Shown piece by piece: positions 1 to 64,000 of a stretch of DNA of 64,000 nucleotides. The stretch lies in the NCBI RefSeq assembly GCF_022637395.1, contig NZ_CP093337.1, forward strand, positions 2,936,501 through 3,000,500. Reading direction: 5' to 3'. The position numbers and the translations under genes are program-made. Each line of letters starts with the position of its first letter. Position 1 is the stretch's first letter. The DNA comes from Shinella sp. H4-D48. GTDB taxonomy: Bacteria > Pseudomonadota > Alphaproteobacteria > Rhizobiales > Rhizobiaceae. A model generated the notes under the pieces. It saw only the letters and a program-made list of their open reading frames with translations. It was not told where the DNA came from and searched no databases.

Positions 1-920
<920 letters not shown>

Positions 921-1091
921 TCATCATCCCGCCGAAAAACATTCGCTACGAACGCAGGCTTCGATGCACCATCAGTTTCGCTTTGACAGGATAGCGCAAG
1001 ACGATTAAGGGGACCGGCTAATCATTTTCCCTTTAACGCGCCGGTCCACCCGGCCCCGCCTGAGACAATCGGCACCTGAGAGGCTTTGACA

Positions 1092-1481
1092 GTGGCAAAA
1101 CCGGAACTCGGAACCAAACGCATCGACCCGGAAACGGGCAAGAAGTTCTACGACCTGAACCGCGATCCGATCGTGTCGCCTTATACGGGCAAGTCCTATC
1201 CGCTTTCCTTCTTCGAGGAAACCTCCGCGGCCGCCGTGATGGAGAAGGATGAGGAAGAAGACGTCAACGAAGTCGATACCGAGAACACGGAAGTCGAACT
1301 GGTTTCGCTCGAGGATGCCGATGAAGATGCATCCGGCGGCGACGACATTCCGGATCTCGGCGATGACGACGTTGAAATCGACGGCGATGACGACGACACG
1401 TTCCTGGAACAGGACGAAGACGACGATAACGACGACATGAGCGACCTCATCGGCGTCACCGGCGACGAAGACGAAGCGTAA
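1092..1481 (+). CDS. TIGR02300 / FYDLN-acid family protein of unknown function
   Basis: A 129-residue acidic protein. The first 45 residues are conserved-looking (AKPELGTKRIDPETGKKFYDLNRDPIVSPYTG) and carry the FYDLN motif that names the family. The rest is dominated by Asp and Glu runs and probably disordered. The family is confined to alphaproteobacteria and has no assigned function. I place the start at the GTG at 1092, which follows GAGAGG about eight bases upstream; a TTG two codons earlier is possible. It is divergent from aroA and followed by a strong intrinsic terminator and then a tRNA. Confidence 0.85.
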   Translation: MAKPELGTKRIDPETGKKFYDLNRDPIVSPYTGKSYPLSFFEETSAAAVMEKDEEEDVNEVDTENTEVELVSLEDADEDASGGDDIPDLGDDDVEIDGDDDDTFLEQDEDDDNDDMSDLIGVTGDEDEA

Positions 1482-1493
1482 CACCCTGATTTT

Positions 1494-1532
1494 CCGGCCG
1501 ATTTCAAAAAAATCGGCCGGATATCATTTTTC
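1494..1532 (+). terminator. Intrinsic terminator of the FYDLN-acid gene
   Basis: Arms CCGGCCGAT at 1494-1502 and ATCGGCCGG at 1512-1520 form a nine-base-pair stem, followed by an A/T-rich stretch ending in TTTTT. It lies 13 bases after the stop codon. Confidence 0.8.
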
Positions 1533-1626
1533 GGCTTGCCATCCTCCAGCACGGCAAGTAATAAGCCGCACACCGAACGGCAACGCCGCTTCGGTTCCCG
1601 GAAACCGGCCTCGCCGGACCCGTTAT

Positions 1627-1702
<76 letters not shown>

Positions 1703-1736
1703 AACCTTCCACAGCACAAACATCTGTGACTTTCCC

Positions 1737-2006
1737 TTACGGCTGCTCGCGCATGCCGGGTGTGGCTTCGCGCTGATCTGCGTCTTCCAGATCGGTTTTG
1801 ACCAGGAAGGTGTCGGAGTGCTGGCGGGCGGCTTCGCGAAGCGCTGCGAGGTTGGGCTCGTCGTCTCCCCCGATCTCGCCATTGCCCTGATCGATTTCGT
1901 GCTCGGCCTGATACCAGTGATCATCGGGCTTGCCTTCCGGCGCGCCCGCCTGTTGCCATAGTTCGTAGGCGCGCTTGCGGATGCGGTCTTCTCTCGTGTC
2001 TTCCAT
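1737..2006 (-). CDS. Small DUF2934-type protein
   Basis: An 89-residue hydrophilic protein with the sequence DRIRKRAYELWQQAGAPEGKPDDHWYQAEHE near its start. This is the hallmark of DUF2934, a short alphaproteobacterial domain of unknown function often found in stress-induced small proteins. The ATG at 2006 was chosen because AGGGAG lies about eight bases upstream; the longer open frame upstream has no such signal. The C-terminal half is acidic and probably disordered. It is divergent from the TMEM43-like gene. Confidence 0.75.
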   Translation of the reverse strand: MEDTREDRIRKRAYELWQQAGAPEGKPDDHWYQAEHEIDQGNGEIGGDDEPNLAALREAARQHSDTFLVKTDLEDADQREATPGMREQP

Positions 2007-2155
2007 TGGTCTTCTCCCTTGGTTTTGTAACGCGAGAACGGACCGGCGGGCAGGTTGTTCCGCACACCCACGGCCGCTTGCGCGATACTGCCGGCAAGAA
2101 TAAGCAGATCGGTATGTACGTCCCATGACGTAGATCAGTCTTGCTGGGGAACACC

Positions 2156-3322
2156 ATGAGCTTCACGGAAACGACGACCACGTCCTGGTTCTCCAGACTG
2201 AAGGGGGCGCTGGTCAGGATCGTGATCGGCCTGATCCTGCTTGTCGCCTGCATCTGGCTGCTCTTCTGGAACGAAGGGCGCTCGGTGAAGACCTACAGGG
2301 CGCTCGTGGAAGGGGCCGGGCTTGTCGTCTCCGTCGATAACGGCCGCGTCGATCCAGCCAATGACGGCAGGCTCGTGCATGTGTCGGGGCCTGTGAAGCC
2401 TGTCGGCATCCCCGAAGATAATGTGCTCGGCATTGCGGCGGACGGTGCGGCCGGGCTCGGACGCGTCGTCGAGATGTACCAGTGGGTCGAGACATCGCGG
2501 TCGGAGACCCGCAAGCAGCTTGGCGGCGGAGAGGAAACCGTAACCACCTATTCCTACAGCAAGGAATGGAAACGCGACGCAGTCAATTCCAGCAATTTCC
2601 GTCAGGCTGGGCACGACAATCCGCAAAAGCCGATCGACGATGCAAGCTTCTTCGTCCCATCGGCAACGATCGGGACCTTCAGCGTCGATGGCCGGGCCGT
2701 CGCGCGGCTGGGCGACGAGCGGCCGATCCCGCTGACCGGATCGGAAGCAAACCGCCTGGGCGAGACAGCAGCCCTCGGCAAGCCGGCCTCCGTTGTCGGC
2801 GGCCAGGCGATCTTTTCCTACAATCCGCAGAACCCCGAGATCGGCGACATCCGCATTTCCTTCACCCGTTCTGACATCGACAGCGCAAGCTTCGTCGGCG
2901 CGCAACGCGGCGCAGGTCTTGTTCCCTATACGACCTCGAACGGCCGGGCGCTTTTCCTGAGCGAGGCCGGCCTCGTGGATGCGCCTGCCATGTTCGACGC
3001 AGCCCAGAGCGAGAACACCGTCATCACATGGCTGGTGCGCGCCGGCGGGCTCATCGGCCTGTTCATCGGCTTCGTCTTCATTCTGTCGATCCTCGGGGTC
3101 ATCGCCGATCTCGTGCCGTTCATCGGCTCGCTCGTCCGCTTCGGCACGACCGCGATCGCGCTGATCTTCACACTTCTGATCGGCCCGACTGTCATTGCCA
3201 TCGCCTGGATCACCTATCGCCCGCTCATCGCCATTGCGGTTCTGGCCGCCGGCATTGCGCTGGCGACAGGCATCCTTTATCTGCGACGGGGCAAGGCGGC
3301 ACCCGCCGCCGCACCGGCATGA
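2156..3322 (+). CDS. TMEM43-family membrane protein
   Basis: A 388-residue membrane protein of the TMEM43 (LUMA) family, whose bacterial role is unknown. One transmembrane segment lies near the N-terminus (about residues 20-40, IVIGLILLVACIWLLFWNEGR, with the family motif WNEGR directly after it). A long extracytoplasmic domain follows, with YQWVE and YSYSKEW motifs. Three or four hydrophobic segments lie in the last 120 residues. The ATG at 2156 is preceded by GGGGA at six bases; the longer frame begins with an unsupported TTG. The next gene starts 24 bases downstream on the same strand, so the two may be co-transcribed. Confidence 0.8.
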   Translation: MSFTETTTTSWFSRLKGALVRIVIGLILLVACIWLLFWNEGRSVKTYRALVEGAGLVVSVDNGRVDPANDGRLVHVSGPVKPVGIPEDNVLGIAADGAAGLGRVVEMYQWVETSRSETRKQLGGGEETVTTYSYSKEWKRDAVNSSNFRQAGHDNPQKPIDDASFFVPSATIGTFSVDGRAVARLGDERPIPLTGSEANRLGETAALGKPASVVGGQAIFSYNPQNPEIGDIRISFTRSDIDSASFVGAQRGAGLVPYTTSNGRALFLSEAGLVDAPAMFDAAQSENTVITWLVRAGGLIGLFIGFVFILSILGVIADLVPFIGSLVRFGTTAIALIFTLLIGPTVIAIAWITYRPLIAIAVLAAGIALATGILYLRRGKAAPAAAPA

Positions 3323-3346
3323 TACCAACAGCGGGGTAAGCGACGC

Positions 3347-4138
3347 GTGACCTTCTACATTTCGAAGATCTTCTGGCTCGTCGCCCAACCACTTTCACTG
3401 GCCTTCTTTCTCATCGTCGCCGGCCTGCTCGCCGGATTGCTGAAGTGGAACCGCATCAGGACGCTTTCAAGCATACTGGCCGCGCTCATCCTGTTCCTCA
3501 CCCTGTTCACGACGACGGGCGCGGTACTGCTACAGACGCTGGAGGACCGTATCCCTCGCGCCACACTGCCCGAGGGCGGACCGGCCTGCATCATCACGCT
3601 CGGCGGCGGCTTCGAGGCTGACGTCACGACTGCGCGCGGCGGTTACGAGATGAACCAGGCCGGGGATCGCTTCGTGGAAACGCTGCGGCTTGCGCGGGAG
3701 TTTCCACAGGCGCGCATCCTGATTTCCGGCGGCGACGGCTCGCTAAGTGGTGATTTTGAAGGCGACGCGGTCATCGGCAGCCGCTTTCTCGCAGCCTTCG
3801 GCATTCCCGAAACGCGGCTCATCCGCGAGGGCGGATCACGCGATACATTCGAGAATGCGGACTACACGCAGGCGCTGCTTGCGGAAAACGGACTGGAACG
3901 CTGCCTTCTCGTGACCTCGGCCTTCCACATTCCGCGCTCGATCGGGCTCTTCCGCAAGCGCGGCCTCGACATGCTGCCGTGGCCGACCGACTTCCGCACG
4001 ACGGGCAAGGCCAGTCTCGGCCTCGACCTCACCCAGCCCTCGGTCAACAGCCAGCTGATGACAATGGCTGTTCGCGAATGGATCGGCCTGGCCTTCTATT
4101 CCATGGCTGGCCGCACGAGCGCTTTCCTGCCGGAGTAA
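3347..4138 (+). CDS. YdcF/ElyC-family (DUF218) membrane protein
   Basis: A 263-residue protein with two N-terminal hydrophobic segments (about residues 7-30 and 40-62) followed by a DUF218 domain. Characteristic stretches are IITLGGGFE, ILISGGDG, GGSRDTFENA and LLVTSAFHIPRSIGLFRK. In Escherichia coli, ElyC of this superfamily affects peptidoglycan assembly and lipid carrier metabolism; the precise role here is not known. The start codon is GTG with a GGGG box upstream. It probably forms a pair with the preceding TMEM43-like gene and converges on the secreted protein gene with one base between stops. Confidence 0.85.
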   Translation: MTFYISKIFWLVAQPLSLAFFLIVAGLLAGLLKWNRIRTLSSILAALILFLTLFTTTGAVLLQTLEDRIPRATLPEGGPACIITLGGGFEADVTTARGGYEMNQAGDRFVETLRLAREFPQARILISGGDGSLSGDFEGDAVIGSRFLAAFGIPETRLIREGGSRDTFENADYTQALLAENGLERCLLVTSAFHIPRSIGLFRKRGLDMLPWPTDFRTTGKASLGLDLTQPSVNSQLMTMAVREWIGLAFYSMAGRTSAFLPE

Positions 4139-4139
4139 T

Positions 4140-4613
4140 CTACTTCTTGGAGATCGTCTCGAACCGGGCGTTGCGAACGCGGATCGTCATCGTGCAATAC
4201 TCGCTGTCGTCGCGGCCGCAGCTGGCGGCGTTGGCCTTCAGCTCCAGCACCATGTTTCCGAAGCGCTTCTTCATGTCATAGCCGTAGAGATCGGCAACTG
4301 CGGCGAGGAAGAAGCCGCCTTCGGAAACACGGATGTAGAAGTGATGCGGGCAACCGACATTGCCGCACAGGCCGCCCGGCACGCCATCGCAATTGACCGC
4401 GCCGAGATTGAAGATCGCATCCACCAGACGGTCATTGTTGAAGTCGATATAGTCGGCGAAATCCTCACCGTAGACCGCCGTCTTGCAGCGCTTGGCGACC
4501 TCCGACTGCACCGTCGATAGCGCATCCGGAACGATGTTGGCGGCGCCAGCCGGCATCGCCATCGAAACGAGGGTGGCGGAGAGGAGCGCCAGAAAACTCA
4601 TGCGGATAGCCAT
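4140..4613 (-). CDS. Secreted hypothetical protein
   Basis: A 157-residue protein with a clear signal peptide (MAIRMSFLALLSATLVSMA... followed by PAGAA and a likely cut after Ala). The mature part has several cysteines (RCKTA, NCDG, LCGNVGCPHHF, ASCGR, YCTM), consistent with disulfide bonds in the periplasm. No known domain is recognised. The ATG at 4613 has AAAGG eight bases upstream. It is read toward the YdcF-like gene. Confidence 0.75.
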   Translation of the reverse strand: MAIRMSFLALLSATLVSMAMPAGAANIVPDALSTVQSEVAKRCKTAVYGEDFADYIDFNNDRLVDAIFNLGAVNCDGVPGGLCGNVGCPHHFYIRVSEGGFFLAAVADLYGYDMKKRFGNMVLELKANAASCGRDDSEYCTMTIRVRNARFETISKK

Positions 4614-4742
4614 CTCTCAAACCTTTCCATGGCACGCGATTCGGTCATTATGGGCCGCTGACGGCGCGCGGCGTGATTCTGCCGGCGCACTCTACTGCGG
4701 CAAAGCTGTCGCGAGGCTTGGCCCGCATATGAGGGGAACACC

Positions 4743-5378
4743 GTGTCGATCCTGGAACTGCTTGACTACACAGGGGTTGCCGTCTTTGCCGCGACCGGCG
4801 CGCTTTCGGCCTCGCGCAAGCAGCTCGACATCATCGGCTTCCTGTTTCTCGCCGCCGCCACGGGCATCGGCGGCGGCACGTTCCGCGATGTCATTCTCGG
4901 GGCCACGCCCGTCTTCTGGGTGGTGAACCCGACCTATCTCATCGTCTGCGTCTCGGTCGCGCTCATCGTCTTCGTGCTCGCGCACCGCATCGAGTCCCGG
5001 TACCGCCTCCTGCTGTGGCTGGATGCGATGGGCGTGTCGGCCTATTGCGTGATGGGGGCGGCCAAGGGTTTCGCGGCAACCGGTTCGCCTACGGTGGCGA
5101 TCGCCACGGGGGTGCTGACGGCAAGCTTCGGCGGGATCATCCGCGACCTTCTGGCCGGGGAGCCTTCCGTACTGCTGCGCCCGGAAATCTACGTCACCGC
5201 AGCCCTCATCGGTGCGGCGGGCTTCACGGTGGCGACGGTCGCGGGCGCGCCGCTCTGGCTGGCATCGGCCATCGGCATCGGCGCGGCCTTCATCGTGCGC
5301 GGCGGCGCACTGAAGTTCGGCTGGCGGTTCCCGGTCTACAAGGCCCGCCCCGGCCGCCATCCCGATGATGTGATGTAA
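4743..5378 (+). CDS. Trimeric intracellular cation (TRIC)-type channel, YicG/UPF0126 family
   Basis: A 211-residue membrane protein with about seven hydrophobic segments and two copies of the UPF0126 repeat. The first repeat contains GIGGGTFRDVILG and the second contains ASFGGIIRDLLAGE, both matching the G-G-x-x-RD signature of the family. Prokaryotic members with known structures are homotrimeric cation channels. Start is GTG at 4743 with AGGGGAA upstream. It converges with irr, with five bases between the stop codons. Confidence 0.88.
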   Translation: MSILELLDYTGVAVFAATGALSASRKQLDIIGFLFLAAATGIGGGTFRDVILGATPVFWVVNPTYLIVCVSVALIVFVLAHRIESRYRLLLWLDAMGVSAYCVMGAAKGFAATGSPTVAIATGVLTASFGGIIRDLLAGEPSVLLRPEIYVTAALIGAAGFTVATVAGAPLWLASAIGIGAAFIVRGGALKFGWRFPVYKARPGRHPDDVM

Positions 5379-5383
5379 AAATT

Positions 5384-5803
5384 TCAGCCCTTTCGCGGAC
5401 GCAGGCGGATAATCACGTCGACATGCGCGATTTCCATGCCTTCCGGCGGCTCGGGCAGGTTGCCGATCTCGATATTGCTTATGGGAATATCGAGGACGTG
5501 GTTTTCACCTTCAACGAAAAAGTGATGGTGATCGGAGACGTTGGTATCGAAATAGGTCTTCGAGCTTTCCACCGCCAGCACGCGGATCATGCCCGCTTCG
5601 GTGAACTGGTGCAGCGTGTTGTAGACGGTGGCCAGCGAGACCGGAACGCCGGCGGTGACGGCTTCCTCGTGCAGCTCTTCAACCGTCAGGTGGCGGTCGC
5701 CCTTGGCGAAAAGCAGGTCGGCAAGGGCCACACGCTGGCGCGTCGGGCGCAGGCCGCAATGGCGCAGGCGCTCTTCGATGGGCATCTCATGTGCATGCGT
5801 CAT
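5384..5803 (-). CDS. irr: Iron response regulator Irr (Fur family)
   Basis: A 139-residue Fur-family DNA-binding regulator. The winged-helix part reads LRPTRQRVALADLLF and VSLATVYNTLHQFTEAGMI, and the histidine cluster SDHHHFFVEGE corresponds to the metal or heme-binding HxH region of Irr. In rhizobia Irr represses or activates genes under iron limitation and is degraded or inactivated in response to heme. Its position next to fabA-fabB-fabI is the usual one in Rhizobiaceae. I cannot see an obvious iron-control element in its upstream region by eye. Confidence 0.93.
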   Translation of the reverse strand: MTHAHEMPIEERLRHCGLRPTRQRVALADLLFAKGDRHLTVEELHEEAVTAGVPVSLATVYNTLHQFTEAGMIRVLAVESSKTYFDTNVSDHHHFFVEGENHVLDIPISNIEIGNLPEPPEGMEIAHVDVIIRLRPRKG

Positions 5804-6118
5804 GATCGACGTATCCGCTTGTCTGGCCTTGAACTCTAATCCTGAACTTTCGATATAACTTTTGCTGGAGCGGTATTCAATAGGATTGCGTCCGCTTCAA
5901 AGCGCGCAACATGCGGAAAAACCGGGCTCCCACCCGCCGTTCTGTACTTTGCACTGGCTGTCATGGCGAGCATCATGTATGCGGACAGCGGAAAGAACGT
6001 CTCGCCCGGACAGGGCGCGGCGAGAAGACGAGGAGATTCGGTGCGCTTCAATCCGCGCCCTGCCTCCACCAAATCTATGCGAACCAAGCGTCGCTCAAGA
6101 CCGGGGATGAGACATTCG
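5804..6118. other. Intergenic region between irr and fabA
   Basis: About 315 bases between the divergent starts of irr and fabA. It must hold both promoters. Short open frames cross it on both strands, but none has coding character or a convincing ribosome binding site, so I call no gene here. Confidence 0.6.
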
Positions 6119-6634
6119 ATGACGACCAGGCAATCCAGCTACAACTACGAGGAAATTCTGGCCTGCGGCCGCGGCGAGCTTTTCGGCCCCGGCAACGCGC
6201 AGCTTCCTCTGCCGCCTATGCTGATGGTCCACCGCATCACCGATATTTCCGAAACCGGCGGCGCCTTCGACAAGGGCTATATCCGCGCCGAGTACGATGT
6301 GAAGCCGGACGACTGGTACTTCCCCTGTCACTTCCAGGGCAACCCGATCATGCCGGGCTGCCTTGGCCTCGACGGTATGTGGCAGCTGACCGGCTTTTTC
6401 CTCGGCTGGCTCGGTGAGCCCGGCCGCGGCATGGCGCTGTCCACCGGCGAAGTGAAGTTCAAGGGCATGGTTCGTCCCGACACGAAGCTTCTCGAATACG
6501 GCATCGACTTCAAGCGCGTGATGCGCGGCCGCCTCGTGCTCGGCACGGCGGACGGCTGGCTGAAGGCCGATGGCGAAACCATCTATCAGGCGAGCGATCT
6601 TCGCGTCGGCCTGTCGAAGGACAAGGAAGCTTAA
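6119..6634 (+). CDS. fabA: 3-hydroxydecanoyl-ACP dehydratase/isomerase FabA
   Basis: Dehydrates 3-hydroxydecanoyl-ACP and isomerises the trans-2 to the cis-3 double bond, the branch point of anaerobic unsaturated fatty acid synthesis. The protein is 171 residues, the usual FabA length, and contains the active site stretch [20 protein letters not shown] with the catalytic His and the later Asp. The ATG at 6119 gives this length; the open frame runs further upstream without homology. It is followed 75 bases later by fabB, so the three fab genes form one operon. Confidence 0.96.
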
Positions 6635-6709
6635 GGGCGGCGCCAGCCACCGGCAGCCTGAGGGCGGCATTCGCCCTCACCATGAGATGTTCTAGAAAAG
6701 GTCAGGAAA

Positions 6710-7933
6710 ATGAGACGGGTAGTTGTCACGGGCTTGGGGATTGTATCCTCGATCGGGAACAATGCTGATGAGGTGACGGCGTCGCTGCGCGACGCGCGTT
6801 CGGGCATCAGCTTCTCGCAGGATTTCGCCGACCATGGCTTCAAGTGCCAGGTCTGGGGTTCGCCGGATATCGACACCACGGAACTCGTCGATCGCCGTGC
6901 CGCCCGCTTCCTGTCCCAGGGCGGCGCGTGGAACCATGTCGCGATGAAGCAGGCGATTGCCGATGCCGGCCTGGAAGAGGCCGACTATGCCGCCAATCCG
7001 CGCGCCGGCATCATCATGGGTTCGGGTGGTCCGTCCACCCGCACGCTGATCGAAGCCGCTGAGATCACGCTCAAGAACAACTCGCCCAAGCGCATCGGCC
7101 CCTTTGCCGTGCCGAAGGCTATGTCGTCCACGGCATCCGCCACGCTCGCCACCTGGTTCAAGATCCACGGTGTCAACTACTCGATCTCGTCGGCCTGCTC
7201 GACCTCAGCGCATTGCATCGGCAATGCCGCCGAGATGATCCAGTGGGGCAAGCAGGACCTCATGTTCGCCGGCGGCCACGAAGATCTCGACTGGACGATG
7301 TCGAATCTGTTCGACGCCATGGGCGCCATGTCTTCCAAATACAACGACACGCCTGCCACGGCATCGCGCGCCTATGACGCGACCCGTGACGGCTTCGTCA
7401 TCGCCGGCGGTGCCGGCGTTCTGGTTCTCGAGGAACTGGAACATGCCAAGGCGCGCGGCGCGAAGATCTATGCCGAGATCACCGGCTATGGCGCCACGTC
7501 CGACGGCTACGACATGGTCGCCCCGTCGGGTGAAGGTGCTGTGCGCTGCATGCGCCAGGCACTCGCCACCGTGAAGGGGGATGTCGACTACATCAATACG
7601 CACGGCACCTCGACGCCCGTTGGCGATTCCAAGGAGATCGGCGCGATCCGTGAAGTCTTCGGCGACAAGATTCCGCACATCCAGTCGACCAAGTCGCTGA
7701 CCGGTCACTCGCTCGGCGCCGCCGGCGTGCAGGAATCGATCTACGGCCTCCTTATGATGCAGGCCGGCTTCATCGGCGAAAGCGCGCATATCACCGAGCT
7801 TGATCCTGAATTCGATGGCGTTCCGATCGTGCGCAAGCGCATCGACAATGCGAAGATCGATACGGTTCTTTCCAATTCCTTCGGTTTCGGCGGCACGAAC
7901 GCCACGCTGGTCTTCCAGCGCCACAACGGATGA
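6710..7933 (+). CDS. fabB: 3-oxoacyl-ACP synthase I FabB
   Basis: Condenses malonyl-ACP with growing acyl-ACP and is needed for elongation of unsaturated chains. It is 407 residues long. The Cys-His-His triad of KAS I is visible as [10 protein letters not shown] (nucleophile Cys), [11 protein letters not shown] and [11 protein letters not shown], and the C-terminal [14 protein letters not shown] is typical. The stop codon overlaps the start of fabI by four bases (ATGA), showing translational coupling. Confidence 0.97.
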
Positions 7934-8745
7934 CAGGCATGACGGGGATCATGAACGGCAAGCGCGGCCTCATCATGGGGGTCGCGAACAATCACTCCAT
8001 CGCATGGGGCATCGCACAGAAGCTCGCCCAACAAGGCGCGGAACTCGCCTTCACATATCAGGGTGAGGCGCTCGGCAAGCGCGTGAAGCCACTGGCCGCC
8101 GAGCTGGGCTCCGATTTCGTCATTCCCTGCGATGTCGAGGACATCGCATCGGTCGACTCCACGATCGAGGCCATCAAGGAAAAGTGGGGCAAGCTCGACT
8201 TCGTGGTGCACGCCATCGGCTTTTCCGACAAGAACGAGCTAAAGGGCCTCTATGCGAACACCACGCGCGAAAACTTCTCGCGCACGATGGTGATCTCCTG
8301 CTTCTCCTTCACCGAAATCGCCAAGCGTGCGGCCGGCCTCATGACGGACGGCGGCTCGATGCTGACGCTGACCTATGGCGGCTCCACCCGCGTCATGCCG
8401 AACTACAACGTCATGGGCGTTGCAAAGGCGGCGCTTGAGGCCTCCGTGCGCTATCTCGCCGGCGACTATGGTCCGCAGGGTATTCGCGTCAACGCGATCT
8501 CGGCCGGCCCGATCCGTACCCTGGCGGGTGCCGGTATCTCGGACGCGCGCGCCATGCTCTCCTGGCAGCAGAAGAACGCTCCCTTGCGCCGCACCGTCAC
8601 CATCGAGGATGTCGGCAATTCGGCGCTTTACCTTCTCTCTGACCTGTCGAGCGGCGTGACCGGCGAAATCCACTATGTGGATTCCGGCTACAATATCACC
8701 TCCATGCCAACGCTGGAGCGTCTGGCCAAGGCCGACAGCGAGTAA
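7930..8745 (+). CDS. fabI: Enoyl-ACP reductase (NADH) FabI
   Basis: Performs the last reduction in each round of fatty acid elongation and is the target of triclosan-type inhibitors. The 271-residue protein shows the SDR-like cofactor segment [16 protein letters not shown], and the active-site Tyr-x6-Lys as YNVMGVAK. The second half has [17 protein letters not shown]. The ATG at 7930 overlaps the fabB stop; two in-frame ATG codons (7939 and 7951) could also serve as starts. A strong terminator follows. Confidence 0.96.
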
Positions 8746-8747
8746 CG

Positions 8748-8788
8748 AAAACGGCGCGAAGCTTCACACTTCGCGCCGTTTCTCTTTG
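8748..8788 (+). terminator. Intrinsic terminator of the fabA-fabB-fabI operon
   Basis: Arms AACGGCGCGAAG (to 8761) and CTTCGCGCCGTT (from 8769) form a twelve-base-pair stem with a seven-base loop, followed by TTCTCTTT. It starts just after the fabI stop. Confidence 0.85.
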
Positions 8789-8793
8789 ATCGA

Positions 8794-9021
8794 TCAGAGC
8801 ACTAAGAGGGCACTTACGAGAAGGATCATCGCGACCAGGATGCCAAGCAGCATCATGCGCACGCGGCTGTTCATTTCGATCGGCTTGCCATCTGCCCCTC
8901 GCCTCAAGAAAGCGAGCGGCGATTCGGAAGGCGGCGTATGCCCCTCCCCCTGCTTCACGTCCTTGGCGATGACTTCCGCTACATCTTCCATCATCGGCGG
9001 TCTTGTAGGTCCAAAAGCCAT
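8794..9021 (-). CDS. Small membrane protein of unknown function
   Basis: A 75-residue protein with a hydrophilic N-terminal half (MAFGPTRPPMMEDVAEVIAK) and a single C-terminal transmembrane segment MMLLGILVAMILLVSALLVL at its very end. The ATG at 9021 was chosen because AGGAG lies seven bases upstream; the longer frame has no such signal. It is read toward the fabI terminator. No family is recognised. Confidence 0.6.
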   Translation of the reverse strand: MAFGPTRPPMMEDVAEVIAKDVKQGEGHTPPSESPLAFLRRGADGKPIEMNSRVRMMLLGILVAMILLVSALLVL

Positions 9022-9134
9022 TGCGGGTCTCCTGAACGGGTGCGGTTCCATCATGGTGGACCCGTTTCAGGAAAATGGCAATCGGCTGCGGCAATCAGCG
9101 CCAGCGGAAGCTGACGCCGGTCAACCCCTGGATC

Positions 9135-10151
9135 TCAGCGCCGGCCGAAGAGGACCTTGAAGCGGGCGTTGCGGCACACTTCGCCGCTTTCCTTGAACGC
9201 TTCCTTGAGCACCGGCTCGTAGGGCAGGCCGCGATTGGCGACCATCAGCAGGCGGCCGCCGATCTTCAAGGACTTTGCAGCCATTCGGATCATGCCAGCA
9301 CCAAGCGAGTGGTCTGCGGCATGACCTTCGTGGAAGGGCGGGTTCATGACGATGAGGTCGTAGTGATCGCGCGGCGTTTCGGCCGTCAGGTCGAACCAGT
9401 AGAAGCGCGCGGGAACGTTCGGGCAGTTCTCCACCATGTTCTCTTTGGCCGCTTCCAGCGCCTCGTAATGCGCCTCGAAAAGGTCGACGCCCTTCGCCTG
9501 CGGCGCGCGATCGCCGAGCATGACGGAGAGGTAACCCCAGCCGGCGCCGAAATCGGCGGCATGGCCGTTGAAGTCTTCGGGAATGCGGCTCGCAAGCAGC
9601 TCGGAACCGTCGTCGATGCGGTCATGCGAGAACATGCCGGGCGCCGCAGTGAAGCGGCCGTCGACGCGCACCGGCTTGGCCGCCAGCTTGGCAATGGCCT
9701 CCGCCGGATCTTCCGGACGGGCAAACCAGATGGCGAGGCCATGGTACTTCGGCATGGAATCGCCGGTCAGGCCGAGCTGGTCGAGACGCTTGCGCATGGA
9801 CTGCACGCCGTCTTCCTTGCTGCCCGCCACCACGATCAGGCCGCCCGTGCGAACGCGCCGAAGGGCTTCTGCAATGCGGTTCTCGTTTTCACCCTTGTGC
9901 TTGTTCATGAGGATGAACGCGCCGTCGAAATCCTCACCATCGATGATCGCCTTCACCGGCTGACGCACGGCCTCAAGGCCGCGATAGAGCGAGCGCAGCG
10001 GCTGCACGGCGTCCAGCGTCGCGGGGAAGCCTTCCGGCGGGCGCTGGCCGGCTTCCGCGCCGAGGAAGAGGTAGCGTTCGCCCTCGCCGGGCATGCCGAG
10101 CGTGCCGGAGGCAAAGGGATGGAACAGGGTCTTCAGGGCATCGCGGGTCAT
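9135..10151 (-). CDS. Class I SAM-dependent methyltransferase, RsmC/RlmG-like
   Basis: A 338-residue protein with the two-domain layout of RsmC: an N-terminal degenerate methyltransferase-like half (FLGAEAGQRPPEG..., GLIVVAGSKEDGVQSMRK) and a C-terminal catalytic half. The catalytic half has AADFGAGWGYLS (SAM-binding motif I) near residue 200 and DLIVMNPPFHEG (motif IV, NPPF), typical of enzymes that methylate the N2 of guanine in rRNA. E. coli RsmC acts on G1207 of 16S rRNA. Target specificity here is inferred from similarity only. It lies downstream of pnp on the same strand but beyond a terminator. Confidence 0.82.
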   Translation of the reverse strand: MTRDALKTLFHPFASGTLGMPGEGERYLFLGAEAGQRPPEGFPATLDAVQPLRSLYRGLEAVRQPVKAIIDGEDFDGAFILMNKHKGENENRIAEALRRVRTGGLIVVAGSKEDGVQSMRKRLDQLGLTGDSMPKYHGLAIWFARPEDPAEAIAKLAAKPVRVDGRFTAAPGMFSHDRIDDGSELLASRIPEDFNGHAADFGAGWGYLSVMLGDRAPQAKGVDLFEAHYEALEAAKENMVENCPNVPARFYWFDLTAETPRDHYDLIVMNPPFHEGHAADHSLGAGMIRMAAKSLKIGGRLLMVANRGLPYEPVLKEAFKESGEVCRNARFKVLFGRR

Positions 10152-10180
10152 GGTCGGCTCACAGGGTGGGGTTTCAGACG

Positions 10181-10218
10181 TTCAAAAGAAAGGGCGCGGA
10201 ACATGCCGCTCCGCGCCC
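10181..10218 (-). terminator. Intrinsic terminator downstream of pnp
   Basis: Arms GGGCGCGGA at 10192-10200 and TCCGCGCCC at 10210-10218 pair perfectly. Read on the reverse strand the stem is followed by TTTCTTTTG. It sits about 25 bases after the pnp stop. Confidence 0.8.
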
Positions 10219-10241
10219 CTTCCAAAAGGTAGAGGGTCCGA

Positions 10242-12383
10242 TTACTCGGCGGCTTCGCCGTCGGCCTTTTTCTCGGCAACGATTTCCTTGCCTGTTGCCT
10301 GGTCGACGACCTTCATCGAAAGGCGAACCTTGCCGCGCTCATCGAAGCCCATCAGCTTGACCCAGACCTTGTCGCCTTCCTTGACGACGTCGGAGGTCTT
10401 GGCGACACGCTCGGAAGCGAGCTGCGAGATGTGCACGAGGCCATCGCGCGGGCCAAAGAAGTTGACGAAGGCGCCGAAGTCGGCGGTCTTGACGACCGTG
10501 CCTTCGTAGATCATGCCGACTTCCGGTTCAGCGACGATCGAGTGGATCCACTTGCGGGCCGCTTCGATCTCCTTGCCGGAGGACGATGCGATCTTGATCG
10601 TGCCGTCGTCTTCGATGTTGATCTTGGCGCCGGTCTTTTCGACGATTTCGCGGATGACCTTGCCGCCCGTGCCGATGACTTCACGGATCTTGTCGACCGG
10701 GATGTTCATGACTTCGATGCGCGGTGCGAATTCGCCGAGCTGCGAGCGACCTTCGGAGATGGCATTGGCCATTTCGCCGAGGATGTGCTTGCGGCCGCCC
10801 TGGGCCTGGCTGAGCGCGACCTTCATGATCTCTTCGGTGATACCGGCGATCTTGATGTCCATCTGCAGCGAGGTAATGCCGTCGGCGGTGCCGGCGACCT
10901 TGAAGTCCATGTCACCGAGGTGGTCTTCGTCGCCGAGAATGTCGGAGAGAACCGCGAAACGGTCACCTTCGAGGATCAGGCCCATGGCGATACCGGCAAC
11001 GGGCTTGGCCAGCGGAACACCGGCGTCCATGAGAGCGAGCGAGGTACCGCAGACGGTGGCCATCGAGGACGAGCCGTTCGACTCGGTGATCTCGGAAACG
11101 ACGCGCAGCGTGTAGGGGAACTGTTCCGCCGTCGGCAGCATCGGGCGGATAGCGCGCCATGCGAGCTTGCCATGGCCGATTTCGCGGCGGCCCGGGGAGC
11201 CCATGCGGCCCGTTTCACCGACCGAGTAGGGCGGGAAGTTGTAATGCAGCAGGAAGCGTTCCTTGTACATGCCCGTCAGGCTGTCGACATACTGCTCGTC
11301 TTCGCCGGTGCCGAGCGTGGCAACGACCACGGCCTGGGTTTCACCGCGGGTGAAGAGAGCCGAGCCGTGCGTGCGCGGCAGGATGCCGACTTCCGAGACG
11401 ATGGCGCGAACGGTTTCGAGATCGCGGCCGTCGATACGGCTCTTGGTGTCGAGGATGTTCCAGCGAACGATCTTCGCCTGAAGGTGCTTGAAGACGGAGC
11501 CGATGACTTCGGCGGAGTACTTCGGCTCGACGCCCTCGGGCAGGAAGTGTGCCTTCACCTTGGCCTTGACGGCGTCGACGGCGGCGTAACGGTCAGCCTT
11601 CTGCGTGATCTTGTAGGCGGCGCGCAGCTCGGTTTCCGCGATGCCGAGCATTTCGGCTTCGAGCTCGGAATAGTCTTCCGGCTGGAAGTCGCGCGGTTCC
11701 TTGGCAGCCACTTCGGCGAGCTTGATGATCGCGTCGATGACCGGCTGGAAGCCCTTGTGGCCGAACATGACGGCGCCGAGCATGACGTCTTCGTTCAGTT
11801 CCTTGGCTTCGGATTCCACCATCAGGACGGCGTCCTGCGTGCCGGCGACGACGAGATCGAGAACCGACTCGTCCATCTCGTCGAGATGCGGGTTCAGGAC
11901 GTATTCGCCGTTGATGTAGCCGACGCGCGCTGCACCGACCGGGCCCATGAAGGGAACGCCGGAGATCGTGAGCGCTGCGGAAGCGGCAACCATCGACAGA
12001 ACGTCGGGATCGTTTTCGAGGTCATGCTGGACGACGGTGACGACGACCTGCGTGTCGTTCTTGTAGCCTTCCGGGAAGAGCGGGCGGATAGGACGGTCGA
12101 TCAGGCGGGAAACCAGCGTTTCCTTTTCCGAAGGACGGCCTTCGCGCTTGAAGTAGCCACCCGGGATCTTGCCGGCGGCGTAGGTTTTTTCCTGGTAGTT
12201 GACGGTGAGCGGGAAGAAATCCTGACCCGGCTTTGGCGCCTTGGCCGAAACGACAGTGGCGAGAACCACGGTCTCGCCGTAGGTGGCAAGAACCGCACCG
12301 TCAGCCTGGCGGGCGATCTTGCCGGTTTCCAGCTTGAGCGGACGGCCCGCCCATTCGATTTCAACCGTATGGGTATCGAACAT
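10242..12383 (-). CDS. pnp: Polyribonucleotide nucleotidyltransferase (PNPase)
   Basis: Phosphorolytic 3'-5' exoribonuclease of the RNA degradosome. It is 713 residues, the usual length. It starts [21 protein letters not shown] at the ATG at 12383, although the frame is open further upstream. Both RNase PH-like halves are seen ([25 protein letters not shown]; and [29 protein letters not shown]), followed by the KH domain with [18 protein letters not shown] and an S1 domain with [18 protein letters not shown]. It lies downstream of rpsO in the standard order. A low-complexity acidic/basic tail ends the protein. Confidence 0.97.
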
Positions 12384-12722
12384 GTCTTGTCCTTCGTAAG
12401 GCGGATACGCGCACCGCCGCCCGAAAAGGCGCAGGTGGTCTATCCGCTTCATGACGCATCATGGGCAAGACAACGGGAGGCTTCTTTTCTGGCTGTTGCA
12501 ATTCCGGACGGAAGACCGTTCTGGAATTGCTCCTCAGGGAAGCATCCTGCAATCCTGCCCCATGACAGGTCATCGGTTGGTTCCGCAGGTCCGGCCCATC
12601 CGGCCTGCTGGATAATTCCATTTCGCGAGGCGGCCTCAACCGGCACTGGCGAAACGGTACGGCGGAATTTTCGTCCGCGAAAGAGTGCGGCGGGCGCTCG
12701 TGAGAACGCCCGCCGAAATTGC
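12384..12722. other. Intergenic region between rpsO and pnp
   Basis: About 340 bases that contain the rpsO 3' end hairpin and the untranslated leader of pnp. In many bacteria the pnp leader is an RNase III target for autoregulation; I can see short inverted repeats but cannot demonstrate that structure here. No gene is supported. Confidence 0.5.
12689..12714 (-). terminator. Hairpin downstream of rpsO
   Basis: Perfect eight-base arms GGCGGGCG at 12689-12696 and CGCCCGCC at 12707-12714 start nine bases beyond the rpsO stop. The downstream tail (CTCTTTC on the reverse strand) is only moderately T-rich, so termination may be partial, allowing read-through into pnp as in other bacteria. Confidence 0.6.
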
Positions 12723-12992
12723 TTAGCGGCGAATGCCCAGAGCAGCAATCAGCTTGCTGTAACGGGATTCGTCCTTCTTCTTGAGGTAGTCAAGAAGCGA
12801 GCGGCGGCTGGACACCATCGTCAGAAGGCCACGACGGGAGTGGTTGTCCTTCTTGTGACCCTTGAAGTGTTCCGTCAGGTTGTTGATGCGCTCGGTCAGG
12901 ATCGCAACCTGGACTTCCGGCGAACCGGTGTCGCCTTCGACCGTTGCGTATTCCTTGATCAGCGCAGCCTTGCGCTCAGCAGTGATCGACAT
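12723..12992 (-). CDS. rpsO: 30S ribosomal protein S15
   Basis: An 89-residue primary-binding protein of the 30S platform. The sequence is a full-length S15: [21 protein letters not shown] at the start, then [31 protein letters not shown] and [23 protein letters not shown] at the end. The ATG at 12992 follows AAAGGA at six bases. Position upstream of pnp is the conserved arrangement. Confidence 0.98.
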
Positions 12993-13133
12993 CGTATGTC
13001 CTTTCATGAATGGAGAACCAGAAGTCGCCAAAAGCCGGGATGTCGTCCAGCGATGGCCGTGAAGGCAAGGGGCAAGAGCCCACATTGCTGGCGGTGCCTA
13101 TAAACCATTCGCTTGTGAAAGGGAAGGCCCGTT

Positions 13134-13451
13134 CTACCGCTGCGTCGCCGGCAGGCCGGGCGCAGCCTTCACTGCGTCGCTCGTTGCCGGGCAAACAACA
13201 TAGGCTGCAAAGATCCATCCGAGCTGCCGGCCCCGCACCGAAACCAGCAACCAGTGTTTCGTACCGAGCCTGCGCTCGTCCAGAACGGCAACGCCGGTGC
13301 CGTTTTGAAGCGTCGTGAGAACCTGGCCGTTCGGCTCGGCGCGCACGTTGAGCGGCGTGCCCGTGGGATCATCAACCAAGCACTCTCCGGCAAGCGCCGG
13401 CGAGACGATAAAGAGGCCGGCAAGAGCCGCCGCACGCAGAAGAAACCTCAT
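13134..13451 (-). CDS. Secreted SH3-domain protein
   Basis: A 105-residue protein with a signal peptide (MRFLLRAAALAGLFIVSPALAGE) and a single bacterial SH3 domain (TPLNVRAEPNGQVLTTLQNGTGVAVLDERR, ending GWIFAAYVVC). Such domains bind peptidoglycan or metal ions in the periplasm. Two cysteines flank the domain and could form a disulfide. The start was placed at the ATG that begins the signal peptide. It lies directly downstream of the sensor kinase gene on the same strand. Confidence 0.75.
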   Translation of the reverse strand: MRFLLRAAALAGLFIVSPALAGECLVDDPTGTPLNVRAEPNGQVLTTLQNGTGVAVLDERRLGTKHWLLVSVRGRQLGWIFAAYVVCPATSDAVKAAPGLPATQR

Positions 13452-13488
13452 AGCATAGCCCCAAGCATGAGAAGGAGCCCCACTTCTA

Positions 13489-15216
13489 TCATGAATTGTG
13501 GCGCGCGTTATGTGCTTCTTCATCGCGCAGCCGCAGGAGCGGGATGGTGACGCGCCATTCTATGCCGTCATCATGCACGATGAAGTCCAGCTTGGCATCG
13601 AGCGCCATGCCGAGCATGCGTTCCAGCACAACGCTGCCGAAGCCCTTTCGGCTGCCGGCGATGGCCTCGCGGTCGATCGACGCCTTGCTTTCGCGCCACA
13701 CGAGATTGAGATCCTCGCCCTTCGCCACCCAACTCAGCGAGACGATACCCTTCTCGTTTGCGAGCGCCCCGTATTTCGTCGCATTGGTGGAAAGCTCGTG
13801 CAGCGCCATTCCCAGCGTCTGCGAGGCCTGCGGATCGAGCAGAACGGCTGGGCCTTTGATGAGAACGCGCGATGCATCGTCGGGCGTGAACGGCTTCAAC
13901 TGGTTTTTCGCAAGCTCCATCAGGTTGATGCCGTCAGAGGCATTGGCGATCATCAGATCGGTCGAGCGTGCGAGGCCCGCCACGCGCTTGCGGAAGGTTT
14001 CGGCGAAATCGGCGGCGTTCTCGGCACCGGCCGCCGACTGGTTCAGCATGGCCTGGATGACGGTAAGCTGGTTCTTGGAGCGGTGCGCGACCTCCCGCAT
14101 GAGGAAACGCACCTCGTTTTCGGACTTCACCCGTGCGTCCGCCGCCTCGGCGAGCGCGCGCGAGACCGTCTCAAGCTCGGTTATCGCATAGGGCCTTGGA
14201 GCGACGCGCTCGCCATGGCCAAGCCTGCGGGCATCATGCGCAAGCAGCCGCACGTCGCGCGACAGCACCCGCGCGATACCGACGGCGCCGATCGCGGCCA
14301 GAAGCGCAAAGACCACGCCGCCGATGACCAGCCAGCGGAACGAGGAAACAGCCGGCGCCTGCACGTCGGAGGACTTCGCCCAGGCGATCATCCGCCATCC
14401 CGCCAGCGACGAGAACTCGGTAACGACCTGATAATTCGTGCCGTCCTGCCGCATCGTGCTGACACCGAGGCGCAGCGACGGCACCACGCGCAGGAAAAAT
14501 TCCGTGCCGGTCTTCTGTTTATCGTCGGTCGACGCGATCACCCTGCCCGTGCTGTCGATTACCGCGGCATTCCAGCCAGGCGACAGAACATCCGGGTTGA
14601 CTGCACGGCGTAACGCATCCGCGTTCTTCGTCAGTGTCAGGAGCACCTGCCGGCCGTTTGAAAGCTGCATGGGCTGATAGACGTTGAACACCCACTGCTG
14701 CGCCGTCCTGCCGAAGAAGATATCCGAGACCATGCGTTCGCCACGTTGCAGCGCAAGGCCCGCCGAAGTCGGGTCGGACGCCGTGCCAAGGGCCGTGCCA
14801 TATGGCACGCGCGTATTGAGCAGTTGTCTCATCGACGGATCGATGACCAGAAAATAGATATCCGTGCCTTCGAGCGTCTTGGTGGCCTGCGCATGCAGCG
14901 CGGCAAAGTCGCCCTGCACCAGGCTTTCCGATGTGGACAGGAAGTTCAGCGTGGAGAACATGCCGGAGATTTCGCGCTCGACGGCGCGGTTCACGGCACT
15001 CGTGGAGGTGCGCAGCAGCGATTCGAAAATCCGCTCCTGCGCTTCGTTGGTGCGCTTCAGCACCACAATGGAAAACAGGAAGGCAGGCACGATCAGGACG
15101 AGGATCATGCACACGAGATAGAAGACGACCGGATAGTGCATGCGCCTGCGTTCGACGGCAGGTTTTGCCTCCGCGTCTCCGGCAGAGACTGATCTGTCAG
15201 TCGGCGCAATCGTCAA
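13489..15216 (-). CDS. Membrane sensor histidine kinase, HWE/HisKA_2 type
   Basis: A 575-residue kinase. A transmembrane segment (YPVVFYLVCMILVLIVPAFLFSIVVL, about residues 28-53) is followed by an extracytoplasmic sensor domain of about 230 residues. A second membrane segment (WLVIGGVVFALLAAIGAVGIARVL) leads to a HAMP-like linker. The phosphoacceptor box EVAHRSKNQLTVIQAML and the HWE-type ATPase segments MALHELSTNATKYGAL and GFGSVVLERML follow. The signal and partner response regulator are unknown; none is encoded nearby. The start is a TTG with AAAGGG upstream; an internal ATG at 15141 would remove 25 residues. Confidence 0.88.
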   Translation of the reverse strand: MTIAPTDRSVSAGDAEAKPAVERRRMHYPVVFYLVCMILVLIVPAFLFSIVVLKRTNEAQERIFESLLRTSTSAVNRAVEREISGMFSTLNFLSTSESLVQGDFAALHAQATKTLEGTDIYFLVIDPSMRQLLNTRVPYGTALGTASDPTSAGLALQRGERMVSDIFFGRTAQQWVFNVYQPMQLSNGRQVLLTLTKNADALRRAVNPDVLSPGWNAAVIDSTGRVIASTDDKQKTGTEFFLRVVPSLRLGVSTMRQDGTNYQVVTEFSSLAGWRMIAWAKSSDVQAPAVSSFRWLVIGGVVFALLAAIGAVGIARVLSRDVRLLAHDARRLGHGERVAPRPYAITELETVSRALAEAADARVKSENEVRFLMREVAHRSKNQLTVIQAMLNQSAAGAENAADFAETFRKRVAGLARSTDLMIANASDGINLMELAKNQLKPFTPDDASRVLIKGPAVLLDPQASQTLGMALHELSTNATKYGALANEKGIVSLSWVAKGEDLNLVWRESKASIDREAIAGSRKGFGSVVLERMLGMALDAKLDFIVHDDGIEWRVTIPLLRLRDEEAHNARHNS

Positions 15217-15331
15217 CGGCCAGCCCTTTTCACCCTTCCCTCAGGAGCGATAGCGGCGGAAAAACCGCCACCCCGCCCCGGAGTGAACCTTGCAGGCCCA
15301 TAAAGCCCATTGCTTGTGGTGAAATCAAGTC

Positions 15332-15353
15332 GGGGGCGGTTGGTTCCGCCCCC
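15332..15353 (-). terminator. Hairpin downstream of truB
   Basis: Perfect eight-base arms GGGGGCGG at 15332-15339 and CCGCCCCC at 15346-15353, five bases beyond the truB stop. The T tail is weak on the reverse strand. It probably marks the end of the rimP-to-truB transcript. Confidence 0.6.
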
Positions 15354-15358
15354 GATCA

Positions 15359-16291
15359 TCAACCTTGGAAGACTCGCTTCGGGCGGAACTCGCCGCCGCC
15401 GATCTCTCCGATAGCGACCAGCTTGCCGCGCGCCGTCGCATAGGCCTCGTCCGCTGAAACCGGCGCATCACGACCGCGAAGGATGATGGGATTGCCCATG
15501 CGCAGGCGATGGGCCTGGTCATCGTTTATGACGATCTGCGGCAGGCTGGAGAGCGCCTCGCCCGTATCGATCAGGAACGCATCCAGTGCCGCGAGGCGTT
15601 CGGCCTCGTCCTCGATCTTTTCCAGTGCGACCAGATCGGCGAGCGGAACCATGTCGTCCTCGCCGAAGGGCGCGACGAAAGTGCGGCGCAGCGCCGAGAT
15701 ATGACCGTAACAGCCGAGCTGGCGGCCGAAGTCGCGGGCGAGCGCACGAACATAGGTTCCCTTGCCGCACTCTACTTCGAAGCGGGCGGTATCCTCGTCC
15801 GAAGCGATCAGCGTCAGGCGGTGGATTTCCACCTCGCGTGACGGGATTTCCACTGTCTCGCCTTCACGGGCGAGGTCATAGGCACGCTCGCCGTCGATCT
15901 TGATGGCGGAAAACTGCGGCGGGATCTGCTGGATGGTGCCGGTGTACTCGCCGAGGATCGCCTTGATCTCTTCGGCCGTCGGACGCTTGTCCGAACTCTG
16001 CGTCACCTCGCCTTCGAGGTCATCCGTGGTCCGCTCTTCACCCCAGGTCACCGTGAATTCGTAGATCTTGCGGCCATCCATGACATAGGGAACGGTCTTG
16101 GTGGCATCGCCAAGCGCGATCGGCAGCATGCCGGAGGCGAGCGGATCTAGCGTGCCGGCGTGACCGGCCTTCTGGGCCTTGAGAAGCCACTTGATCTTGG
16201 CGACGGCTTCGGTCGAACCGAAATCGAAAGGCTTGTCGAGAATAAGCCAGCCGGAAACCGGCCGGCCCTTGGGTTTGCGGGGCTTGGACAT
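15359..16291 (-). CDS. truB: tRNA pseudouridine(55) synthase
   Basis: Converts U55 of the tRNA T loop to pseudouridine. The 310-residue protein begins with the segment [14 protein letters not shown] and contains [19 protein letters not shown], where the Asp is the catalytic residue. [17 protein letters not shown] and the C-terminal PUA-like part follow. It is the last gene of the rimP-nusA-ylxR-infB-rbfA-truB block, with 12 bases to rbfA. Confidence 0.96.
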
Positions 16292-16303
16292 TTTTATCCT
16301 GGG

Positions 16304-16714
16304 TTACTTGTCGTCGTCGCCGCTATCGGCGGAAAGGTCGCGCGCCACTTCGGGCGAGCGCAGGAGCTCATCGATCTTCTTGTAATTGTCGAAGCTCGTA
16401 TCGTCGCGGAAGCGGACGTCCGGCATGTATTTCATCTGACGCAGCTGCGGACCGAGACGGCCACGAATGAACTTCGCATTGCGGTTGAGCGCTTCGATGA
16501 CCGTGTCGTGATCCTTGACGCCCAGCGGCGTGACATAGGCCGTCGCATGCTTCAGGTCCGGCGACATGCGGACTTCGGAAATCGAGATCACCGTCTTTTC
16601 GAGCAGTGGATCGCGCACTTCGCCGCGCTGGAGAACCTGGGTCAGGGCCGCGCGCACCTGCTCGCCGACGCGCAGCATGCGTTGCGACGGTGCGGAGGTA
16701 GTTGCTCTTGCCAT
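16304..16714 (-). CDS. rbfA: 30S ribosome-binding factor A
   Basis: A 136-residue KH-fold protein that assists late maturation of the 30S subunit and cold adaptation. Recognised by [29 protein letters not shown], then [23 protein letters not shown] and [15 protein letters not shown], and an acidic C-terminal tail. The ATG at 16714 was selected since it begins [19 protein letters not shown]; the frame extends upstream into the spacer after infB. Confidence 0.95.
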
Positions 16715-16786
16715 GGTCGTTACCTTCAAAAAAATACGAGCGCCGAAACGGTCCGGCGCTCGCACGATATTGGGATCGCCGGACGC

Positions 16787-19456
16787 TTACAGCGTGCGGG
16801 TGATGTGCTCCACGCGGAAGCACTCGATCGTGTCGCCCGCGCGGATGTCCTCGTAGTTCTCGAAGGCCATACCGCATTCCTGGCCCATCGGCACTTCGGC
16901 GACTTCGTCCTTGAAGCGCTTGAGGGTCTTGAGCTTGCCTTCGTGGATGACGACGTTGTCGCGCACCAGACGGACGCCCGCGCCACGCTCGACCTTGCCT
17001 TCGATGACGCGGCAACCGGCGACCTTGCCGACCTTCGTGATGTTGAACACCTCGAGGATTTCGGCATTGCCGAGGAAGGTTTCGCGGCGCTCCGGCGAGA
17101 GCAGGCCCGACATGGCCGCCTTAACATCATCCACCAGATCGTAAATGATGTTGTAGTAGCGGATTTCGAGACCGGCGCGCTCGGCGGCGGTACGAGCCTG
17201 TGCGTTGGCGCGAACGTTGAAGCCGATGATGGCTGCGTTCGAGGCTTCGGCAAGCGAGATATCGGACTCCGTGATACCACCGGCACCGGAATGAACGATG
17301 CGGGCGCGGACTTCGTCTGTACCGAGCTTGTCAAGCGCGCCTGCAATGGCTTCGATCGAGCCCTGCACGTCGCCCTTGATGAGCAGCGGGAACTCCTTGA
17401 GGCCGGTGTTCTGCAGCTGGCTCATCATCTGCTCGAGCGAGCCGCGCGAACCGGCCTGGCGTGCTACCTGCTTTTCGCGGGCGAGGCGCTGACGGTATTC
17501 CGAGATCTCGCGGGCACGGCTTTCGTTCTCGACGACGGCGAACTTGTCGCCGGCAGCCGGCGTGCCGGAAAGACCGAGTACTTCCACCGGCATGGACGGA
17601 CCGGCTTCCTTGACGTGCTCACCCTTATCGTTGACGAGCGCACGCACGCGGCCCCACTGATCGCCTGCAACCAGAATCTGGCCGGGCTTCAGGGTACCGG
17701 TCTGCACCAGCACGGTGGCAACGGCACCGCGGCCGCGGTCGAGCTGCGCTTCGACGACGACACCTTCTGCGGTGCGGTTCGGGTTTGCCTTCAGGTCGAG
17801 GATTTCGGCCTGCAGCAGGACGGCTTCGAGCAGCTTATCGAGGTTGAGGCGGTTCTTGGCCGACACTTCCACGTCGAGCGTTTCACCGCCCATGGATTCG
17901 ACGAAGACTTCGTGCTGGAGGAGCTGGTTGCGCACCTTCTGCGGGTCGGCTTCGTGCTTGTCGATCTTGTTGATCGCCACGATGATCGGCACACCGGCCG
18001 CCTTTGCGTGGTTGATGGACTCGATCGTCTGCGGCATCACGCTGTCGTCGGCAGCGACCACGAGGATCGCGATATCCGTCGCCTGCGCGCCACGGGCACG
18101 CATGGCGGTGAACGCGGCGTGGCCGGGGGTGTCGATGAAGGTGATCTTGTGACCGTTGTGCTCGACCTGATAGGCGCCGATATGCTGCGTGATGCCGCCA
18201 GCTTCGCCGGCGACCGTGTTGGCCTGGCGAATGGCATCGAGCAGCGAGGTCTTGCCGTGGTCGACGTGGCCCATGATGGTCACGATCGGCGGGCGGGTTT
18301 CCATATCGCCGGCATCGTCGGTGACGTTGAAGATGCCTTCTTCAACGTCTGATTCCGAAACGCGCTTGACGGTATGGCCGAATTCGCCCGCGATGATTTC
18401 TGCCAGGTCGGCGTCGATCAGATCGCCGGGCTTCATCATCTGGCCTTCCTTCATCAGGTACTTGATGACGTCGACGGCGCGTTCGGACATGCGCTGCGAC
18501 AGTTCCTGAATGGTGATGGTTTCCGGCAGAATGACCTCGCGCATGACCTTCTCGCGGGTTTCCTGCATCTGGCTGCGCTTGAACTTCTCCTGTCGGCGAC
18601 GCATCGCCGACAGCGAGCGGCCGCGCTGCGAGCCGTCCTCGTCCGTCGAGGCGGTGGTCAGGGTCAGCTTGCCCTGGCGGCGGCCATCGTCGGTCTTCGG
18701 ACGGGCCGGAGCCTTGGCCGGCTCGGGACGCTTGACGGCGCCACGGTTGGCGGGAACGCCGCCACGTGGACGCTTGTCGTCATCTTCTTCGGCATCGCGC
18801 CGGCCACGGCCGGGAACGGCCGCAGGTGCAGCAACGGGCGTGCGGCCCGGCTGCGGACGCGTGTCAACGCCGGCAGGAGCGGCAGCGGCGCGTGCGACCG
18901 GCTGCGGTTCGACAGCTTGCGGTGCCGGCGCGGGTGCGGCGGCCTCGGTGGCGCGGCGCTCGGCCTCTTCCTTCTCGCGCTGGATGCGGGCTTCTTCCTC
19001 AGCCTTGCGGCGGGCTTCTTCCTCGACCTTGCGGCGAGCCTCATCCTCGGCGCGCTGGCGCGCTTCGGCGGCATCGCGGATCTGGGCTTCGGCAAGTGCG
19101 CGGCGGCGGGCTTCGACCTCATCGGGCGAAAGCTGGTTCAGCACGACGCCAACGCGCGGCCGGCTCTGCTCGGCCGAACGCGAAGGCTGCTGATGGACCG
19201 GCCGCGACTGCTGCGGCGCGGGGCGCGTCTGCTGCGGCTCGGGCTGGCGCTGCACAGGCGTGACAGGCGCCGATGCCTGGCGGTCTTCGCCCGGGCGGCT
19301 GAAATGGCGCTTGGTGCGGGTCTCGACCACGACGGCCTTCGTGCGGCCACGACCCATGTCCTGGCGCACGGTTCCCTGCTGAACCCCCGAGGGCTTCAGG
19401 CTCAGGGTCTTCTTGCCAGCCACACTGATCGTCTTGTCGTCTTCGTTGTCGGTCAT
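16787..19456 (-). CDS. infB: Translation initiation factor IF-2
   Basis: An 889-residue GTPase that delivers initiator tRNA to the ribosome. The N-terminal 330 residues are a charged, low-complexity region with long Glu/Arg/Ala runs (a predicted helix rich in [12 protein letters not shown]), typical of alphaproteobacterial IF-2. The G domain shows [15 protein letters not shown] (G1), DTPGHAAF (G3) and NKIDK (G4). Domains II to IV follow ([55 protein letters not shown]). It is flanked by ylxR and rbfA in the conserved order. Confidence 0.97.
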
Positions 19457-19560
19457 TCCGTTCCGTTCCTAAGATCAGGGCCGGATGCGTATCACCAGAC
19501 CCCGTCGTTCAATTGTGTTCACCCAATGCGAATTCGGCCGGCCGGATGCCGGTAACCGCG

Positions 19561-20217
19561 TCATTGGTTTGTCTGGCCAGCGCCACCTTTTGCCATCATC
19601 AGGCTGTCGCCCCGATATTTTTCGAGCATGATTGCGCGCTTCACTACACCCTCACCCGCCTGCCCTGCAAGCGCTGCGGCATGGATAAACGCATTCTGGC
19701 CCAAAACCCCCTCCAATTCGCTCTCTGAGAAGAGCTTGAAGGAGGGAATTTCCGTTTCGTCATCGGTGAGGAAGCTTGCCGCCTTCCTCGCCTGGTCAAT
19801 CTTTCGCACCCCGTCCGCCGCCGCATCCGTGGCATGGAAGACGGCTAAAGCCGCCAAAGCCCGAACCGCCTGATCGACCTTGGAAGAGCCCGTGATGAAC
19901 TGGCCGGCCTTGCGCGCCATGTTCATCATGCCGCCGAGTTGGGCCGCAATCAGCCTGTCCACCTCGGCGCCGAGTTCCGGTGCTGCCTTCGCCTCCGCCT
20001 TCAGCGCACGCCCGAAAAGCTTTCTGGCGACCGCCTTGTCGACGATCGCCCGTTCCGCCTTTACCCAGCATCCGCGTCCGGGAAGTTGACGCTTGAGATC
20101 CGGGACGACGCTGCCGTCCGGGCCCAGGACAAAGCGGATCAGATCATCCGCCTCGCCCTTTTCGCGCGTCACGATGCACATGCGGTCGTTCACGCCGTCC
20201 TCGTCTTTCCTGCCCAT
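19561..20217 (-). CDS. ylxR: YlxR/DUF448 RNA-binding protein with an L7Ae-like domain
   Basis: A 218-residue protein. The N-terminal part, RMCIVTREKGEADDLIRFVLGPDGSVVPDLKRQLPGRGCWV, is the YlxR (DUF448) fold, a small nucleic-acid-binding domain that always sits between nusA and infB. The second part (GGMMNMARKAGQFITGSSKVDQAVR) resembles the L7Ae/YlxQ ribosomal-protein-like domain, so the two commonly separate genes are fused, as in many alphaproteobacteria. I take the ATG at 20217; an in-frame TTG seven codons earlier is possible. Confidence 0.88.
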   Translation of the reverse strand: MGRKDEDGVNDRMCIVTREKGEADDLIRFVLGPDGSVVPDLKRQLPGRGCWVKAERAIVDKAVARKLFGRALKAEAKAAPELGAEVDRLIAAQLGGMMNMARKAGQFITGSSKVDQAVRALAALAVFHATDAAADGVRKIDQARKAASFLTDDETEIPSFKLFSESELEGVLGQNAFIHAAALAGQAGEGVVKRAIMLEKYRGDSLMMAKGGAGQTNQ

Positions 20218-20291
20218 ATAGGTTTCCGCTCTTGTCAACGCAAACCGCTATGCAAAATCAGCGGGCGGCATGCCAACATCGAGAACGCCGA

Positions 20292-21893
20292 TCAGGCGTC
20301 CTCTTCACCGCCTTCGACGACTTCCTCTTCCTCGACGGCGAGGTCCTCCTGCGTGATCCAGCCGGCCGCAAGGCGCGCCTGAACGATCATCGCTTCGGCC
20401 TCGGCGCGGGAAACCTCGAACTTCGAGAACAGGCCCTCGAACTTCTTCGTCTCACCGTCCTTGCGCTCGGACCAGCCGACCAGGTCGTCTGCAGCGCAGC
20501 CGGCGAAGTCTTCCATCGTCTTGATGCCGTCTTCGCCCAGCGCAACGAGCATCTGGCTCGTCATGCCGTCGATCTGGCGCAGGTCGTCGGAAACGCCGAG
20601 TTCCTTGCGCTTGGCGTCCATCTCGGCCTCGAGGCGGTCGAGATGCTCGCGGGCGCGGGTCTGGAGCTCCTGGGCAGTGTCTTCATCGAAACCGTCGATC
20701 GAGGCGATTTCGTCGAGATCGACGTAAGCCAGTTCCTCGACGGCGGCAAAGCCTTCGGAGGCCAGAACCTGGCCGACCATTTCATCCACGTCGAGCGCGT
20801 CCATGAAGAGGTTGGTGCGCTCGTTGAATTCCTTCTGGCGACGCTCGGACTCTTCGGCTTCCGTCAGGATGTCGATGTCCCAGCCGGTCAGCTGCGAGGC
20901 AAGACGAACGTTCTGGCCGCGGCGACCGATGGCAAGCGACAGCTGCTCGTCGGGAACGACGACTTCGATGCGCTCGGCATCCTCATCGAGAACGACCTTG
21001 GCGACTTCCGCCGGCTGAAGGGCGTTGACGATGAAGGAAGCCGGATCCTGGCTCCACGGAATGATATCGATCTTTTCGCCCTGCAACTCGCCGACGACGG
21101 CCTGGACGCGCGAACCGCGCATACCGACGCAGGCGCCGACCGGATCGATCGACGAATCGTTGGAGATGACGGCGATCTTGGCGCGCGAACCGGGGTCGCG
21201 GGCAACCGACTTGATCTGGATGATGCCGTCGTAAATTTCCGGCACTTCCATGGTGAAGAGCTTCACCATGAACTGCGGATGGGTACGCGACAGGAAGATC
21301 TGCGGGCCGCGCTGCTCGCGGCGCACGTCGTAAACGAAGGCGCGGACACGGTCGCCGTAGCGCATGTTTTCGCGCGGGATCATCTCGTCGCGGCGGATGA
21401 TGCCTTCGCCACGGCCGAGATCGACGATGACGTTGCCGTATTCGACGCGCTTGACCGTGCCGTTGACGATCTCGCCGATGCGATCCTTGTATTCGTCGAA
21501 CTGGCGGTCACGCTCGGCTTCGCGCACCTTCTGCACGATGACCTGCTTGGCAGACTGCGCCGCGATACGGCCGAAGTCCATCGGCGGCAGCGGATCGGCG
21601 ATGAAATCGCCGAGCTTGGCGTCGGGGTTGCGGTCGCGGGCCAGTTCCAGCGGGATCTGGGTCGAGTAGTCCTCGGCGTGCTCGACGACCTCAAGCAGAC
21701 GCTGGAGGCGGATTTCGCCAGTCTTGGAATTGATATCGGCGCGGATATTGGATTCCGTGCCGTAACGCGAGCGGGCTGCCTTCTGGATGGCGTCGGCCAT
21801 CGCGGCAAGCACGATCTCGCGGTCGATGACCTTTTCACGGGCCACGGCATCCGCGATCTGCAGAAGCTCAAGCCGGTTCGCACTGACTGCCAT
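20292..21893 (-). CDS. nusA: Transcription termination/antitermination factor NusA
   Basis: A 533-residue RNA polymerase-binding factor. The protein starts [32 protein letters not shown], followed by the S1 domain, the KH domains ([46 protein letters not shown] and [24 protein letters not shown]), then an acidic helical C-terminal region with helix-hairpin-helix repeats. The upstream open frame beyond the ATG at 21893 is non-coding spacer after rimP. Confidence 0.97.
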
Positions 21894-22007
21894 TGTCTCA
21901 GGTCTCCATGGTCGGGCCGGGGCTTGTGCCTCCGACCTATCTAGAGCGGAACACCGCTCCGGTTGCGTCCTCTCCGCCCCGCCTATCGGCCGGAGCGCAC
22001 TCACACA

Positions 22008-22625
22008 TTATTCTTCGTCGCCGCCGTCTTCGTCGTTCTGGTTGGCGGCCTGCGCGGCCTTGGCCTTCTTGTCGGCGGCCAGCGCATCGCGGATCAACTC
22101 GTCGGTCAGGATCAGCCGGCCTTCGGCAAGCGCCGTGAAGGGAATGACGACCGTCGGCGCGTCGCCTGCGGCGGGCTGGTCACGGTCCAGCGTGAAGCCA
22201 TCCTCGTCTGCGGCCACAATCGTGCCGCGGAAACGCTTTCGGCCATCGACCAGGATCGAAGTCTCGCATTTCAGCAGTTGCCCGGTCCAGCGCTTGAAGT
22301 CCGACTTGCGGACCATCGGCCGGTCGATGCCGGGCGACGATACCTCAAGATGATACGCCTTATCGATCGGGTCCTCAACATCGAGCACCGGCGAGACCGC
22401 CATGGAGACCTGCTCACAGTCCTCGACTGTCATCGTGCCGTCCGGCCGCTCGCACATGATCTGCAAGGTCGCGCCGTTCTGCGCCGACAGGCGCACGCGC
22501 ACCAGCTGGTAGCCGATCTGCTCGATGGTCGGCTCGATGATCTCGGCAACGCGGCGATCGAGGCCGGTTTCGACGATCAGCCGTGGCTCGATGGCCACAT
22601 TTTCCGTCTGGGTCGTGTCGGACAT
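22008..22625 (-). CDS. rimP: Ribosome maturation factor RimP
   Basis: A 205-residue protein required for 30S subunit maturation. It contains [28 protein letters not shown], the central motif [24 protein letters not shown], and an acidic C-terminal extension with a Lys/Ala-rich stretch. The ATG at 22625 has GGGAGGG about eight bases upstream. It is first in the rimP-nusA-ylxR-infB-rbfA-truB block, and its leader contains a terminator hairpin. Confidence 0.94.
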
Positions 22626-22670
22626 GGCGTGCCCTCCCGGGATGGTCGTTATCATGCGCCTGATCGGGGC

Positions 22671-22705
22671 AATAAAAAAGAGCGGGTCCTCGCGGGCCCA
22701 CTCTT
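22671..22705 (-). promoter_or_regulatory. Terminator-like hairpin in the rimP leader (possible attenuator)
   Basis: On the reverse strand, AAGAG and GGGCCC pair with GGACCC (via a G-T pair) and CTCTT, separated by a single A-C mismatch, giving an eleven-pair stem with a four-base loop. It is followed directly by TTTTTTATT. It ends about 45 bases upstream of the rimP start. No gene on this strand lies close enough upstream to need a terminator (the neighbour is on the opposite strand), so a leader attenuator of the rimP-nusA-infB operon is the likely role. Confidence 0.65.
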
Positions 22706-22872
22706 CATCTGACGATCAAGAATTTGAGGTGGATATAGACCGGCTTCGTCACAAATGCAAGGTGGACGATGGGCAAGCCCTGTGGGCGAGCTATTTCCGG
22801 CCATCGACTTGCCGCTTTCGTCGCATGGACTAGATTGCTAGCCAACGCTGCGTCGAGAATGAGTGCCCCACC

Positions 22873-24501
22873 GTGCCGGACCGGAAATCCCCCCTCGCCC
22901 CTTTCCGAAATGAGACGTTTCGCGTGATCTGGGCAGCGAGCCTGATTTCGAACTTCGGCGGGCTCATCCAGTCGGTCGGCGCGGCCTGGATGATGGCCTC
23001 CATCTCCTCTTCCGCCAACATGGTCGCGCTGGTGCAGGCCTCCACCTCGCTGCCGATCATGCTGTTCTCCGTCGCCGCCGGCGCGCTGGCCGACAATTTC
23101 GACCGGCGCAAGCTGATGCTGACGGCGCAGGCGTTCATGCTGGCCGTCTCCATCATGCTGACGGTCTTCGCCTGGCAGGGGCTGATCACGCCCTGGCTGC
23201 TCTTGACCTTCACCTTTCTCATTGGCTGCGGCACGGCCCTGAACAACCCGGCCTGGCAGGCATCCGTCGGCGACATGGTGCCGCGCGAGGACCTGCCGGC
23301 CGCCGTATCGCTCAACAGCATGGGCTTCAACCTGACCCGCAGCGTCGGCCCTGCCATCGGCGGCGCCATCGTCGCGGCGGCGGGCGCGGCGGCGGCCTTT
23401 GCCGTCAATGCCTGCAGCTATTTCGCCCTTCTCTTCGCGCTGTTCAGGTGGAAGCCCGCCGTATCGCCACGCACCCTGCCGCGCGAGGATTTCGGGCGGG
23501 CCGTCTCGGCGGGCCTGCGCTATGTCTCGATGTCGCCGAATATCGGCAAGGTTCTGCTGCGCGGCTTCACCTTCGGCCTTGCCACCAGCTCCATCCTGTC
23601 GCTCCTGCCGCTTATCGCCCGTGACCTCGTCAAGGGCGGACCGCTGACATTCGGCATCCTGCTCGGCTGTTTCGGGCTTGGCGCCATCGCGGGTGCCCTC
23701 ATGAACGCGCGCCTGCGGGAACGCTTTGCGAGCGAAACCATCGCCCGCATGGCCTTTGCAGGCTTTGCCATCAGCGCATCCGTCTGTGCCGTCAGCGGCT
23801 CCGCGCTACTGACGGGCGCTGTCCTGCTTCTGTCCGGCGCGTCATGGGTCTTGGCGCTTTCGCTGTTCAACACCACGGTTCAGCTTTCGACGCCACGCTG
23901 GGTCGTGGCGCGTGCGCTTTCGCTCTACCAGACAACGACCTTCGGCGGCATCGCGGCCGGCAGCTGGATCTGGGGCACCACCGCCGACACCCATGGCGCG
24001 GAAGCGGCCCTGCTCGCCTCGGCCGTCGCGATGATCGCCGGCGCGGCGATCGGCCTGCGTTTTGCGCTGCCTGAACTGCAAAGCCTCAATGTCGATCCAC
24101 TGAACCGCTTCAGCGAGCCGGATCTGCCGCTCGATCTGAAACCACGCAGCGGACCCATCGTCATCCTCATCGACTACGAGATCGCCGAGGAAGACATTCC
24201 GCAGTTCCTGGAGGCGATGACCGAGCGGCGGCGCATCCGCATTCGCGACGGGGCCGGGCAATGGGCGCTGATGCGCGACCTTGAGAACCCGACGATCTGG
24301 ACGGAGACCTACCACGTTCCGACCTGGGTGGAATATGTGCGCCACAACCAGCGCCGCACCCATGCCGATGCCGCCAATGGCGAGCGGTTACGCCAGCTGC
24401 ATCGCGGCGCGGAGGACCCACGCGTCCACCGCATGATCGAGCGCCAGACGATCATTCCGCACGAATACGAGCGCTTCAAGCAGAATGTCGAGATGCATTG
24501 A
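22873..24501 (+). CDS. MFS transporter, MFS_3 (DUF894/EntS-like) family with C-terminal cytoplasmic extension
   Basis: A 542-residue membrane protein. The first 410 residues form 12 hydrophobic segments of the major facilitator type, with the A-motif GALADNFDRRKLM and the family feature NPAWQASVGDMVPREDLPAAVSLNS. The last 120 or so residues are hydrophilic (VILIDYEIAEEDIPQFLEAMTERRRI, ending HEYERFKQN), resembling the small dimeric alpha/beta-barrel domain found at the end of this family. Members export siderophores or other small molecules; the substrate here is unknown. GTG start. It diverges from rimP. Confidence 0.85.
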   Translation: MPDRKSPLAPFRNETFRVIWAASLISNFGGLIQSVGAAWMMASISSSANMVALVQASTSLPIMLFSVAAGALADNFDRRKLMLTAQAFMLAVSIMLTVFAWQGLITPWLLLTFTFLIGCGTALNNPAWQASVGDMVPREDLPAAVSLNSMGFNLTRSVGPAIGGAIVAAAGAAAAFAVNACSYFALLFALFRWKPAVSPRTLPREDFGRAVSAGLRYVSMSPNIGKVLLRGFTFGLATSSILSLLPLIARDLVKGGPLTFGILLGCFGLGAIAGALMNARLRERFASETIARMAFAGFAISASVCAVSGSALLTGAVLLLSGASWVLALSLFNTTVQLSTPRWVVARALSLYQTTTFGGIAAGSWIWGTTADTHGAEAALLASAVAMIAGAAIGLRFALPELQSLNVDPLNRFSEPDLPLDLKPRSGPIVILIDYEIAEEDIPQFLEAMTERRRIRIRDGAGQWALMRDLENPTIWTETYHVPTWVEYVRHNQRRTHADAANGERLRQLHRGAEDPRVHRMIERQTIIPHEYERFKQNVEMH

Positions 24502-24530
24502 GGCTGGAGGTTCTTCTCGCATTATCCGAC

Positions 24531-24552
24531 GCCGAAGCGATTTCGCTTCGGC
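24531..24552. terminator. Hairpin between convergent genes
   Basis: Nine-base arms GCCGAAGCG at 24531-24539 and CGCTTCGGC at 24544-24552 with a four-base loop lie between the ends of the transporter and transglycosylase genes, where they could terminate either transcript. T tails are weak. Confidence 0.5.
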
Positions 24553-24562
24553 TGGAAATGCT

Positions 24563-25816
24563 CTAGCGCAGTTTGGTCTTCAGCGAGGCATCGGGATAGC
24601 AGGTCGGCTTGAGGCCGTTTTTTGCCTGCCAGTCGCCAAGCGAGCGGCGTGTCTTGTAGCCGGGAAGGCCGTCCACCTTGCCGACGTCATAGCCCTTGGC
24701 GACGAGCGCCTTCTGCATGGCCAGCACATCCGAACGCAGCATCTTTCCGACATCGCCCCACTGGCCCTGGAACGAACCGCTGCCATAGGCGATGCGGTCG
24801 GCGAGGTTACCGATGAAGAGCGCGTATAGGTCGGAATTGTTGTATTCCTTGAGCACATAGAAATTCGGCGTGACGATGAATTCCGGCCCATGCGTGCCGG
24901 CCGGAACGAGCATCATGCCTGATGCCTTAGCCTCACCGGAGGGAAAGCCCTTGCCGGAAATGCGCGTAATGCCGGTGGCCGCCCAAGCCGAGATCGGCTT
25001 GGCGAGATCGGGCCCCTCCTGCGCGCAGCTCGCACCCGACGGGATGGAGACCTCGTAGCCCCAGCTTCGTCCCGCCTGCCAGCCCTTCTTGGCGAGATAA
25101 TTGGCGATCGAGGCGAGGCTGTCGGGCACCGAGCCCCAGATATCGCGCACGCCGTCGCCATCGAAATCGACGGCATATTGCAGGTAGCTGGTGGGCATGA
25201 ACTGCGGCTGGCCGAGCGCCCCCGCCCAGGAGCCCTTTAGCTGCGCGACCGTGCGGTCGCCTCCATCGACGATGTGAAGTGCGGCGATCAATTCCTTGCG
25301 GAACATGTCCTTGCGCGTCGACATGAAGGCCTTGGTTGCGAGGACATCGACGGCCGAATAGGGGATCTTCGCGCTGCCGAAGCCGGATTCGCGGCCCCAG
25401 ACCGCAACGACGATCTCGCCCGGCACCCCGAAACGCTGCTCGATCTTGCGCAGCGTCGCCGCGTGGGTCTTCGCCAGCCCGCGCCCGGTTGCCGCTAGCC
25501 CCTGCAACCGCTTTTCGGAAAAATAGGCGCCGGGCGAGGAAAATTCCGCTTGGCTCTGCGCCTGCTGCTTCGTCGGCTTGGAGCCCGGCGGCACGAGATC
25601 GGGCAGGTCCCAGTTGAGGGTCACGCCGTCCATCGCCGCACGAAAGGTCTTTTCGGTAACGCCGGTTTTCTGCGCGGCCGGCCACAGATCCTTGTCGATC
25701 CAGGCCCGGAACATTCTCTCAACCTCGGCCTTGGAGGCGGCCTTTGCAGGCAGTGCCAGAGCAAGCGAAAACAGGAAGATGCCGACTGAGGCCTTGAAGA
25801 CTTTGCGAATGCTCAA
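24563..25816 (-). CDS. Lytic murein transglycosylase, MltB-like
   Basis: A 417-residue periplasmic enzyme that cleaves the glycan backbone of peptidoglycan to leave 1,6-anhydromuramic ends. A signal peptide (KASVGIFLFSLALALPAKAAS) is followed by the catalytic domain with VPGEIVVAVWGRESGFGS (catalytic Glu near residue 143), GSWAGALGQPQFMPTSYLQYAVDFDGDG and SIANYLAKKGW. A C-terminal peptidoglycan-binding domain (MQKALVAKGYDVGKVDGLPGYKTRRSLGDWQAKNGL) completes it. There is no lipobox, so it is probably soluble. It is downstream of recR on the same strand, separated by 11 bases. Confidence 0.93.
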   Translation of the reverse strand: MSIRKVFKASVGIFLFSLALALPAKAASKAEVERMFRAWIDKDLWPAAQKTGVTEKTFRAAMDGVTLNWDLPDLVPPGSKPTKQQAQSQAEFSSPGAYFSEKRLQGLAATGRGLAKTHAATLRKIEQRFGVPGEIVVAVWGRESGFGSAKIPYSAVDVLATKAFMSTRKDMFRKELIAALHIVDGGDRTVAQLKGSWAGALGQPQFMPTSYLQYAVDFDGDGVRDIWGSVPDSLASIANYLAKKGWQAGRSWGYEVSIPSGASCAQEGPDLAKPISAWAATGITRISGKGFPSGEAKASGMMLVPAGTHGPEFIVTPNFYVLKEYNNSDLYALFIGNLADRIAYGSGSFQGQWGDVGKMLRSDVLAMQKALVAKGYDVGKVDGLPGYKTRRSLGDWQAKNGLKPTCYPDASLKTKLR

Positions 25817-25827
25817 GATGGGTCTCC

Positions 25828-26433
25828 TCAGATCGCCGTGCGGGCACGAAGTGCCGCAGTCAATGTGCCTTCGTCGAGATAATCGAGTTCGCCGCCAACC
25901 GGAACGCCATGGGCAAGCCGCGTGATCTTCACGTCGAGACCGGCGAGCTGGTCGGTGATGTAGTGGGCTGTGGTCTGCCCCTCGACCGTGGCGTTGACGG
26001 CGATGATCAGTTCGCGCACGCCGCCCTTTGCCACCCTGTCGACGAGGCCGCGGATGTTGAGGTCGTCAGGGCCGACGCCGTCGAGCGGCGACAACGTGCC
26101 GCCGAGAACATGATAGGCCGCGTTCATCGCGCCTGCGCGCTCCAGCGCCCAGAGGTCGGAAACGTCCTCGACCACGATGATCATTCCATGATCCCGACGC
26201 ACATCCGTGCAGACGGTGCAGGGATCGCTGGTATCGACATTGCCGCAGCACGAGCAGATGCGCACCTTGCGATGCGCCTCGCCCATCGCCTCGGCGAGCG
26301 GCCCGAGAAGCTGGTCCTTCTTCTTGACGAGATGCAGTGCCGCCCGGCGCGCCGAGCGCGGCCCGAGGCCCGGCACCTTCGCCAGAAGCTGGATAAGTTT
26401 TTCGATTTCGGGACCGGTGACTCGTTTTGCCAT
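25828..26433 (-). CDS. recR: Recombination protein RecR
   Basis: A 201-residue DNA-repair mediator working with RecF and RecO in gap repair. The helix-hairpin-helix reads [19 protein letters not shown], the zinc finger [17 protein letters not shown], and the Toprim domain [29 protein letters not shown]. In many bacteria recR follows dnaX-ybaB; here a MOSC gene on the other strand lies between. Confidence 0.96.
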
Positions 26434-26485
26434 TGGCGCTATCTAGCCCATATCACGGGGAAACGGAATCTTTGGAGATCGACGC

Positions 26486-27100
26486 TTGATCAAAATCCTC
26501 GCGGTGTGCACGGGCGTCGCCCGTCCTGTTCCCGGCAAAAGCTACAAGACCGGCATTTTCAAGACGCCGACCGACGCGGCCATCGTCGTCGATCGCGAAG
26601 GCCTGCTCGGCGACGCGATCTGCAACCGAAAGCATCACGGCGGCCCGGAACAGGCGGTCTACGGCCTGGGTTCGGTCGATCTCGACTGGTGGTCGAAGGA
26701 ACTCGGCCGCTCCATCGAGCCCGGCACCTTCGGCGAAAACATCGTGATAGAAGGCATCGACAGCCGTAGCATCAGCGTCGGCGATCGCTTCGAGACGGAA
26801 AGCGTGCTTCTGGAAGTGACCTCGACGCGCACGCCCTGCGCGACCCTCAATGCCCGTATGGGCGATCCCGGCTTCGCACGGCGCTTCATGAGCGCGGGAC
26901 GCCCCGGCTTCTATTGCCGGGTGGTGCGGGACGGCGTGCTGCAGACCGGAGGTCCGGTGACCTATACACCCTTCGACGGCGAGCCCGTCACCATGCCGGA
27001 ACTGCTGCGTACCTATGGGCGCAACCTCTCCGAGGAGGACCGGCTGCGCTATCTGGCGGCGCCGATCAGCGACAAGCTGCGTGCCGCACTGACCGGCTGA
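26486..27100 (+). CDS. MOSC domain protein, YiiM-like
   Basis: A 204-residue protein with the MOSC (molybdenum cofactor sulfurase C-terminal) domain. Diagnostic stretches are GLLGDAICNRKHHGGPEQAVYG and GTFGENIVIEG, followed by TSTRTPCATLNARMG, where the conserved Cys may bind a sulfur or metal ligand. Related YiiM proteins detoxify hydroxylated purine analogues with molybdenum cofactor. TTG start with GGAG eight to nine bases upstream. Confidence 0.85.
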   Translation: MIKILAVCTGVARPVPGKSYKTGIFKTPTDAAIVVDREGLLGDAICNRKHHGGPEQAVYGLGSVDLDWWSKELGRSIEPGTFGENIVIEGIDSRSISVGDRFETESVLLEVTSTRTPCATLNARMGDPGFARRFMSAGRPGFYCRVVRDGVLQTGGPVTYTPFDGEPVTMPELLRTYGRNLSEEDRLRYLAAPISDKLRAALTG

Positions 27101-27107
27101 CGCACGA

Positions 27108-27431
27108 TCAGAACGGCAGCTTGAAACCGGGCGGGATCGGCAGGCCGGCGGTCAGCGCCTTGGTGCGCTCGGCGGTTTCGGCCTCGGCCTTGTCCTTGGC
27201 GTCCTTGTGGGCGGCCACGACCAGGTCCTCGAGGATTTCGACGTCGTCTTCCTTGAAGAGCGACGGATCGACCTTCAGCGCCTTGAGATTGCCCTTGCCG
27301 TCGAGCGTGACCGAGACGAGGCCTCCGCCGGAGGTGCCGTTCACCTCGAGGGCGGCGATCTCCTCCTGCATCTTCTCCATCTTGGCCTGCATTTCCTTGA
27401 CCTTGCCCATCATGCCCATGATGTCGCGCAT
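27108..27431 (-). CDS. YbaB/EbfC nucleoid-associated protein
   Basis: A 107-residue dimeric DNA-binding protein. The sequence [58 protein letters not shown] is the YbaB signature with its N-terminal coiled coil. The start ATG at 27431 has a GGAGAGG box upstream. It follows dnaX by 25 bases in the widely conserved dnaX-ybaB arrangement. Confidence 0.94.
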
Positions 27432-27456
27432 CGGCCTCTCCTCTCGGTTCTCTATT

Positions 27457-29337
27457 TTAATGTTCAATATCGTCGCCGGGCAGGATATCGCCCTCGGCGG
27501 ATTCCGCGACGGCCGCGGCCTCTACGGTCTCCGGTTCGTCTTCCGTTTCCGCCACCTTGATGCGCACGTCGGTGATCTTCGCACCGGGGAAGCGCTGAAG
27601 AATGGCGGCGACATCCGGGTCCTGCCGGGCATCGGCCACGCGCGCTTCCTGCGCCATCGTTTCGGCCTCGGCCAGCGTCGGGCCACCGGCCTCCCGCGAC
27701 AGGATGACGAGCCAGCGCGTGCCGGTCCATTCCAGGAGACGGTTGGACAGTTCGGAGACCAGCGATTTCGGCGCGTCCTCTGTCAGGCTGATTTCGAGCT
27801 TGCCCGCTTCCACGCTCACGGGGCGCACGAAGGCGCGGACCAGCGCGCGAAGCCTGATGTCACGGTTCTTGGTGCAGAGGTCGGCGATATCGGAGATCGA
27901 CTTGACCGGCACCGTGGGGAGCGCTGCCGGCTGCTCAGCCGGGGCCATCTCGACGCGGCCGACCGGCTGTGGCGCGGATTCTGTCTGCGGCACCGGGCGC
28001 AGCATCGTGACGGTTCCGCCGCCTGCCTGGGCCCGCATGGGCGCATCGGGCTGACGCGAGACCGCGGACACCGAGCCCTGCGCCGACGGTTGCCCGCCAT
28101 AGCCGCCGGATTGCGGCGCACGTGCGCCGTTGCCGCCGCCGTCACCGTTGGAAAGCTCGGCAAGCCGCCGTGCCGCATCTTCCGGCGAGGGAAGGTTTGC
28201 GGCATGGGCAAGACGGATGATGACCATTTCGGCGGCACCCGCCGGACGGCTGGAGGCTTCCGTTTCCGGAATGCCCTTCAGCAGCATCTGCCATATGCGT
28301 GACAGCGCGGTGACCGCGATGGAGTTGGCGAATTCCACGCCGCGCACGCGCTCGATCTCGCTCAACGACTGGTCGCCGGTGGCATCGGGCACATATTTCA
28401 TGCGGGTGACGAGATGGGTGAAATCGGCAAGGTCGGTCAGCACCACAGAGGGGCTGGCGCCCGCCTCGTACTGCGCGGCGAATTCAGCCAACGCCGCCGC
28501 CGCATCGCCCTTCACGATATGTTCGAAGAGATCGACAATGCGCGCACGGTCGGCAAGGCCGAGCATGGAGCGGACGGCATCAACCTCGACGCGGCCCGCC
28601 CCATGGGCGATCGCCTGGTCGAGCAGCGATAGGCCGTCACGCGCGGAGCCTTCGGCCGCACGGGCGACCATGGCGAGCGCATACGGCTCGAATTCCACGC
28701 CTTCCTTGCCCAGGATGGTGGTAAACAGGCCGACGAGATCGGACGCGCCGATGCGGCGCAGGTCGAAGCGCTGGCAGCGCGACAGGACGGTGATCGGCAC
28801 CTTGCGGATTTCCGTCGTCGCGAAGATGAACTTCACATGCTCCGGCGGCTCCTCAAGCGTCTTCAGCAGGCCGTTGAAGGCCTGCGTCGAGAGCATGTGC
28901 ACTTCGTCGATGATATAGACCTTGTAGCGCGCCGAGACCGGGCGGTAGCGAACCTGCTCGATGATTTCCCTGATGTCGTCGATGCCGGTATGGGAGGCGG
29001 CGTCCATCTCGATGACGTCGACATGCCGGCCTTCCATGATGGCCTGGCAATGTTCGCCGGGGATGCGCAGGTCAATCGTCGGCTTGTCTATGTCAGCCGT
29101 CTTGTAGTTCAGCGCGCGGGCAAGGATGCGGGCGGTCGTCGTCTTGCCGACCCCGCGCACGCCCGTCAGCATATAGGCCTGGGCGATGCGGCCCGTCTCG
29201 AAGGCGTTGGTCAGCGTACGGACCATCGGCTCCTGGCCGACCATGAGGTCGGAGAAGTCCTTCGGCCGGTATTTTCGCGCAAGCACGCGATACGCGGCGG
29301 GCTTTTCAGTGGACGGATTTTGCGTTTCGTCGCTCAT
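27457..29337 (-). CDS. dnaX: DNA polymerase III subunits gamma and tau
   Basis: A 626-residue clamp-loader subunit. The AAA+ module is visible with [17 protein letters not shown], the Walker [19 protein letters not shown], the Walker [10 protein letters not shown] and sensor 1 [13 protein letters not shown] long Pro/Ala/Gly-rich linker (about residues 400-470) and a C-terminal tau domain follow. Only one Cys ([13 protein letters not shown]) remains where four zinc ligands are found in E. coli, so the zinc module is reduced. The start at 29337 begins [13 protein letters not shown], just downstream of the SRP RNA. Confidence 0.96.
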
Positions 29338-29392
29338 CGACCCTGCCGTTAATCGAACGTCTGTCCCGACAGGACGGAAAGGTGGGAGGCTG

Positions 29393-29491
29393 GCACGATG
29401 ACCCGTGCCGGGGCTCGTTAGGGCTGCTTCCTTCCGGACCTGACCCGGTTGGCGAGTGGCTCGTCCACCACCAACCTCCCGGCCTCCATAT
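29393..29491 (-). ncRNA. ffs: Signal recognition particle RNA, bacterial small (4.5S) type
   Basis: On the reverse strand the sequence contains the SRP RNA apical hallmark GGTCAGGTCCGGAAGGAAGC followed by AGCCCTAA, the binding site for Ffh. Flanking arms GCCGGG (29478-29483) and CCCGGC (29407-29412 region) close the hairpin. The location directly upstream of dnaX is the usual one in Rhizobiaceae. The ends are approximate. Confidence 0.93.
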
Positions 29492-29596
29492 CGGCAATAT
29501 TCCAACCGAATGCAAGCGGAGCCGATAAAAAACTGTTGGAGGGAAATCCGCTGCGTGTCATGAATCACCAAACAAGAAGCATGCGTGAGAGTTCCG

Positions 29597-30007
29597 ATGA
29601 GCGATTTTCGAACCGACGAACGGCTGGAGCGCGACAGCGACCTTCTGACGAAGATCGGCCTGTGCGAGCTGCGCCTCATGAAGGACGGCCGCTGGCCCTG
29701 GCTGGTGCTTGTGCCGCAGCGCCCGGATGTCAGCGAGATTTTCGATCTTACGCCGCTCGACCAGACCATGCTGACCTTCGAGACGACACTCGTTGCAGAA
29801 GCGCTGAAACAGGTCACCGGCGCAACGAAGATCAATACCGGCGCGCTGGGTAACATCGTGCGCCAGCTTCATGTGCATGTCATCGCCCGCTCCGAAGGTG
29901 ATCCGAACTGGCCCGGTCCCGTCTGGAGCCACGGCACGACCGTGCCGCGCGCGGAGGCGGACGCCAAGGCATTCACCGCCAAGCTCCTGGATGCGCTGAA
30001 CCCATGA
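29597..30007 (+). CDS. HIT-family hydrolase
   Basis: A 136-residue protein of the histidine triad superfamily with the active-site segment QLHVHVIARSEGDPNWP (H-x-H-x-x pattern). Such proteins hydrolyse nucleotide or dinucleoside phosphates; the substrate is not known. The ATG at 29597 begins MSDFRTDERLERDSDLL. The stop overlaps the nudC start by four bases, so the two are translated together. Confidence 0.88.
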   Translation: MSDFRTDERLERDSDLLTKIGLCELRLMKDGRWPWLVLVPQRPDVSEIFDLTPLDQTMLTFETTLVAEALKQVTGATKINTGALGNIVRQLHVHVIARSEGDPNWPGPVWSHGTTVPRAEADAKAFTAKLLDALNP

Positions 30008-30996
30008 AGCCTTCGCTTTTCGATCTCTATCGCCCGCATGCAGAACCCAGCACGATGGTGGCCTTTGCGGAGAACACGCTCGACCGCCGCTCGGAATATC
30101 GCGCGCCGGATTGTCTGGAGCAGGCCTTCAAGGCGGAAAACGTTCACGCCTTCGCGCTGGCCAGTGGAAAGCTCGTCGTCAAGCATGACGAGAAGATCAT
30201 CGATCCGCTGTTTGCGCCCTATGAGCTCGCCGAACTCGATCCGGTTCCGGAAGATGCGATCCTGCTCGGCTATCTCAAGAACGGCGAGCCGCGGCTGGCC
30301 ATTCCCGTCCGCGCCGATCCCGAGACCCTGCAAGAGCCACTGAAGGCGACGGACGGCCGCACGCTCTATCGCCAGCAGATGCTGGACGACGACCTGCTCG
30401 GCCAGTTCGCCCAGGCCTCCAGCCTGATGACCTGGAATTCCAACAATCGCTTCTGCGGCAAATGCGGTTCGCCGACCCGCTCTGAGATCGGCGGCTACCG
30501 ACGGGTCTGCGAGGCCTGCGGTCACACCATCTTCCCCCGGACGGACCCGGTCGCGATCATGCTGGTCATCGATGTGGAACGGGATCTGTGCCTGCTCGGC
30601 CGCTCGCCGCATTTCCCCGAGGGCGTGTATTCCTGCCTTGCCGGCTTCCTAGAGCCCGGCGAGACGATCGAGCATACGGTGCGGCGCGAGACCTTCGAGG
30701 AAGCAGGCATTAGGGTCGGACGCGTGCGCTATCATGCCTCGCAGCCCTGGCCGATGCCGCATTCCCTGATGATCGGCTGCTACGGCGAGGCGATCTCCTT
30801 CGATATCCGTCGAGACGAGCAGGAACTCGAGGATTGCCGCTGGTTCACCCGCGAGGAGACGGCGGCGATGATCGAGCGCAGCGCCACGTCGGGCGTTGCA
30901 GCGTCCAGCGTTGCGTCGGGCACCACCACGCCGCCGCCGAAGGGCGCCATCGCGCATCGCCTGATGCGCGACTGGTTGGACTGGAAGCTCGCCTAG
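30004..30996 (+). CDS. nudC: NAD(+) diphosphatase, NudC type
   Basis: A 330-residue Nudix hydrolase that cleaves NAD(H) and can remove NAD caps from RNA. The zinc ribbon FCGKCGSPT...RVCEACGH precedes the Nudix domain, whose box starts GFLEPGETIEHTVRRETFEEAGI. The NudC-specific SQPWPMPHSLMIG follows. The protein is translationally coupled to the HIT gene. Confidence 0.94.
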   Translation: MKPSLFDLYRPHAEPSTMVAFAENTLDRRSEYRAPDCLEQAFKAENVHAFALASGKLVVKHDEKIIDPLFAPYELAELDPVPEDAILLGYLKNGEPRLAIPVRADPETLQEPLKATDGRTLYRQQMLDDDLLGQFAQASSLMTWNSNNRFCGKCGSPTRSEIGGYRRVCEACGHTIFPRTDPVAIMLVIDVERDLCLLGRSPHFPEGVYSCLAGFLEPGETIEHTVRRETFEEAGIRVGRVRYHASQPWPMPHSLMIGCYGEAISFDIRRDEQELEDCRWFTREETAAMIERSATSGVAASSVASGTTTPPPKGAIAHRLMRDWLDWKLA

Positions 30997-31229
30997 CGCC
31001 AGCCGAAGGTCGGCCGGTCGCCGGGATGTTCACGCAACCTCAGCCTCGGCGCCATGAGGCGGGCTATGACGGGACTGACGATGAACGTGATGACGATCCA
31101 GGCCGGCAGAAGGTATTTGGCATGATCGGCAAGCGACGGCACCGCAAGGATGGCGATGGTGCCGGCGCCGAAGACGACGGCATTTACCATCATCGAAACC
31201 ATGATCGTGATATAGGTGATCGTGCGCAT
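30993..31229 (-). CDS. Small membrane protein of unknown function
   Basis: A 78-residue protein with two hydrophobic segments (IMVSMMVNAVVFGAGTIAILAV and LLPAWIVITFIVSPVIARLM), the second ending in a basic tail. Two ATG codons compete: the one at 31235 directly touches an AAAGGAG box, while the one at 31229 has it six bases upstream, so 31229 is the better start. The 3' end overlaps the nudC end by four bases in convergent orientation. No family is recognised. Confidence 0.65.
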   Translation of the reverse strand: MRTITYITIMVSMMVNAVVFGAGTIAILAVPSLADHAKYLLPAWIVITFIVSPVIARLMAPRLRLREHPGDRPTFGWR

Positions 31230-31262
31230 GGGCATCTCCTTTCAGGATGGAAATGCCGTTGC

Positions 31263-31284
31263 GGGAGCCCGGTTCCGGGCTCCC
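31263..31284 (-). terminator. Hairpin downstream of pheA
   Basis: Ten-base arms GGGAGCCCGG at 31263-31272 and CCGGGCTCCC at 31275-31284, lying 16 bases beyond the pheA stop. The T tail is weak. Confidence 0.55.
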
Positions 31285-31299
31285 TGACGATCGTCAATT

Positions 31300-32151
31300 C
31301 TAGAAGGCGCTTCGCATCGGATGGGCACGATAGGTGCCGAGAATGCGTACTTTTTCGGAGAAGTAGCGCAGTTCGTCGAGCGCCTGACGCACATGCACCT
31401 CATCCGGATGGCCCTCGATATCGGCGTAGAACTGTGTGGCGATGAATTTGCCGCCGATCTGGTAGCTTTCGAGTTTCGTCATGTTGATGCCGTTCGTCGC
31501 GAAGCCGCCGAGCGCCTTGTAAAGCGCGGCCGGTATGTTGCGCACGTTGAAGACGAAGGTCGTCACGATGATGCCGTCGCTCGTCTGTTCCGCGGGCTTC
31601 TCCTCCCGCGAAAGGACCACGAAGCGCGTGACGTTGGTCTCCGTGTCCTCGACATTCTCGGCAATGATCGACAGGCCGTAGAGGTCGGCCGCCAGGCGCG
31701 GCGCAAGCGCTGCCATGGACCGGTCGCCGGTTTCCGACACGAGCTTTGCGGCGCCCGCCGTATCGCCGGCGATCACCGGTTTCCAGCCGTTGAGGCGCAC
31801 GATCTTGCGGCACTGGCCCAGCGCATGGATATGGCTGTGAACCGTGCGCACCTCCTCCTTGGTCACACCCGGCAGCACCATGAGCTGGAAACGGATCGGC
31901 ATGAAATACTCGCCGACGATATGCAGGCGCGATTCCGGCAGGAGATGATGGATGTCGGCAACGCGACCGGCGATCGTGTTCTCGATCGGGATCATCGCGA
32001 GGTCGGCGTCGCCATTCTCCACGGCCAGGAACGCGTCCTCGAAGGTCTGGCACGGTAACGGATCCATGTCGGGGAACATGTCCCGGCTCGCCATGTCGGA
32101 ATTGGCGCCGTACTCGCCCTGAAAGGCGATCCTGTTTGTCTTCATTGTCAT
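31300..32151 (-). CDS. pheA: Prephenate dehydratase
   Basis: A 283-residue mono-functional enzyme making phenylpyruvate for phenylalanine synthesis. The catalytic part starts RIAFQGEYGANSDMA and has TFEDAFLAVENGDADLAMIPIENTIAGRV, then the ACT regulatory domain with ALYKALGGFATNGINMTKLESYQIG, whose ESYQ/ESRP-like motif binds phenylalanine for feedback inhibition. There is no chorismate mutase domain. It follows kdsB by 14 bases on the same strand, as in other Rhizobiaceae. Confidence 0.95.
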   Translation of the reverse strand: MTMKTNRIAFQGEYGANSDMASRDMFPDMDPLPCQTFEDAFLAVENGDADLAMIPIENTIAGRVADIHHLLPESRLHIVGEYFMPIRFQLMVLPGVTKEEVRTVHSHIHALGQCRKIVRLNGWKPVIAGDTAGAAKLVSETGDRSMAALAPRLAADLYGLSIIAENVEDTETNVTRFVVLSREEKPAEQTSDGIIVTTFVFNVRNIPAALYKALGGFATNGINMTKLESYQIGGKFIATQFYADIEGHPDEVHVRQALDELRYFSEKVRILGTYRAHPMRSAF

Positions 32152-32165
32152 GGCTGGGATCCGTA

Positions 32166-32921
32166 TCAGATGGGGTTGGCCGCGAGCATGGCGCGCGCCT
32201 TTTCGAGGTCGGCTGGAGTATCGACACCGAGCGGAACGGTGTCAACGATCTCCACGTCGATGCGCATGCCGGCTTCGAGCGCCCGCAGTTGCTCCAGCGA
32301 CTCCCGCTTTTCCAGTGTCGAGGGCTTGAGCGCCACGAAGGCTTCGAGCGCCTTGCGGCGGTAGGCGTAGAGGCCGATATGGTGGAAGAGCGGGCCCGTG
32401 CCGTGCGGCGCCGTCGCCCGGGTGAAATACAGCGCGCGCAGGCGGCTCTCGCCGATCGGCGATCCCACGACCTTCACGACATTCGGGTTGGTCTTCTCGT
32501 GCTCGTCACGGATTTCCGTTGTCAGCGTCGCGATGTCGGTGGATGCGTTTTCCAGCGGGCGCATCGCGGCGCGGATCGTGTCGGGATCGATGGTTGGCAG
32601 GTCGCCCTGCACATTGATGACGATATCGGCACGGCCCTCGGGATCGCACACCGTCAGCGCTTCATGGATGCGATCGGAGCCGGACTGGTGGTCGCCGCGC
32701 GTCATGACGGCCTCGAAACCCGCCGCCACGACCGCGTCGAAAACGTCCTGGTGATCCACCGCGACCACCACGCGGCCGACATCGGCAGCGGCCGCGCGCC
32801 GCGCCACCTGGACGATCATCGGCAGGCCGGCGATGTCGGCCAAAGGCTTGCCCGGAAGCCGCGTGGAGGCCATGCGCGCCGGAATGAGCACGAGGCTCTT
32901 GTCAAAATTGGCGGGATTCAT
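32166..32921 (-). CDS. kdsB: 3-deoxy-manno-octulosonate cytidylyltransferase (CMP-KDO synthetase)
   Basis: Activates KDO with CTP for lipopolysaccharide inner core synthesis. The 251-residue protein has [33 protein letters not shown], with the nucleotide-binding RxxSTRxPGKPL motif, then [18 protein letters not shown] and [12 protein letters not shown]. The ATG at 32921 was chosen, with GAAGGG upstream; the frame runs open for another 36 codons without homology. Confidence 0.95.
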
Positions 32922-33073
32922 CTCAGGCCCTTCAAAACCCCCTGGAAAAGTGTCAAAAAGTCTCAGTGCGGGGGCTACAATCACTGTTGCAACGAAGCAG
33001 CAAAAGACATAGGTTCCGCGCGATTTCAAGACTGGCCGGTGTCACGTCCGCCGGTTGCTAGGGGAGCGTTTGG

Positions 33074-33877
33074 ATGAACTCTTATGTGAACATGGGCGTA
33101 GGTGCCCTGCTCGGCACCGTATTCGTACTGATGTCCGTGTCGATCGCTTCTGAAGGCATCTTCCATTCGGGCGCGCCCGAGAAGGAAGGTTTCGCGATTG
33201 TGGCCGAGGAAACCGGCGGTGCGGAAGCCGGTGGCGGTGAAGCCGCTGCGGCGGTTCCGATCGCGACCCTGCTGGCCAGCGCCGATGCCACTGCCGGCGA
33301 GACCGTCTTCAAGAAGTGTGCGAGCTGTCACACCTCGGAGAAGGGCGGCCCCAACAAGGTCGGACCCGGTCTCTGGGATATCGTCAACCGCCCGATCGCT
33401 TCGCATGAAGGCTTCAGCTATTCCGCAGGCATGACCACCTTTTCCGAAGACCACAAGGTCCTGTGGGATTACGATCATCTGAACTACTTCCTCGAAGCAC
33501 CGAAGAAGCATGTCCCGGGCACCGCCATGGGCTTCGCCGGCCTGAAGAAGGACGACGAGCGCGCCAACCTGATCGCCTATCTGCGCACGCTCGCAGACAA
33601 TCCGGCTGCGCTGCCAACGCCGTCCGCCGAAGGCGCGGATGCCGGTGCTGCCGCAACGGATGGTGCAGCGACCACCGAAGGTGCGGCTCCGGCCGATGGT
33701 GCAGCCGCCACGACGCAGGACGGCGCAACCGCAACACAGGACGGTGCGGCCACGACCACCGAGGGTGCCACCACCACGCCGGCCGAAGGCAACAACGGTG
33801 CAGCGACCGAAGGTGCGGCACCTGCCGAAGGCGGCACGACCGAGGGCACCACGACCGAACAGCCGGCCGCCCAGTAA
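33074..33877 (+). CDS. Membrane-anchored cytochrome c (CycM-like)
   Basis: A 267-residue protein with an N-terminal membrane anchor ([22 protein letters not shown]), a linker, and a class I cytochrome c domain (about residues 70-175) with CASCH heme attachment, [10 protein letters not shown] and the distal Met in PGTAMGF. Proteins of this type (CycM/c552) shuttle electrons to terminal oxidases in rhizobia. Unusually the last 90 residues are a low-complexity tail of Ala, Thr, Gly, Glu and Gln repeats. A strong terminator follows. It diverges from kdsB. Confidence 0.9.
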
Positions 33878-33900
33878 AGCAGCCGCTGGGAGAGACCTAG

Positions 33901-33927
33901 AAAACCCGGCCTTGCGCCGGGTTTTTT
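33901..33927 (+). terminator. Intrinsic terminator of the cytochrome c gene
   Basis: Arms AAAACCCGGC and GCCGGGTTTT with a five-base loop, running into TTTTTT. A textbook intrinsic terminator. Confidence 0.92.
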
Positions 33928-33952
33928 GTTGCCCGCCCACCGCCAGTGATGC

Positions 33953-34897
33953 TCAGCCGAGCAGCCATGCCCAGAACGACACCGTGAAGACGCCGAGCGC
34001 CGTTGTCATCGTTATGGTCGAGGAGGCGAGCGCATGGCCGACACCGAAATGATTGGCGAGCAGCCAGGCATTGACGCCCGTCGGCACGGAAGCGGTCAGC
34101 ACCATGGCCGCCGTCCATTCCGGTGGGAGGCCAAGCAGCCGGCAAGCGACATAAACGCAGCCGGGCAGCATCAGGAGCTTCAGGGCAGTCATGGCAAGCG
34201 CAATGCGCGCGTTGCCGCCGACCTTGTACCTGACGAGCGCCATGCCGATCGACATGAGCGCGGCAGGCGCCGCCATGGCGGCGACCTGGTCCACCATTAC
34301 CTTGACCGGCCCCACAAGCGGTACGCCGCCCGCGTGGAACAGCGCACCGGCGAAAAGGCCGATCACCAGCGGATTGCGCACCAGGCTCCTGACGATGCCG
34401 AGCAACAGCACGGAGAGACTTTGCGGCTCCCGTACCCCTTCCTTGCGCTCCGCCCGCTCCATCAGAACGGTGCCGGCGATCATCATGGTCGGCAGATGCA
34501 CTGACAGCAGCACGGAGATCGCCACCAGCCCGTCTTCACCCACCACCCGCGAGACCAGCGGCAGCCCGATGAACACCGTATTGGCGAAGGCCGCCGACAC
34601 GCCCGCGAGAACGCCGATCCGCCGATCCCGCCTGAAGCCGAGCGTCGCGACGAGATGCGCGATCGTCCACGTAACCGCCACACCGCCAAAATAGGCAACC
34701 CAGATTCGCCACGGCGCCCCGCCCGTAAAATCAGCTTCAGCGATGGTTCGAAACAGCAGGACCGGCACGGCAACGCGAAAGACGAACTCCCCGAGCCCCT
34801 CCCCCAACTCCTCCCGCAGATACCCAACCCGCACAAAAATCCACCCCAGCAGGATCAGCGCAAATACCGGCAACACATTCAGGGCGACATCGGACAT
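33953..34897 (-). CDS. AEC-family transporter (auxin efflux carrier fold)
   Basis: A 314-residue membrane protein with about ten hydrophobic segments in two inverted halves, as in AEC carriers (VLPVFALILLGWIFVRVGYL at the start; FANTVFIGLPLV in the first half; MVLTASVPTGVNAWLLANHFG in the second half). Substrates are unknown; bacterial members may move malonate, malate or amino acids. The ATG at 34897 begins MSDVALNVLPVF; the longer open frame upstream is not supported. It is the last core gene before the tRNA-Phe fragment. Confidence 0.88.
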   Translation of the reverse strand: MSDVALNVLPVFALILLGWIFVRVGYLREELGEGLGEFVFRVAVPVLLFRTIAEADFTGGAPWRIWVAYFGGVAVTWTIAHLVATLGFRRDRRIGVLAGVSAAFANTVFIGLPLVSRVVGEDGLVAISVLLSVHLPTMMIAGTVLMERAERKEGVREPQSLSVLLLGIVRSLVRNPLVIGLFAGALFHAGGVPLVGPVKVMVDQVAAMAAPAALMSIGMALVRYKVGGNARIALAMTALKLLMLPGCVYVACRLLGLPPEWTAAMVLTASVPTGVNAWLLANHFGVGHALASSTITMTTALGVFTVSFWAWLLG

Positions 34898-35065
34898 CAA
34901 ACCATCCCGGAAAGTGACAACACGGCGCGTGTCCTTCAAAACACGGACATCGTGTCCAAAGCGTTCCATCTGCGGCCAATCGCATCCGCGATCGAAACAC
35001 ACCGCAAATGCGCTTCAATCAGACTCAAGCCTTTTTTGAAGAGAATATGAATGAGTGCTTTAGAG

Positions 35066-35110
35066 TGGTGCCCGGAGGCGGATTTGAACCACCGACACGC
35101 GGATTTTCAA
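35066..35110 (-). repeat. 3' half of a tRNA-Phe gene, probable attachment site at the island boundary
   Basis: On the reverse strand the bases give a tRNA 3' half: anticodon loop with GAA (35106-35108), then TCCGC, the variable loop, the T arm with GGTTCAAATCC, acceptor strand GGGCA and CCA. Upstream of the anticodon loop the sequence no longer pairs with the anticodon stem, and no D arm or 5' acceptor strand is present. A fragment of this kind is what remains where an element has recombined with the 3' end of a tRNA gene. tRNA-Phe is the known target of the Mesorhizobium symbiosis island. The intact gene should lie at the other end of the element. Confidence 0.8.
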
Positions 35111-35399
35111 TTAGCTAAAGCACCAGTTAAATTACTGTTTTCATATGCAATTGTTCTTGGTGCGCTAGACGTGCGCTAATTATTTTAAGGCGATCTAGCC
35201 GCGCATGGTTAGCGAGGGTTAGCCGGGCGTTGCGAGCCCGTTGAACGGATAATATCGGTGACATTCTCATCGAAAATGTTGGTCAGCACGAAACCTCTAA
35301 TTATCGAACTTGCGAATATGCGGACAAAATCTATCAATGCGTCCAATCGGCCTTATCTGGTCGATAGGAAAGCGTATTCGCAACAGTCACCACGCTCCA

Positions 35400-36701
35400 T
35401 TACCATGTCTGAGCTCGAAGCACTTCCAGAGCGACTGCATAAGAAAGAGCGGCCGCCCAAGGTTGAGCGGCCTTGTTCTTTTTTCCCTGCCCATGATCGG
35501 CGACGCCTTTGATTACTAGCGCGTTGGGGGCTATTCCTACCGTCGAGTCTACAGCGCTATAGATAGCGTGCGCTTCCATTTCCAAACCAATTGCGGATGA
35601 GAATCTCTCTCGGACCAGTGCGACTTGTGAAACGCTGTCTACGACACTCGATCCAGAGAGCATAAGGCCTGCATGTACATTGGGCGCCTTTGTGATCTCT
35701 TCGCCGCAACTCTTCTCAATTTCACTGAGTTTGAATCGGCCGCAAACCTCCGCCAAGGCAGTTTGTAGGTTCTCTTCGTTTGTTTCCAAAAAACCAGAGA
35801 GACTCTTTCGAAGATTATCACTTGGCACCCGTGGGCGAGCTTTCACGTAAAACGGATCACTACGTTTGACTTCCTCGCTGTATTTTCCTTCATCCCAGCA
35901 CGCCGTCTCAGTGGCAACCAGAACGTCGCCAATGAGTAATTTACTAGGACACCTGTCGTCCTTAAGCCCGCAGCACATTCCAAGCATGAAAAGGTATCTT
36001 GGCCGCAGCAGCGAAATCAAAAAACCTGCTACCGCAGCAGATACAGACAATCCCATAGTCTGTATACAAACGATGCCTACCGAGACCGTCGTGCCTTTTT
36101 TCAGTCGGATTTGCCCAAACTGGTTCTTAAGGTTCTCACCAAGTCGAACGTCAACTTCAGGTGAAGAAATCCACTGTATTTCTTTCATAACTGGAACGTA
36201 CTCATTGGCATAACGAGCAGTTACAATAAGAACGTCAAGCTCATAATTGTTCTGCTGAAAATGCAAAAGAGAATCTTTTCCAGCGCTAACGGTTTTAAAA
36301 GTCAACAATATCTGATCAAGCCAGGAAAAATCTAAAGGATCATACTTCCAAACCTCAAGCCTCAGTTTAGATATAGCTTCCGCATCGTAATCGTCTTTTG
36401 AAAACGAAGACAGTCCAACTGTTTTGAACGGCTTGTAGCGGGACCCTTCGATAAACTTGAGAAACTGAACAGAGGCCGAAAATTCCGGCATCCCTTTGTC
36501 GACAAAAGGTATCTTTAGATCAAGAATGATAACATCAAAGTAGCTTGAATTACATTTCAGTATGGCGTCTGTATATGATTCAGCACGCGTTATTTTTACA
36601 TCTTTTATACTTTCTGCTTTAAACTTTTTTAAAAGTCCACGCCTCACTATGTCATATTTGGATTTAACGTCCTCGACGATCAAAACGTGTAGTGAAATCA
36701 C
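35400..36701 (-). CDS. dtcC: Receiver-nucleoside phosphorylase fusion, Detocs DtcC-like effector
   Basis: A 433-residue protein. Residues 1-130 form a response-regulator receiver domain: acidic pair E10/D11, phosphoacceptor D61 in FDVIILDLKIP, Ser/Thr switch in TVGLSSF and K119. Residues 155-433 are a purine nucleoside phosphorylase superfamily domain with FMLGMCCGLKDD, GLMLSGSSVVDS, the nucleoside-binding GLEMEAHAIYSA (E374, E376) and the acidic catalytic position in VIKGVADHG (D402). In the Detocs anti-phage system the protein of this design cleaves ATP when phosphorylated. It overlaps the preceding gene by four bases. The assignment rests on architecture and operon order. Confidence 0.75.
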   Translation of the reverse strand: MISLHVLIVEDVKSKYDIVRRGLLKKFKAESIKDVKITRAESYTDAILKCNSSYFDVIILDLKIPFVDKGMPEFSASVQFLKFIEGSRYKPFKTVGLSSFSKDDYDAEAISKLRLEVWKYDPLDFSWLDQILLTFKTVSAGKDSLLHFQQNNYELDVLIVTARYANEYVPVMKEIQWISSPEVDVRLGENLKNQFGQIRLKKGTTVSVGIVCIQTMGLSVSAAVAGFLISLLRPRYLFMLGMCCGLKDDRCPSKLLIGDVLVATETACWDEGKYSEEVKRSDPFYVKARPRVPSDNLRKSLSGFLETNEENLQTALAEVCGRFKLSEIEKSCGEEITKAPNVHAGLMLSGSSVVDSVSQVALVRERFSSAIGLEMEAHAIYSAVDSTVGIAPNALVIKGVADHGQGKKNKAAQPWAAALSYAVALEVLRAQTW

Positions 36702-37144
36702 TTCTTAATTCCCTGCATATGCTGCACGAGTTCTTTCTCCCACCCGTTGCCCTCCGCCATGTACACGCAACCGATATAAAAGCCGCTAAATCCCGCCTTA
36801 AGCAGGTCATCTAGAGCTTCCACACCTTGGATCGTCGCGGTTCCCGGCTGGTGGAAGGTCGTATGCTGCGTTGTCACTATCACAGGCGTCCTCTTGCCTA
36901 TTCTTTTCATATACTGAAGAAGTTGAAGGCCAGCCAAGGCCTCAAGCGAGTCCGTTTGTCCAGTAGTTTCGAGTACTTGAAATGTCATATCTAAAATTAT
37001 GGCCGAGAATGTACCTGTGCGTACCTGCGGAAGGGCTGCCTTGAAGGTTTTCACGCGCAATAGTGGGGTATCAGCATCTAATACCGTAAGGATCTGCTGA
37101 TATTTAAAGTCGTTATCTTCTACGATTAGTAAGGGGTCTAGCAT
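36698..37144 (-). CDS. dtcB: Stand-alone receiver protein, Detocs DtcB-like
   Basis: A 148-residue protein that is a single receiver domain: LLIVEDNDFKYQQIL with the acidic pair, the phosphoacceptor Asp in FSAIILDMTF, TPVIVTTQHTTF with the Thr switch, and no output domain. In Detocs, a small receiver of this kind acts as a phosphate sink that prevents accidental activation of the effector. I place the start at the ATG at 37144; a TTG eight codons earlier would overlap the kinase stop. Its own stop overlaps the start of the effector gene. Confidence 0.75.
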   Translation of the reverse strand: MLDPLLIVEDNDFKYQQILTVLDADTPLLRVKTFKAALPQVRTGTFSAIILDMTFQVLETTGQTDSLEALAGLQLLQYMKRIGKRTPVIVTTQHTTFHQPGTATIQGVEALDDLLKAGFSGFYIGCVYMAEGNGWEKELVQHMQGIKK

Positions 37145-37151
37145 AGGACGG

Positions 37152-39908
37152 TCAGCTTCTCGGAGCAATTAGCGAGGCTTGAGATATCGGCAGGGTGGCT
37201 ATGACCGAGAACCATTTACTATCGAGCGATTTCTCATCCACTGCAATTGTCCACCCGCTTTCGAAGGCCTGCCGAAATTCATATATGATTTTTGCCGCGC
37301 CGCTTCCCCCTTCGCCGCGGCTGGCGCGCGAGAGATCCTCCTCACTTAAGCTTGCCGCCCTCGAAATGGAGGCTTGAAGCTTTTCCAGACCCGCTCGCAT
37401 GGTTGACACACCGGTCTTAAATCTATTTTTGATCTCTAATCGCAGCTGTTCTCGGCCAACAACCAGGACAAAATTGAAGGAAGTACGTTGACCCATTCCG
37501 CTTCGGCGGAAAGCATTCTGGACTGTATTGTCCACCAACCTCACAATGACATCTAGATATTGACCAGGTATCTTAACATCATATTTGGGCATCCTAGTTG
37601 ACTTATTCTCACTGTACACTTCGAAGTTGATATCTAGACGCCCAACATCGCCCACGGCGATGTTTTCGACTTCAAACTTCGTCAAGGCCCGAAAAAGGAA
37701 ATCTTTTCCGCCTTCTCCGGTCCTTGCGTTCACTGCAATCCACTTCTGCGTTTCATCGACGCATCGCGCAAGCCCGGTTAACAACTGCTGGTACTGTATC
37801 GATTGCGATTGCTGGACGGATCTTGAAACGTTGCGTGCCGCCTCACTTAAGACTTCTGTCCGGACATGCGTTTTCCAAGCATCCTGAGCATCTACCAACA
37901 TTCTGGTTAACCCATCTATCGCGAGTCTTGCCAAATCTTCCAGTGGAAGAGAGTTGCTTACGACGCGAGTGGAGCTCAACTCTCCAAGCCATTCCCGAAT
38001 GTTCGATTTCAGCTCTCGATAAAATAGGGTATTGCGACGTATAGTCAGCGCATCAGCATTGAAGGCGATGACCGTTTGCTCAAGGTTCGCGAGAAAAATG
38101 CGATTATCTTTAAAGAAACCAGGATTCTTTGAGGTAAATTCTAAAACTGTATTCTCAATAGGGCGATAAAGCCACCCGTGACGCAGCCAATTGCTAAGAA
38201 TATAGTCGAAGGCCTGCTTCGATTTGTGGCATATTCTATAGGCGACTTGCTCAGACACGTAGTCAGCAAAGGCTTCACGCATTTCGGGCTTCACTTCACC
38301 GAAATGATTTAAAAGGCCTATGTAGTCCGCACCTTCTGCTTTGAAGAAACGCTCTAAATCTCTCTCGATATCATAAAGATTAAGTCGGATCATTCCACGC
38401 TTTTTGAAGTCCGCGTAACGCAGATTACGCATGAAGGTCCTGATATCTTCTCGCTTTTGGTCAATAAAATCGGAAGAGACGATACGGCGGGCCTGGGCAA
38501 AATTCAGAATCGCCATCTGCGCGGATAGTGCAATGTACTCATCTTTCTTTTCCTCTTCGATCGTTAATCGATGGGTGATCGGCGGAGTGAGAATCGATGC
38601 CAGACGCTCGATCGTAGTAGGACGAAAGAGATATGTGAACGTGCGTCTTCTCGCCTGCTTCGGCAGCGCAACTAGGGAAAGTAGGAAGTCTGAAAATCTC
38701 GAGCGCTCCGCGCGTCTCAGAGTGTTTGCGTAGCTCTGGCTACGAAAATACAGGGCGTAGCTCTCGAGATCGGCGGTCGCACCGCCTATCCAATAGTCTT
38801 CGAATAGAAATTTGAATCGCTGGAGTATCAGCTCGTCGGTTAAAACCGTAGATAAGAAAATGAGGTTTGGACCTAGTAGCCTAGACGATTGTTCAATCCA
38901 TTGGCGAAATCGTGACCAATCAACAAAATATATCACACTAGTGTCATGCTCGTAGGCTACTGGTAAGCGAGCTAAAAGATCTGCTGGATCTCCTGCCGAG
39001 TATAGATATAGAAGAATATCTAAAATCCATTCTAAAGGGTTGTCGCTGATCGAGTGGTCTAGAGATTCAAAATTCAGTACCTCGCCATTCAACGCCGACC
39101 AGTAGACGTCTATTGTCAAATTACGAAAGCCTGCTGTGAGGACCATTTCGTTTAGATGGCCCTCGCAAAACTCCCTCCCAATTTCGTCGCCTGAAAGAGC
39201 TCTGAGAAGAACTGTCTGTGCGAAAAATACATCAAAACCACAATATCTACAAATCGAGCACGCCTCCTCGAGGTCCTCTAAAGACCAAGAGCTACGAATA
39301 TTCAATAATTTATTAATATATAGAAATAGATCAGAAAAAAAGAAATGCCACAGATCGATGTGCGCATTTTGGTAATAAACACAAAGAGCGGAATACGACT
39401 TAAATTTGCGATCTTTTATCGATCTTGATCGCGTATTACGCAGATAGTCTAGCTTGAGTGGGTTGATGGGAAAACCAATACCAAACTCGTGTTGGAAGTA
39501 TGAGGAAATCGAATCACGTATGCAGGGCTGAAAATCACGTAGAAAGCTTTTTTCTGGTCGGATCGCATATCTGTCCAAACGATGAAGCGACGCGAAATCA
39601 TCGTGACTGATGTTGTGCGAGCCCGAGCATAGGCCGACAATTGCGGTTCGCCCAGGCGTGTGCTCCAAATCCGAGATCAAGCGAGCGGCTGCAATTTCGC
39701 CGTCAGAATGCTGGATGGTTATTCCAAACCTTATTAGCGTTTTTGCTGGAATATTGCGTCCCTTGCCTGCGCGTTGCCGTCCTGAAAGGTACTCTGCGCA
39801 AAAACTGCCTGCATATTGCCGATGCTTTATCGATCTAACGTCCCGTTTAGATGCCATCTTTAGACGCCGCGCCATTGACACCAGCATCGTACGCTCAGAC
39901 GAAACCAC
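37152..39908 (-). CDS. dtcA: Large soluble GHKL-type sensor kinase, Detocs DtcA-like
   Basis: A 918-residue protein with no transmembrane segments. The first 640 or so residues are a long helical region without a recognised domain. The C-terminal 230 residues form a histidine-kinase-like ATPase: N box VDNTVQNAFRRSG (N794, N798) and glycine-rich G box RGEGGSGAAKIIYEF (about 864-878). I do not see a canonical HExxxP phosphoacceptor box, so the phosphorylated His is uncertain. The GTG start at 39908 has GGAG six bases upstream. First gene of the three-gene operon; base use is clearly more A/T-rich than in the core genome. Confidence 0.75.
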   Translation of the reverse strand: MVSSERTMLVSMARRLKMASKRDVRSIKHRQYAGSFCAEYLSGRQRAGKGRNIPAKTLIRFGITIQHSDGEIAAARLISDLEHTPGRTAIVGLCSGSHNISHDDFASLHRLDRYAIRPEKSFLRDFQPCIRDSISSYFQHEFGIGFPINPLKLDYLRNTRSRSIKDRKFKSYSALCVYYQNAHIDLWHFFFSDLFLYINKLLNIRSSWSLEDLEEACSICRYCGFDVFFAQTVLLRALSGDEIGREFCEGHLNEMVLTAGFRNLTIDVYWSALNGEVLNFESLDHSISDNPLEWILDILLYLYSAGDPADLLARLPVAYEHDTSVIYFVDWSRFRQWIEQSSRLLGPNLIFLSTVLTDELILQRFKFLFEDYWIGGATADLESYALYFRSQSYANTLRRAERSRFSDFLLSLVALPKQARRRTFTYLFRPTTIERLASILTPPITHRLTIEEEKKDEYIALSAQMAILNFAQARRIVSSDFIDQKREDIRTFMRNLRYADFKKRGMIRLNLYDIERDLERFFKAEGADYIGLLNHFGEVKPEMREAFADYVSEQVAYRICHKSKQAFDYILSNWLRHGWLYRPIENTVLEFTSKNPGFFKDNRIFLANLEQTVIAFNADALTIRRNTLFYRELKSNIREWLGELSSTRVVSNSLPLEDLARLAIDGLTRMLVDAQDAWKTHVRTEVLSEAARNVSRSVQQSQSIQYQQLLTGLARCVDETQKWIAVNARTGEGGKDFLFRALTKFEVENIAVGDVGRLDINFEVYSENKSTRMPKYDVKIPGQYLDVIVRLVDNTVQNAFRRSGMGQRTSFNFVLVVGREQLRLEIKNRFKTGVSTMRAGLEKLQASISRAASLSEEDLSRASRGEGGSGAAKIIYEFRQAFESGWTIAVDEKSLDSKWFSVIATLPISQASLIAPRS

Positions 39909-40385
39909 GTAACGCTCCGCAAAAAATAATGTGTTGCACCCCGTTTGTTATTGGAGACTTGTGTTTGATTGTCCAGAGTAATTTATGCGTGTATCCACAT
40001 CAACAATGATGCCGGCGCCCCCAAGCTGGCTAACTTGCTTGGCATGTGACACTTGCCGGCCAAAGGCGTTGTTTGTTGGGAGATTTAGGCGTGCACGCCC
40101 CCTTTTAGAGGAATCGAAAAGTATAGCTGCCAGCTCAAAAAAAAGAGAGCTCGCAGTTGACGTTGCCTCCAATTTGATAGGCTACCCTCTTGTAGCGCCA
40201 AGCTGCCCTTTTGGCAGACTGTCAGAAATCGAACCTAATAAAATGCACATTTACTGCCGTTCGAGCGCGAGATCGCCCATAGTGGCGGCTCAGTTTTCAC
40301 AAATATCAAAAGTTGCGCTTCCCACAAGTTACGGGAAACCTTCCCTCAGTATGCGAAGCACGAATGCCGCATGGAGGGGGCGAAC
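39909..40385. other. Intergenic region without recognised genes
   Basis: About 480 bases between the kinase start and the permease start, which face away from each other. It must contain both promoters. Open frames cross it on both strands, but none has recognisable protein features. Confidence 0.5.
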
Positions 40386-41213
40386 GTGGGAGCCGCAAAG
40401 ACAAGACCAGGCAGATCAAAGGTATCCCCGAGGGAATTGGCCTTTCGCATCGCCGTTCCACTGCTGGGGGCTTGCGCAATGGTCGCTTTTTGGGCCGTAT
40501 ATGTATGGCAGTCGGAAGCGCCTCCATATATCCTTCCCGGTCCTAACGTCGTTATTGCAACCATCATATCCGACTTGCCCACCTTGGGACTGGCGCTCTG
40601 GGTGACGACAAAAACCACCTTGCTTGCCTTGCTATGTGCGGTCATTGGGGGCGGCAGCATCGCCCTGTTGTTGGCGCAAGCCCGCTGGATCGAGGCGCTC
40701 TTCTATCCCGTTACGGTAACGCTGCAAGTTACGCCCATAGTCGCAATCGCTCCGCTGATCCTGATCTACTTGCCGACACCCCAAACGGCACAATTAATTT
40801 GCGCATTCGTCGTCGCCTTCTTCCCGATAATGCTGAACACGCTACAAGGCCTGAAAAGCGTCGAACGTCACTATGCCGATTTGCTCCGCACCTACGGCGC
40901 GTCCCGATGGCAAGCCATCCGCTATTTGAGAATTCCGTCCGCATTGCCGCATTTCTTTTCTGGTCTCAAAATCAGCGGCGGTCTTGCCCTTGTCGGGGCC
41001 GTCGTCGGGGAGTTTTCCGTCGGGCAGGCCGGTGACAATGCCGGACTCGCTTTTCGTCTGCTGGAAGCACAAAGCCGGCTAAACACACCGCGCGTCTTCG
41101 CGACACTGATTCTACTCGCCGTCTTGGGAGCGGTCATTTTCGCAGCAACTTCGTTTCTGTCGTGGCTTGCACTTCGCCATTGGCACGAAAGCGAAATCAC
41201 CCCGAAGGTGTGA
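40386..41213 (+). CDS. ABC transporter permease, SsuC/TauC/ThiX type
   Basis: A 275-residue inner membrane permease with about six hydrophobic segments. The coupling loop has the EAA motif DLLRTYGASRWQAIRYLRIPSALPHFFSGLKI near residue 170, typical of transporters for sulfonates, nitrate, taurine and pyrimidine precursors. The GTG at 40386 follows GGAGGGGG at five bases, which is stronger than the ATG at 40371. No ATPase or binding protein adjoins it; a solute-binding protein of the same transporter class lies 12.5 kb further right on the other strand. It may be a remnant of a split operon. Confidence 0.8.
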   Translation: MGAAKTRPGRSKVSPRELAFRIAVPLLGACAMVAFWAVYVWQSEAPPYILPGPNVVIATIISDLPTLGLALWVTTKTTLLALLCAVIGGGSIALLLAQARWIEALFYPVTVTLQVTPIVAIAPLILIYLPTPQTAQLICAFVVAFFPIMLNTLQGLKSVERHYADLLRTYGASRWQAIRYLRIPSALPHFFSGLKISGGLALVGAVVGEFSVGQAGDNAGLAFRLLEAQSRLNTPRVFATLILLAVLGAVIFAATSFLSWLALRHWHESEITPKV

Positions 41214-41360
41214 TCCAAGCAGACATGACCACTTTGGGGTCGGTAACGGACTGGCGGTTTCTAGAAGGGTTATGATGGATAGCAGACGCTCGGAGCATCG
41301 TGCAAAACGCGGATATTTCGCCTTAATATGAATGGCAATGCACGGCGGCACTCCCGAGCA

Positions 41361-44300
41361 TCAATCGTAGAGAACGCCGACGATCCTCCTGGCCGAAGTC
41401 ATTATCGGGACATCCGGAGTATGATCGAGCTGTTCGGTGGCGATGAGCACCGATGATCCTAGCCCCCCGATCGTCTCGAACTGCCGAAGATGGCGGAGTC
41501 GCCCCGATAGTCTTGCACCCACGCGTTTGAAGACGTTGGCGCCTGTACTAAGCGACACCGCAATCAAGTGCCCTTCCCACGCGTCGAGGTCCGACGGCTG
41601 TAGCTCATCGCCACCCAGTACGACCTGGCCTGGAAGGGCCAGCGGTACTGCGCTGTCTTCCTTCACCCGATAGGCGATCGCAATCCTCGCCAGTTCTGGC
41701 ACGTCTCTGATCTCGGTTGCCTCATCACCTCCTTTAGGAGGCGGCATGGTACTGAAAATAGCTCCGACGATCCGGTGCAGCTTTACCTTGCTGTCGTCGA
41801 ATATCAGGCTCTTTCGCGATTGCCTGGGATCCGGCATCTGGGCGGCGAGCGATATTCCGGTCGATCCCGTCGCGCGGATAAGGCGCCGTGCCAGCACCTG
41901 CCCTTTTGGACGAGCGATGACCAGATTCTGATCCCGCCCAGGATAGGGCTCCGACTCCACGATCGCGACAGAACCTGAAGGAATAGCGAAGCCGAGAGTT
42001 TCTCCCCGAACGAAATACAGCGACTTGGAATCGAACCACTCCCCCGTCAGTTGTTCCTCCGCCACGTCCTGGGAACCATCGTCGGGCAGCTTTCCCACGA
42101 AGGCAGCGATGTCAGGGCAAAGAGGAACGGCAAAGCTTGGTTGTGCCATCGGCTTTAGAGCGGCGACATTGTCAGGAGGCGCGTCAAGAGCGAGCGGCTC
42201 GCGCCATCGATGGTATCGGAACTGCTGGTGGACATCTTCAATGCTGCTGCGCAATTGGGTGAACTGCGGCGCGACGTTCTTCACGTCCATATAGGTGATA
42301 GAAGACTTGTCGTGGTGGGAAGTATTGAGCACCATGCGCGCTTCAGCGCCAGAGGCGAGCGCCGGATTGTCTGCGAAACGCTTCACGGTGGCATTCGTGA
42401 AAAGTTCTCCATCGCCCGAGGCGACAAGCCCTTTGAGCTTTTCCACTAGAGGGAACAGCGTAAGGGCCTTGGTGCCGGCAGAGTATGCTGGATGAGTGAG
42501 CTCATCGAAGAGATCCCCTAGCCGCCCTTCGAGGAACACTCGCAATGCCGAGGCATAGTCCTGGGCGCAGGTGGCGTCATCGGGATTCTTGAAAAACTCC
42601 TCTCGCTTGCGGTCGACCTCCTCTATGGCAGGCGATAGGCTCAGCGTCGGGCGCACCGCGTTGACGGGATGAACGGAAACATGCGCGACGACATCGTCGG
42701 CCCTGTTCTCTCCAACGACCGATCGAGCGAACTTGCGATCATGGGTCGTCACCAATAGCTGTGCTCCGGTCCGGGCGACCTTGCTCAACCCTCGGGCCAG
42801 CCGCTCTCTATTGTCGTTGTCGAGCAACTCCTGGGGGTCATCTAGGACCAGCAGTTCCAGGCCTCCACGCGTTGCCAGGACGTGCTCGCGGAAGGCGAGG
42901 AAGAAACCAAGCAGGGCGCCTCGGAGAGCCGAGGCGTTCGAGATGTGTTGGGCCGGCGCCTCCACTCCCTGCCGCCCGACCCTCAGTTCCAGAATGCCCT
43001 TGGCGTCCATTCCCGTATTCGTTAGCTCCGGAGCGAACTCGGTGGCGTTGCGGAACATTTCCTTCCGCCAATGCTCCGAACGCCGGTGAAGCTTGGTTCT
43101 AAGTGCATCCACCTGGGTCTGCGCGAGCCCGCCGAGCGGCACGATGACCGTGAGGGCCTCTCTGGCCTTGCCGCAAGCTTCTATTCGAGTTTTCGTTTGG
43201 ACATGGTCGCCCTTGCTGCGCAGCATTCGGCCGACGAGATCGATCGCACTGTTCAGCGGGGTTGCGCCCTCCACAATCGCCAAAAGCGCTGCTAGGCGTC
43301 TGGAAATCGCGCGGTCAGCATCCTCAGATCCGTCTTCGCCTTTCTGGAATATCTGCGAGAGCTTGCGAAGCCCAGCGGAGTTCGTCTCCCTCCACTCGGC
43401 AAATGCGAGTGCACGGTTGATCCGTGCTATCATTTGCTCCAGCGCCTTGGCAGCGGACAGCTTTTCTGGAAGCTTGAAGGCGGCTGGCTCGTCGAATGCG
43501 GGGAGCGTCGCTGCGTGCTTGTCGAACAGTTCTGCCGCATCGGAGGAGAGTGTAGCAAGCGTCCCTGACATCGACTCGGTTTCGAACAGTTCTTTCAGGA
43601 AGCCCTCGCGCAATAGACTCACCGGGGACGATGGCAGGTCTCGCCGAGCTTCGATGCCGAAGCTCTCCGGCAATTCGCGAACAAGTCTTCCGAGCCAAAG
43701 GCTCGACCAATCAGCAACGGTCCTCGCAACGGTGTCTCGGTCCTTGGCTGCTTCCGTCAAATGATCGATCACCCCGCGACCGGTGACGGGGTCGGCTGCA
43801 TCCTCAAGCGATCGGATGCAGATCGGGCAGTTGTTTCCATGGGCCTCGTCGTGGTCGTGCATCCATGCCGACACACGCGCATACAACTGAGCGCGGCGCG
43901 CCAGATCCGGGTTGCTCGCGAGTTCGTTCAAGGTTGCCGCCTCGGCTTCAACCGCGCCGATGAGCTCGACCACCTTCGCAGTCTGCTCCTTATCGAGCTT
44001 CAGGGCGAGCAAGCGAGCTATGGCAGGCAAGCCGAACAGTTGTTTTATCTGCTCGATCGCCGGCCGCACGCTTCGTTCGAGACCGTCGCGCGCTTGCTTG
44101 TTCTCAGAATCAAACGTCTCGCCGAGCACCTCGCGCGCAGCGGCCAGACGGGTCGTCTTGAGGCCGACGAAGCCGTTGGATATCGCGTCCAGCCTATCCC
44201 TCGTGTCTACTGCTTCGACGTTTGGCAGCCCACCTTCGATGGCCATGTCGGAGTGCGCATCGATAATGGCCTGCAGGTCGCTGGCTTGTTCCTGGTACTG

Positions 44301-45353
44301 CTGGGCGGCTTGCTCCAGTTTCGAGTTCTGCTCTTTCACGGTCCTTGTGGCTATGCGATCCGAGACCTTGTCCGAGTGTCTGGCCAGATCGACAAGATCG
44401 GCAAGCCCCGTCAGTCTAGCCACTGCCTCACCGAGTTGCGACGTCGATCCAACGGAAAGGAAAGGCAGCAGTGCGGGCATCGTCGTGGCGATCCGCCAGG
44501 CTATTGGATCGAGGTCGATACCTGCGAAGTCTGGTGCAATTTCAAGGATCTTTCCCCTGGGCGTTCTCTCCTGCCGCCGCAGAACAGGAGGTAGTGGATT
44601 CCCCTGAGCGTCGCAGAAGGTCAGTTCGACCCAGCTGTCGGCGGGTATCGGGGCCCCATCGACTGGCAAATCGCTGTGCGCGTGAGGAAGCGGCGTGATA
44701 GCCGACATCGAATGTTTGGTGGACCTTCCATCCGAATGCGAGACCTCGCAGGGAAATTCTACTAGTCCTTGCTCAGGGGCACGCTGGGATCGGATCAGGT
44801 GACCCGTCAGGCACCAAACGATTGCATTGGCTATGGAGGTTTTCCCCGAACCATTTGCACCCTCGAATAGCGTGATCGGTTTTTCGGGCGCGAACTCGAA
44901 GATCTCAGGCGGTTCGCTGGTTTTCCCGTAGAGGTGCAGGCCGGCGAAGCGATGGGCTCTCAGTTTGAGAAGGCGCAATCTACTTCCCGACGGAGCATTG
45001 CTGCCTCCAGCAGCCGGGGCAACGCTGGGCGGCTCCGACCCAACAAGATCGATGAGGGCCTCCACATCGTCGCCATTGAGGTTCGCGGCCCATTTGTTTG
45101 GGTTTCGACGGTACCAATTGAGCATCGCCCTGGCATCTGATGAAGCGATGCCAAGTCGCTTCTCTCCGCCCAAGGAGACCTCACATCCGTTCACCAGCTC
45201 CGACAGCAGAACATCGGTCGTGAGAAGATGTATTTCCCTTACTGCGCTTTGCTTCTCAGTTGTCACGTCGCCCCCTCGCCAGAAATACGAGCTTCGCGCA
45301 GCATCGGCATCATGTCCAGAAGGCGCAATCGCCATGCAGGGAAGTTCCTTCAT
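41361..45353 (-). CDS. SMC/RecF-like ATPase with two C-terminal LexA/S24-like domains
   Basis: A 1330-residue protein. Walker A GANGSGKT is at 165-172 after LRLLKLRAHRFAGLHLYG, a RecF/SbcC-type start. A long coiled-coil-rich middle contains a single NCPIC motif at 508-512, like half of a zinc hook. A signature-like stretch (ISNASALRGALLGFFLAFREH, 804-824), Walker B LELLVLDDP (832-840) and TTHD (869-872) complete the ATPase. The last 230 residues hold two copies of a fold resembling the LexA/S24 peptidase: LYFVRGETLGFAIPSGSVAIVES...LARRLIR...RIVGAIF (about 1112-1201) and PGQVVLGGDEL...FKRVG...RIVGVLY (about 1235-1330). In both copies the Ser-Lys dyad is degenerate. The start may be the ATG at 45353 or the one at 45335. 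Function unknown; a DNA-sensing or defence role is inference. Confidence 0.7.
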   Translation of the reverse strand: MKELPCMAIAPSGHDADAARSSYFWRGGDVTTEKQSAVREIHLLTTDVLLSELVNGCEVSLGGEKRLGIASSDARAMLNWYRRNPNKWAANLNGDDVEALIDLVGSEPPSVAPAAGGSNAPSGSRLRLLKLRAHRFAGLHLYGKTSEPPEIFEFAPEKPITLFEGANGSGKTSIANAIVWCLTGHLIRSQRAPEQGLVEFPCEVSHSDGRSTKHSMSAITPLPHAHSDLPVDGAPIPADSWVELTFCDAQGNPLPPVLRRQERTPRGKILEIAPDFAGIDLDPIAWRIATTMPALLPFLSVGSTSQLGEAVARLTGLADLVDLARHSDKVSDRIATRTVKEQNSKLEQAAQQYQEQASDLQAIIDAHSDMAIEGGLPNVEAVDTRDRLDAISNGFVGLKTTRLAAAREVLGETFDSENKQARDGLERSVRPAIEQIKQLFGLPAIARLLALKLDKEQTAKVVELIGAVEAEAATLNELASNPDLARRAQLYARVSAWMHDHDEAHGNNCPICIRSLEDAADPVTGRGVIDHLTEAAKDRDTVARTVADWSSLWLGRLVRELPESFGIEARRDLPSSPVSLLREGFLKELFETESMSGTLATLSSDAAELFDKHAATLPAFDEPAAFKLPEKLSAAKALEQMIARINRALAFAEWRETNSAGLRKLSQIFQKGEDGSEDADRAISRRLAALLAIVEGATPLNSAIDLVGRMLRSKGDHVQTKTRIEACGKAREALTVIVPLGGLAQTQVDALRTKLHRRSEHWRKEMFRNATEFAPELTNTGMDAKGILELRVGRQGVEAPAQHISNASALRGALLGFFLAFREHVLATRGGLELLVLDDPQELLDNDNRERLARGLSKVARTGAQLLVTTHDRKFARSVVGENRADDVVAHVSVHPVNAVRPTLSLSPAIEEVDRKREEFFKNPDDATCAQDYASALRVFLEGRLGDLFDELTHPAYSAGTKALTLFPLVEKLKGLVASGDGELFTNATVKRFADNPALASGAEARMVLNTSHHDKSSITYMDVKNVAPQFTQLRSSIEDVHQQFRYHRWREPLALDAPPDNVAALKPMAQPSFAVPLCPDIAAFVGKLPDDGSQDVAEEQLTGEWFDSKSLYFVRGETLGFAIPSGSVAIVESEPYPGRDQNLVIARPKGQVLARRLIRATGSTGISLAAQMPDPRQSRKSLIFDDSKVKLHRIVGAIFSTMPPPKGGDEATEIRDVPELARIAIAYRVKEDSAVPLALPGQVVLGGDELQPSDLDAWEGHLIAVSLSTGANVFKRVGARLSGRLRHLRQFETIGGLGSSVLIATEQLDHTPDVPIMTSARRIVGVLYD

Positions 45354-45597
45354 CTAAGCGGGTATTCAGGCTGCCTTTGCAAGGGCAGCTGTTGGGAGAT
45401 AGCCGATCGCGTATGAGCGGCTGAAATGACGGCGCAAAGCGGACCTCACAAAACACACATTTTCTGAGGTTTCGGCTCGAAACCACCCTTAGCCATTGAA
45501 CCCGCAGAGCAATTCCGGCCGCGCAATCGACGCTCGCCCTGTGCGCTCATCGGCAACATAACGAAAGGCATGGAAACGCTACCTTTGGTGAGGTCTG

Positions 45598-46167
45598 ATG
45601 AAGCAAGCGCGGGTTTTGACGGATAACGAATTCAAGCGGCTGCTGGCCGTGGTTGCGCAGATGAAGCACGCCGGGCGCAACAGGCTGGCGCTCATGCTGT
45701 CGCACCTCGCGGGATTGCGCGTCGGAGAAATTGCCACGCTGACCGTGCGCGACGTGATCGACGGTGAAGGCAAGGTCCGCGAGCAACTGCGGCTCAGCGC
45801 GGAAGTCACCAAGGGCGGGCATGCGCGTGTCGTATTTCTGAACGACAAGCTGCGCCGCGAGATCGAAAAGCATCGGGACGAATGGTCCGAAGACCGTAAC
45901 GCCGATATGCCGTTGCTGCTGACACAGAAGCGCACGACGTTTTCCGCGAACACACTCTGCCAGTTGATGGGGCAGCTCTACCGAAGCGCTGGTCTCGACG
46001 GGGCGACCTCCCATAGCGGCCGACGCTGGTTCATCACCCGGCTTGCGCACTCCGGCGTCAGCCCTAAGGTGATTATGACGCTGGCGGGCCATCGTAACCT
46101 GACAACGACACAGCGGTATATCGACGTACGCGATGAGATGATGAAAGCGGCGGTCGATTTGCTTTGA
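45598..46167 (+). CDS. Short tyrosine recombinase (phage integrase family), catalytic domain only
   Basis: A 189-residue protein consisting only of the catalytic domain. All active residues are visible: R41 (GLRVGEIATL), K72 (TKGGHARVV), H139 and R142 (HSGRRWF), H165 (AGHRN) and nucleophile Y174 (TQRYIDV). The usual N-terminal core-binding domain is missing, so it may be a specialised small integrase or a remnant that still keeps a full active site. It is not next to the tRNA-Phe fragment, so its role in island integration is unclear. A clear terminator follows directly. Confidence 0.85.
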   Translation: MKQARVLTDNEFKRLLAVVAQMKHAGRNRLALMLSHLAGLRVGEIATLTVRDVIDGEGKVREQLRLSAEVTKGGHARVVFLNDKLRREIEKHRDEWSEDRNADMPLLLTQKRTTFSANTLCQLMGQLYRSAGLDGATSHSGRRWFITRLAHSGVSPKVIMTLAGHRNLTTTQRYIDVRDEMMKAAVDLL

Positions 46168-46186
46168 CCGCCGCTCGCGAGACACC

Positions 46187-46210
46187 AAAAGTTCGCCGCC
46201 CGAACTTTTT
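46187..46210 (+). terminator. Intrinsic terminator after the tyrosine recombinase gene
   Basis: Arms AAAAGTTCG at 46187-46195 and CGAACTTTT at 46201-46209 with a five-base loop, ending in a T run. It overlaps the last bases of the opposing glycosyltransferase gene and could serve both directions. The same arm sequence recurs after the HUH Rep gene. Confidence 0.8.
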
Positions 46211-48761
46211 AACGCGGCTTGGGAACCGAAACCTGCTTCGCCTTTCCGCCTAGGGACTGCTTTTCAAACTCTCGCTTGTCGAGGGCGTGTGAGTTGGGCT
46301 TCATGCGCAAGCCGAGATGACCGAACTCCGAGACCAGCCGTTCATGCCCCTCACGCATCTTTTCCGTCCGGTCGTCATCGGTGGTGGCAAAGGTACTGTC
46401 GCCGGCTAGCTCCTCCAGCACCATGTTCCATGATGTCATGGGCGAGTAGCCCATAGAAACGGCCTTCAGCGTAAGGTAGGTGTCCTCGCCATGGCACCGG
46501 AAGTTCGGGTCTGGCAGCAAAGGCGCCTTTCCTTCCTTTACGAAATTCCGCACGACGATCATGCTGCCTTTGAGGTCCGTGCTCTTCTTGAATACATGGT
46601 TATCGGCATATGGGTTGCCGGGGCCATTTAGCTCGTCGTTGAATGGTGCCTTCCGTCCGTAGATCGGGGCGAAGAGATCAACGCCATCGTATGCAGATAT
46701 GCCGTTGGCAGCCATTTCCGCAAAAAGCCGATAGCTGCTGTTGTGGTTTTCCGCCTGCATCAGCACGGCATCGTCGTCCATGATGATGCCCCAATCGAAA
46801 TCGCTCGCGTATAGCTGGTTAAGACAGTCGATCCGGTTTTCGATCAAGATACGGGGCCCAACGCGGGTGATGCTGCCGCCGTGATCGGAAAGCCGATCAA
46901 GCTCCGTGCTTGCCGCAACCTCCTCGTCGGCCCAGTTCGACGCGATGACGTGAACGGGAATATCCGTCATCCGCCGCCACCACTCCAGTTGCCATTCGAA
47001 ATTGAACTTTCGGGCGGCTTTGAGTTCGGCATCGTCAGGCATAAAGCTGGTGATGAAGGCACCAAAGACCCGGCCACTCGAAGACGGGATAGCCGGGAAG
47101 TTCGTCTTCTTTCTGCGGTTCGCCTCGATCAGCGAATAGTCGCGGGGACGTGACGTGGCAGGAGCCTGCGGCATGACAGGCGCAGCGGTGAAATCCTCAC
47201 AAACCTTCGTGCGGGCCATGGAAACACCGAGCACCATGGGCGAAACGTATTCGAACCGATCACCATCACCAAAGATATGATCGATACAGAAAGCGGCATC
47301 CCGTACGTCGCTGTCAGCGATATAGCCGTTCAGGTCTTCCGCATATGCCGATGCGACTTTCAAGAAAGCAGCGATATCGACAAACGAAAGCTCCATCTGA
47401 GGATCGATGGGCTCAACCATCTCGGCACGGCTAAGGAACGGATAGCTGAGCATGGAGTAGGCAGCGACATCTGCCACGCCAACCTCCAACGTCACCTTCC
47501 TGGGAGGCTCTTCCAACAGGTCCTCCGGCTGGGACGGATATAGCCACTTGAAGCGCTTGGGCTTCACAACGTCAGTCAGACGATCCTTGTTACGCAATTT
47601 GGAAAGGTTCGCCGCCGTTTCCAGATTTTTAGCCGACGCCTTCATACCCTCACACGTCGCGACGAAATGCCGGGTTCGACGGCCGAGCTTTTTGCCCTGG
47701 CGAAGCTTAGCATCCGCGTAGTTGGCGATAGGGCGAAGCTTTAGCCTCGTCTGCGATTTTGCGTCATCGACAATGACGATACCTTCGTCACCCGCTTCCA
47801 CACGCCACGAATGATCATCGGCGAAGCGCTCGCGGAACATCTCCGCATCCTCCGAATCGAGGATCAGATATCCTTGCCCATCCAACTCCGGCAGAGCTGC
47901 CTTGAGAGTGACCGTCGCATTTGTGAAACTGTGAGCACTCGACAGGAAACGCAGCTTCGTCAAGGCTCCATTGTCTTCGACCTCATTCCAGATCGCAATC
48001 AATCCGGTCCCTTTGTGGGAAGGAATGCAGGTTCCCAAGATCAGGTCGATAGCACGGAACAGCGGGTAGAGCTGGCGGTCGGCCAGCGGATGATTATTTG
48101 GCGTCGCATTGCCGGCGACTTCCAGCAGATATTTCTCGATGATCTTCTGGTCGTCTTCATCGCGAACATGTACAAGGAAGGTCTGACCGCCTTCAGAAAA
48201 CAGCAAGGAACGGTGAAAGCCGTTCGCGAGCGTGACACCCGGCAGCGCCTCTGTGACAACACGCGCCTGCTGCAATCGGCTGGTGATCGATGCAAGCCGT
48301 GAAGACCGCAAGCTTGCTGCCTTGCCCGCCGCCGGCCGTGCAAAATGCTGCACAGCTTCCGCATATCGCCCTGAGACACCACCACCATTTTCAAGCCAAT
48401 CGACAAGCGGCGTGTCGCCAGCAGTTTCCGAAGCGTAGAGCAACACATTGGCACGCTCACTGCACCAACTTTTGCTGCGGGTAGACGAGAAGGCCATTCC
48501 CACCAGAGCATTGTACGGGTTGGCCTTCGTGACTTTGTTAAGGCTCTCTCCGCTCGCAGCGAGAAATTCCTCAAACGCCTTCATGTCGCCGCGAATTTCT
48601 TCGCCAAAGGCGAAAATCCGCTCCAAGGCAATGTACAGCAGCTTTTGGCCTTGGCTCTCATGCTTCTCAAAAGCCGTGGCAGCCTGAACGGCGGATCGAA
48701 ACTGGCTTTGATACTGCTCAAGCGTGGAAACGATTGGTTCTTTCTTAACGGCTTTGCCCAT
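46209..48761 (-). CDS. Large protein with a C-terminal glycosyltransferase-like (GREB1-like) domain
   Basis: An 850-residue protein, probably three parts. The first 120 residues are helical (QKLLYIALERIFAFGEEIRGDMKAFEEFL), the middle is unassigned, and the last 290 residues look like a GT-A glycosyltransferase: FGAFITSFMPDDAELKAARKFNFEWQLEWW, the DDD metal motif in DWGIIMDDDAVLM (about 662-664), APIYGRK and FRCHGEDTYLTLKAV. Such domains occur in proteins that glycosylate modified DNA bases in phages (GREB1-like family). The ATG at 48761 was chosen over an upstream TTG. It is divergently transcribed, 99 bases apart, from a TGT/DpdA-like gene. The glycosyltransferase assignment is similarity by eye. 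Confidence 0.6.
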   Translation of the reverse strand: MGKAVKKEPIVSTLEQYQSQFRSAVQAATAFEKHESQGQKLLYIALERIFAFGEEIRGDMKAFEEFLAASGESLNKVTKANPYNALVGMAFSSTRSKSWCSERANVLLYASETAGDTPLVDWLENGGGVSGRYAEAVQHFARPAAGKAASLRSSRLASITSRLQQARVVTEALPGVTLANGFHRSLLFSEGGQTFLVHVRDEDDQKIIEKYLLEVAGNATPNNHPLADRQLYPLFRAIDLILGTCIPSHKGTGLIAIWNEVEDNGALTKLRFLSSAHSFTNATVTLKAALPELDGQGYLILDSEDAEMFRERFADDHSWRVEAGDEGIVIVDDAKSQTRLKLRPIANYADAKLRQGKKLGRRTRHFVATCEGMKASAKNLETAANLSKLRNKDRLTDVVKPKRFKWLYPSQPEDLLEEPPRKVTLEVGVADVAAYSMLSYPFLSRAEMVEPIDPQMELSFVDIAAFLKVASAYAEDLNGYIADSDVRDAAFCIDHIFGDGDRFEYVSPMVLGVSMARTKVCEDFTAAPVMPQAPATSRPRDYSLIEANRRKKTNFPAIPSSSGRVFGAFITSFMPDDAELKAARKFNFEWQLEWWRRMTDIPVHVIASNWADEEVAASTELDRLSDHGGSITRVGPRILIENRIDCLNQLYASDFDWGIIMDDDAVLMQAENHNSSYRLFAEMAANGISAYDGVDLFAPIYGRKAPFNDELNGPGNPYADNHVFKKSTDLKGSMIVVRNFVKEGKAPLLPDPNFRCHGEDTYLTLKAVSMGYSPMTSWNMVLEELAGDSTFATTDDDRTEKMREGHERLVSEFGHLGLRMKPNSHALDKREFEKQSLGGKAKQVSVPKPR

Positions 48762-48860
48762 TGATTGATGCTCGCAGTGATTTAAGTCCGGCACAATCAA
48801 ACGGTGCAGTCGTTAAGAAATCACAGCCTCATGAGCGAGCAGGAAATTTAAGGTTATTCA

Positions 48861-50222
48861 ATGCTTTCCAAGAGATCCCCGTATGCAGTTTATATGCCCG
48901 CCATCAGCTCGAACTTTGCGAAAATCGGCCACTCGCAACACCTCAAACGCAACTTCTCATTTGCAGAAAAAGATCTGAATTTCCTCGACCCGGCGAGCAC
49001 GCTTTTCCACTACCCTTACGCCCTCTACAGCGCGGGCCAGGCAGCGCGCACCGATGGCGCGGCTCAACAGATCAGCATCGTAAGCCAAAGAGACCGCAAC
49101 CGAACGACGGTGATCGGTGACAGCGGCGGTTTCCAGATACAGCAAGGCACGATCAAGTTTGAAGGCGATGCCACATGCGAACGCATGTTGCGCTGGATGG
49201 AAGACCACGCCGACTATTCCATGTCTCTGGATTTTCCGACCGGAGGGATATCTCCGGGCAATGTCGCGATGCACACCGCTCGCCTCGACACGCAGGGGAA
49301 AATCACGGCGATGAGCGCAACCAATGGCCTGTCACCGGATTACAATGCCTGTCTCTCGCAATCGCTGCTCAATCTCGACTACTTCGTCCAGAACCGCCGA
49401 CCGGGGAAGACCAACCTGCTCAATGTCCTGCAAGGGCGTACCGAGCGTGAAAGCAAAGTCTGGTACGACGCCGTGAAGGGCTATCCGCTGGAGGGATGGG
49501 CTTTTGCCGGCACACATCAGAGCGCATTTTCCCTGACCATGGCTCGCTTGCTCGACATGTACGACGACGGATTGTTGCAGAAGGCCAAATGGATACATTT
49601 CCTCGGCATCTCGACACTGGAGCCAGCCTATCTCTTCACCACGCTTCTTCGTTGCGTGCGTCGATACAATCCAGAAATCGGCATCTCCTTCGACACGTCA
49701 AGCCCGTTTCTCTCGGCGGCGAACTTCAACATGTACACATCGTTTCGGTTCGACAAACACGGCTGCGCGCTCATATCCGTGCCATTCGCGGAACATTCGA
49801 GCACTGGCGACACCCGCACACTCAACAAAATGGGTCGCGACCTTGCGAAAGAGGTCACGATAGCACGCGACGGAACGCTCGCGATGCGCTTCACTCCGCT
49901 CCCCGTTGCAACTGCTATCGGCTCAAAAGTAACCGTCGCTGAAATTTGCGAGATGCGGGATAATCGGCTGCGCGTCACCACGGACGGCGTTTGGATTTTG
50001 ATGAACAACAATGTCGAAGTGTTCAAAAAAGCCTTTGAAGCTCTCAATCGTAGCTTCGATGAAAACGCGCTCGATGATGACGTGCCAGTCCATGTACGTG
50101 CTGCGAAGATCGCTATCGAAAAGATTTTCGAAGCGCGCGTCTTGAAAGGAGCGGTTGCCTCGAGAGACTTACTGCAAGAATGTAGCGCCCTATTGGACGT
50201 ATTTGCCGAGGCGAGGAACTGA
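48861..50222 (+). CDS. TGT/DpdA-like base-exchange enzyme
   Basis: A 453-residue protein with the tRNA-guanine transglycosylase fold signature: TVIGDSGGFQIQQG (D87-S-G-G-F-Q), YSMSLDFPTGG with D124, NLLNVLQGR, GWAFAGTHQ and GISFDTSSPF with D278, matching the acid and nucleophile positions of TGT. The C-terminal zinc motif of bacterial TGT (CxCxxC...H) is absent. The sequence is not the housekeeping tgt and is closer in style to DpdA, which inserts 7-deazaguanine bases into phage or genomic-island DNA. ATG with AAGG seven bases upstream. The 7-deazaguanine synthesis genes are not in the window, so precursors must come from host queuosine metabolism. Confidence 0.75.
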   Translation: MLSKRSPYAVYMPAISSNFAKIGHSQHLKRNFSFAEKDLNFLDPASTLFHYPYALYSAGQAARTDGAAQQISIVSQRDRNRTTVIGDSGGFQIQQGTIKFEGDATCERMLRWMEDHADYSMSLDFPTGGISPGNVAMHTARLDTQGKITAMSATNGLSPDYNACLSQSLLNLDYFVQNRRPGKTNLLNVLQGRTERESKVWYDAVKGYPLEGWAFAGTHQSAFSLTMARLLDMYDDGLLQKAKWIHFLGISTLEPAYLFTTLLRCVRRYNPEIGISFDTSSPFLSAANFNMYTSFRFDKHGCALISVPFAEHSSTGDTRTLNKMGRDLAKEVTIARDGTLAMRFTPLPVATAIGSKVTVAEICEMRDNRLRVTTDGVWILMNNNVEVFKKAFEALNRSFDENALDDDVPVHVRAAKIAIEKIFEARVLKGAVASRDLLQECSALLDVFAEARN

Positions 50223-50451
50223 GCAGGATGGGGGCAATCTCCCCTTCGATAGCAGTCATTGCCGTCGTTGCAAAAATCCCTATTCTGCAACGTCGTAAAT
50301 GTCAGACGCAAAATCGGATAAAAACTGGGGAGCTTTGTACCAAGGGAGTGGCGGCTTCCGACCCCATTTAAGACATTTGGCCCATTGTCCGGACTGCCCG
50401 AAAGCGGACATCAAGAGCTATTGGAATCACCTCTCGTCACGCAGCGTTAGC

Positions 50452-51207
50452 TCAAGTTGTGGCGTGATGTACGCCACCATTGTCGGCATCAACGATGATC
50501 GAAAGAGCCACGTGTCTTGGGCGTGTCAGGGCAAAAATAACGGCATCGACGACGTCGCGGATCGTGGCCCGTTCACCCTTCTGCCGTTCGGATGCCGCTT
50601 CCCATTCAGGCGTTCCGTGGGTTAGGTCGTCGAGATAAGGCGGATGGACCACCATTGATCGAATAGGCGTGCCGGTCAGCACCTGTGAGAGACCTTCAGC
50701 AAGCGCTGCCTGCGCGCGCTTGGCAGCATAAAAGGGTATCGAAGCGGATTGTAATGCGGCGTTGGGGAGGCCGCTGATCGAACCAATCGTCACAATATCA
50801 GGTCGAGCTGATCGCCGCAGGATTGGAAGCAGGCCCTGTGTAAGCAAGAAAGTTCCGGTGACCGCCGCATTGATGACGGATGCCACCTCTTCATCGGAAT
50901 GATCCTCATCCGAAGCCTCCAGCCACATGGCCCCGTTGTTTACGAGGACGTCGATTGGCCGGCCGTCAGCACGCAAAACCTCAATGGCGGAGGACACGGA
51001 TTTCGGGTTTGCCAAGTCAATTTGTACGATCGGCACATTCATTCCGTGGATCGCCCCAATCTCCGATGCGATGGTTCGGAGAGCGCCCAAGTTTCGACCC
51101 GCGAGAATTGGCAAGCAACCTTGCTGCGCCAACTCGAACGCCAATGCCGCTCCCAAGCCCCGGCCCGCGCCGGTAATCAAAACTTGCGCTCCGCCCAATT
51201 CACTCAC
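50452..51207 (-). CDS. Short-chain dehydrogenase/reductase
   Basis: A 251-residue classical SDR: cofactor motif TGAGRGLGAAL near the start, VNNGAM, TIGSISGLPNAALQSASIPFYAAK with the catalytic Ser, Tyr and Lys. The GTG start has GGAG seven bases upstream. Substrate unknown. It reads toward the TGT-like gene and away from OsmC; nothing ties it to the base-modification pair. Confidence 0.88.
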   Translation of the reverse strand: MSELGGAQVLITGAGRGLGAALAFELAQQGCLPILAGRNLGALRTIASEIGAIHGMNVPIVQIDLANPKSVSSAIEVLRADGRPIDVLVNNGAMWLEASDEDHSDEEVASVINAAVTGTFLLTQGLLPILRRSARPDIVTIGSISGLPNAALQSASIPFYAAKRAQAALAEGLSQVLTGTPIRSMVVHPPYLDDLTHGTPEWEAASERQKGERATIRDVVDAVIFALTRPRHVALSIIVDADNGGVHHATT

Positions 51208-51379
51208 TAACTTGCTCCAGTCGGCCTACTTCCACCGCGATTTCTAGCTTCTGCAATAACTTGAACGCATTTCGCCATCAACAACCTGCGGGCTTCCTAT
51301 TTTCAAGCCTGCCCGCCCCGTATTGCGGCATTTTATGAAGTGGTCAACGATCTTCCAGCCAATACCACAGGAGCAGGTC

Positions 51380-51781
51380 ATGCAGACTGCCACTATCGAG
51401 ATCAGAAACGTCACAGGCACGGAAGCCGCCCTGGGATGGGCAGGTGGGCATACACTCGTCGTTGACCGTCCTGTTGGGCGAGCGGGTGGCCTTGGACTTG
51501 GTTTCAATGGAGCCCAATTGCTGGGCCTGACCATCGGTGGGTGCTTTGCTAATGACCTGCGCTATGTCGCCGACCAGGAAGGCGTCAAGATCCAGGACAT
51601 TAGCATCACCGTGGATCTAACTTTGCAGGGCGACCCTATTATTGCGACCGACGCTGTCATTCGCGTGTCGGTGGAGATGGCCGATGGCGCCGATGGCACC
51701 GACTTGATCAGGCGGACCAGTGCGATATCGATGGCCATGAATTCACTGAACCGGGGCATAGCGGTCAGGCTGCAAGGATAA
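51380..51781 (+). CDS. OsmC-family peroxide-detoxifying protein
   Basis: A 133-residue OsmC/Ohr fold protein, with the first conserved Cys in GLTIGGCFANDLRYVA. The second Cys typical of OsmC is not seen, so it may be a regulatory or atypical member. AGGAG lies six bases before the ATG at 51380. It is isolated on its strand. Confidence 0.8.
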   Translation: MQTATIEIRNVTGTEAALGWAGGHTLVVDRPVGRAGGLGLGFNGAQLLGLTIGGCFANDLRYVADQEGVKIQDISITVDLTLQGDPIIATDAVIRVSVEMADGADGTDLIRRTSAISMAMNSLNRGIAVRLQG

Positions 51782-51968
51782 TACCCGATTGCCAAAGCCG
51801 TTGCTCATAAACGCTTTCCGTAATCAACGTGCCGTTCTGGAACCGACCCCATTGCGGAAATCCAGGTTCTGGCACCTGATCCTCGAAAGCGGACATTCTT
51901 CCATGCTGGTACGTTCATCAGCCCGATCAAGCTAGCCTTTTTGAGCCGCTACATCGGCGCCAACCCGC

Positions 51969-52160
51969 TCAACCCGTCTTCCGTGCCGTGATTTTCAGTT
52001 GTGCTACTCGTCGGCCCAAGTCGCGCAGGAGCTCCTTGCGGCGGTAGGGCGTCTGCTTTTTCCAGCCCCTGATTTCAGCAACGGACACGCCGCAGCCCTT
52101 GCACCAACCGGTCTGGCGATGGAATTCGCAGATACGAATACAGGGATCATCTTTCCTCAC
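51969..52160 (-). CDS. DUF1289 protein
   Basis: A 63-residue protein of the DUF1289 family: DDPCIRICEFHRQTGWCKGCGVSVAEIRGWKKQTPYRRKELL with four conserved Cys that may bind a metal or iron-sulfur cluster. The GTG at 52160 was chosen because GGAGG lies six bases upstream; a GTG six codons earlier has none. It is divergent from dmeR. Confidence 0.8.
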   Translation of the reverse strand: MRKDDPCIRICEFHRQTGWCKGCGVSVAEIRGWKKQTPYRRKELLRDLGRRVAQLKITARKTG

Positions 52161-52203
52161 GACACGCCTCCAGAACACCGATCAAAATTTCTGTAGACTA
52201 AAA

Positions 52204-52220
52204 TAGGGTACCCCCCTATA
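52204..52220. promoter_or_regulatory. Probable DmeR operator
   Basis: Inverted repeat ATAGGG-TACCC-CCCTAT, 17 bases, with a G/C tract flanked by A/T as in RcnR/CsoR-family operators. It lies 20 bases upstream of the dmeR start and probably overlaps its promoter. Confidence 0.65.
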
Positions 52221-52239
52221 TTATCACGGGGAGAGCGTT

Positions 52240-52518
52240 ATGTCACATACGATCAAAGAGAAGGCCAAGCTGCTGGCGCGGGTTCGCAGGCTCAAAGGAC
52301 AAATGGAGGCGATCGAGCGGTCGCTTGAAGCCGAGGCGGGCTGCGCCGAGGTCCTGCAGCTGGTCGCGTCGGTTCGAGGAGCCATCAACGGGCTAACTGT
52401 CGAGCTGATTGAGGATCATATCGTCCACCACGTTGTGGACCCCAACCACGAGGCCGACGAAGACCGCGCCAAAGGCGCCGCCGACCTGATCGAGGTCGTT
52501 CGGACCTATTTCAAGTAG
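52240..52518 (+). CDS. dmeR: Nickel/cobalt-responsive repressor DmeR (RcnR/CsoR family)
   Basis: A 92-residue all-helical repressor. The Ni/Co ligand set of RcnR is complete: H3, C35, H60 and H64. The KARLLARVRRLKGQMEAIER start is typical. It sits 19 bases upstream of dmeF, the efflux gene it should control, and downstream of the 52204-52220 inverted repeat. ATG with GGGAG seven bases upstream. In rhizobia this pair is induced by cobalt and nickel. Confidence 0.92.
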   Translation: MSHTIKEKAKLLARVRRLKGQMEAIERSLEAEAGCAEVLQLVASVRGAINGLTVELIEDHIVHHVVDPNHEADEDRAKGAADLIEVVRTYFK

Positions 52519-52537
52519 TCCACGAAGGCACACTTCA

Positions 52538-53524
52538 ATGTCTATGCAGACTTTCCCGGCGCCACACGACCACGTGTTCCTGGGCAACGATCACGATCGA
52601 AACGAGCGTCGCACCTGGCTGGTCATCGGCTTGACCGCCACGATGATGGTGGCAGAAATCGTCGCTGGCACTGTGTACGGGTCTATGGCACTTGTCGCCG
52701 ATGGCTGGCACATGTCCACCCATGCTGGCGCCATGCTAATCGCGGCGCTGTCCTATATGTATGCCCGCAAGAACGCCCACAACCGCAGGTTCAGCTTCGG
52801 CACCGGTAAACTCGGTGATCTGGCCGGATTTGCCAGTGCCATCGTGCTCGCGCTTATCGCGCTACTCATCGGCTATGAGAGCCTTTTGCGGTTCCAAAAC
52901 CCCGTTGCGATCAACTTCCAGCAAGCCATTATCGTCGCAGTCATCGGGCTTGCCGTAAACTTGGTCTGTGCGTGGTTGCTGCGCGATGATCACAGCCATC
53001 ATGGTCATGGTCATGGTCATGGACACGGGCACGATCATCACGACCATCATGGCCATGACCACCAAGGGGATGCCGCCGAGAGCAAGGTCAGCGGCACTCA
53101 GGATCTCAACCTACGCGCGGCCTATCTGCATGTTCTCGCTGACGCGCTGACCTCGGTGTTGGCGATTGTGGCGCTCTTGCTGGGCAGCATCTACGGCTGG
53201 CTATGGCTGGATCCTGCCATGGGCGTCGCCGGCGGCCTCGTCATCGCACGTTGGTCGTGGGGGCTTATCAAGGAAGCTGGCGGCAACCTTCTCGACTACA
53301 TTCCCGCTGGAGAAGATCTGCCGGAGGAAATCCGGGAAGCCGTCGAGGTCGGCGGCGACAAGGTCATCGATCTCCACATCTGGCGACTTGGCCCCGGCCA
53401 TTTCGGTGCAATCGTGACGATTGAGGTCGGCGACGTTCAAGCTCCGGAAGTCTACCACGCCAAGCTCGCCCATATTCATGATCTCTCTCACCTGACGGTG
53501 GAAGCGCATGCCCGGGCCGCTTGA
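52538..53524 (+). CDS. dmeF: Cation diffusion facilitator DmeF, Co/Ni efflux
   Basis: A 328-residue CDF transporter with six hydrophobic segments and a His/Asp-rich loop (HSHHGHGHGHGHGHDHHDHH) between segments 4 and 5 that binds metal. The transport-site HxxxD pair is DGWHMSTHAGAM (segment 2) and HVLADALTSVLA (segment 5). The C-terminal cytoplasmic metal-binding domain follows. It forms an operon with dmeR. Confidence 0.92.
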   Translation: MSMQTFPAPHDHVFLGNDHDRNERRTWLVIGLTATMMVAEIVAGTVYGSMALVADGWHMSTHAGAMLIAALSYMYARKNAHNRRFSFGTGKLGDLAGFASAIVLALIALLIGYESLLRFQNPVAINFQQAIIVAVIGLAVNLVCAWLLRDDHSHHGHGHGHGHGHDHHDHHGHDHQGDAAESKVSGTQDLNLRAAYLHVLADALTSVLAIVALLLGSIYGWLWLDPAMGVAGGLVIARWSWGLIKEAGGNLLDYIPAGEDLPEEIREAVEVGGDKVIDLHIWRLGPGHFGAIVTIEVGDVQAPEVYHAKLAHIHDLSHLTVEAHARAA

Positions 53525-53635
53525 GGCGTCGTGGTGAAATGCTCGCGGCAGGCAGATCGCACTACTTCTGCCCGCTAAGGCGCGACCAGTGAGCCTCCTA
53601 CGGCAATTGCCGAAAGGTCCCGTATCGCCACCAAC

Positions 53636-53671
53636 TGTCCGCTTTCGCGTCTCGCTGCTCGAAAGCGGACA
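53636..53671. terminator. Perfect 12-base inverted repeat downstream of dmeF
   Basis: TGTCCGCTTTCG at 53636-53647 and CGAAAGCGGACA at 53660-53671 pair over 12 bases with a 12-base loop. It could terminate the dmeRF transcript, but no T run follows. The same 12-mer occurs at two other places in the island, so it may be a repeat element instead. Confidence 0.5.
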
Positions 53672-53744
53672 GGCTGCAATCCAACCCATTTCGGTCGCAA
53701 AAGTCAGAGATTTGCGACCTATTTTTGTGACGACTTCAGGGCCG

Positions 53745-54767
53745 CTACGACCTTTTCAATGACAACCCAACGCCCTTGCAGGAAAAGCGAGCATCGTAGG
53801 CCTTGGTGTAGTCCGTTTCCCGCTTTAGCAGCCCCACTTTGACCAACTCGTCGGCAAGCCACTTGTAACGCTCGGCGGTCAGGCAACCGATGCCCTTATC
53901 CAGCGCATCACCGCTGTCCACGATCCCGTATTTGTTGATCTTGTCGATGGCGTACTCGATCTGGCCGTCCGTCATATCGGGGTTCGTTGCCTTGATCAGC
54001 GCGTTGGCGGCCGAGTTGTCTCGGTACAGATAGTTGTACCAGCCCTCAATCGACGCATCGACAAACCGCTGCACAAGGTCAGGATTTGTGTCGATGAGGT
54101 TTTGCTGAACCGTGATCGTGGTCGCATAGGGCTTATAGCCGGCATCAGCGAGCAGGAAAATCGTGGGTTCCACGCCGGTCTGCTCCTTGATCTGGAAAGG
54201 CTCGGCCGTGATCAAGCCTTGCTGGGCAGACTGCTTGTTTTCAAGGAAAGGCGCGGGGCTGAAATTGTAGGGTCGGTACTGTTCGTCGCGAAAACCACCG
54301 TAATTGGCTTTCATCCACTCAAAATACGCGCCGAAACCGCCCTGCGTCATGAAGATCGTTTCGAGCGTGGCGAGGTCTCCGAATTCTCGGATGCCGCTAT
54401 CCGGGTGAGCCAAAATGACCTGAGCATTCTTCTGGTAGAAGGCAGCGACATCAACTAGCGGAATGCCCTGCTCGATGCCGACAAGCTGCTCTTGCTGCGT
54501 ACCAAGGTAGAAGTCGAGCTTGCCAGCGAGCAAAAGGGCACGGTTCTTCGCGTTCGGGCCACCTTGGACGATTTCGACATCGAGGCCATAGCGGGCATAC
54601 GTGCCATCGGCGAGAGCCTGATAGAAACCTCCGTGATCGGCTTCAGCGAGCCAATCCGTGCCGAAGCGAACTTTGTCTAGCGAATAGGCGGGGGATGCTA
54701 GAGAGGTCGCAACGAATGCCAGCAGGCCAGCGATGGCAGGCTTGTTGCGGGAGATATGCATGTTCAT
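53745..54767 (-). CDS. ABC transporter solute-binding protein, NMT1/THI5-like
   Basis: A 340-residue periplasmic binding protein: signal peptide (NKPAIAGLLAFVATSLASPAYS), then the NMT1/THI5 fold with VRFGTDWLAEADHGGFYQALADGTYARYGLDVEIVQGGP. This class takes up thiamine pyrimidine precursors, nitrate, sulfonates or similar. The ATG at 54767 has AGGA nine bases upstream. No permease or ATPase adjoins it; a matching-class permease is at 40386-41213. Confidence 0.85.
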   Translation of the reverse strand: MNMHISRNKPAIAGLLAFVATSLASPAYSLDKVRFGTDWLAEADHGGFYQALADGTYARYGLDVEIVQGGPNAKNRALLLAGKLDFYLGTQQEQLVGIEQGIPLVDVAAFYQKNAQVILAHPDSGIREFGDLATLETIFMTQGGFGAYFEWMKANYGGFRDEQYRPYNFSPAPFLENKQSAQQGLITAEPFQIKEQTGVEPTIFLLADAGYKPYATTITVQQNLIDTNPDLVQRFVDASIEGWYNYLYRDNSAANALIKATNPDMTDGQIEYAIDKINKYGIVDSGDALDKGIGCLTAERYKWLADELVKVGLLKRETDYTKAYDARFSCKGVGLSLKRS

Positions 54768-54833
54768 TGGGGATTTCCTGATATGCGGATGCGATAAACG
54801 CACAGATTGTATTCTCTGCCCCTTGGCCAAACG

Positions 54834-55109
54834 TTAAGATCGATGCCGACGAATGTCTGTGATCGCCCGCCGGTTGATTTCGTCGACAAGCTGTTGCTTG
54901 AGTTCTAGCAGGACAGGTTTCCCGCTCAGAGGCATCCGATCCAGTCGCCATGCAATCCCGCAAAGCGTGGCGAGACCCGGCTCCTGCTGGGTGGCGATCA
55001 GGTGCGAGTAATAGCGCGGGCTGCGGCCCAGCCAGATGCTGGAGAACTCCATCTGCGAACTCGCAAGGCCTGCCGCCGCCATGATTTCATAGATTTCCCT
55101 CACCTTCAT
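54834..55109 (-). CDS. Small protein of unknown function next to the HUH Rep gene
   Basis: A 91-residue protein with REIYEIMAAAGLASSQMEFSSIWLGRSPRYYSHLIATQQEPG near the start; the motif WLGRSPRYYSHL is reminiscent of small rhizobial plasmid proteins of the DUF6626 type, from memory. A predicted helix-turn-helix-like middle would fit a regulator. The ATG at 55109 has AAGGAG nine bases upstream; a GTG two codons earlier is too close to the box. It is divergent from the Rep gene. Confidence 0.55.
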   Translation of the reverse strand: MKVREIYEIMAAAGLASSQMEFSSIWLGRSPRYYSHLIATQQEPGLATLCGIAWRLDRMPLSGKPVLLELKQQLVDEINRRAITDIRRHRS

Positions 55110-55203
55110 CGCCACTATCTCCTTGTTTTAAATATTTATTCTCCAGGGACTGAGGTGTTAAAATTGCTGGATAAATAGCAGGCATTTTCAGAAGGAGATT
55201 TTA

Positions 55204-56601
55204 ATGACGAGTGCGATGTGGAAGCTAAGGAACGCGATTTGGGATGCAGGGCTTATTAGCCGGAAGGACAAGAAGCGTTTCCGCTGGCTGACTGAAGGGT
55301 ACGAGCAGCAGCGGGCAGTTGTCATGACGGCGCTTGGCGACGGTCATCCGCTGAAGGTGAAAATGACGGGCTGCGGCAAGATCGAGGATCCAGATGCCGA
55401 CTATATGCGTCATTGCGGTGTGCCGCTATGTCCGAGGTGTTTTTCGCTGGAGCGTTCAAAGCAGATCAAGCAGGCCACGCGGGAACGATTTGCATGCGTC
55501 GGCAATCATCAGTTGGCGTTCGCGACAATCCTTTTACCGCTGGCAACCAACCTGAGTGAGGTCGATGAAATCCACGAGACCACCAAGACGCGCCTGCGTA
55601 ACATTGTTGCGAAGCAGCGACGGAAAGACAGCCGATGGGACAACTTCGAACTCGTCGGCTGGTGGGAGATGGATCGTATGGTCTACGGCGATATCGAGCA
55701 ATTCGGCCGTAACACGCGCATAGCCGTCGAAGACCTCGGGGTGCCGCTCGTCTATTATAATGACACTACGATCTGGCGTCCGCATTTTCACGCGATCATC
55801 CGATTGGAGCAGCTCACAATAGATGAGGTGAACGACGCCCTGCGCAAAAGCGGATACGGAGCATCCTATCAGGTCTTAATCAAGCCGCTTGCAGATAAGC
55901 GCCGCGTCGGCCTCAACCTGAAAAAGCTCATCCAATACGCGCTGAAGTTTCGCATTGAGGACGACTACAAAGATAGCGGTCCGGTCGGTGATGCCACTGA
56001 GTACGAATATGACCTGTCAGCCCGAAAGTGGTGGCCAGATGCGGACATCAAGGCTTATGCGGAATGGCTTTGCCAAAAGCATGCTGGGTTCCAGTCACTG
56101 CGTTTCTCACTCGGTCCGAAGGGAAAGACCGCCAGGAAGTCAGCGAGCGACATTGCAGCGGCAAACACGTTGATCCCTACTCAAAATCTGAACACCTCTC
56201 TTGATACGGCTCGCGATGATATCGAGGGTACGATTTCGCTTCTGAATGCGAACGAGAACCGTGATGATCATTTCACGTTGAACGAGAGCAATGAGTGTTC
56301 TTTGAAGGATTATTCATTTCATGCGAGTTATTTTGAAGATGAAGGGATCATTGACTGGTCTGATGGTGCAGTGGCTGTAAGGTATAAGAACCCTTTACAA
56401 GATACTAACTGGACGGATGATCTGGCCTCGAAGTGCGCTCTTTCATTCCAAGAGAGCTCCAACAGCGTGCTGCATACGGCAGATACAGCAACGAAGACAT
56501 CCAGATACGCGGGAAACGTTGTCGGCCTCGCCGAGCGCCTACACGGCGGTCGGGCCACGAAGCAAGCGAGTGGCGATCAGGGGAACGGTACGACACGTTG
56601 A
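55204..56601 (+). CDS. HUH endonuclease-type replication protein
   Basis: A 465-residue protein with a Cys zinc-binding segment (CGVPLCPRC, C71/C76/C79) and the HUH metal motif PHFHAIIRL (H194, H196). A candidate nicking Tyr is in the following helix LIQYALKFRIEDD (Y245). This layout fits rolling-circle Rep proteins of plasmids and of integrative elements. The ATG at 55204 follows AAGGAG. The C-terminal 170 residues are hydrophilic and not assigned. An A/T-rich short region upstream (about 55,120-55,195) could contain a replication or nicking site. Confidence 0.7.
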   Translation: MTSAMWKLRNAIWDAGLISRKDKKRFRWLTEGYEQQRAVVMTALGDGHPLKVKMTGCGKIEDPDADYMRHCGVPLCPRCFSLERSKQIKQATRERFACVGNHQLAFATILLPLATNLSEVDEIHETTKTRLRNIVAKQRRKDSRWDNFELVGWWEMDRMVYGDIEQFGRNTRIAVEDLGVPLVYYNDTTIWRPHFHAIIRLEQLTIDEVNDALRKSGYGASYQVLIKPLADKRRVGLNLKKLIQYALKFRIEDDYKDSGPVGDATEYEYDLSARKWWPDADIKAYAEWLCQKHAGFQSLRFSLGPKGKTARKSASDIAAANTLIPTQNLNTSLDTARDDIEGTISLLNANENRDDHFTLNESNECSLKDYSFHASYFEDEGIIDWSDGAVAVRYKNPLQDTNWTDDLASKCALSFQESSNSVLHTADTATKTSRYAGNVVGLAERLHGGRATKQASGDQGNGTTR

Positions 56602-56624
56602 AAAAGTTCGCCCGCAGAACTTTT
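56602..56624 (+). terminator. Intrinsic terminator after the HUH Rep gene
   Basis: Arms AAAAGTTC at 56602-56609 and GAACTTTT at 56617-56624 with a seven-base loop, directly after the stop. The arm sequence is the same as in the terminator at 46187-46210. Confidence 0.75.
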
Positions 56625-56630
56625 CGGCCC

Positions 56631-57425
56631 CTACGAGCACCCGGCACCCAAAGCATAGTTTTCGTAGATCGTCCTCCCTCGCAGCTTCGCAAGCGCCGGA
56701 TTGTGATGACACTCCTGCTGGAAAATCGCTGCAACGCTTCGGGATGATGGCGGCACGGCAAGAGGCGTGACCGTGCCGGTGAGCGACATGCTCGACAATT
56801 CCGGCTCCTCCACGATCCGCCTATGCGTCCCGGCGGCTTCCAGATAGGCACTGATCGGCATGGATGCGGAAAACGTATCGTCGCGCACCAGCCCGATACC
56901 GAGCATGGGACGCAATGCCATGATGTCGGATATCCAGAGTGGCTGAAACACCGGCCCGCCGTCCGTGAGATTGTGAAGCGCATCCACCGCATGCCCGCAC
57001 AACCGGCTGCGCGTCATCAATAGGACCGCTTTGCCATGGGGATCGTAGAACCGGGCGACGGGCGGGAAGTCTGCCTTCGGCCGCGCATGCCATTGCAGGC
57101 GGCGAAGCAAAGTGGCCGGGAACATGCGTCGGTAACGTCCCGGCTGGTCCATCTCGTGGATTGTGACGGTCCTGTTCTCGGTCAGCGCCAGCAGCATCGT
57201 GATCCGCCAGGACAGCGCCGAATTGTAGCTGCGCCAGCGCATGTCGCCATCGACATCGAATTGCAGGTTCAGCGTCGTCCCATTGCGCTTCATCTCGTGG
57301 AGGCGCTTAGAGCCGACATGCAGATCGGTCGTAAACAGCAAGGCGAGGTCGATCCGCGCTTGCTCGATGCGCTTGAAATTGTGGTCGCTGCCGTGCTCGC
57401 TGTTCTGTCTCTGCTCGTCCTGCAT
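56631..57425 (-). CDS. Hypothetical protein of plasmid type
   Basis: A 264-residue soluble protein with no recognised domain. It begins MQDEQRQNSEHGSDHNFKRIEQARIDLALLF and is rich in Arg and hydrophobic pairs (RYRRMFPATLLRRLQWHARP, KAVLLMTRSRLCGHAVDAL), suggesting a globular helical protein. The ATG at 57425 has GAGGG just upstream; the longer open frame is not supported. It converges on the Rep gene. A role in element maintenance is a guess from context only. Confidence 0.55.
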   Translation of the reverse strand: MQDEQRQNSEHGSDHNFKRIEQARIDLALLFTTDLHVGSKRLHEMKRNGTTLNLQFDVDGDMRWRSYNSALSWRITMLLALTENRTVTIHEMDQPGRYRRMFPATLLRRLQWHARPKADFPPVARFYDPHGKAVLLMTRSRLCGHAVDALHNLTDGGPVFQPLWISDIMALRPMLGIGLVRDDTFSASMPISAYLEAAGTHRRIVEEPELSSMSLTGTVTPLAVPPSSRSVAAIFQQECHHNPALAKLRGRTIYENYALGAGCS

Positions 57426-57752
57426 ATGGCCCTCGCTGTTGTGTCGGCGGGAGAGAAGTTCCAAACGACAGGGAGGGCGAGCAGAGATTGCCAGCGGTTG
57501 GCCTCGCAGTGTGACCCGCGGTGCATCTGCGCCGCAGGCGCGCGCAACGGGGCGCAGCGCATCCGGGAAGAAGCATAGACGCGTCAAAGAATGCGGTGCA
57601 GGGCGAAAACACATCTTGGCTGCGCCCGGCGCCGAACGCGCGTCCGTGGCGCTCTTTGACTGCGTTCCGGCAAGTGCCGAAATGCACGAAGGGCATGGGA
57701 TCCATATGGATCCCATGCCCTTCGGATGCTTGCAGTGAGAAATCTGCGCGGT
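57426..57752. other. Intergenic region with a long palindrome
   Basis: About 330 bases without a supported gene. Its main feature is the palindrome at 57687-57724. Open frames crossing it lack coding character. Confidence 0.5.
57687..57724. repeat. Perfect 38-base palindrome
   Basis: Two 19-base arms meet at the centre without a loop, starting CGAAGGGCATGGGATC and ending with its reverse complement. It lies about 29 bases downstream of the DUF6641-like stop. It could be a terminator, a protein binding site or a recombination/replication site. Confidence 0.85.
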
Positions 57753-58199
57753 TTACTTCGCCTTGCGCAGCATCTGGCCGCGCTCGGCGGCGGCAGCGGC
57801 CAGTTGCGTATCGAGCTCACCAGCGCGAACGGCTTCAATGAGCGTCTCGATGATCGTCGGCAGCGCCAAAAGCTCGCCGGCCTCAATGGCGTTCTTGTCT
57901 TTGGCAAACTCGATGGGCTTGCCAGCGTAGCGGATACTGAAGAACACCTTGCCATTGCCGTCGGCGAACCAGCCTTGACGCACGCGCTTGGCCGTTTCGA
58001 CCTCGACGCGGACGCCCTCGGCATTCTTCTTGCGCACAACATGCGTGGGGGTGAACGCCTGACCGGCGATCTTTGCCTCGGCCATCTGTTTCTGATCGCC
58101 AAGCACGGCGATCATCTTCTCGCGTGCGCGCTGCACGGGATCGACAGCCGCACGAACCGGGACTGCGGAGGTAAGCTTGAGGGCCTTGAGAAGCGACAT
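57753..58199 (-). CDS. DUF6641-like plasmid-associated protein
   Basis: A 148-residue basic protein: MSLLKALKLTSAVPV at the start, QMAEAKIAGQAFTPTHVVRKKNAEGVRVEVETAKRVRQGWFADGNGKVFFSIRYAGKPIEFAKDKNAIE in the middle. The start, Trp-containing core and C-terminal helix match small proteins of the DUF6641 type found on plasmids and conjugative elements, from memory. AAAGGA lies seven bases upstream of the ATG at 58199. Function unknown. It diverges from the NucS-like gene. Confidence 0.65.
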   Translation of the reverse strand: MSLLKALKLTSAVPVRAAVDPVQRAREKMIAVLGDQKQMAEAKIAGQAFTPTHVVRKKNAEGVRVEVETAKRVRQGWFADGNGKVFFSIRYAGKPIEFAKDKNAIEAGELLALPTIIETLIEAVRAGELDTQLAAAAAERGQMLRKAK

Positions 58200-58356
58200 G
58201 CTGCGATCCTTTCCGAAACCGTTGAACGTGTTCTTGGGATACAGCCATCTGCCAAAAGGGCGAGCGAAGAATGGTTTTTCAGTGCTCGGCGTAACTAATG
58301 GGAAAGCCACCGTGGCTATCACTGACGGTTGTAGAGACCGAAGGGGAAGCGCAACT

Positions 58357-59058
58357 ATGGTGCAGCGGCATAGCGTGGTCATTGCGAAGGAAGACGGCGG
58401 GGTCGAAGTCTATCCGCTGAAAGAGTGGTTGCGGCAGAACCCGGAGCATTTGCCAGCCGGCATGGATGGCACCCGCAATACCTCTCATCAATTGCGCTCC
58501 GCCCTTCGCCAAGCGGGCTGGACGATGCAGGAAACGCCCGATGAAATCCGCATGATCTTCCCCGGTCATTCGGCGCGCGTGGACATGATCGATGAGATTT
58601 TGGGTGGAACCGACGACCCTAGCAATGACGGCGATGAGGGCATTCCCTATTTTTCGCTGGAGTATCAGCTGCGCGATTTCCTTGCGTCGAACCTGTCGTC
58701 CGTCGATTTCGGCGGGCGCCACCTGCGTGTCTATGTCGATCCGGCCGGCAGGGATGGTGTAGAATACCCAACGGCGGTTGGACCAATCGACATTCTGGCC
58801 GTTGACGAAACCGGCGCATTTTTCGTCTTCGAGCTAAAGCGGGCGCAAAGTTCCGATCGCGCTTTGGGGCAGATCGCCCGATACATGGGATGGGTGAAGC
58901 AGACTATCGGGCGCGATAAGGAAGTCTCCGGCATCATCGTGTCGAAGTCGGTCAGCCGCAATTTGAAATACGGCCGAACCGTCGTTCCGAACATCTATCT
59001 GTTCGAATACGCTGTCAGCTTCTCTGTAACGCCGGCGCACGACATTGATGCTAAGTGA
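58357..59058 (+). CDS. NucS/DUF91-like PD-(D/E)xK nuclease domain protein
   Basis: A 233-residue protein. Residues 96-225 form a NucS-type nuclease domain: GPIDILAVDETGAFFVFELKRAQSSDRALGQIARYMGWV with D145, E159, K161 and Q172 in the order of the PD-(D/E)xK active site. The N-terminal 90 residues are unlike NucS. The ATG at 58357 follows AAGGGGA. It may be a defence or repair nuclease; it differs from mycobacterial mismatch endonuclease NucS by lacking the usual N-terminal domain. Confidence 0.75.
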   Translation: MVQRHSVVIAKEDGGVEVYPLKEWLRQNPEHLPAGMDGTRNTSHQLRSALRQAGWTMQETPDEIRMIFPGHSARVDMIDEILGGTDDPSNDGDEGIPYFSLEYQLRDFLASNLSSVDFGGRHLRVYVDPAGRDGVEYPTAVGPIDILAVDETGAFFVFELKRAQSSDRALGQIARYMGWVKQTIGRDKEVSGIIVSKSVSRNLKYGRTVVPNIYLFEYAVSFSVTPAHDIDAK

Positions 59059-59090
59059 TTGGCCTAGGGAGACCTGTCCGCCTATCTGCG

Positions 59091-59459
59091 TCAGCCATCG
59101 TTATGCTCGTCAGCTGCCCGAACAACCGAAGGCAAATGTTCCAGAAGTTCAGGCAGAGCCGTTTCAACCGTTTCCCACACGATATCTAGGTTGATGTCGA
59201 AATAGCCATGGGCGATACGGTTGCGCATACCCTTCATGCTACGCCAAGGGATTTGAGGAAACGATGCTAGGAACGCTTCGTGCTCCTTCAGGAGCTTCGT
59301 TGCCGCCTCACCGATGATCACGATGTTGAGAATGACAGCATGCTGTGTGCGCTTATCGGCAAGAAAAGCCTCCCTGTCCATGCCTTCGACATAGGTGCAA
59401 GCTTGGCCTGCAGCCTCTAGCATATGGGCTAGGTAGTCACTCAGCCGATTTTCCGTCAT
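59091..59459 (-). CDS. hepT: HepT-like toxin (DUF86/HEPN RNase)
   Basis: A 122-residue HEPN-domain RNase with the active motif RxxxxHxY as RNRIAHGY (R79, H84, Y86). The Tyr is the residue modified by the partner antitoxin. The gene overlaps the antitoxin stop by four bases, so both are translated from one mRNA with antitoxin first. Confidence 0.88.
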   Translation of the reverse strand: MTENRLSDYLAHMLEAAGQACTYVEGMDREAFLADKRTQHAVILNIVIIGEAATKLLKEHEAFLASFPQIPWRSMKGMRNRIAHGYFDINLDIVWETVETALPELLEHLPSVVRAADEHNDG

Positions 59460-59746
59460 ATAGGGCTTGCTTCCGCGAGCGCCTTGGCTCGGAATTTTTC
59501 CGGCAAATCGCCGGGTGTCAGCAAGTCCACCGGCACGCCAAGCATGTCTTCCAACTCTACCTGCAAGCCGCCAAGATCGAAGAGCGTTGCGCCTGGTAGG
59601 GTGTCGACCAGAATATCGAGATCACTCCCGTCGGCATCGTCGCCGCGCAGAACGGAACCGAACACGCGCGGGTTAGCCGCGCGAAAGCGGCCGACCATCG
59701 AACGGACGGCAGCGCGATGTCTTTCGAGTGCTGTTGACGGTCTCAT
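59456..59746 (-). CDS. mntA: MntA-like nucleotidyltransferase antitoxin
   Basis: A 96-residue minimal nucleotidyltransferase with the GSx10DxD motif as GSVLRGDDADGSDLDIL (G30, S31, D42, D44). In known MntA-HepT pairs this enzyme transfers AMP to the toxin's Tyr and silences it. The ATG at 59746 has AGGA six bases upstream; the longer frame is not supported. Confidence 0.88.
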   Translation of the reverse strand: MRPSTALERHRAAVRSMVGRFRAANPRVFGSVLRGDDADGSDLDILVDTLPGATLFDLGGLQVELEDMLGVPVDLLTPGDLPEKFRAKALAEASPI

Positions 59747-59811
59747 GATCCATCCTGTCGCTGACAGACGTAATTTATAGGGGCTGATAGCGGCGTGCAA
59801 CCTGTCGATTT

Positions 59812-61491
59812 TTATCGGAACAACTGCATGATGCTCTCAGCGCTGGTGTTAGCAATGGATAACGACTGGACTGCGAGCTGCTCCTGCGTTTGCAGAGCCT
59901 TCAACCGGGTGGACGCTTCATTCATATCAGCGTCGACTAGGCGACCGATACCTTTGTCGATGGTATCCATGAGCGTATTCGCAAATGCCGTCTGCATATC
60001 GATACGGGTTTTCAGTGCGCCCAGTGTGCCGGCGCTGCTTATTGCTTCCCTCAGCATATGCTCGACGCCCTCTATATATTCGTCCACCGTGAAGGCATCC
60101 GAGGTCACGTCGACCTCCGCAAGATCGAACCGAAGGGTGAAGGGCGGATCCGGCCTGAAGGTAGAGATTCGGAACGGTGTCGCCTTCGTGCCGTAGCCCG
60201 GGTAGACTGTCTGGTCGAGGCGGAAGGCCAATTGATTGCCGGTGACGTCAACATCGAGGCCGATGCCAGCGGTCAGGTGGTCGACAATTGTCTTAAGATC
60301 GTTCGCGCTGTTGATCATGCCATCGCTCGTGCCCAGGGCTGCGTCCACAATGGCGCGGTTTATGGTGTAGGTCGTCGGTGGCGCATTGTTGATGCTGATG
60401 TCGAATTCGATGGTCGCGTCCAGATAGAGCTTGAACGGTTGAATGAAGTTCATCACTCCATTGGGGTGCATATTGTCGTGATCCACATTCGAAGCCGTGT
60501 TAAGGCCAAGTTTGTTGAACGGGCCCGTCAATGAAGTCAGATAAATGCTCGACCCCTCGTTAGAAGAGGTTTCACGAGACTCGATAGCAAATCTGCCCGG
60601 AGATGGCGTCCACGTGCCGTTGAGCGTCACGAATGGCGTAGCGCCTGCGTTGTCAAACGCTTCTTCGAGAACCAGCTTCAACTGCGCAACGGTGTTGATC
60701 ACCCCGTCCGTCGTCCCAAGTGCCGCGTCGATCACGGATTTATCGACAGTAATGAGATAGGTATTGCCGGGCGACATATCGCTTTCATCGACGGTGAGAT
60801 CGAAGGTGACCGTTTCCGACGCGTCGAAGGTGACAGGTCCGGTGAATAGGTGGTCCTGGTGTCCCTCATGGTAGAAATTGTCCGAGGACATGCCTCCGAG
60901 GGGCATATAATAGTCGAGAATATCCTTCTGCAGAATCCCGCCGCCTCCGACATTCAACATGCTAGATCGCCGTAGATCGACCTCCGCCGTCTTTACCGAT
61001 ACATCGCCCGCCGCACCCCTTACGAAGGAGGTGACCAAGCGGTCCGAGAATACGCTCATATCTTGAAGGTGTGTGGCGGCGTCGGTTTCCAGCCAGTTGA
61101 CGCCGCTGAAACTCGCTGATTTCACCGTACTCTCGGCTTGGGCGTTTAATTGGTCCAGTTCCTGTTGTATTTTGGCCCGGTCGACGCCGGCCTCTGAGGC
61201 CGCAACCAGCCTCGCTTTGAATTCGCTGAGAATATCGACAATGCTATCTGTCGCCGCATAGGCGACATCCAATTTTGCAGCGCCAAGGCCGAGCGTATCG
61301 GCAACCGCGGAAACAGCCATGGCGTCGGACCGCATCGTCGTGGAAATCGACCAATAGGCCGCGTTGTCCGCAGCGATCTGCACGCGCTGCCCGGAGCTTA
61401 CCTGTCTCTGCGTCTCGGCCATGGTGTTGCCGACCGTGCGCAAGGTTTGCAACGCTGCCAATGCGGAATTGTTCGTGAGAATGCTGGTCAT
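59812..61491 (-). CDS. Isolated flagellin-like protein
   Basis: A 559-residue protein. Both conserved ends are present: N-terminal TSILTNNSALAALQTLRTVGNTMAETQRQVSSGQRVQIAADNAAYWSIS and C-terminal ALKTRIDMQTAFANTLMDTIDKGIGRLVDADMNEASTRLKALQTQEQLAVQSLSIANTSAESIMQLF. The central domain of some 300 residues is much larger than in typical rhizobial flagellins and contains two similar repeats with the pattern ALGTTDGVIN / ALGTSDGMIN. No other flagellar gene is nearby. ATG at 61491 after a weak Shine-Dalgarno box. Confidence 0.85.
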   Translation of the reverse strand: MTSILTNNSALAALQTLRTVGNTMAETQRQVSSGQRVQIAADNAAYWSISTTMRSDAMAVSAVADTLGLGAAKLDVAYAATDSIVDILSEFKARLVAASEAGVDRAKIQQELDQLNAQAESTVKSASFSGVNWLETDAATHLQDMSVFSDRLVTSFVRGAAGDVSVKTAEVDLRRSSMLNVGGGGILQKDILDYYMPLGGMSSDNFYHEGHQDHLFTGPVTFDASETVTFDLTVDESDMSPGNTYLITVDKSVIDAALGTTDGVINTVAQLKLVLEEAFDNAGATPFVTLNGTWTPSPGRFAIESRETSSNEGSSIYLTSLTGPFNKLGLNTASNVDHDNMHPNGVMNFIQPFKLYLDATIEFDISINNAPPTTYTINRAIVDAALGTSDGMINSANDLKTIVDHLTAGIGLDVDVTGNQLAFRLDQTVYPGYGTKATPFRISTFRPDPPFTLRFDLAEVDVTSDAFTVDEYIEGVEHMLREAISSAGTLGALKTRIDMQTAFANTLMDTIDKGIGRLVDADMNEASTRLKALQTQEQLAVQSLSIANTSAESIMQLFR

Positions 61492-61758
61492 TGTCAAAAG
61501 GCCCGAGGCAACAAGCTATCCAGCGGACATGTGAAGACCAGTCCGGCAACGGTAGCGATGATGGGAACACTTTTGACGGTTAACCACGAGGGTGCCCGCC
61601 CTAATGGCGAGACCGCCACCCTGAGAGCCGCAACGGCCGATAGCTCAGGATTGCTCGGTAGGTTTCTGATTCTTAACCAAGCCGAGCGCTTTCATTAACG
61701 TCTTTGCACGAAAAATGGTTAACAGATAGTTAAACCATTCTTTTTCCGGCAACTGCTT

Positions 61759-62373
61759 TTAGCGCACGAACAGCGGCACCACGCTCGCTACCAATTCGAA
61801 CTCCGGCCTGAAGCTTGTAACCAACTCCGTGAACTTACTTTCCACCTCGTTCACATCACGAATATCGCTCAGAGCGATGGAATTCTCCAACAAGAAGCGT
61901 GAGTAAAGACGTCCTTTATCCGCGGCGCCCGTTGGAAATTGGATACGCTCCAAGCCTTCTTGGGTCGCGGCTATCTGGATCGCCTCAATGATCTGCTTGC
62001 GGGCGTTATGATCTGAAATGGGACCGACTTCGGCGTTCAGCTTAAGGAAACCCGTAATGCCGTCATCGTTAACTCGCATCTCTACCATGGCGATAAGCGG
62101 ATAACCTGCCCACCAGTTTTCACAGCCGAGCCATACATGCTTTCTCGCATCCAACTCCTCAGCCCATCGTACTGGCAAAAAGCTCACAAGGTTTTTGGTG
62201 AATTTTGAGGTTTTGAACGTGTGGTTGCCGATCCTGACCGTTTTCCCACGTTCGCATTTGTCACCAAACAAACGACGAATGGCAGGTTCAAAGCCCGAAG
62301 CAGGGCTTTTCTGCCGAATTAGATCAAGCGTCTGCTTTTGATCCCGGTAAAGCTGACGGACAAGATTTTCCAT
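61759..62373 (-). CDS. Hypothetical protein
   Basis: A 204-residue soluble protein. Notable stretches are NLVRQLYRDQKQTLDLIRQ at the start, CERGKTVRIGNHTFKTSKFTKNLVSFLPVRWAEELDARKHVWLGCENWW in the middle and a charged C-terminus. No domain is recognised. The ATG at 62373 has AAAGGA eight bases upstream. It is isolated between the flagellin and serine recombinase genes. Confidence 0.55.
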   Translation of the reverse strand: MENLVRQLYRDQKQTLDLIRQKSPASGFEPAIRRLFGDKCERGKTVRIGNHTFKTSKFTKNLVSFLPVRWAEELDARKHVWLGCENWWAGYPLIAMVEMRVNDDGITGFLKLNAEVGPISDHNARKQIIEAIQIAATQEGLERIQFPTGAADKGRLYSRFLLENSIALSDIRDVNEVESKFTELVTSFRPEFELVASVVPLFVR

Positions 62374-62652
62374 TTCAGACGTCCTTTGCTGAGGTCCGCT
62401 GGCGCACCCAACTATCATCGCTGCGTATCCGTAAGCCGAACCGGCGTGCGTATGGCGTCCTTTGCACTCATGGGAATCAATGCTTTTCTTAACCCCGAAA
62501 CCTACGCTAACATACTCTCGAATCAACGGTGATTTGCGCCGTCCGATTCCGCAAGCCGCACCTGCACGCCGCTTTCGCCCTTTACACTCCCCTGCCTTCG
62601 CGCTCGATCCGCCCCACTTCTGGTGCTAGCGGTCCTACGCAAAGGAAGCTCT

Positions 62653-64000
62653 ATGCAGGACGATTTTGAGGGCATTCATGGTTCTTTAGGCCCAGTGCGG
62701 GCCTATTCCTATGTCCGTATGAGCACCCGCAGGCAGCTTCGCGGGGATAGCCTGCGCCGGCAGCTTGAGCGGTCGAAAGACTTTGCCGACGAACACTCTC
62801 TGCTTCTAGACGATAGCTTGCAGGACCTGGGCGTCAGCGCGTGGAAGGGCCGCAACTTCAAGACCGGTGCGCTTGGCCGCTTCCTTACCATGGTCGAGAA
62901 CGGGCAAATCCCCAGAGGCAGTTATCTGCTGATCGAAAGCCTTGATCGGCTGTCGAGAGAAGCCGTCCCGGACGCGCTGACCCTGTTCATGGCGATCATC
63001 AATGCTGGCATCGTCATCGTCACACTTGGCGAGGATCGGCAGATTTACAGCCGAAGCGGCCTCAACGGAGACTGGACGAAACTGATCATCGGCCTGGCGG
63101 TCATGTCGCGAGGACATGAGGAGAGCCAGACAAAGAGCGAGCGCATCCGAGCCGCTGCCAAGAGGAAGCGGGAACAGGCGCGCGAGGGGAAAGCTCATAT
63201 CACAAGCATCACGCCCGCATGGATCGATGCCGAACCGATTGAGGCGAGCCGTTACCAGTTCACGCTAAATCACCACGCCGAGACGGTTAGGGCCGTTTAC
63301 GAGATGGCGGCACGCGGGCTCGGCGCTACGGCAATTGCCCGCAAGCTCAATGCGGACGGCGTTACCGCCTTCAAAAGCAAGGACGGCTGGTATCAGAGCG
63401 TGATTAAAGCCCTACTTTCCCGCGCGGATGTTATTGGCACGTTCCAGCCGCACAGGATCGTCGATGGCAAACGCATTCCGGATGGCGATCCCATCGTAGA
63501 TTACTTCCCTGCCGCGATCGAGAAAGATTTGTTCCTGCGCGTGCAGGCGATGCGGAGCAATCCCGGCCAGCCGGGACGCAAGGGCAACACGTTCACCAAT
63601 CTCTTCACCGGGCTCTGCCACTGCACGCATTGCGGCGGGCCTATGACGATGAAGATGAGCCGGGTCAAAGGCAACGAGAACGGCCGTTACCTTGTCTGCG
63701 CGAACTATGTGCGCGGTCATCGCTGCAAGGATGGCAAACGGCATTTCCGATATGAGCCATTCGAGGCGGCTGTTCTCGATCACGTCAAGGAACTGAACCT
63801 TGCGGAATGTTTAGCTGCTAGGCATTGCGGTTTCGGCAATGACGACGCAGACGACCGTGTTGCGACCCTCAAGCTCGATCTGGACGCGATCACGCTAAAA
63901 GAGCAGCGATTGCTGGCAGCGCTGGAGGAAGGCGATGGCCCTGTCACGAGCATTGTCGATCTGTTGAAGGCGCGCCAGCAGCAGCGAAGAGAGATCGAGC
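62653..64000 (+). CDS. Large serine recombinase, C-terminus beyond the window
   Basis: At least 449 residues. The resolvase domain starts RAYSYVRMSTRRQLRGDSLRRQLE, where S24 is the expected nucleophile, with RLSREAVPDALTLF in the core. The recombinase domain (VRAVYEMAARGLGATAIARKLNADGV) and zinc ribbon (CHCTHCGGP...YLVCANYVRGHRC) follow, then a coiled coil at the right edge. Such enzymes integrate phages and mobile islands. ATG after AAGGA. The reading frame runs open off the window. Confidence 0.9.
   Translation, partial: MQDDFEGIHGSLGPVRAYSYVRMSTRRQLRGDSLRRQLERSKDFADEHSLLLDDSLQDLGVSAWKGRNFKTGALGRFLTMVENGQIPRGSYLLIESLDRLSREAVPDALTLFMAIINAGIVIVTLGEDRQIYSRSGLNGDWTKLIIGLAVMSRGHEESQTKSERIRAAAKRKREQAREGKAHITSITPAWIDAEPIEASRYQFTLNHHAETVRAVYEMAARGLGATAIARKLNADGVTAFKSKDGWYQSVIKALLSRADVIGTFQPHRIVDGKRIPDGDPIVDYFPAAIEKDLFLRVQAMRSNPGQPGRKGNTFTNLFTGLCHCTHCGGPMTMKMSRVKGNENGRYLVCANYVRGHRCKDGKRHFRYEPFEAAVLDHVKELNLAECLAARHCGFGNDDADDRVATLKLDLDAITLKEQRLLAALEEGDGPVTSIVDLLKARQQQRREIE

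Follow-up and report, generated by a model that had tools for sequence, protein, structure and literature searches.

The window, a stretch of 64,000 nucleotides of the soil bacterium Shinella sp. H4-D48, contains two divergently oriented genes, one encoding a TGT-like protein and the other a large facing protein, which lie between two hairpins in the following arrangement.

45598..46167, + strand: short tyrosine recombinase of 189 aa (PF00589, E 3e-25), just outside the left hairpin
46187..46209, no strand: left hairpin, AAAAGTTCG-N5-CGAACTTTT, after the integrase stop and overlapping one base of the stop codon of the - strand gene
46209-48800, - strand: facing ORF, 863 aa counted from a TTG
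46209..47084, - strand: its C-terminal domain, a predicted TAGT-like glycosyltransferase domain with a DDD motif (Phosso match; weak PF20691 and phrog_842 matches of relatives)
47085..48800, - strand: its N-terminal 572 residues, the partner domain, predicted to be helical at 23-155, then probably sliding-clamp-like
48861-50222, + strand: TGT-like ORF, 453 aa from an ATG; predicted TGT-fold base-exchange enzyme, DpdA-like, of an unnamed, mostly viral family (AF2 model, PDB fold matches, aspartates, nt-1 DpdA2 profile)
53745..54830, - strand: NMT1/THI5-like substrate-binding protein, named from a reading of its sequence, between the hairpins
54834..55115, - strand: small DUF6626 protein (PF20331, E 2e-11)
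55204..56601, + strand: HUH-like replication/transposition protein, HxH motif recognised by eye, adjoining the right hairpin
56602..56624, no strand: right hairpin, one mismatch, after the stop of the HUH-like gene

The facing ORF has an ATG at residue 14, which gives the 850-residue protein and the 99 bases between starts of the preliminary description; the gap is 60 bases if the TTG is the start. Both are real genes, and the pair goes beyond chance, given that full-length relatives of both proteins occur elsewhere and that the pair recurs.

The TGT-fold enzyme

The AF2 model of the TGT-like protein shows a confident TGT fold (pLDDT 89, pTM 0.90). At E<1e-3, its only PDB matches were 1iq8, 9hn7 and 7ui4 (prob 1.00 each), corresponding to the archaeosine TGT, QTRT1/2 and the DNA preQ0 insertase DpdA, the last as crystal structure 7ui4. 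These matches identify a TIM-barrel TGT fold, despite low TM-scores to the solved TGTs (0.31-0.45 on the query), and they support the TGT/DpdA assignment made earlier, for which an AlphaFold model had been proposed as a check. D87, D124 and D278, already pointed out in that description, were found to be invariant in both an 8-sequence and a 45-sequence alignment of the family. The DSGG(F)Q motif, the second Asp and the nucleophile Asp of the TGT superfamily are all present, the motif being matched by eye with the host's own tRNA-TGT (TDSGGFQV ... MFDCVMPTR). The lack of the CxCxxC zinc motif was likewise correctly described, as it is absent from the window protein and from all 96 family ORFs, a count in which one genome appears twice and some ORFs are truncated. 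Since the host's own ordinary tRNA-TGT also has no CxCxxC, this absence says little and was dropped as an argument.

No Pfam TGT match was obtained in a Pfam scan of the protein, and TGT family profiles compared by sequence with solved structures gave either no match or no meaningful one. The profile did match nt-1 DpdA2, distantly (hhalign prob 84.5, E 7e-6), and the viral fold matches of the model include a 464 aa nt-1 protein, R9TGF0 (BFVD, E 1.9e-9), which has the same length as nt-1 DpdA2. The DNA of phage nt-1 is stated to contain dPreQ0 (PMC6884629); the enzyme thus has a homologue, if only a distant one, in a DpdA known from modified DNA.

The facing protein

The facing protein is a fusion of an N-terminal partner and a C-terminal glycosyltransferase-type domain, the latter probably a TAGT-type glycosyltransferase. 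The DDD motif, at residues 675-677, is kept in phage Phosso as well as in three further genomes, and is replaced by DND in a weaker phage relative, DSL-LC06. The domain is 41% identical to a Phosso 'glycosyltransferase'. TAGT matches were obtained with relatives rather than with the window domain itself: PF20691 was matched at E 0.026 by only one of six domain members, the window domain not being among the matches, and phrog_842 at E 0.012-0.12. The Phosso protein reached 14.9 bits against PF20691, the Pfam cut-off being 27.5, and all Pfam glycosyltransferase matches of the relatives fall below the cut-off. For the window domain, no Pfam match was found, and the only PHROG match was a weak one to an unknown family (E 0.37). 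Direct alignment with T6 TAGT was not significant for the window domain (z 0.3) or across the six members (z -1.1 to 0.7), with Phosso against the window giving z 80 as a control. The earlier reading of the C-terminus as a glycosyltransferase with a DDD motif is supported as far as a glycosyltransferase-type domain with weak TAGT matches of its relatives goes; for the GT fold, which the preliminary description had proposed to check by structure prediction, the model of the facing protein (pLDDT 45.7) is too poor to decide either way.

With regard to the N-terminal 575 residues, which the preliminary description had left unassigned, a separable partner domain can now be recognised: it stands alone, without the glycosyltransferase domain, beside the TGT gene in two other genomes (L023 and L024). 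It looks clamp-like, resembling DNA sliding clamps in a poor model of the facing protein (pLDDT 45.7). Among the best 50 of 522 Foldseek matches of this model, 47 are clamp entries by title (E 0.03-0.16, prob up to 1.00), mostly beta clamps, 9-1-1 and PCNA, many of them the same E. coli protein; no match was found at E<0.001. The partner domain has no Pfam or PHROG match, which leaves the clamp without sequence-family support. The profile of the window partner matched neither the other TGT partners nor the phage family cl1 nor T6 gp45, and partner profiles gave no meaningful match to solved structures. With hhalign, partner profile P142 gave C-terminal matches to P140 (prob 85.8) and to the L017 partner (prob 83.1), and P140 and the L017 partner do not match each other. 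These profile comparisons only partly support the idea that all TGT partners form one family.

Recurrence of the pair and the surrounding island

The preliminary description staked its proposal on the two genes being neighbours in other genomes. The pair was indeed found in three besides the window, namely Shinella fusca, Ciceribacter sichuanensis and Rhizobiales AFS055504. It is rare, the glycosyltransferase being present in one of 397 genomes of the order, its own. The rhizobial jumbo phage Phosso carries relatives of both window proteins (37% and 40%), with their genes about 100 kb apart.

Two hairpins enclose the pair in each of the four genomes, and a tyrosine integrase and an HUH-like protein are encoded next to it. 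In two of these genomes the right hairpin is degenerate: the L021 copy has two mismatches and the L022 copy three. Ten loci were examined for a hairpin after the integrase: L020, L021 and L022 have the same type, each with a right-hand partner, and L128 has another type; none was found in L017, L127, L019, L011, L023 or L024. The left hairpin folds well as DNA (z -3.8) and the right one weakly (z -0.8). Both sit between convergent genes and so could end transcription. Plain terminators are nevertheless disfavoured, and ends of a mobile element favoured, because the hairpin sequence occurs in its own genome only at these two places (<=1 mismatch); it was found in none of 20 relatives. The spacers of the left and right copies differ, which argues against simple identical att cores.

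A search of 101 genomes, own included (E <= 1e-50), found the tyrosine recombinase at 73-96% identity in five relatives and at 55% in one more. The HUH-like protein has no Pfam match and has relatives in L016/L020, L021, L022 and L019. DUF6626 relatives adjoin the HUH-like gene, and the DUF6626 protein is probably a regulator. A protein 84% identical to the NMT1/THI5-like protein occurs in L016.

Viral relatives and 7-deazaguanine supply

Relatives of the TGT-like enzyme were found in at least 593 viral stretches. The fetched flanks of the 80 viral loci that were kept often carry phage replication and 7-deazaguanine genes, including family cl1 (72/80), a family B DNA polymerase (67/80), a GT-B-like protein (63/80), FolE (48/80) and a QueE-like radical SAM protein (32/80). 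One of 11 scanned cl1 members matches a DNA polymerase processivity factor (6.7e-5); the cl1 profile did not match T6 gp45, and neither cl1 nor the GT-B-like family (cl3), which may resemble Q-tRNA mannosyltransferases, gave a meaningful match to solved structures. Family cl5, a 131 aa phage family that appeared QueD-like by eye, is not called QueD here because its scanned member, L009, had no Pfam match at E<=1. In Vibrio phage 2.275, the TGT-like gene lies near QueF, YhhQ, QueC and FolE. In both L022 and L019, the TGT gene is followed by a Vut_1 (YhhQ-type) gene, which in turn is followed by a GT-B-like one. The tree places Phosso and three viral contigs with the window TGT group (support 88).

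The host genome has an ordinary tRNA-TGT, so that deazaguanine metabolism exists. It also has a YhhQ-type transporter, while neither QueC above the cut-off nor QueF was found in it. QueC was also not found in Phosso and Paride. A genomic link to preQ0 synthesis was thus seen in phage relatives and not in the host genome.

Discussion

Given the TGT fold, the motifs, the conservation of the pair, the anatomy of the island and the phage context, the best explanation, to which we would give an even chance, is that a mobile element carries a putative DNA hypermodification cassette of jumbo-phage type, combining clamp-tethered base exchange with glycosylation. The TGT-fold enzyme would break the glycosidic bond that holds a guanine in DNA, rather than in tRNA, and put a salvaged 7-deazaguanine, for instance preQ0, in place of that guanine; if it works as known TGTs do, D278 would serve as nucleophile, and D87 and D124 would sit at the base. 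The sliding-clamp-like partner of the facing protein could be the DNA-tracking part, and the TAGT-type glycosyltransferase of the same protein would glycosylate the inserted base; DNA modified in this way might then resist nucleases. The hypermodification cassette had been proposed in the preliminary description, whose TGT/DpdA fold, glycosyltransferase-type domain and paired genes stand, while DNA as target, 7-deazaguanine and glycosylation are what we still infer. A bolder version, which we put forward only tentatively, is that a hairpin-bounded element acquired this clamp-tethered module from jumbo phages, and that replacement of guanine by a salvaged 7-deazaguanine, glycosylated in DNA, represents a new class of hypermodified base that rhizobial islands share with hundreds of uncultured phages.

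The enzyme could instead act on tRNA or another RNA, with the glycosyltransferases decorating a queuosine-type base, as the vertebrate Q-tRNA mannosyl and galactosyl transferases do in tRNA, and with protection of translation during phage infection as the result. Of the three PDB structures matched significantly by fold, two are tRNA enzymes, and the ordinary tRNA-TGT attests to deazaguanine metabolism in the host; that same tRNA-TGT, however, means that the host already has such an enzyme. The fold matches also include DpdA and the nt-1 protein (DpdA2 by its length), the phage relatives lie among replication genes (clamp-like and DNA polymerase), and the partner looks clamp-like in its low-confidence model, so that we regard action on RNA as unlikely. 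Base exchange could also be the whole activity, the TGT and its partner placing preQ0 or preQ1 in DNA while the fused domain sugars something else or is no glycosyltransferase. The statistically weak glycosyltransferase assignment and the partners without this domain in L023 and L024 are consistent with this. However, the domain is fused and keeps its DDD motif intact across four genomes, Phosso has both genes, and GT-B-like genes follow the TGT gene in L019 and L022 and recur in the viral flanks; we consider an exchange-only system improbable to a similar degree. The preferred DNA-modifying cassette could, finally, serve a phage satellite, an island that parasitises a Phosso-like jumbo phage, marks its own DNA likewise, survives host-DNA breakdown and gets packaged. 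This would fit the Phosso relatives, the position of the window TGT group in the tree, and a related integrase element in G011 that encodes a clamp loader of phage type (phrog_168, E 4e-32), but the integrase sits outside the hairpins, and a satellite appears quite unlikely.

DpdA and DpdA2, which are encoded by phages and by bacterial dpd islands and insert preQ0 into DNA, share the TGT fold and catalytic aspartates with the window enzyme, and deazaguanine genes lie near its phage relatives. In contrast, the window enzyme belongs to a separate family that is associated with a clamp-like partner and with glycosyltransferases, in a host without QueF or QueC above the cut-off. The Salmonella-type dpd island, too, is bacterial and encodes a TGT relative that acts on DNA, whereas the window holds a hairpin/integrase element, in a genome again without QueC above the cut-off. 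If our reading is true, DNA can bear glycosylated 7-deazaguanines, a phage DNA-modification system resides in bacterial islands, and a likely role emerges for a large unnamed phage family and the linked GT-B-like family. No report of glycosylated 7-deazaguanine in DNA was found in the portion of the open-licence PMC literature covered, which is weak evidence of absence.

The T6 beta-glucosyl-HMC-alpha-glucosyltransferase (TAGT; PF20691, phrog_842) resembles the window domain in that DDD is followed by ED 95-97 residues on in T6 ggt, the window and Phosso, a spacing picked by eye, with other ED pairs existing in ggt. It differs in its acceptor, hydroxymethylcytosine as opposed to the deazaguanine predicted here, and the window domain is fused to a 572-residue partner. 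The T6 alpha-glucosyltransferase showed no similarity to the window domain. The T4 alpha-glucosyltransferase is described as binding the gp45 sliding clamp (PMC13216743), so that glycosylation linked to a clamp has a precedent; the T4 case involves two separate proteins that bind one another, whereas in the window the clamp-like part and the glycosyltransferase domain form one chain.

Gene pair and its reading

Glycosylated 7-deazaguanine in DNA is the best single reading of the following two divergent genes, with at best about an even chance of being correct. Both open reading frames were confirmed as real by an ORF check of the window, as the preliminary description had proposed.

46209-48800, - strand: facing protein of 863 residues from a TTG start, consisting of a partner (residues 1-572) and a DDD-motif domain (residues 573-863)
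48861-50222, + strand: TGT-like enzyme

Neither ORF matched Pfam or PADLOC at E<=1, and nothing meaningful was found in PHROGs or NCBIfam, where the TGT-like ORF gave a single match each, at E 0.24 and E 0.038 (14 bits vs a cut-off of 140), respectively.

The TGT-like enzyme

It is near certain that the 48861-50222 product adopts a TGT fold. Its AlphaFold model was good (pLDDT 89.0, pTM 0.90), and the only PDB fold matches below E 1e-3 were archaeosine TGT, QTRT1/2 and DpdA, with modest TM-scores of 0.31-0.45 on the query. D87, D124 and D278, singled out in the preliminary description, proved invariant over 45 aligned sequences. The invariant columns, which include D87-S-G-G, Q92, D124, G192, W201, H246-x-L-G and D278, follow by eye the motif order of the host's own TGT (TDSGGFQV, DEC, GGLAVGE, YLMGVG, MFDCVMPTR). 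The CxCxxC zinc motif is absent from that ordinary host enzyme.

Homology and phage context make a DNA-acting, DpdA-like role likely. In hhalign, the family aligned with DpdA2 of phage nt-1 over 166 columns (prob 84.5, E 7e-6), with the DSGG and SFD stretches in register. One report describes dPreQ0 in nt-1 DNA and a DpdA2 without conserved histidine 196 (PMC6884629); a later one gives dPreQ1 as 15% of dG in a related Vibrio phage (PMC12028318).

By tblastn, relatives were found in 27 of 50,697 phage records. These comprise Sinorhizobium jumbo phage Phosso at 37%, the Pseudomonas PA5oct/Paride group at 34% with 11 records, Vibrio phage 2.275, and a further 14 weaker matches. Among 72,556 plasmid records, the single match was from Azospirillum. 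When IMG/VR was scanned with a pattern, at least 593 stretches were seen to encode a relative, among at least 599 matching stretches, and the bacterial-genome scan gave 9 loci among 40. The enzyme is rare in whole genomes, being present in 5 of 101 relatives (its own genome and one 52-residue fragment included) and in 2 of 385 across the class, own included. A short remnant of the C-terminal ~50 residues lies at 9428-9583 of locus L018 (genome G009).

Neighbourhoods of the family

The best 80 of the at least 593 IMG/VR stretches were analyzed further, with fetched flanks of up to 10 kb; at only 56 of them did each flank extend for at least 3 kb. Neighbours were grouped by single-linkage blastp clustering, each family taking its Pfam name from one member. 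The most frequent were cl1 (~246 aa, 72/80), family B DNA polymerase (67/80) and the GT-B-like family cl3 (63/80), followed by FolE (48/80), a QueE-like radical SAM protein (32/80) and a GalE-like epimerase (23/80). One of 11 scanned cl1 members matched 'DNA polymerase processivity factor' (6.7e-5), and cl1 gave no hhalign match to T6 gp45. In cl3, E-x7-E is invariant and one of two scanned members weakly matched Glycos_transf_1 (E 0.019). Two unnamed families, cl4 (174 aa) and cl5 (131 aa), also accompany the enzyme, in 62 and 56 of the 80 loci; cl5 has a relative in bacterial locus L019.

Among the bacterial loci, in L022 (Rhizobiales AFS055504), the TGT gene is followed by a Vut_1 transporter above the Pfam cut-off and a cl3 gene, and in L019 (G047) by a Vut_1-like ORF just below the cut-off, a cl5-type ORF and a cl3 gene. 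In a tree of 93 rows (L016, L028, L088 and L098 excluded as duplicate or truncated), the window and L020-L024 adjoin Phosso and three viral contigs, with support of 88 for the join and 96 for the larger clade. Three label changes are needed for the bacterial rows, and the finer branching is uncertain owing to several long branches.

Supply of 7-deazaguanine

The host genome (4.77 Mb) encodes one ordinary tRNA-TGT and a Vut_1/YhhQ-type transporter. It contains no QueC above the cut-off (best 30.9 bits vs 150.3) and no QueF; therefore, preQ0 or preQ1 is likely obtained by salvage. Among 12 other genomes of the genus searched for QueC, one was above the cut-off and one more reached 67 bits. Vibrio phage 2.275 encodes QueC, which is absent from Phosso and Paride.

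An ABC permease (40371-41213) and an NMT1-like binding protein (53745-54830), both named by eye, flank the cassette, as they do in Shinella fusca. They could form a precursor importer, or their position could be due to chance.

The facing protein

Residues 573-863 are predicted, as likely, to be a glycosyltransferase (GT). They match a Phosso 'glycosyltransferase' across the whole domain (41%), which in turn hits Pfam TAGT (E 0.026, 14.9 bits vs a cut-off of 27.5) and phrog_842, a beta-glucosyl-HMC-alpha-glucosyltransferase (E 0.012). The L022 and L020 domains hit phrog_842 at E 0.066 and 0.12, and these faint matches of the relatives agree with one another. The window domain itself matches neither TAGT nor phrog_842. 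Among six domain members scanned against Pfam at E<=5, one matched TAGT and one Glycos_transf_2 (E 0.07). PF20691 (TAGT) includes the T6 enzyme (PMC13216743). Direct pairwise comparisons of the GT domains with T6 ggt were negative, although both have 95-97 residues from DDD to ED.

The partner, residues 1-572, is separable: in Azospirillum picis (L024) and a MAG (L023) it stands beside the TGT gene with no GT domain attached. At L017 and L025-L028 the neighbour of the TGT gene is another protein, 549-673 aa long, which in L011 lies on the far side; L019 has two shorter proteins. The partner found nothing in Pfam or PHROGs. The model of the whole fusion, built from six sequences, was poor (pLDDT 45.7). 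Foldseek gave 522 matches for it at E<=10, of which 50 were listed. By title, 47 of these 50 are DNA sliding clamps, with a single E. coli protein accounting for many of the entries; they include beta clamp 6ams (prob 1.00), Rad9-Rad1-Hus1 and PCNA, at E 0.03-0.16 with none below 0.001, and the top-ranked match is a tropomyosin. Going by this model, the partner is probably clamp-like. A 50-residue partner remnant lies at 10001-10150 of L012, a Shinella sumterensis plasmid.

By the preliminary description, a lack of conservation of the two genes as neighbours would have spoken against the reading; the GT gene directly faces the TGT gene in three bacterial genomes (L016/L020, L021, L022). The GT-domain profile found these and Phosso among the loci searched; in Phosso the two genes are ~100 kb apart. 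The closest full pair is in same-genus genome G013. In whole-genome searches, the facing protein occurs in 2 of 101 relatives, and 1 of 397 genomes of the order encodes the GT domain, each count including the host's own genome.

The candidate mobile element

The pair lies in a candidate element with the following landmarks.

45598-46167: tyrosine integrase
46187-46209: left hairpin, 3' of the integrase stop
55204-56601: HUH-like gene
56602-56624: right hairpin, 3' of the HUH-like gene

The hairpin, AAAAGTTCG-N5-CGAACTTTT with at most one mismatch, occurs at these two places in the host genome and in none of 20 relatives searched, element-bearing G013 not being among them. It is found at both corresponding positions in L016/L020, L021 and L022, the right copy having two mismatches in L021 and three in L022, where the left copy falls within the 3' end of a longer partner-GT gene. 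G011, G012 and G017 have the same integrase (94-96% identical) beside the same right-hand chromosomal genes, with other cargo; the TGT match is absent from G011 and G012, and the G011 element carries a phage-type clamp loader. Another hairpin, TTGTCGTG-AAA-CACGACAA, surrounds a clamp loader and an HUH-like protein in G011, with copies at 8244, 9565 and 12131 of L128, the middle one with two mismatches.

Left of the integrase, G012, G017 and G013 carry cytosine-methylase/Vsr-like genes (named by eye), and the window carries the following.

35400-39908, - strand: three-gene set; two of the genes, for a nucleosidase-type effector (PDC-M60C, E 1e-49) and a receiver protein (PDC-M60B, E 4e-14), match PDC-M60, a candidate defence system in PADLOC, and the remaining one, of 918 aa, has no PADLOC match
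41361-45353, - strand: SMC/RecF-type ATPase of 1330 aa, matching LmuB (E 2e-20) and mad3

GC drops to about 46% at 36-40 kb, and a perfect, spacer-free palindrome of 38 bases lies at 57687-57724.
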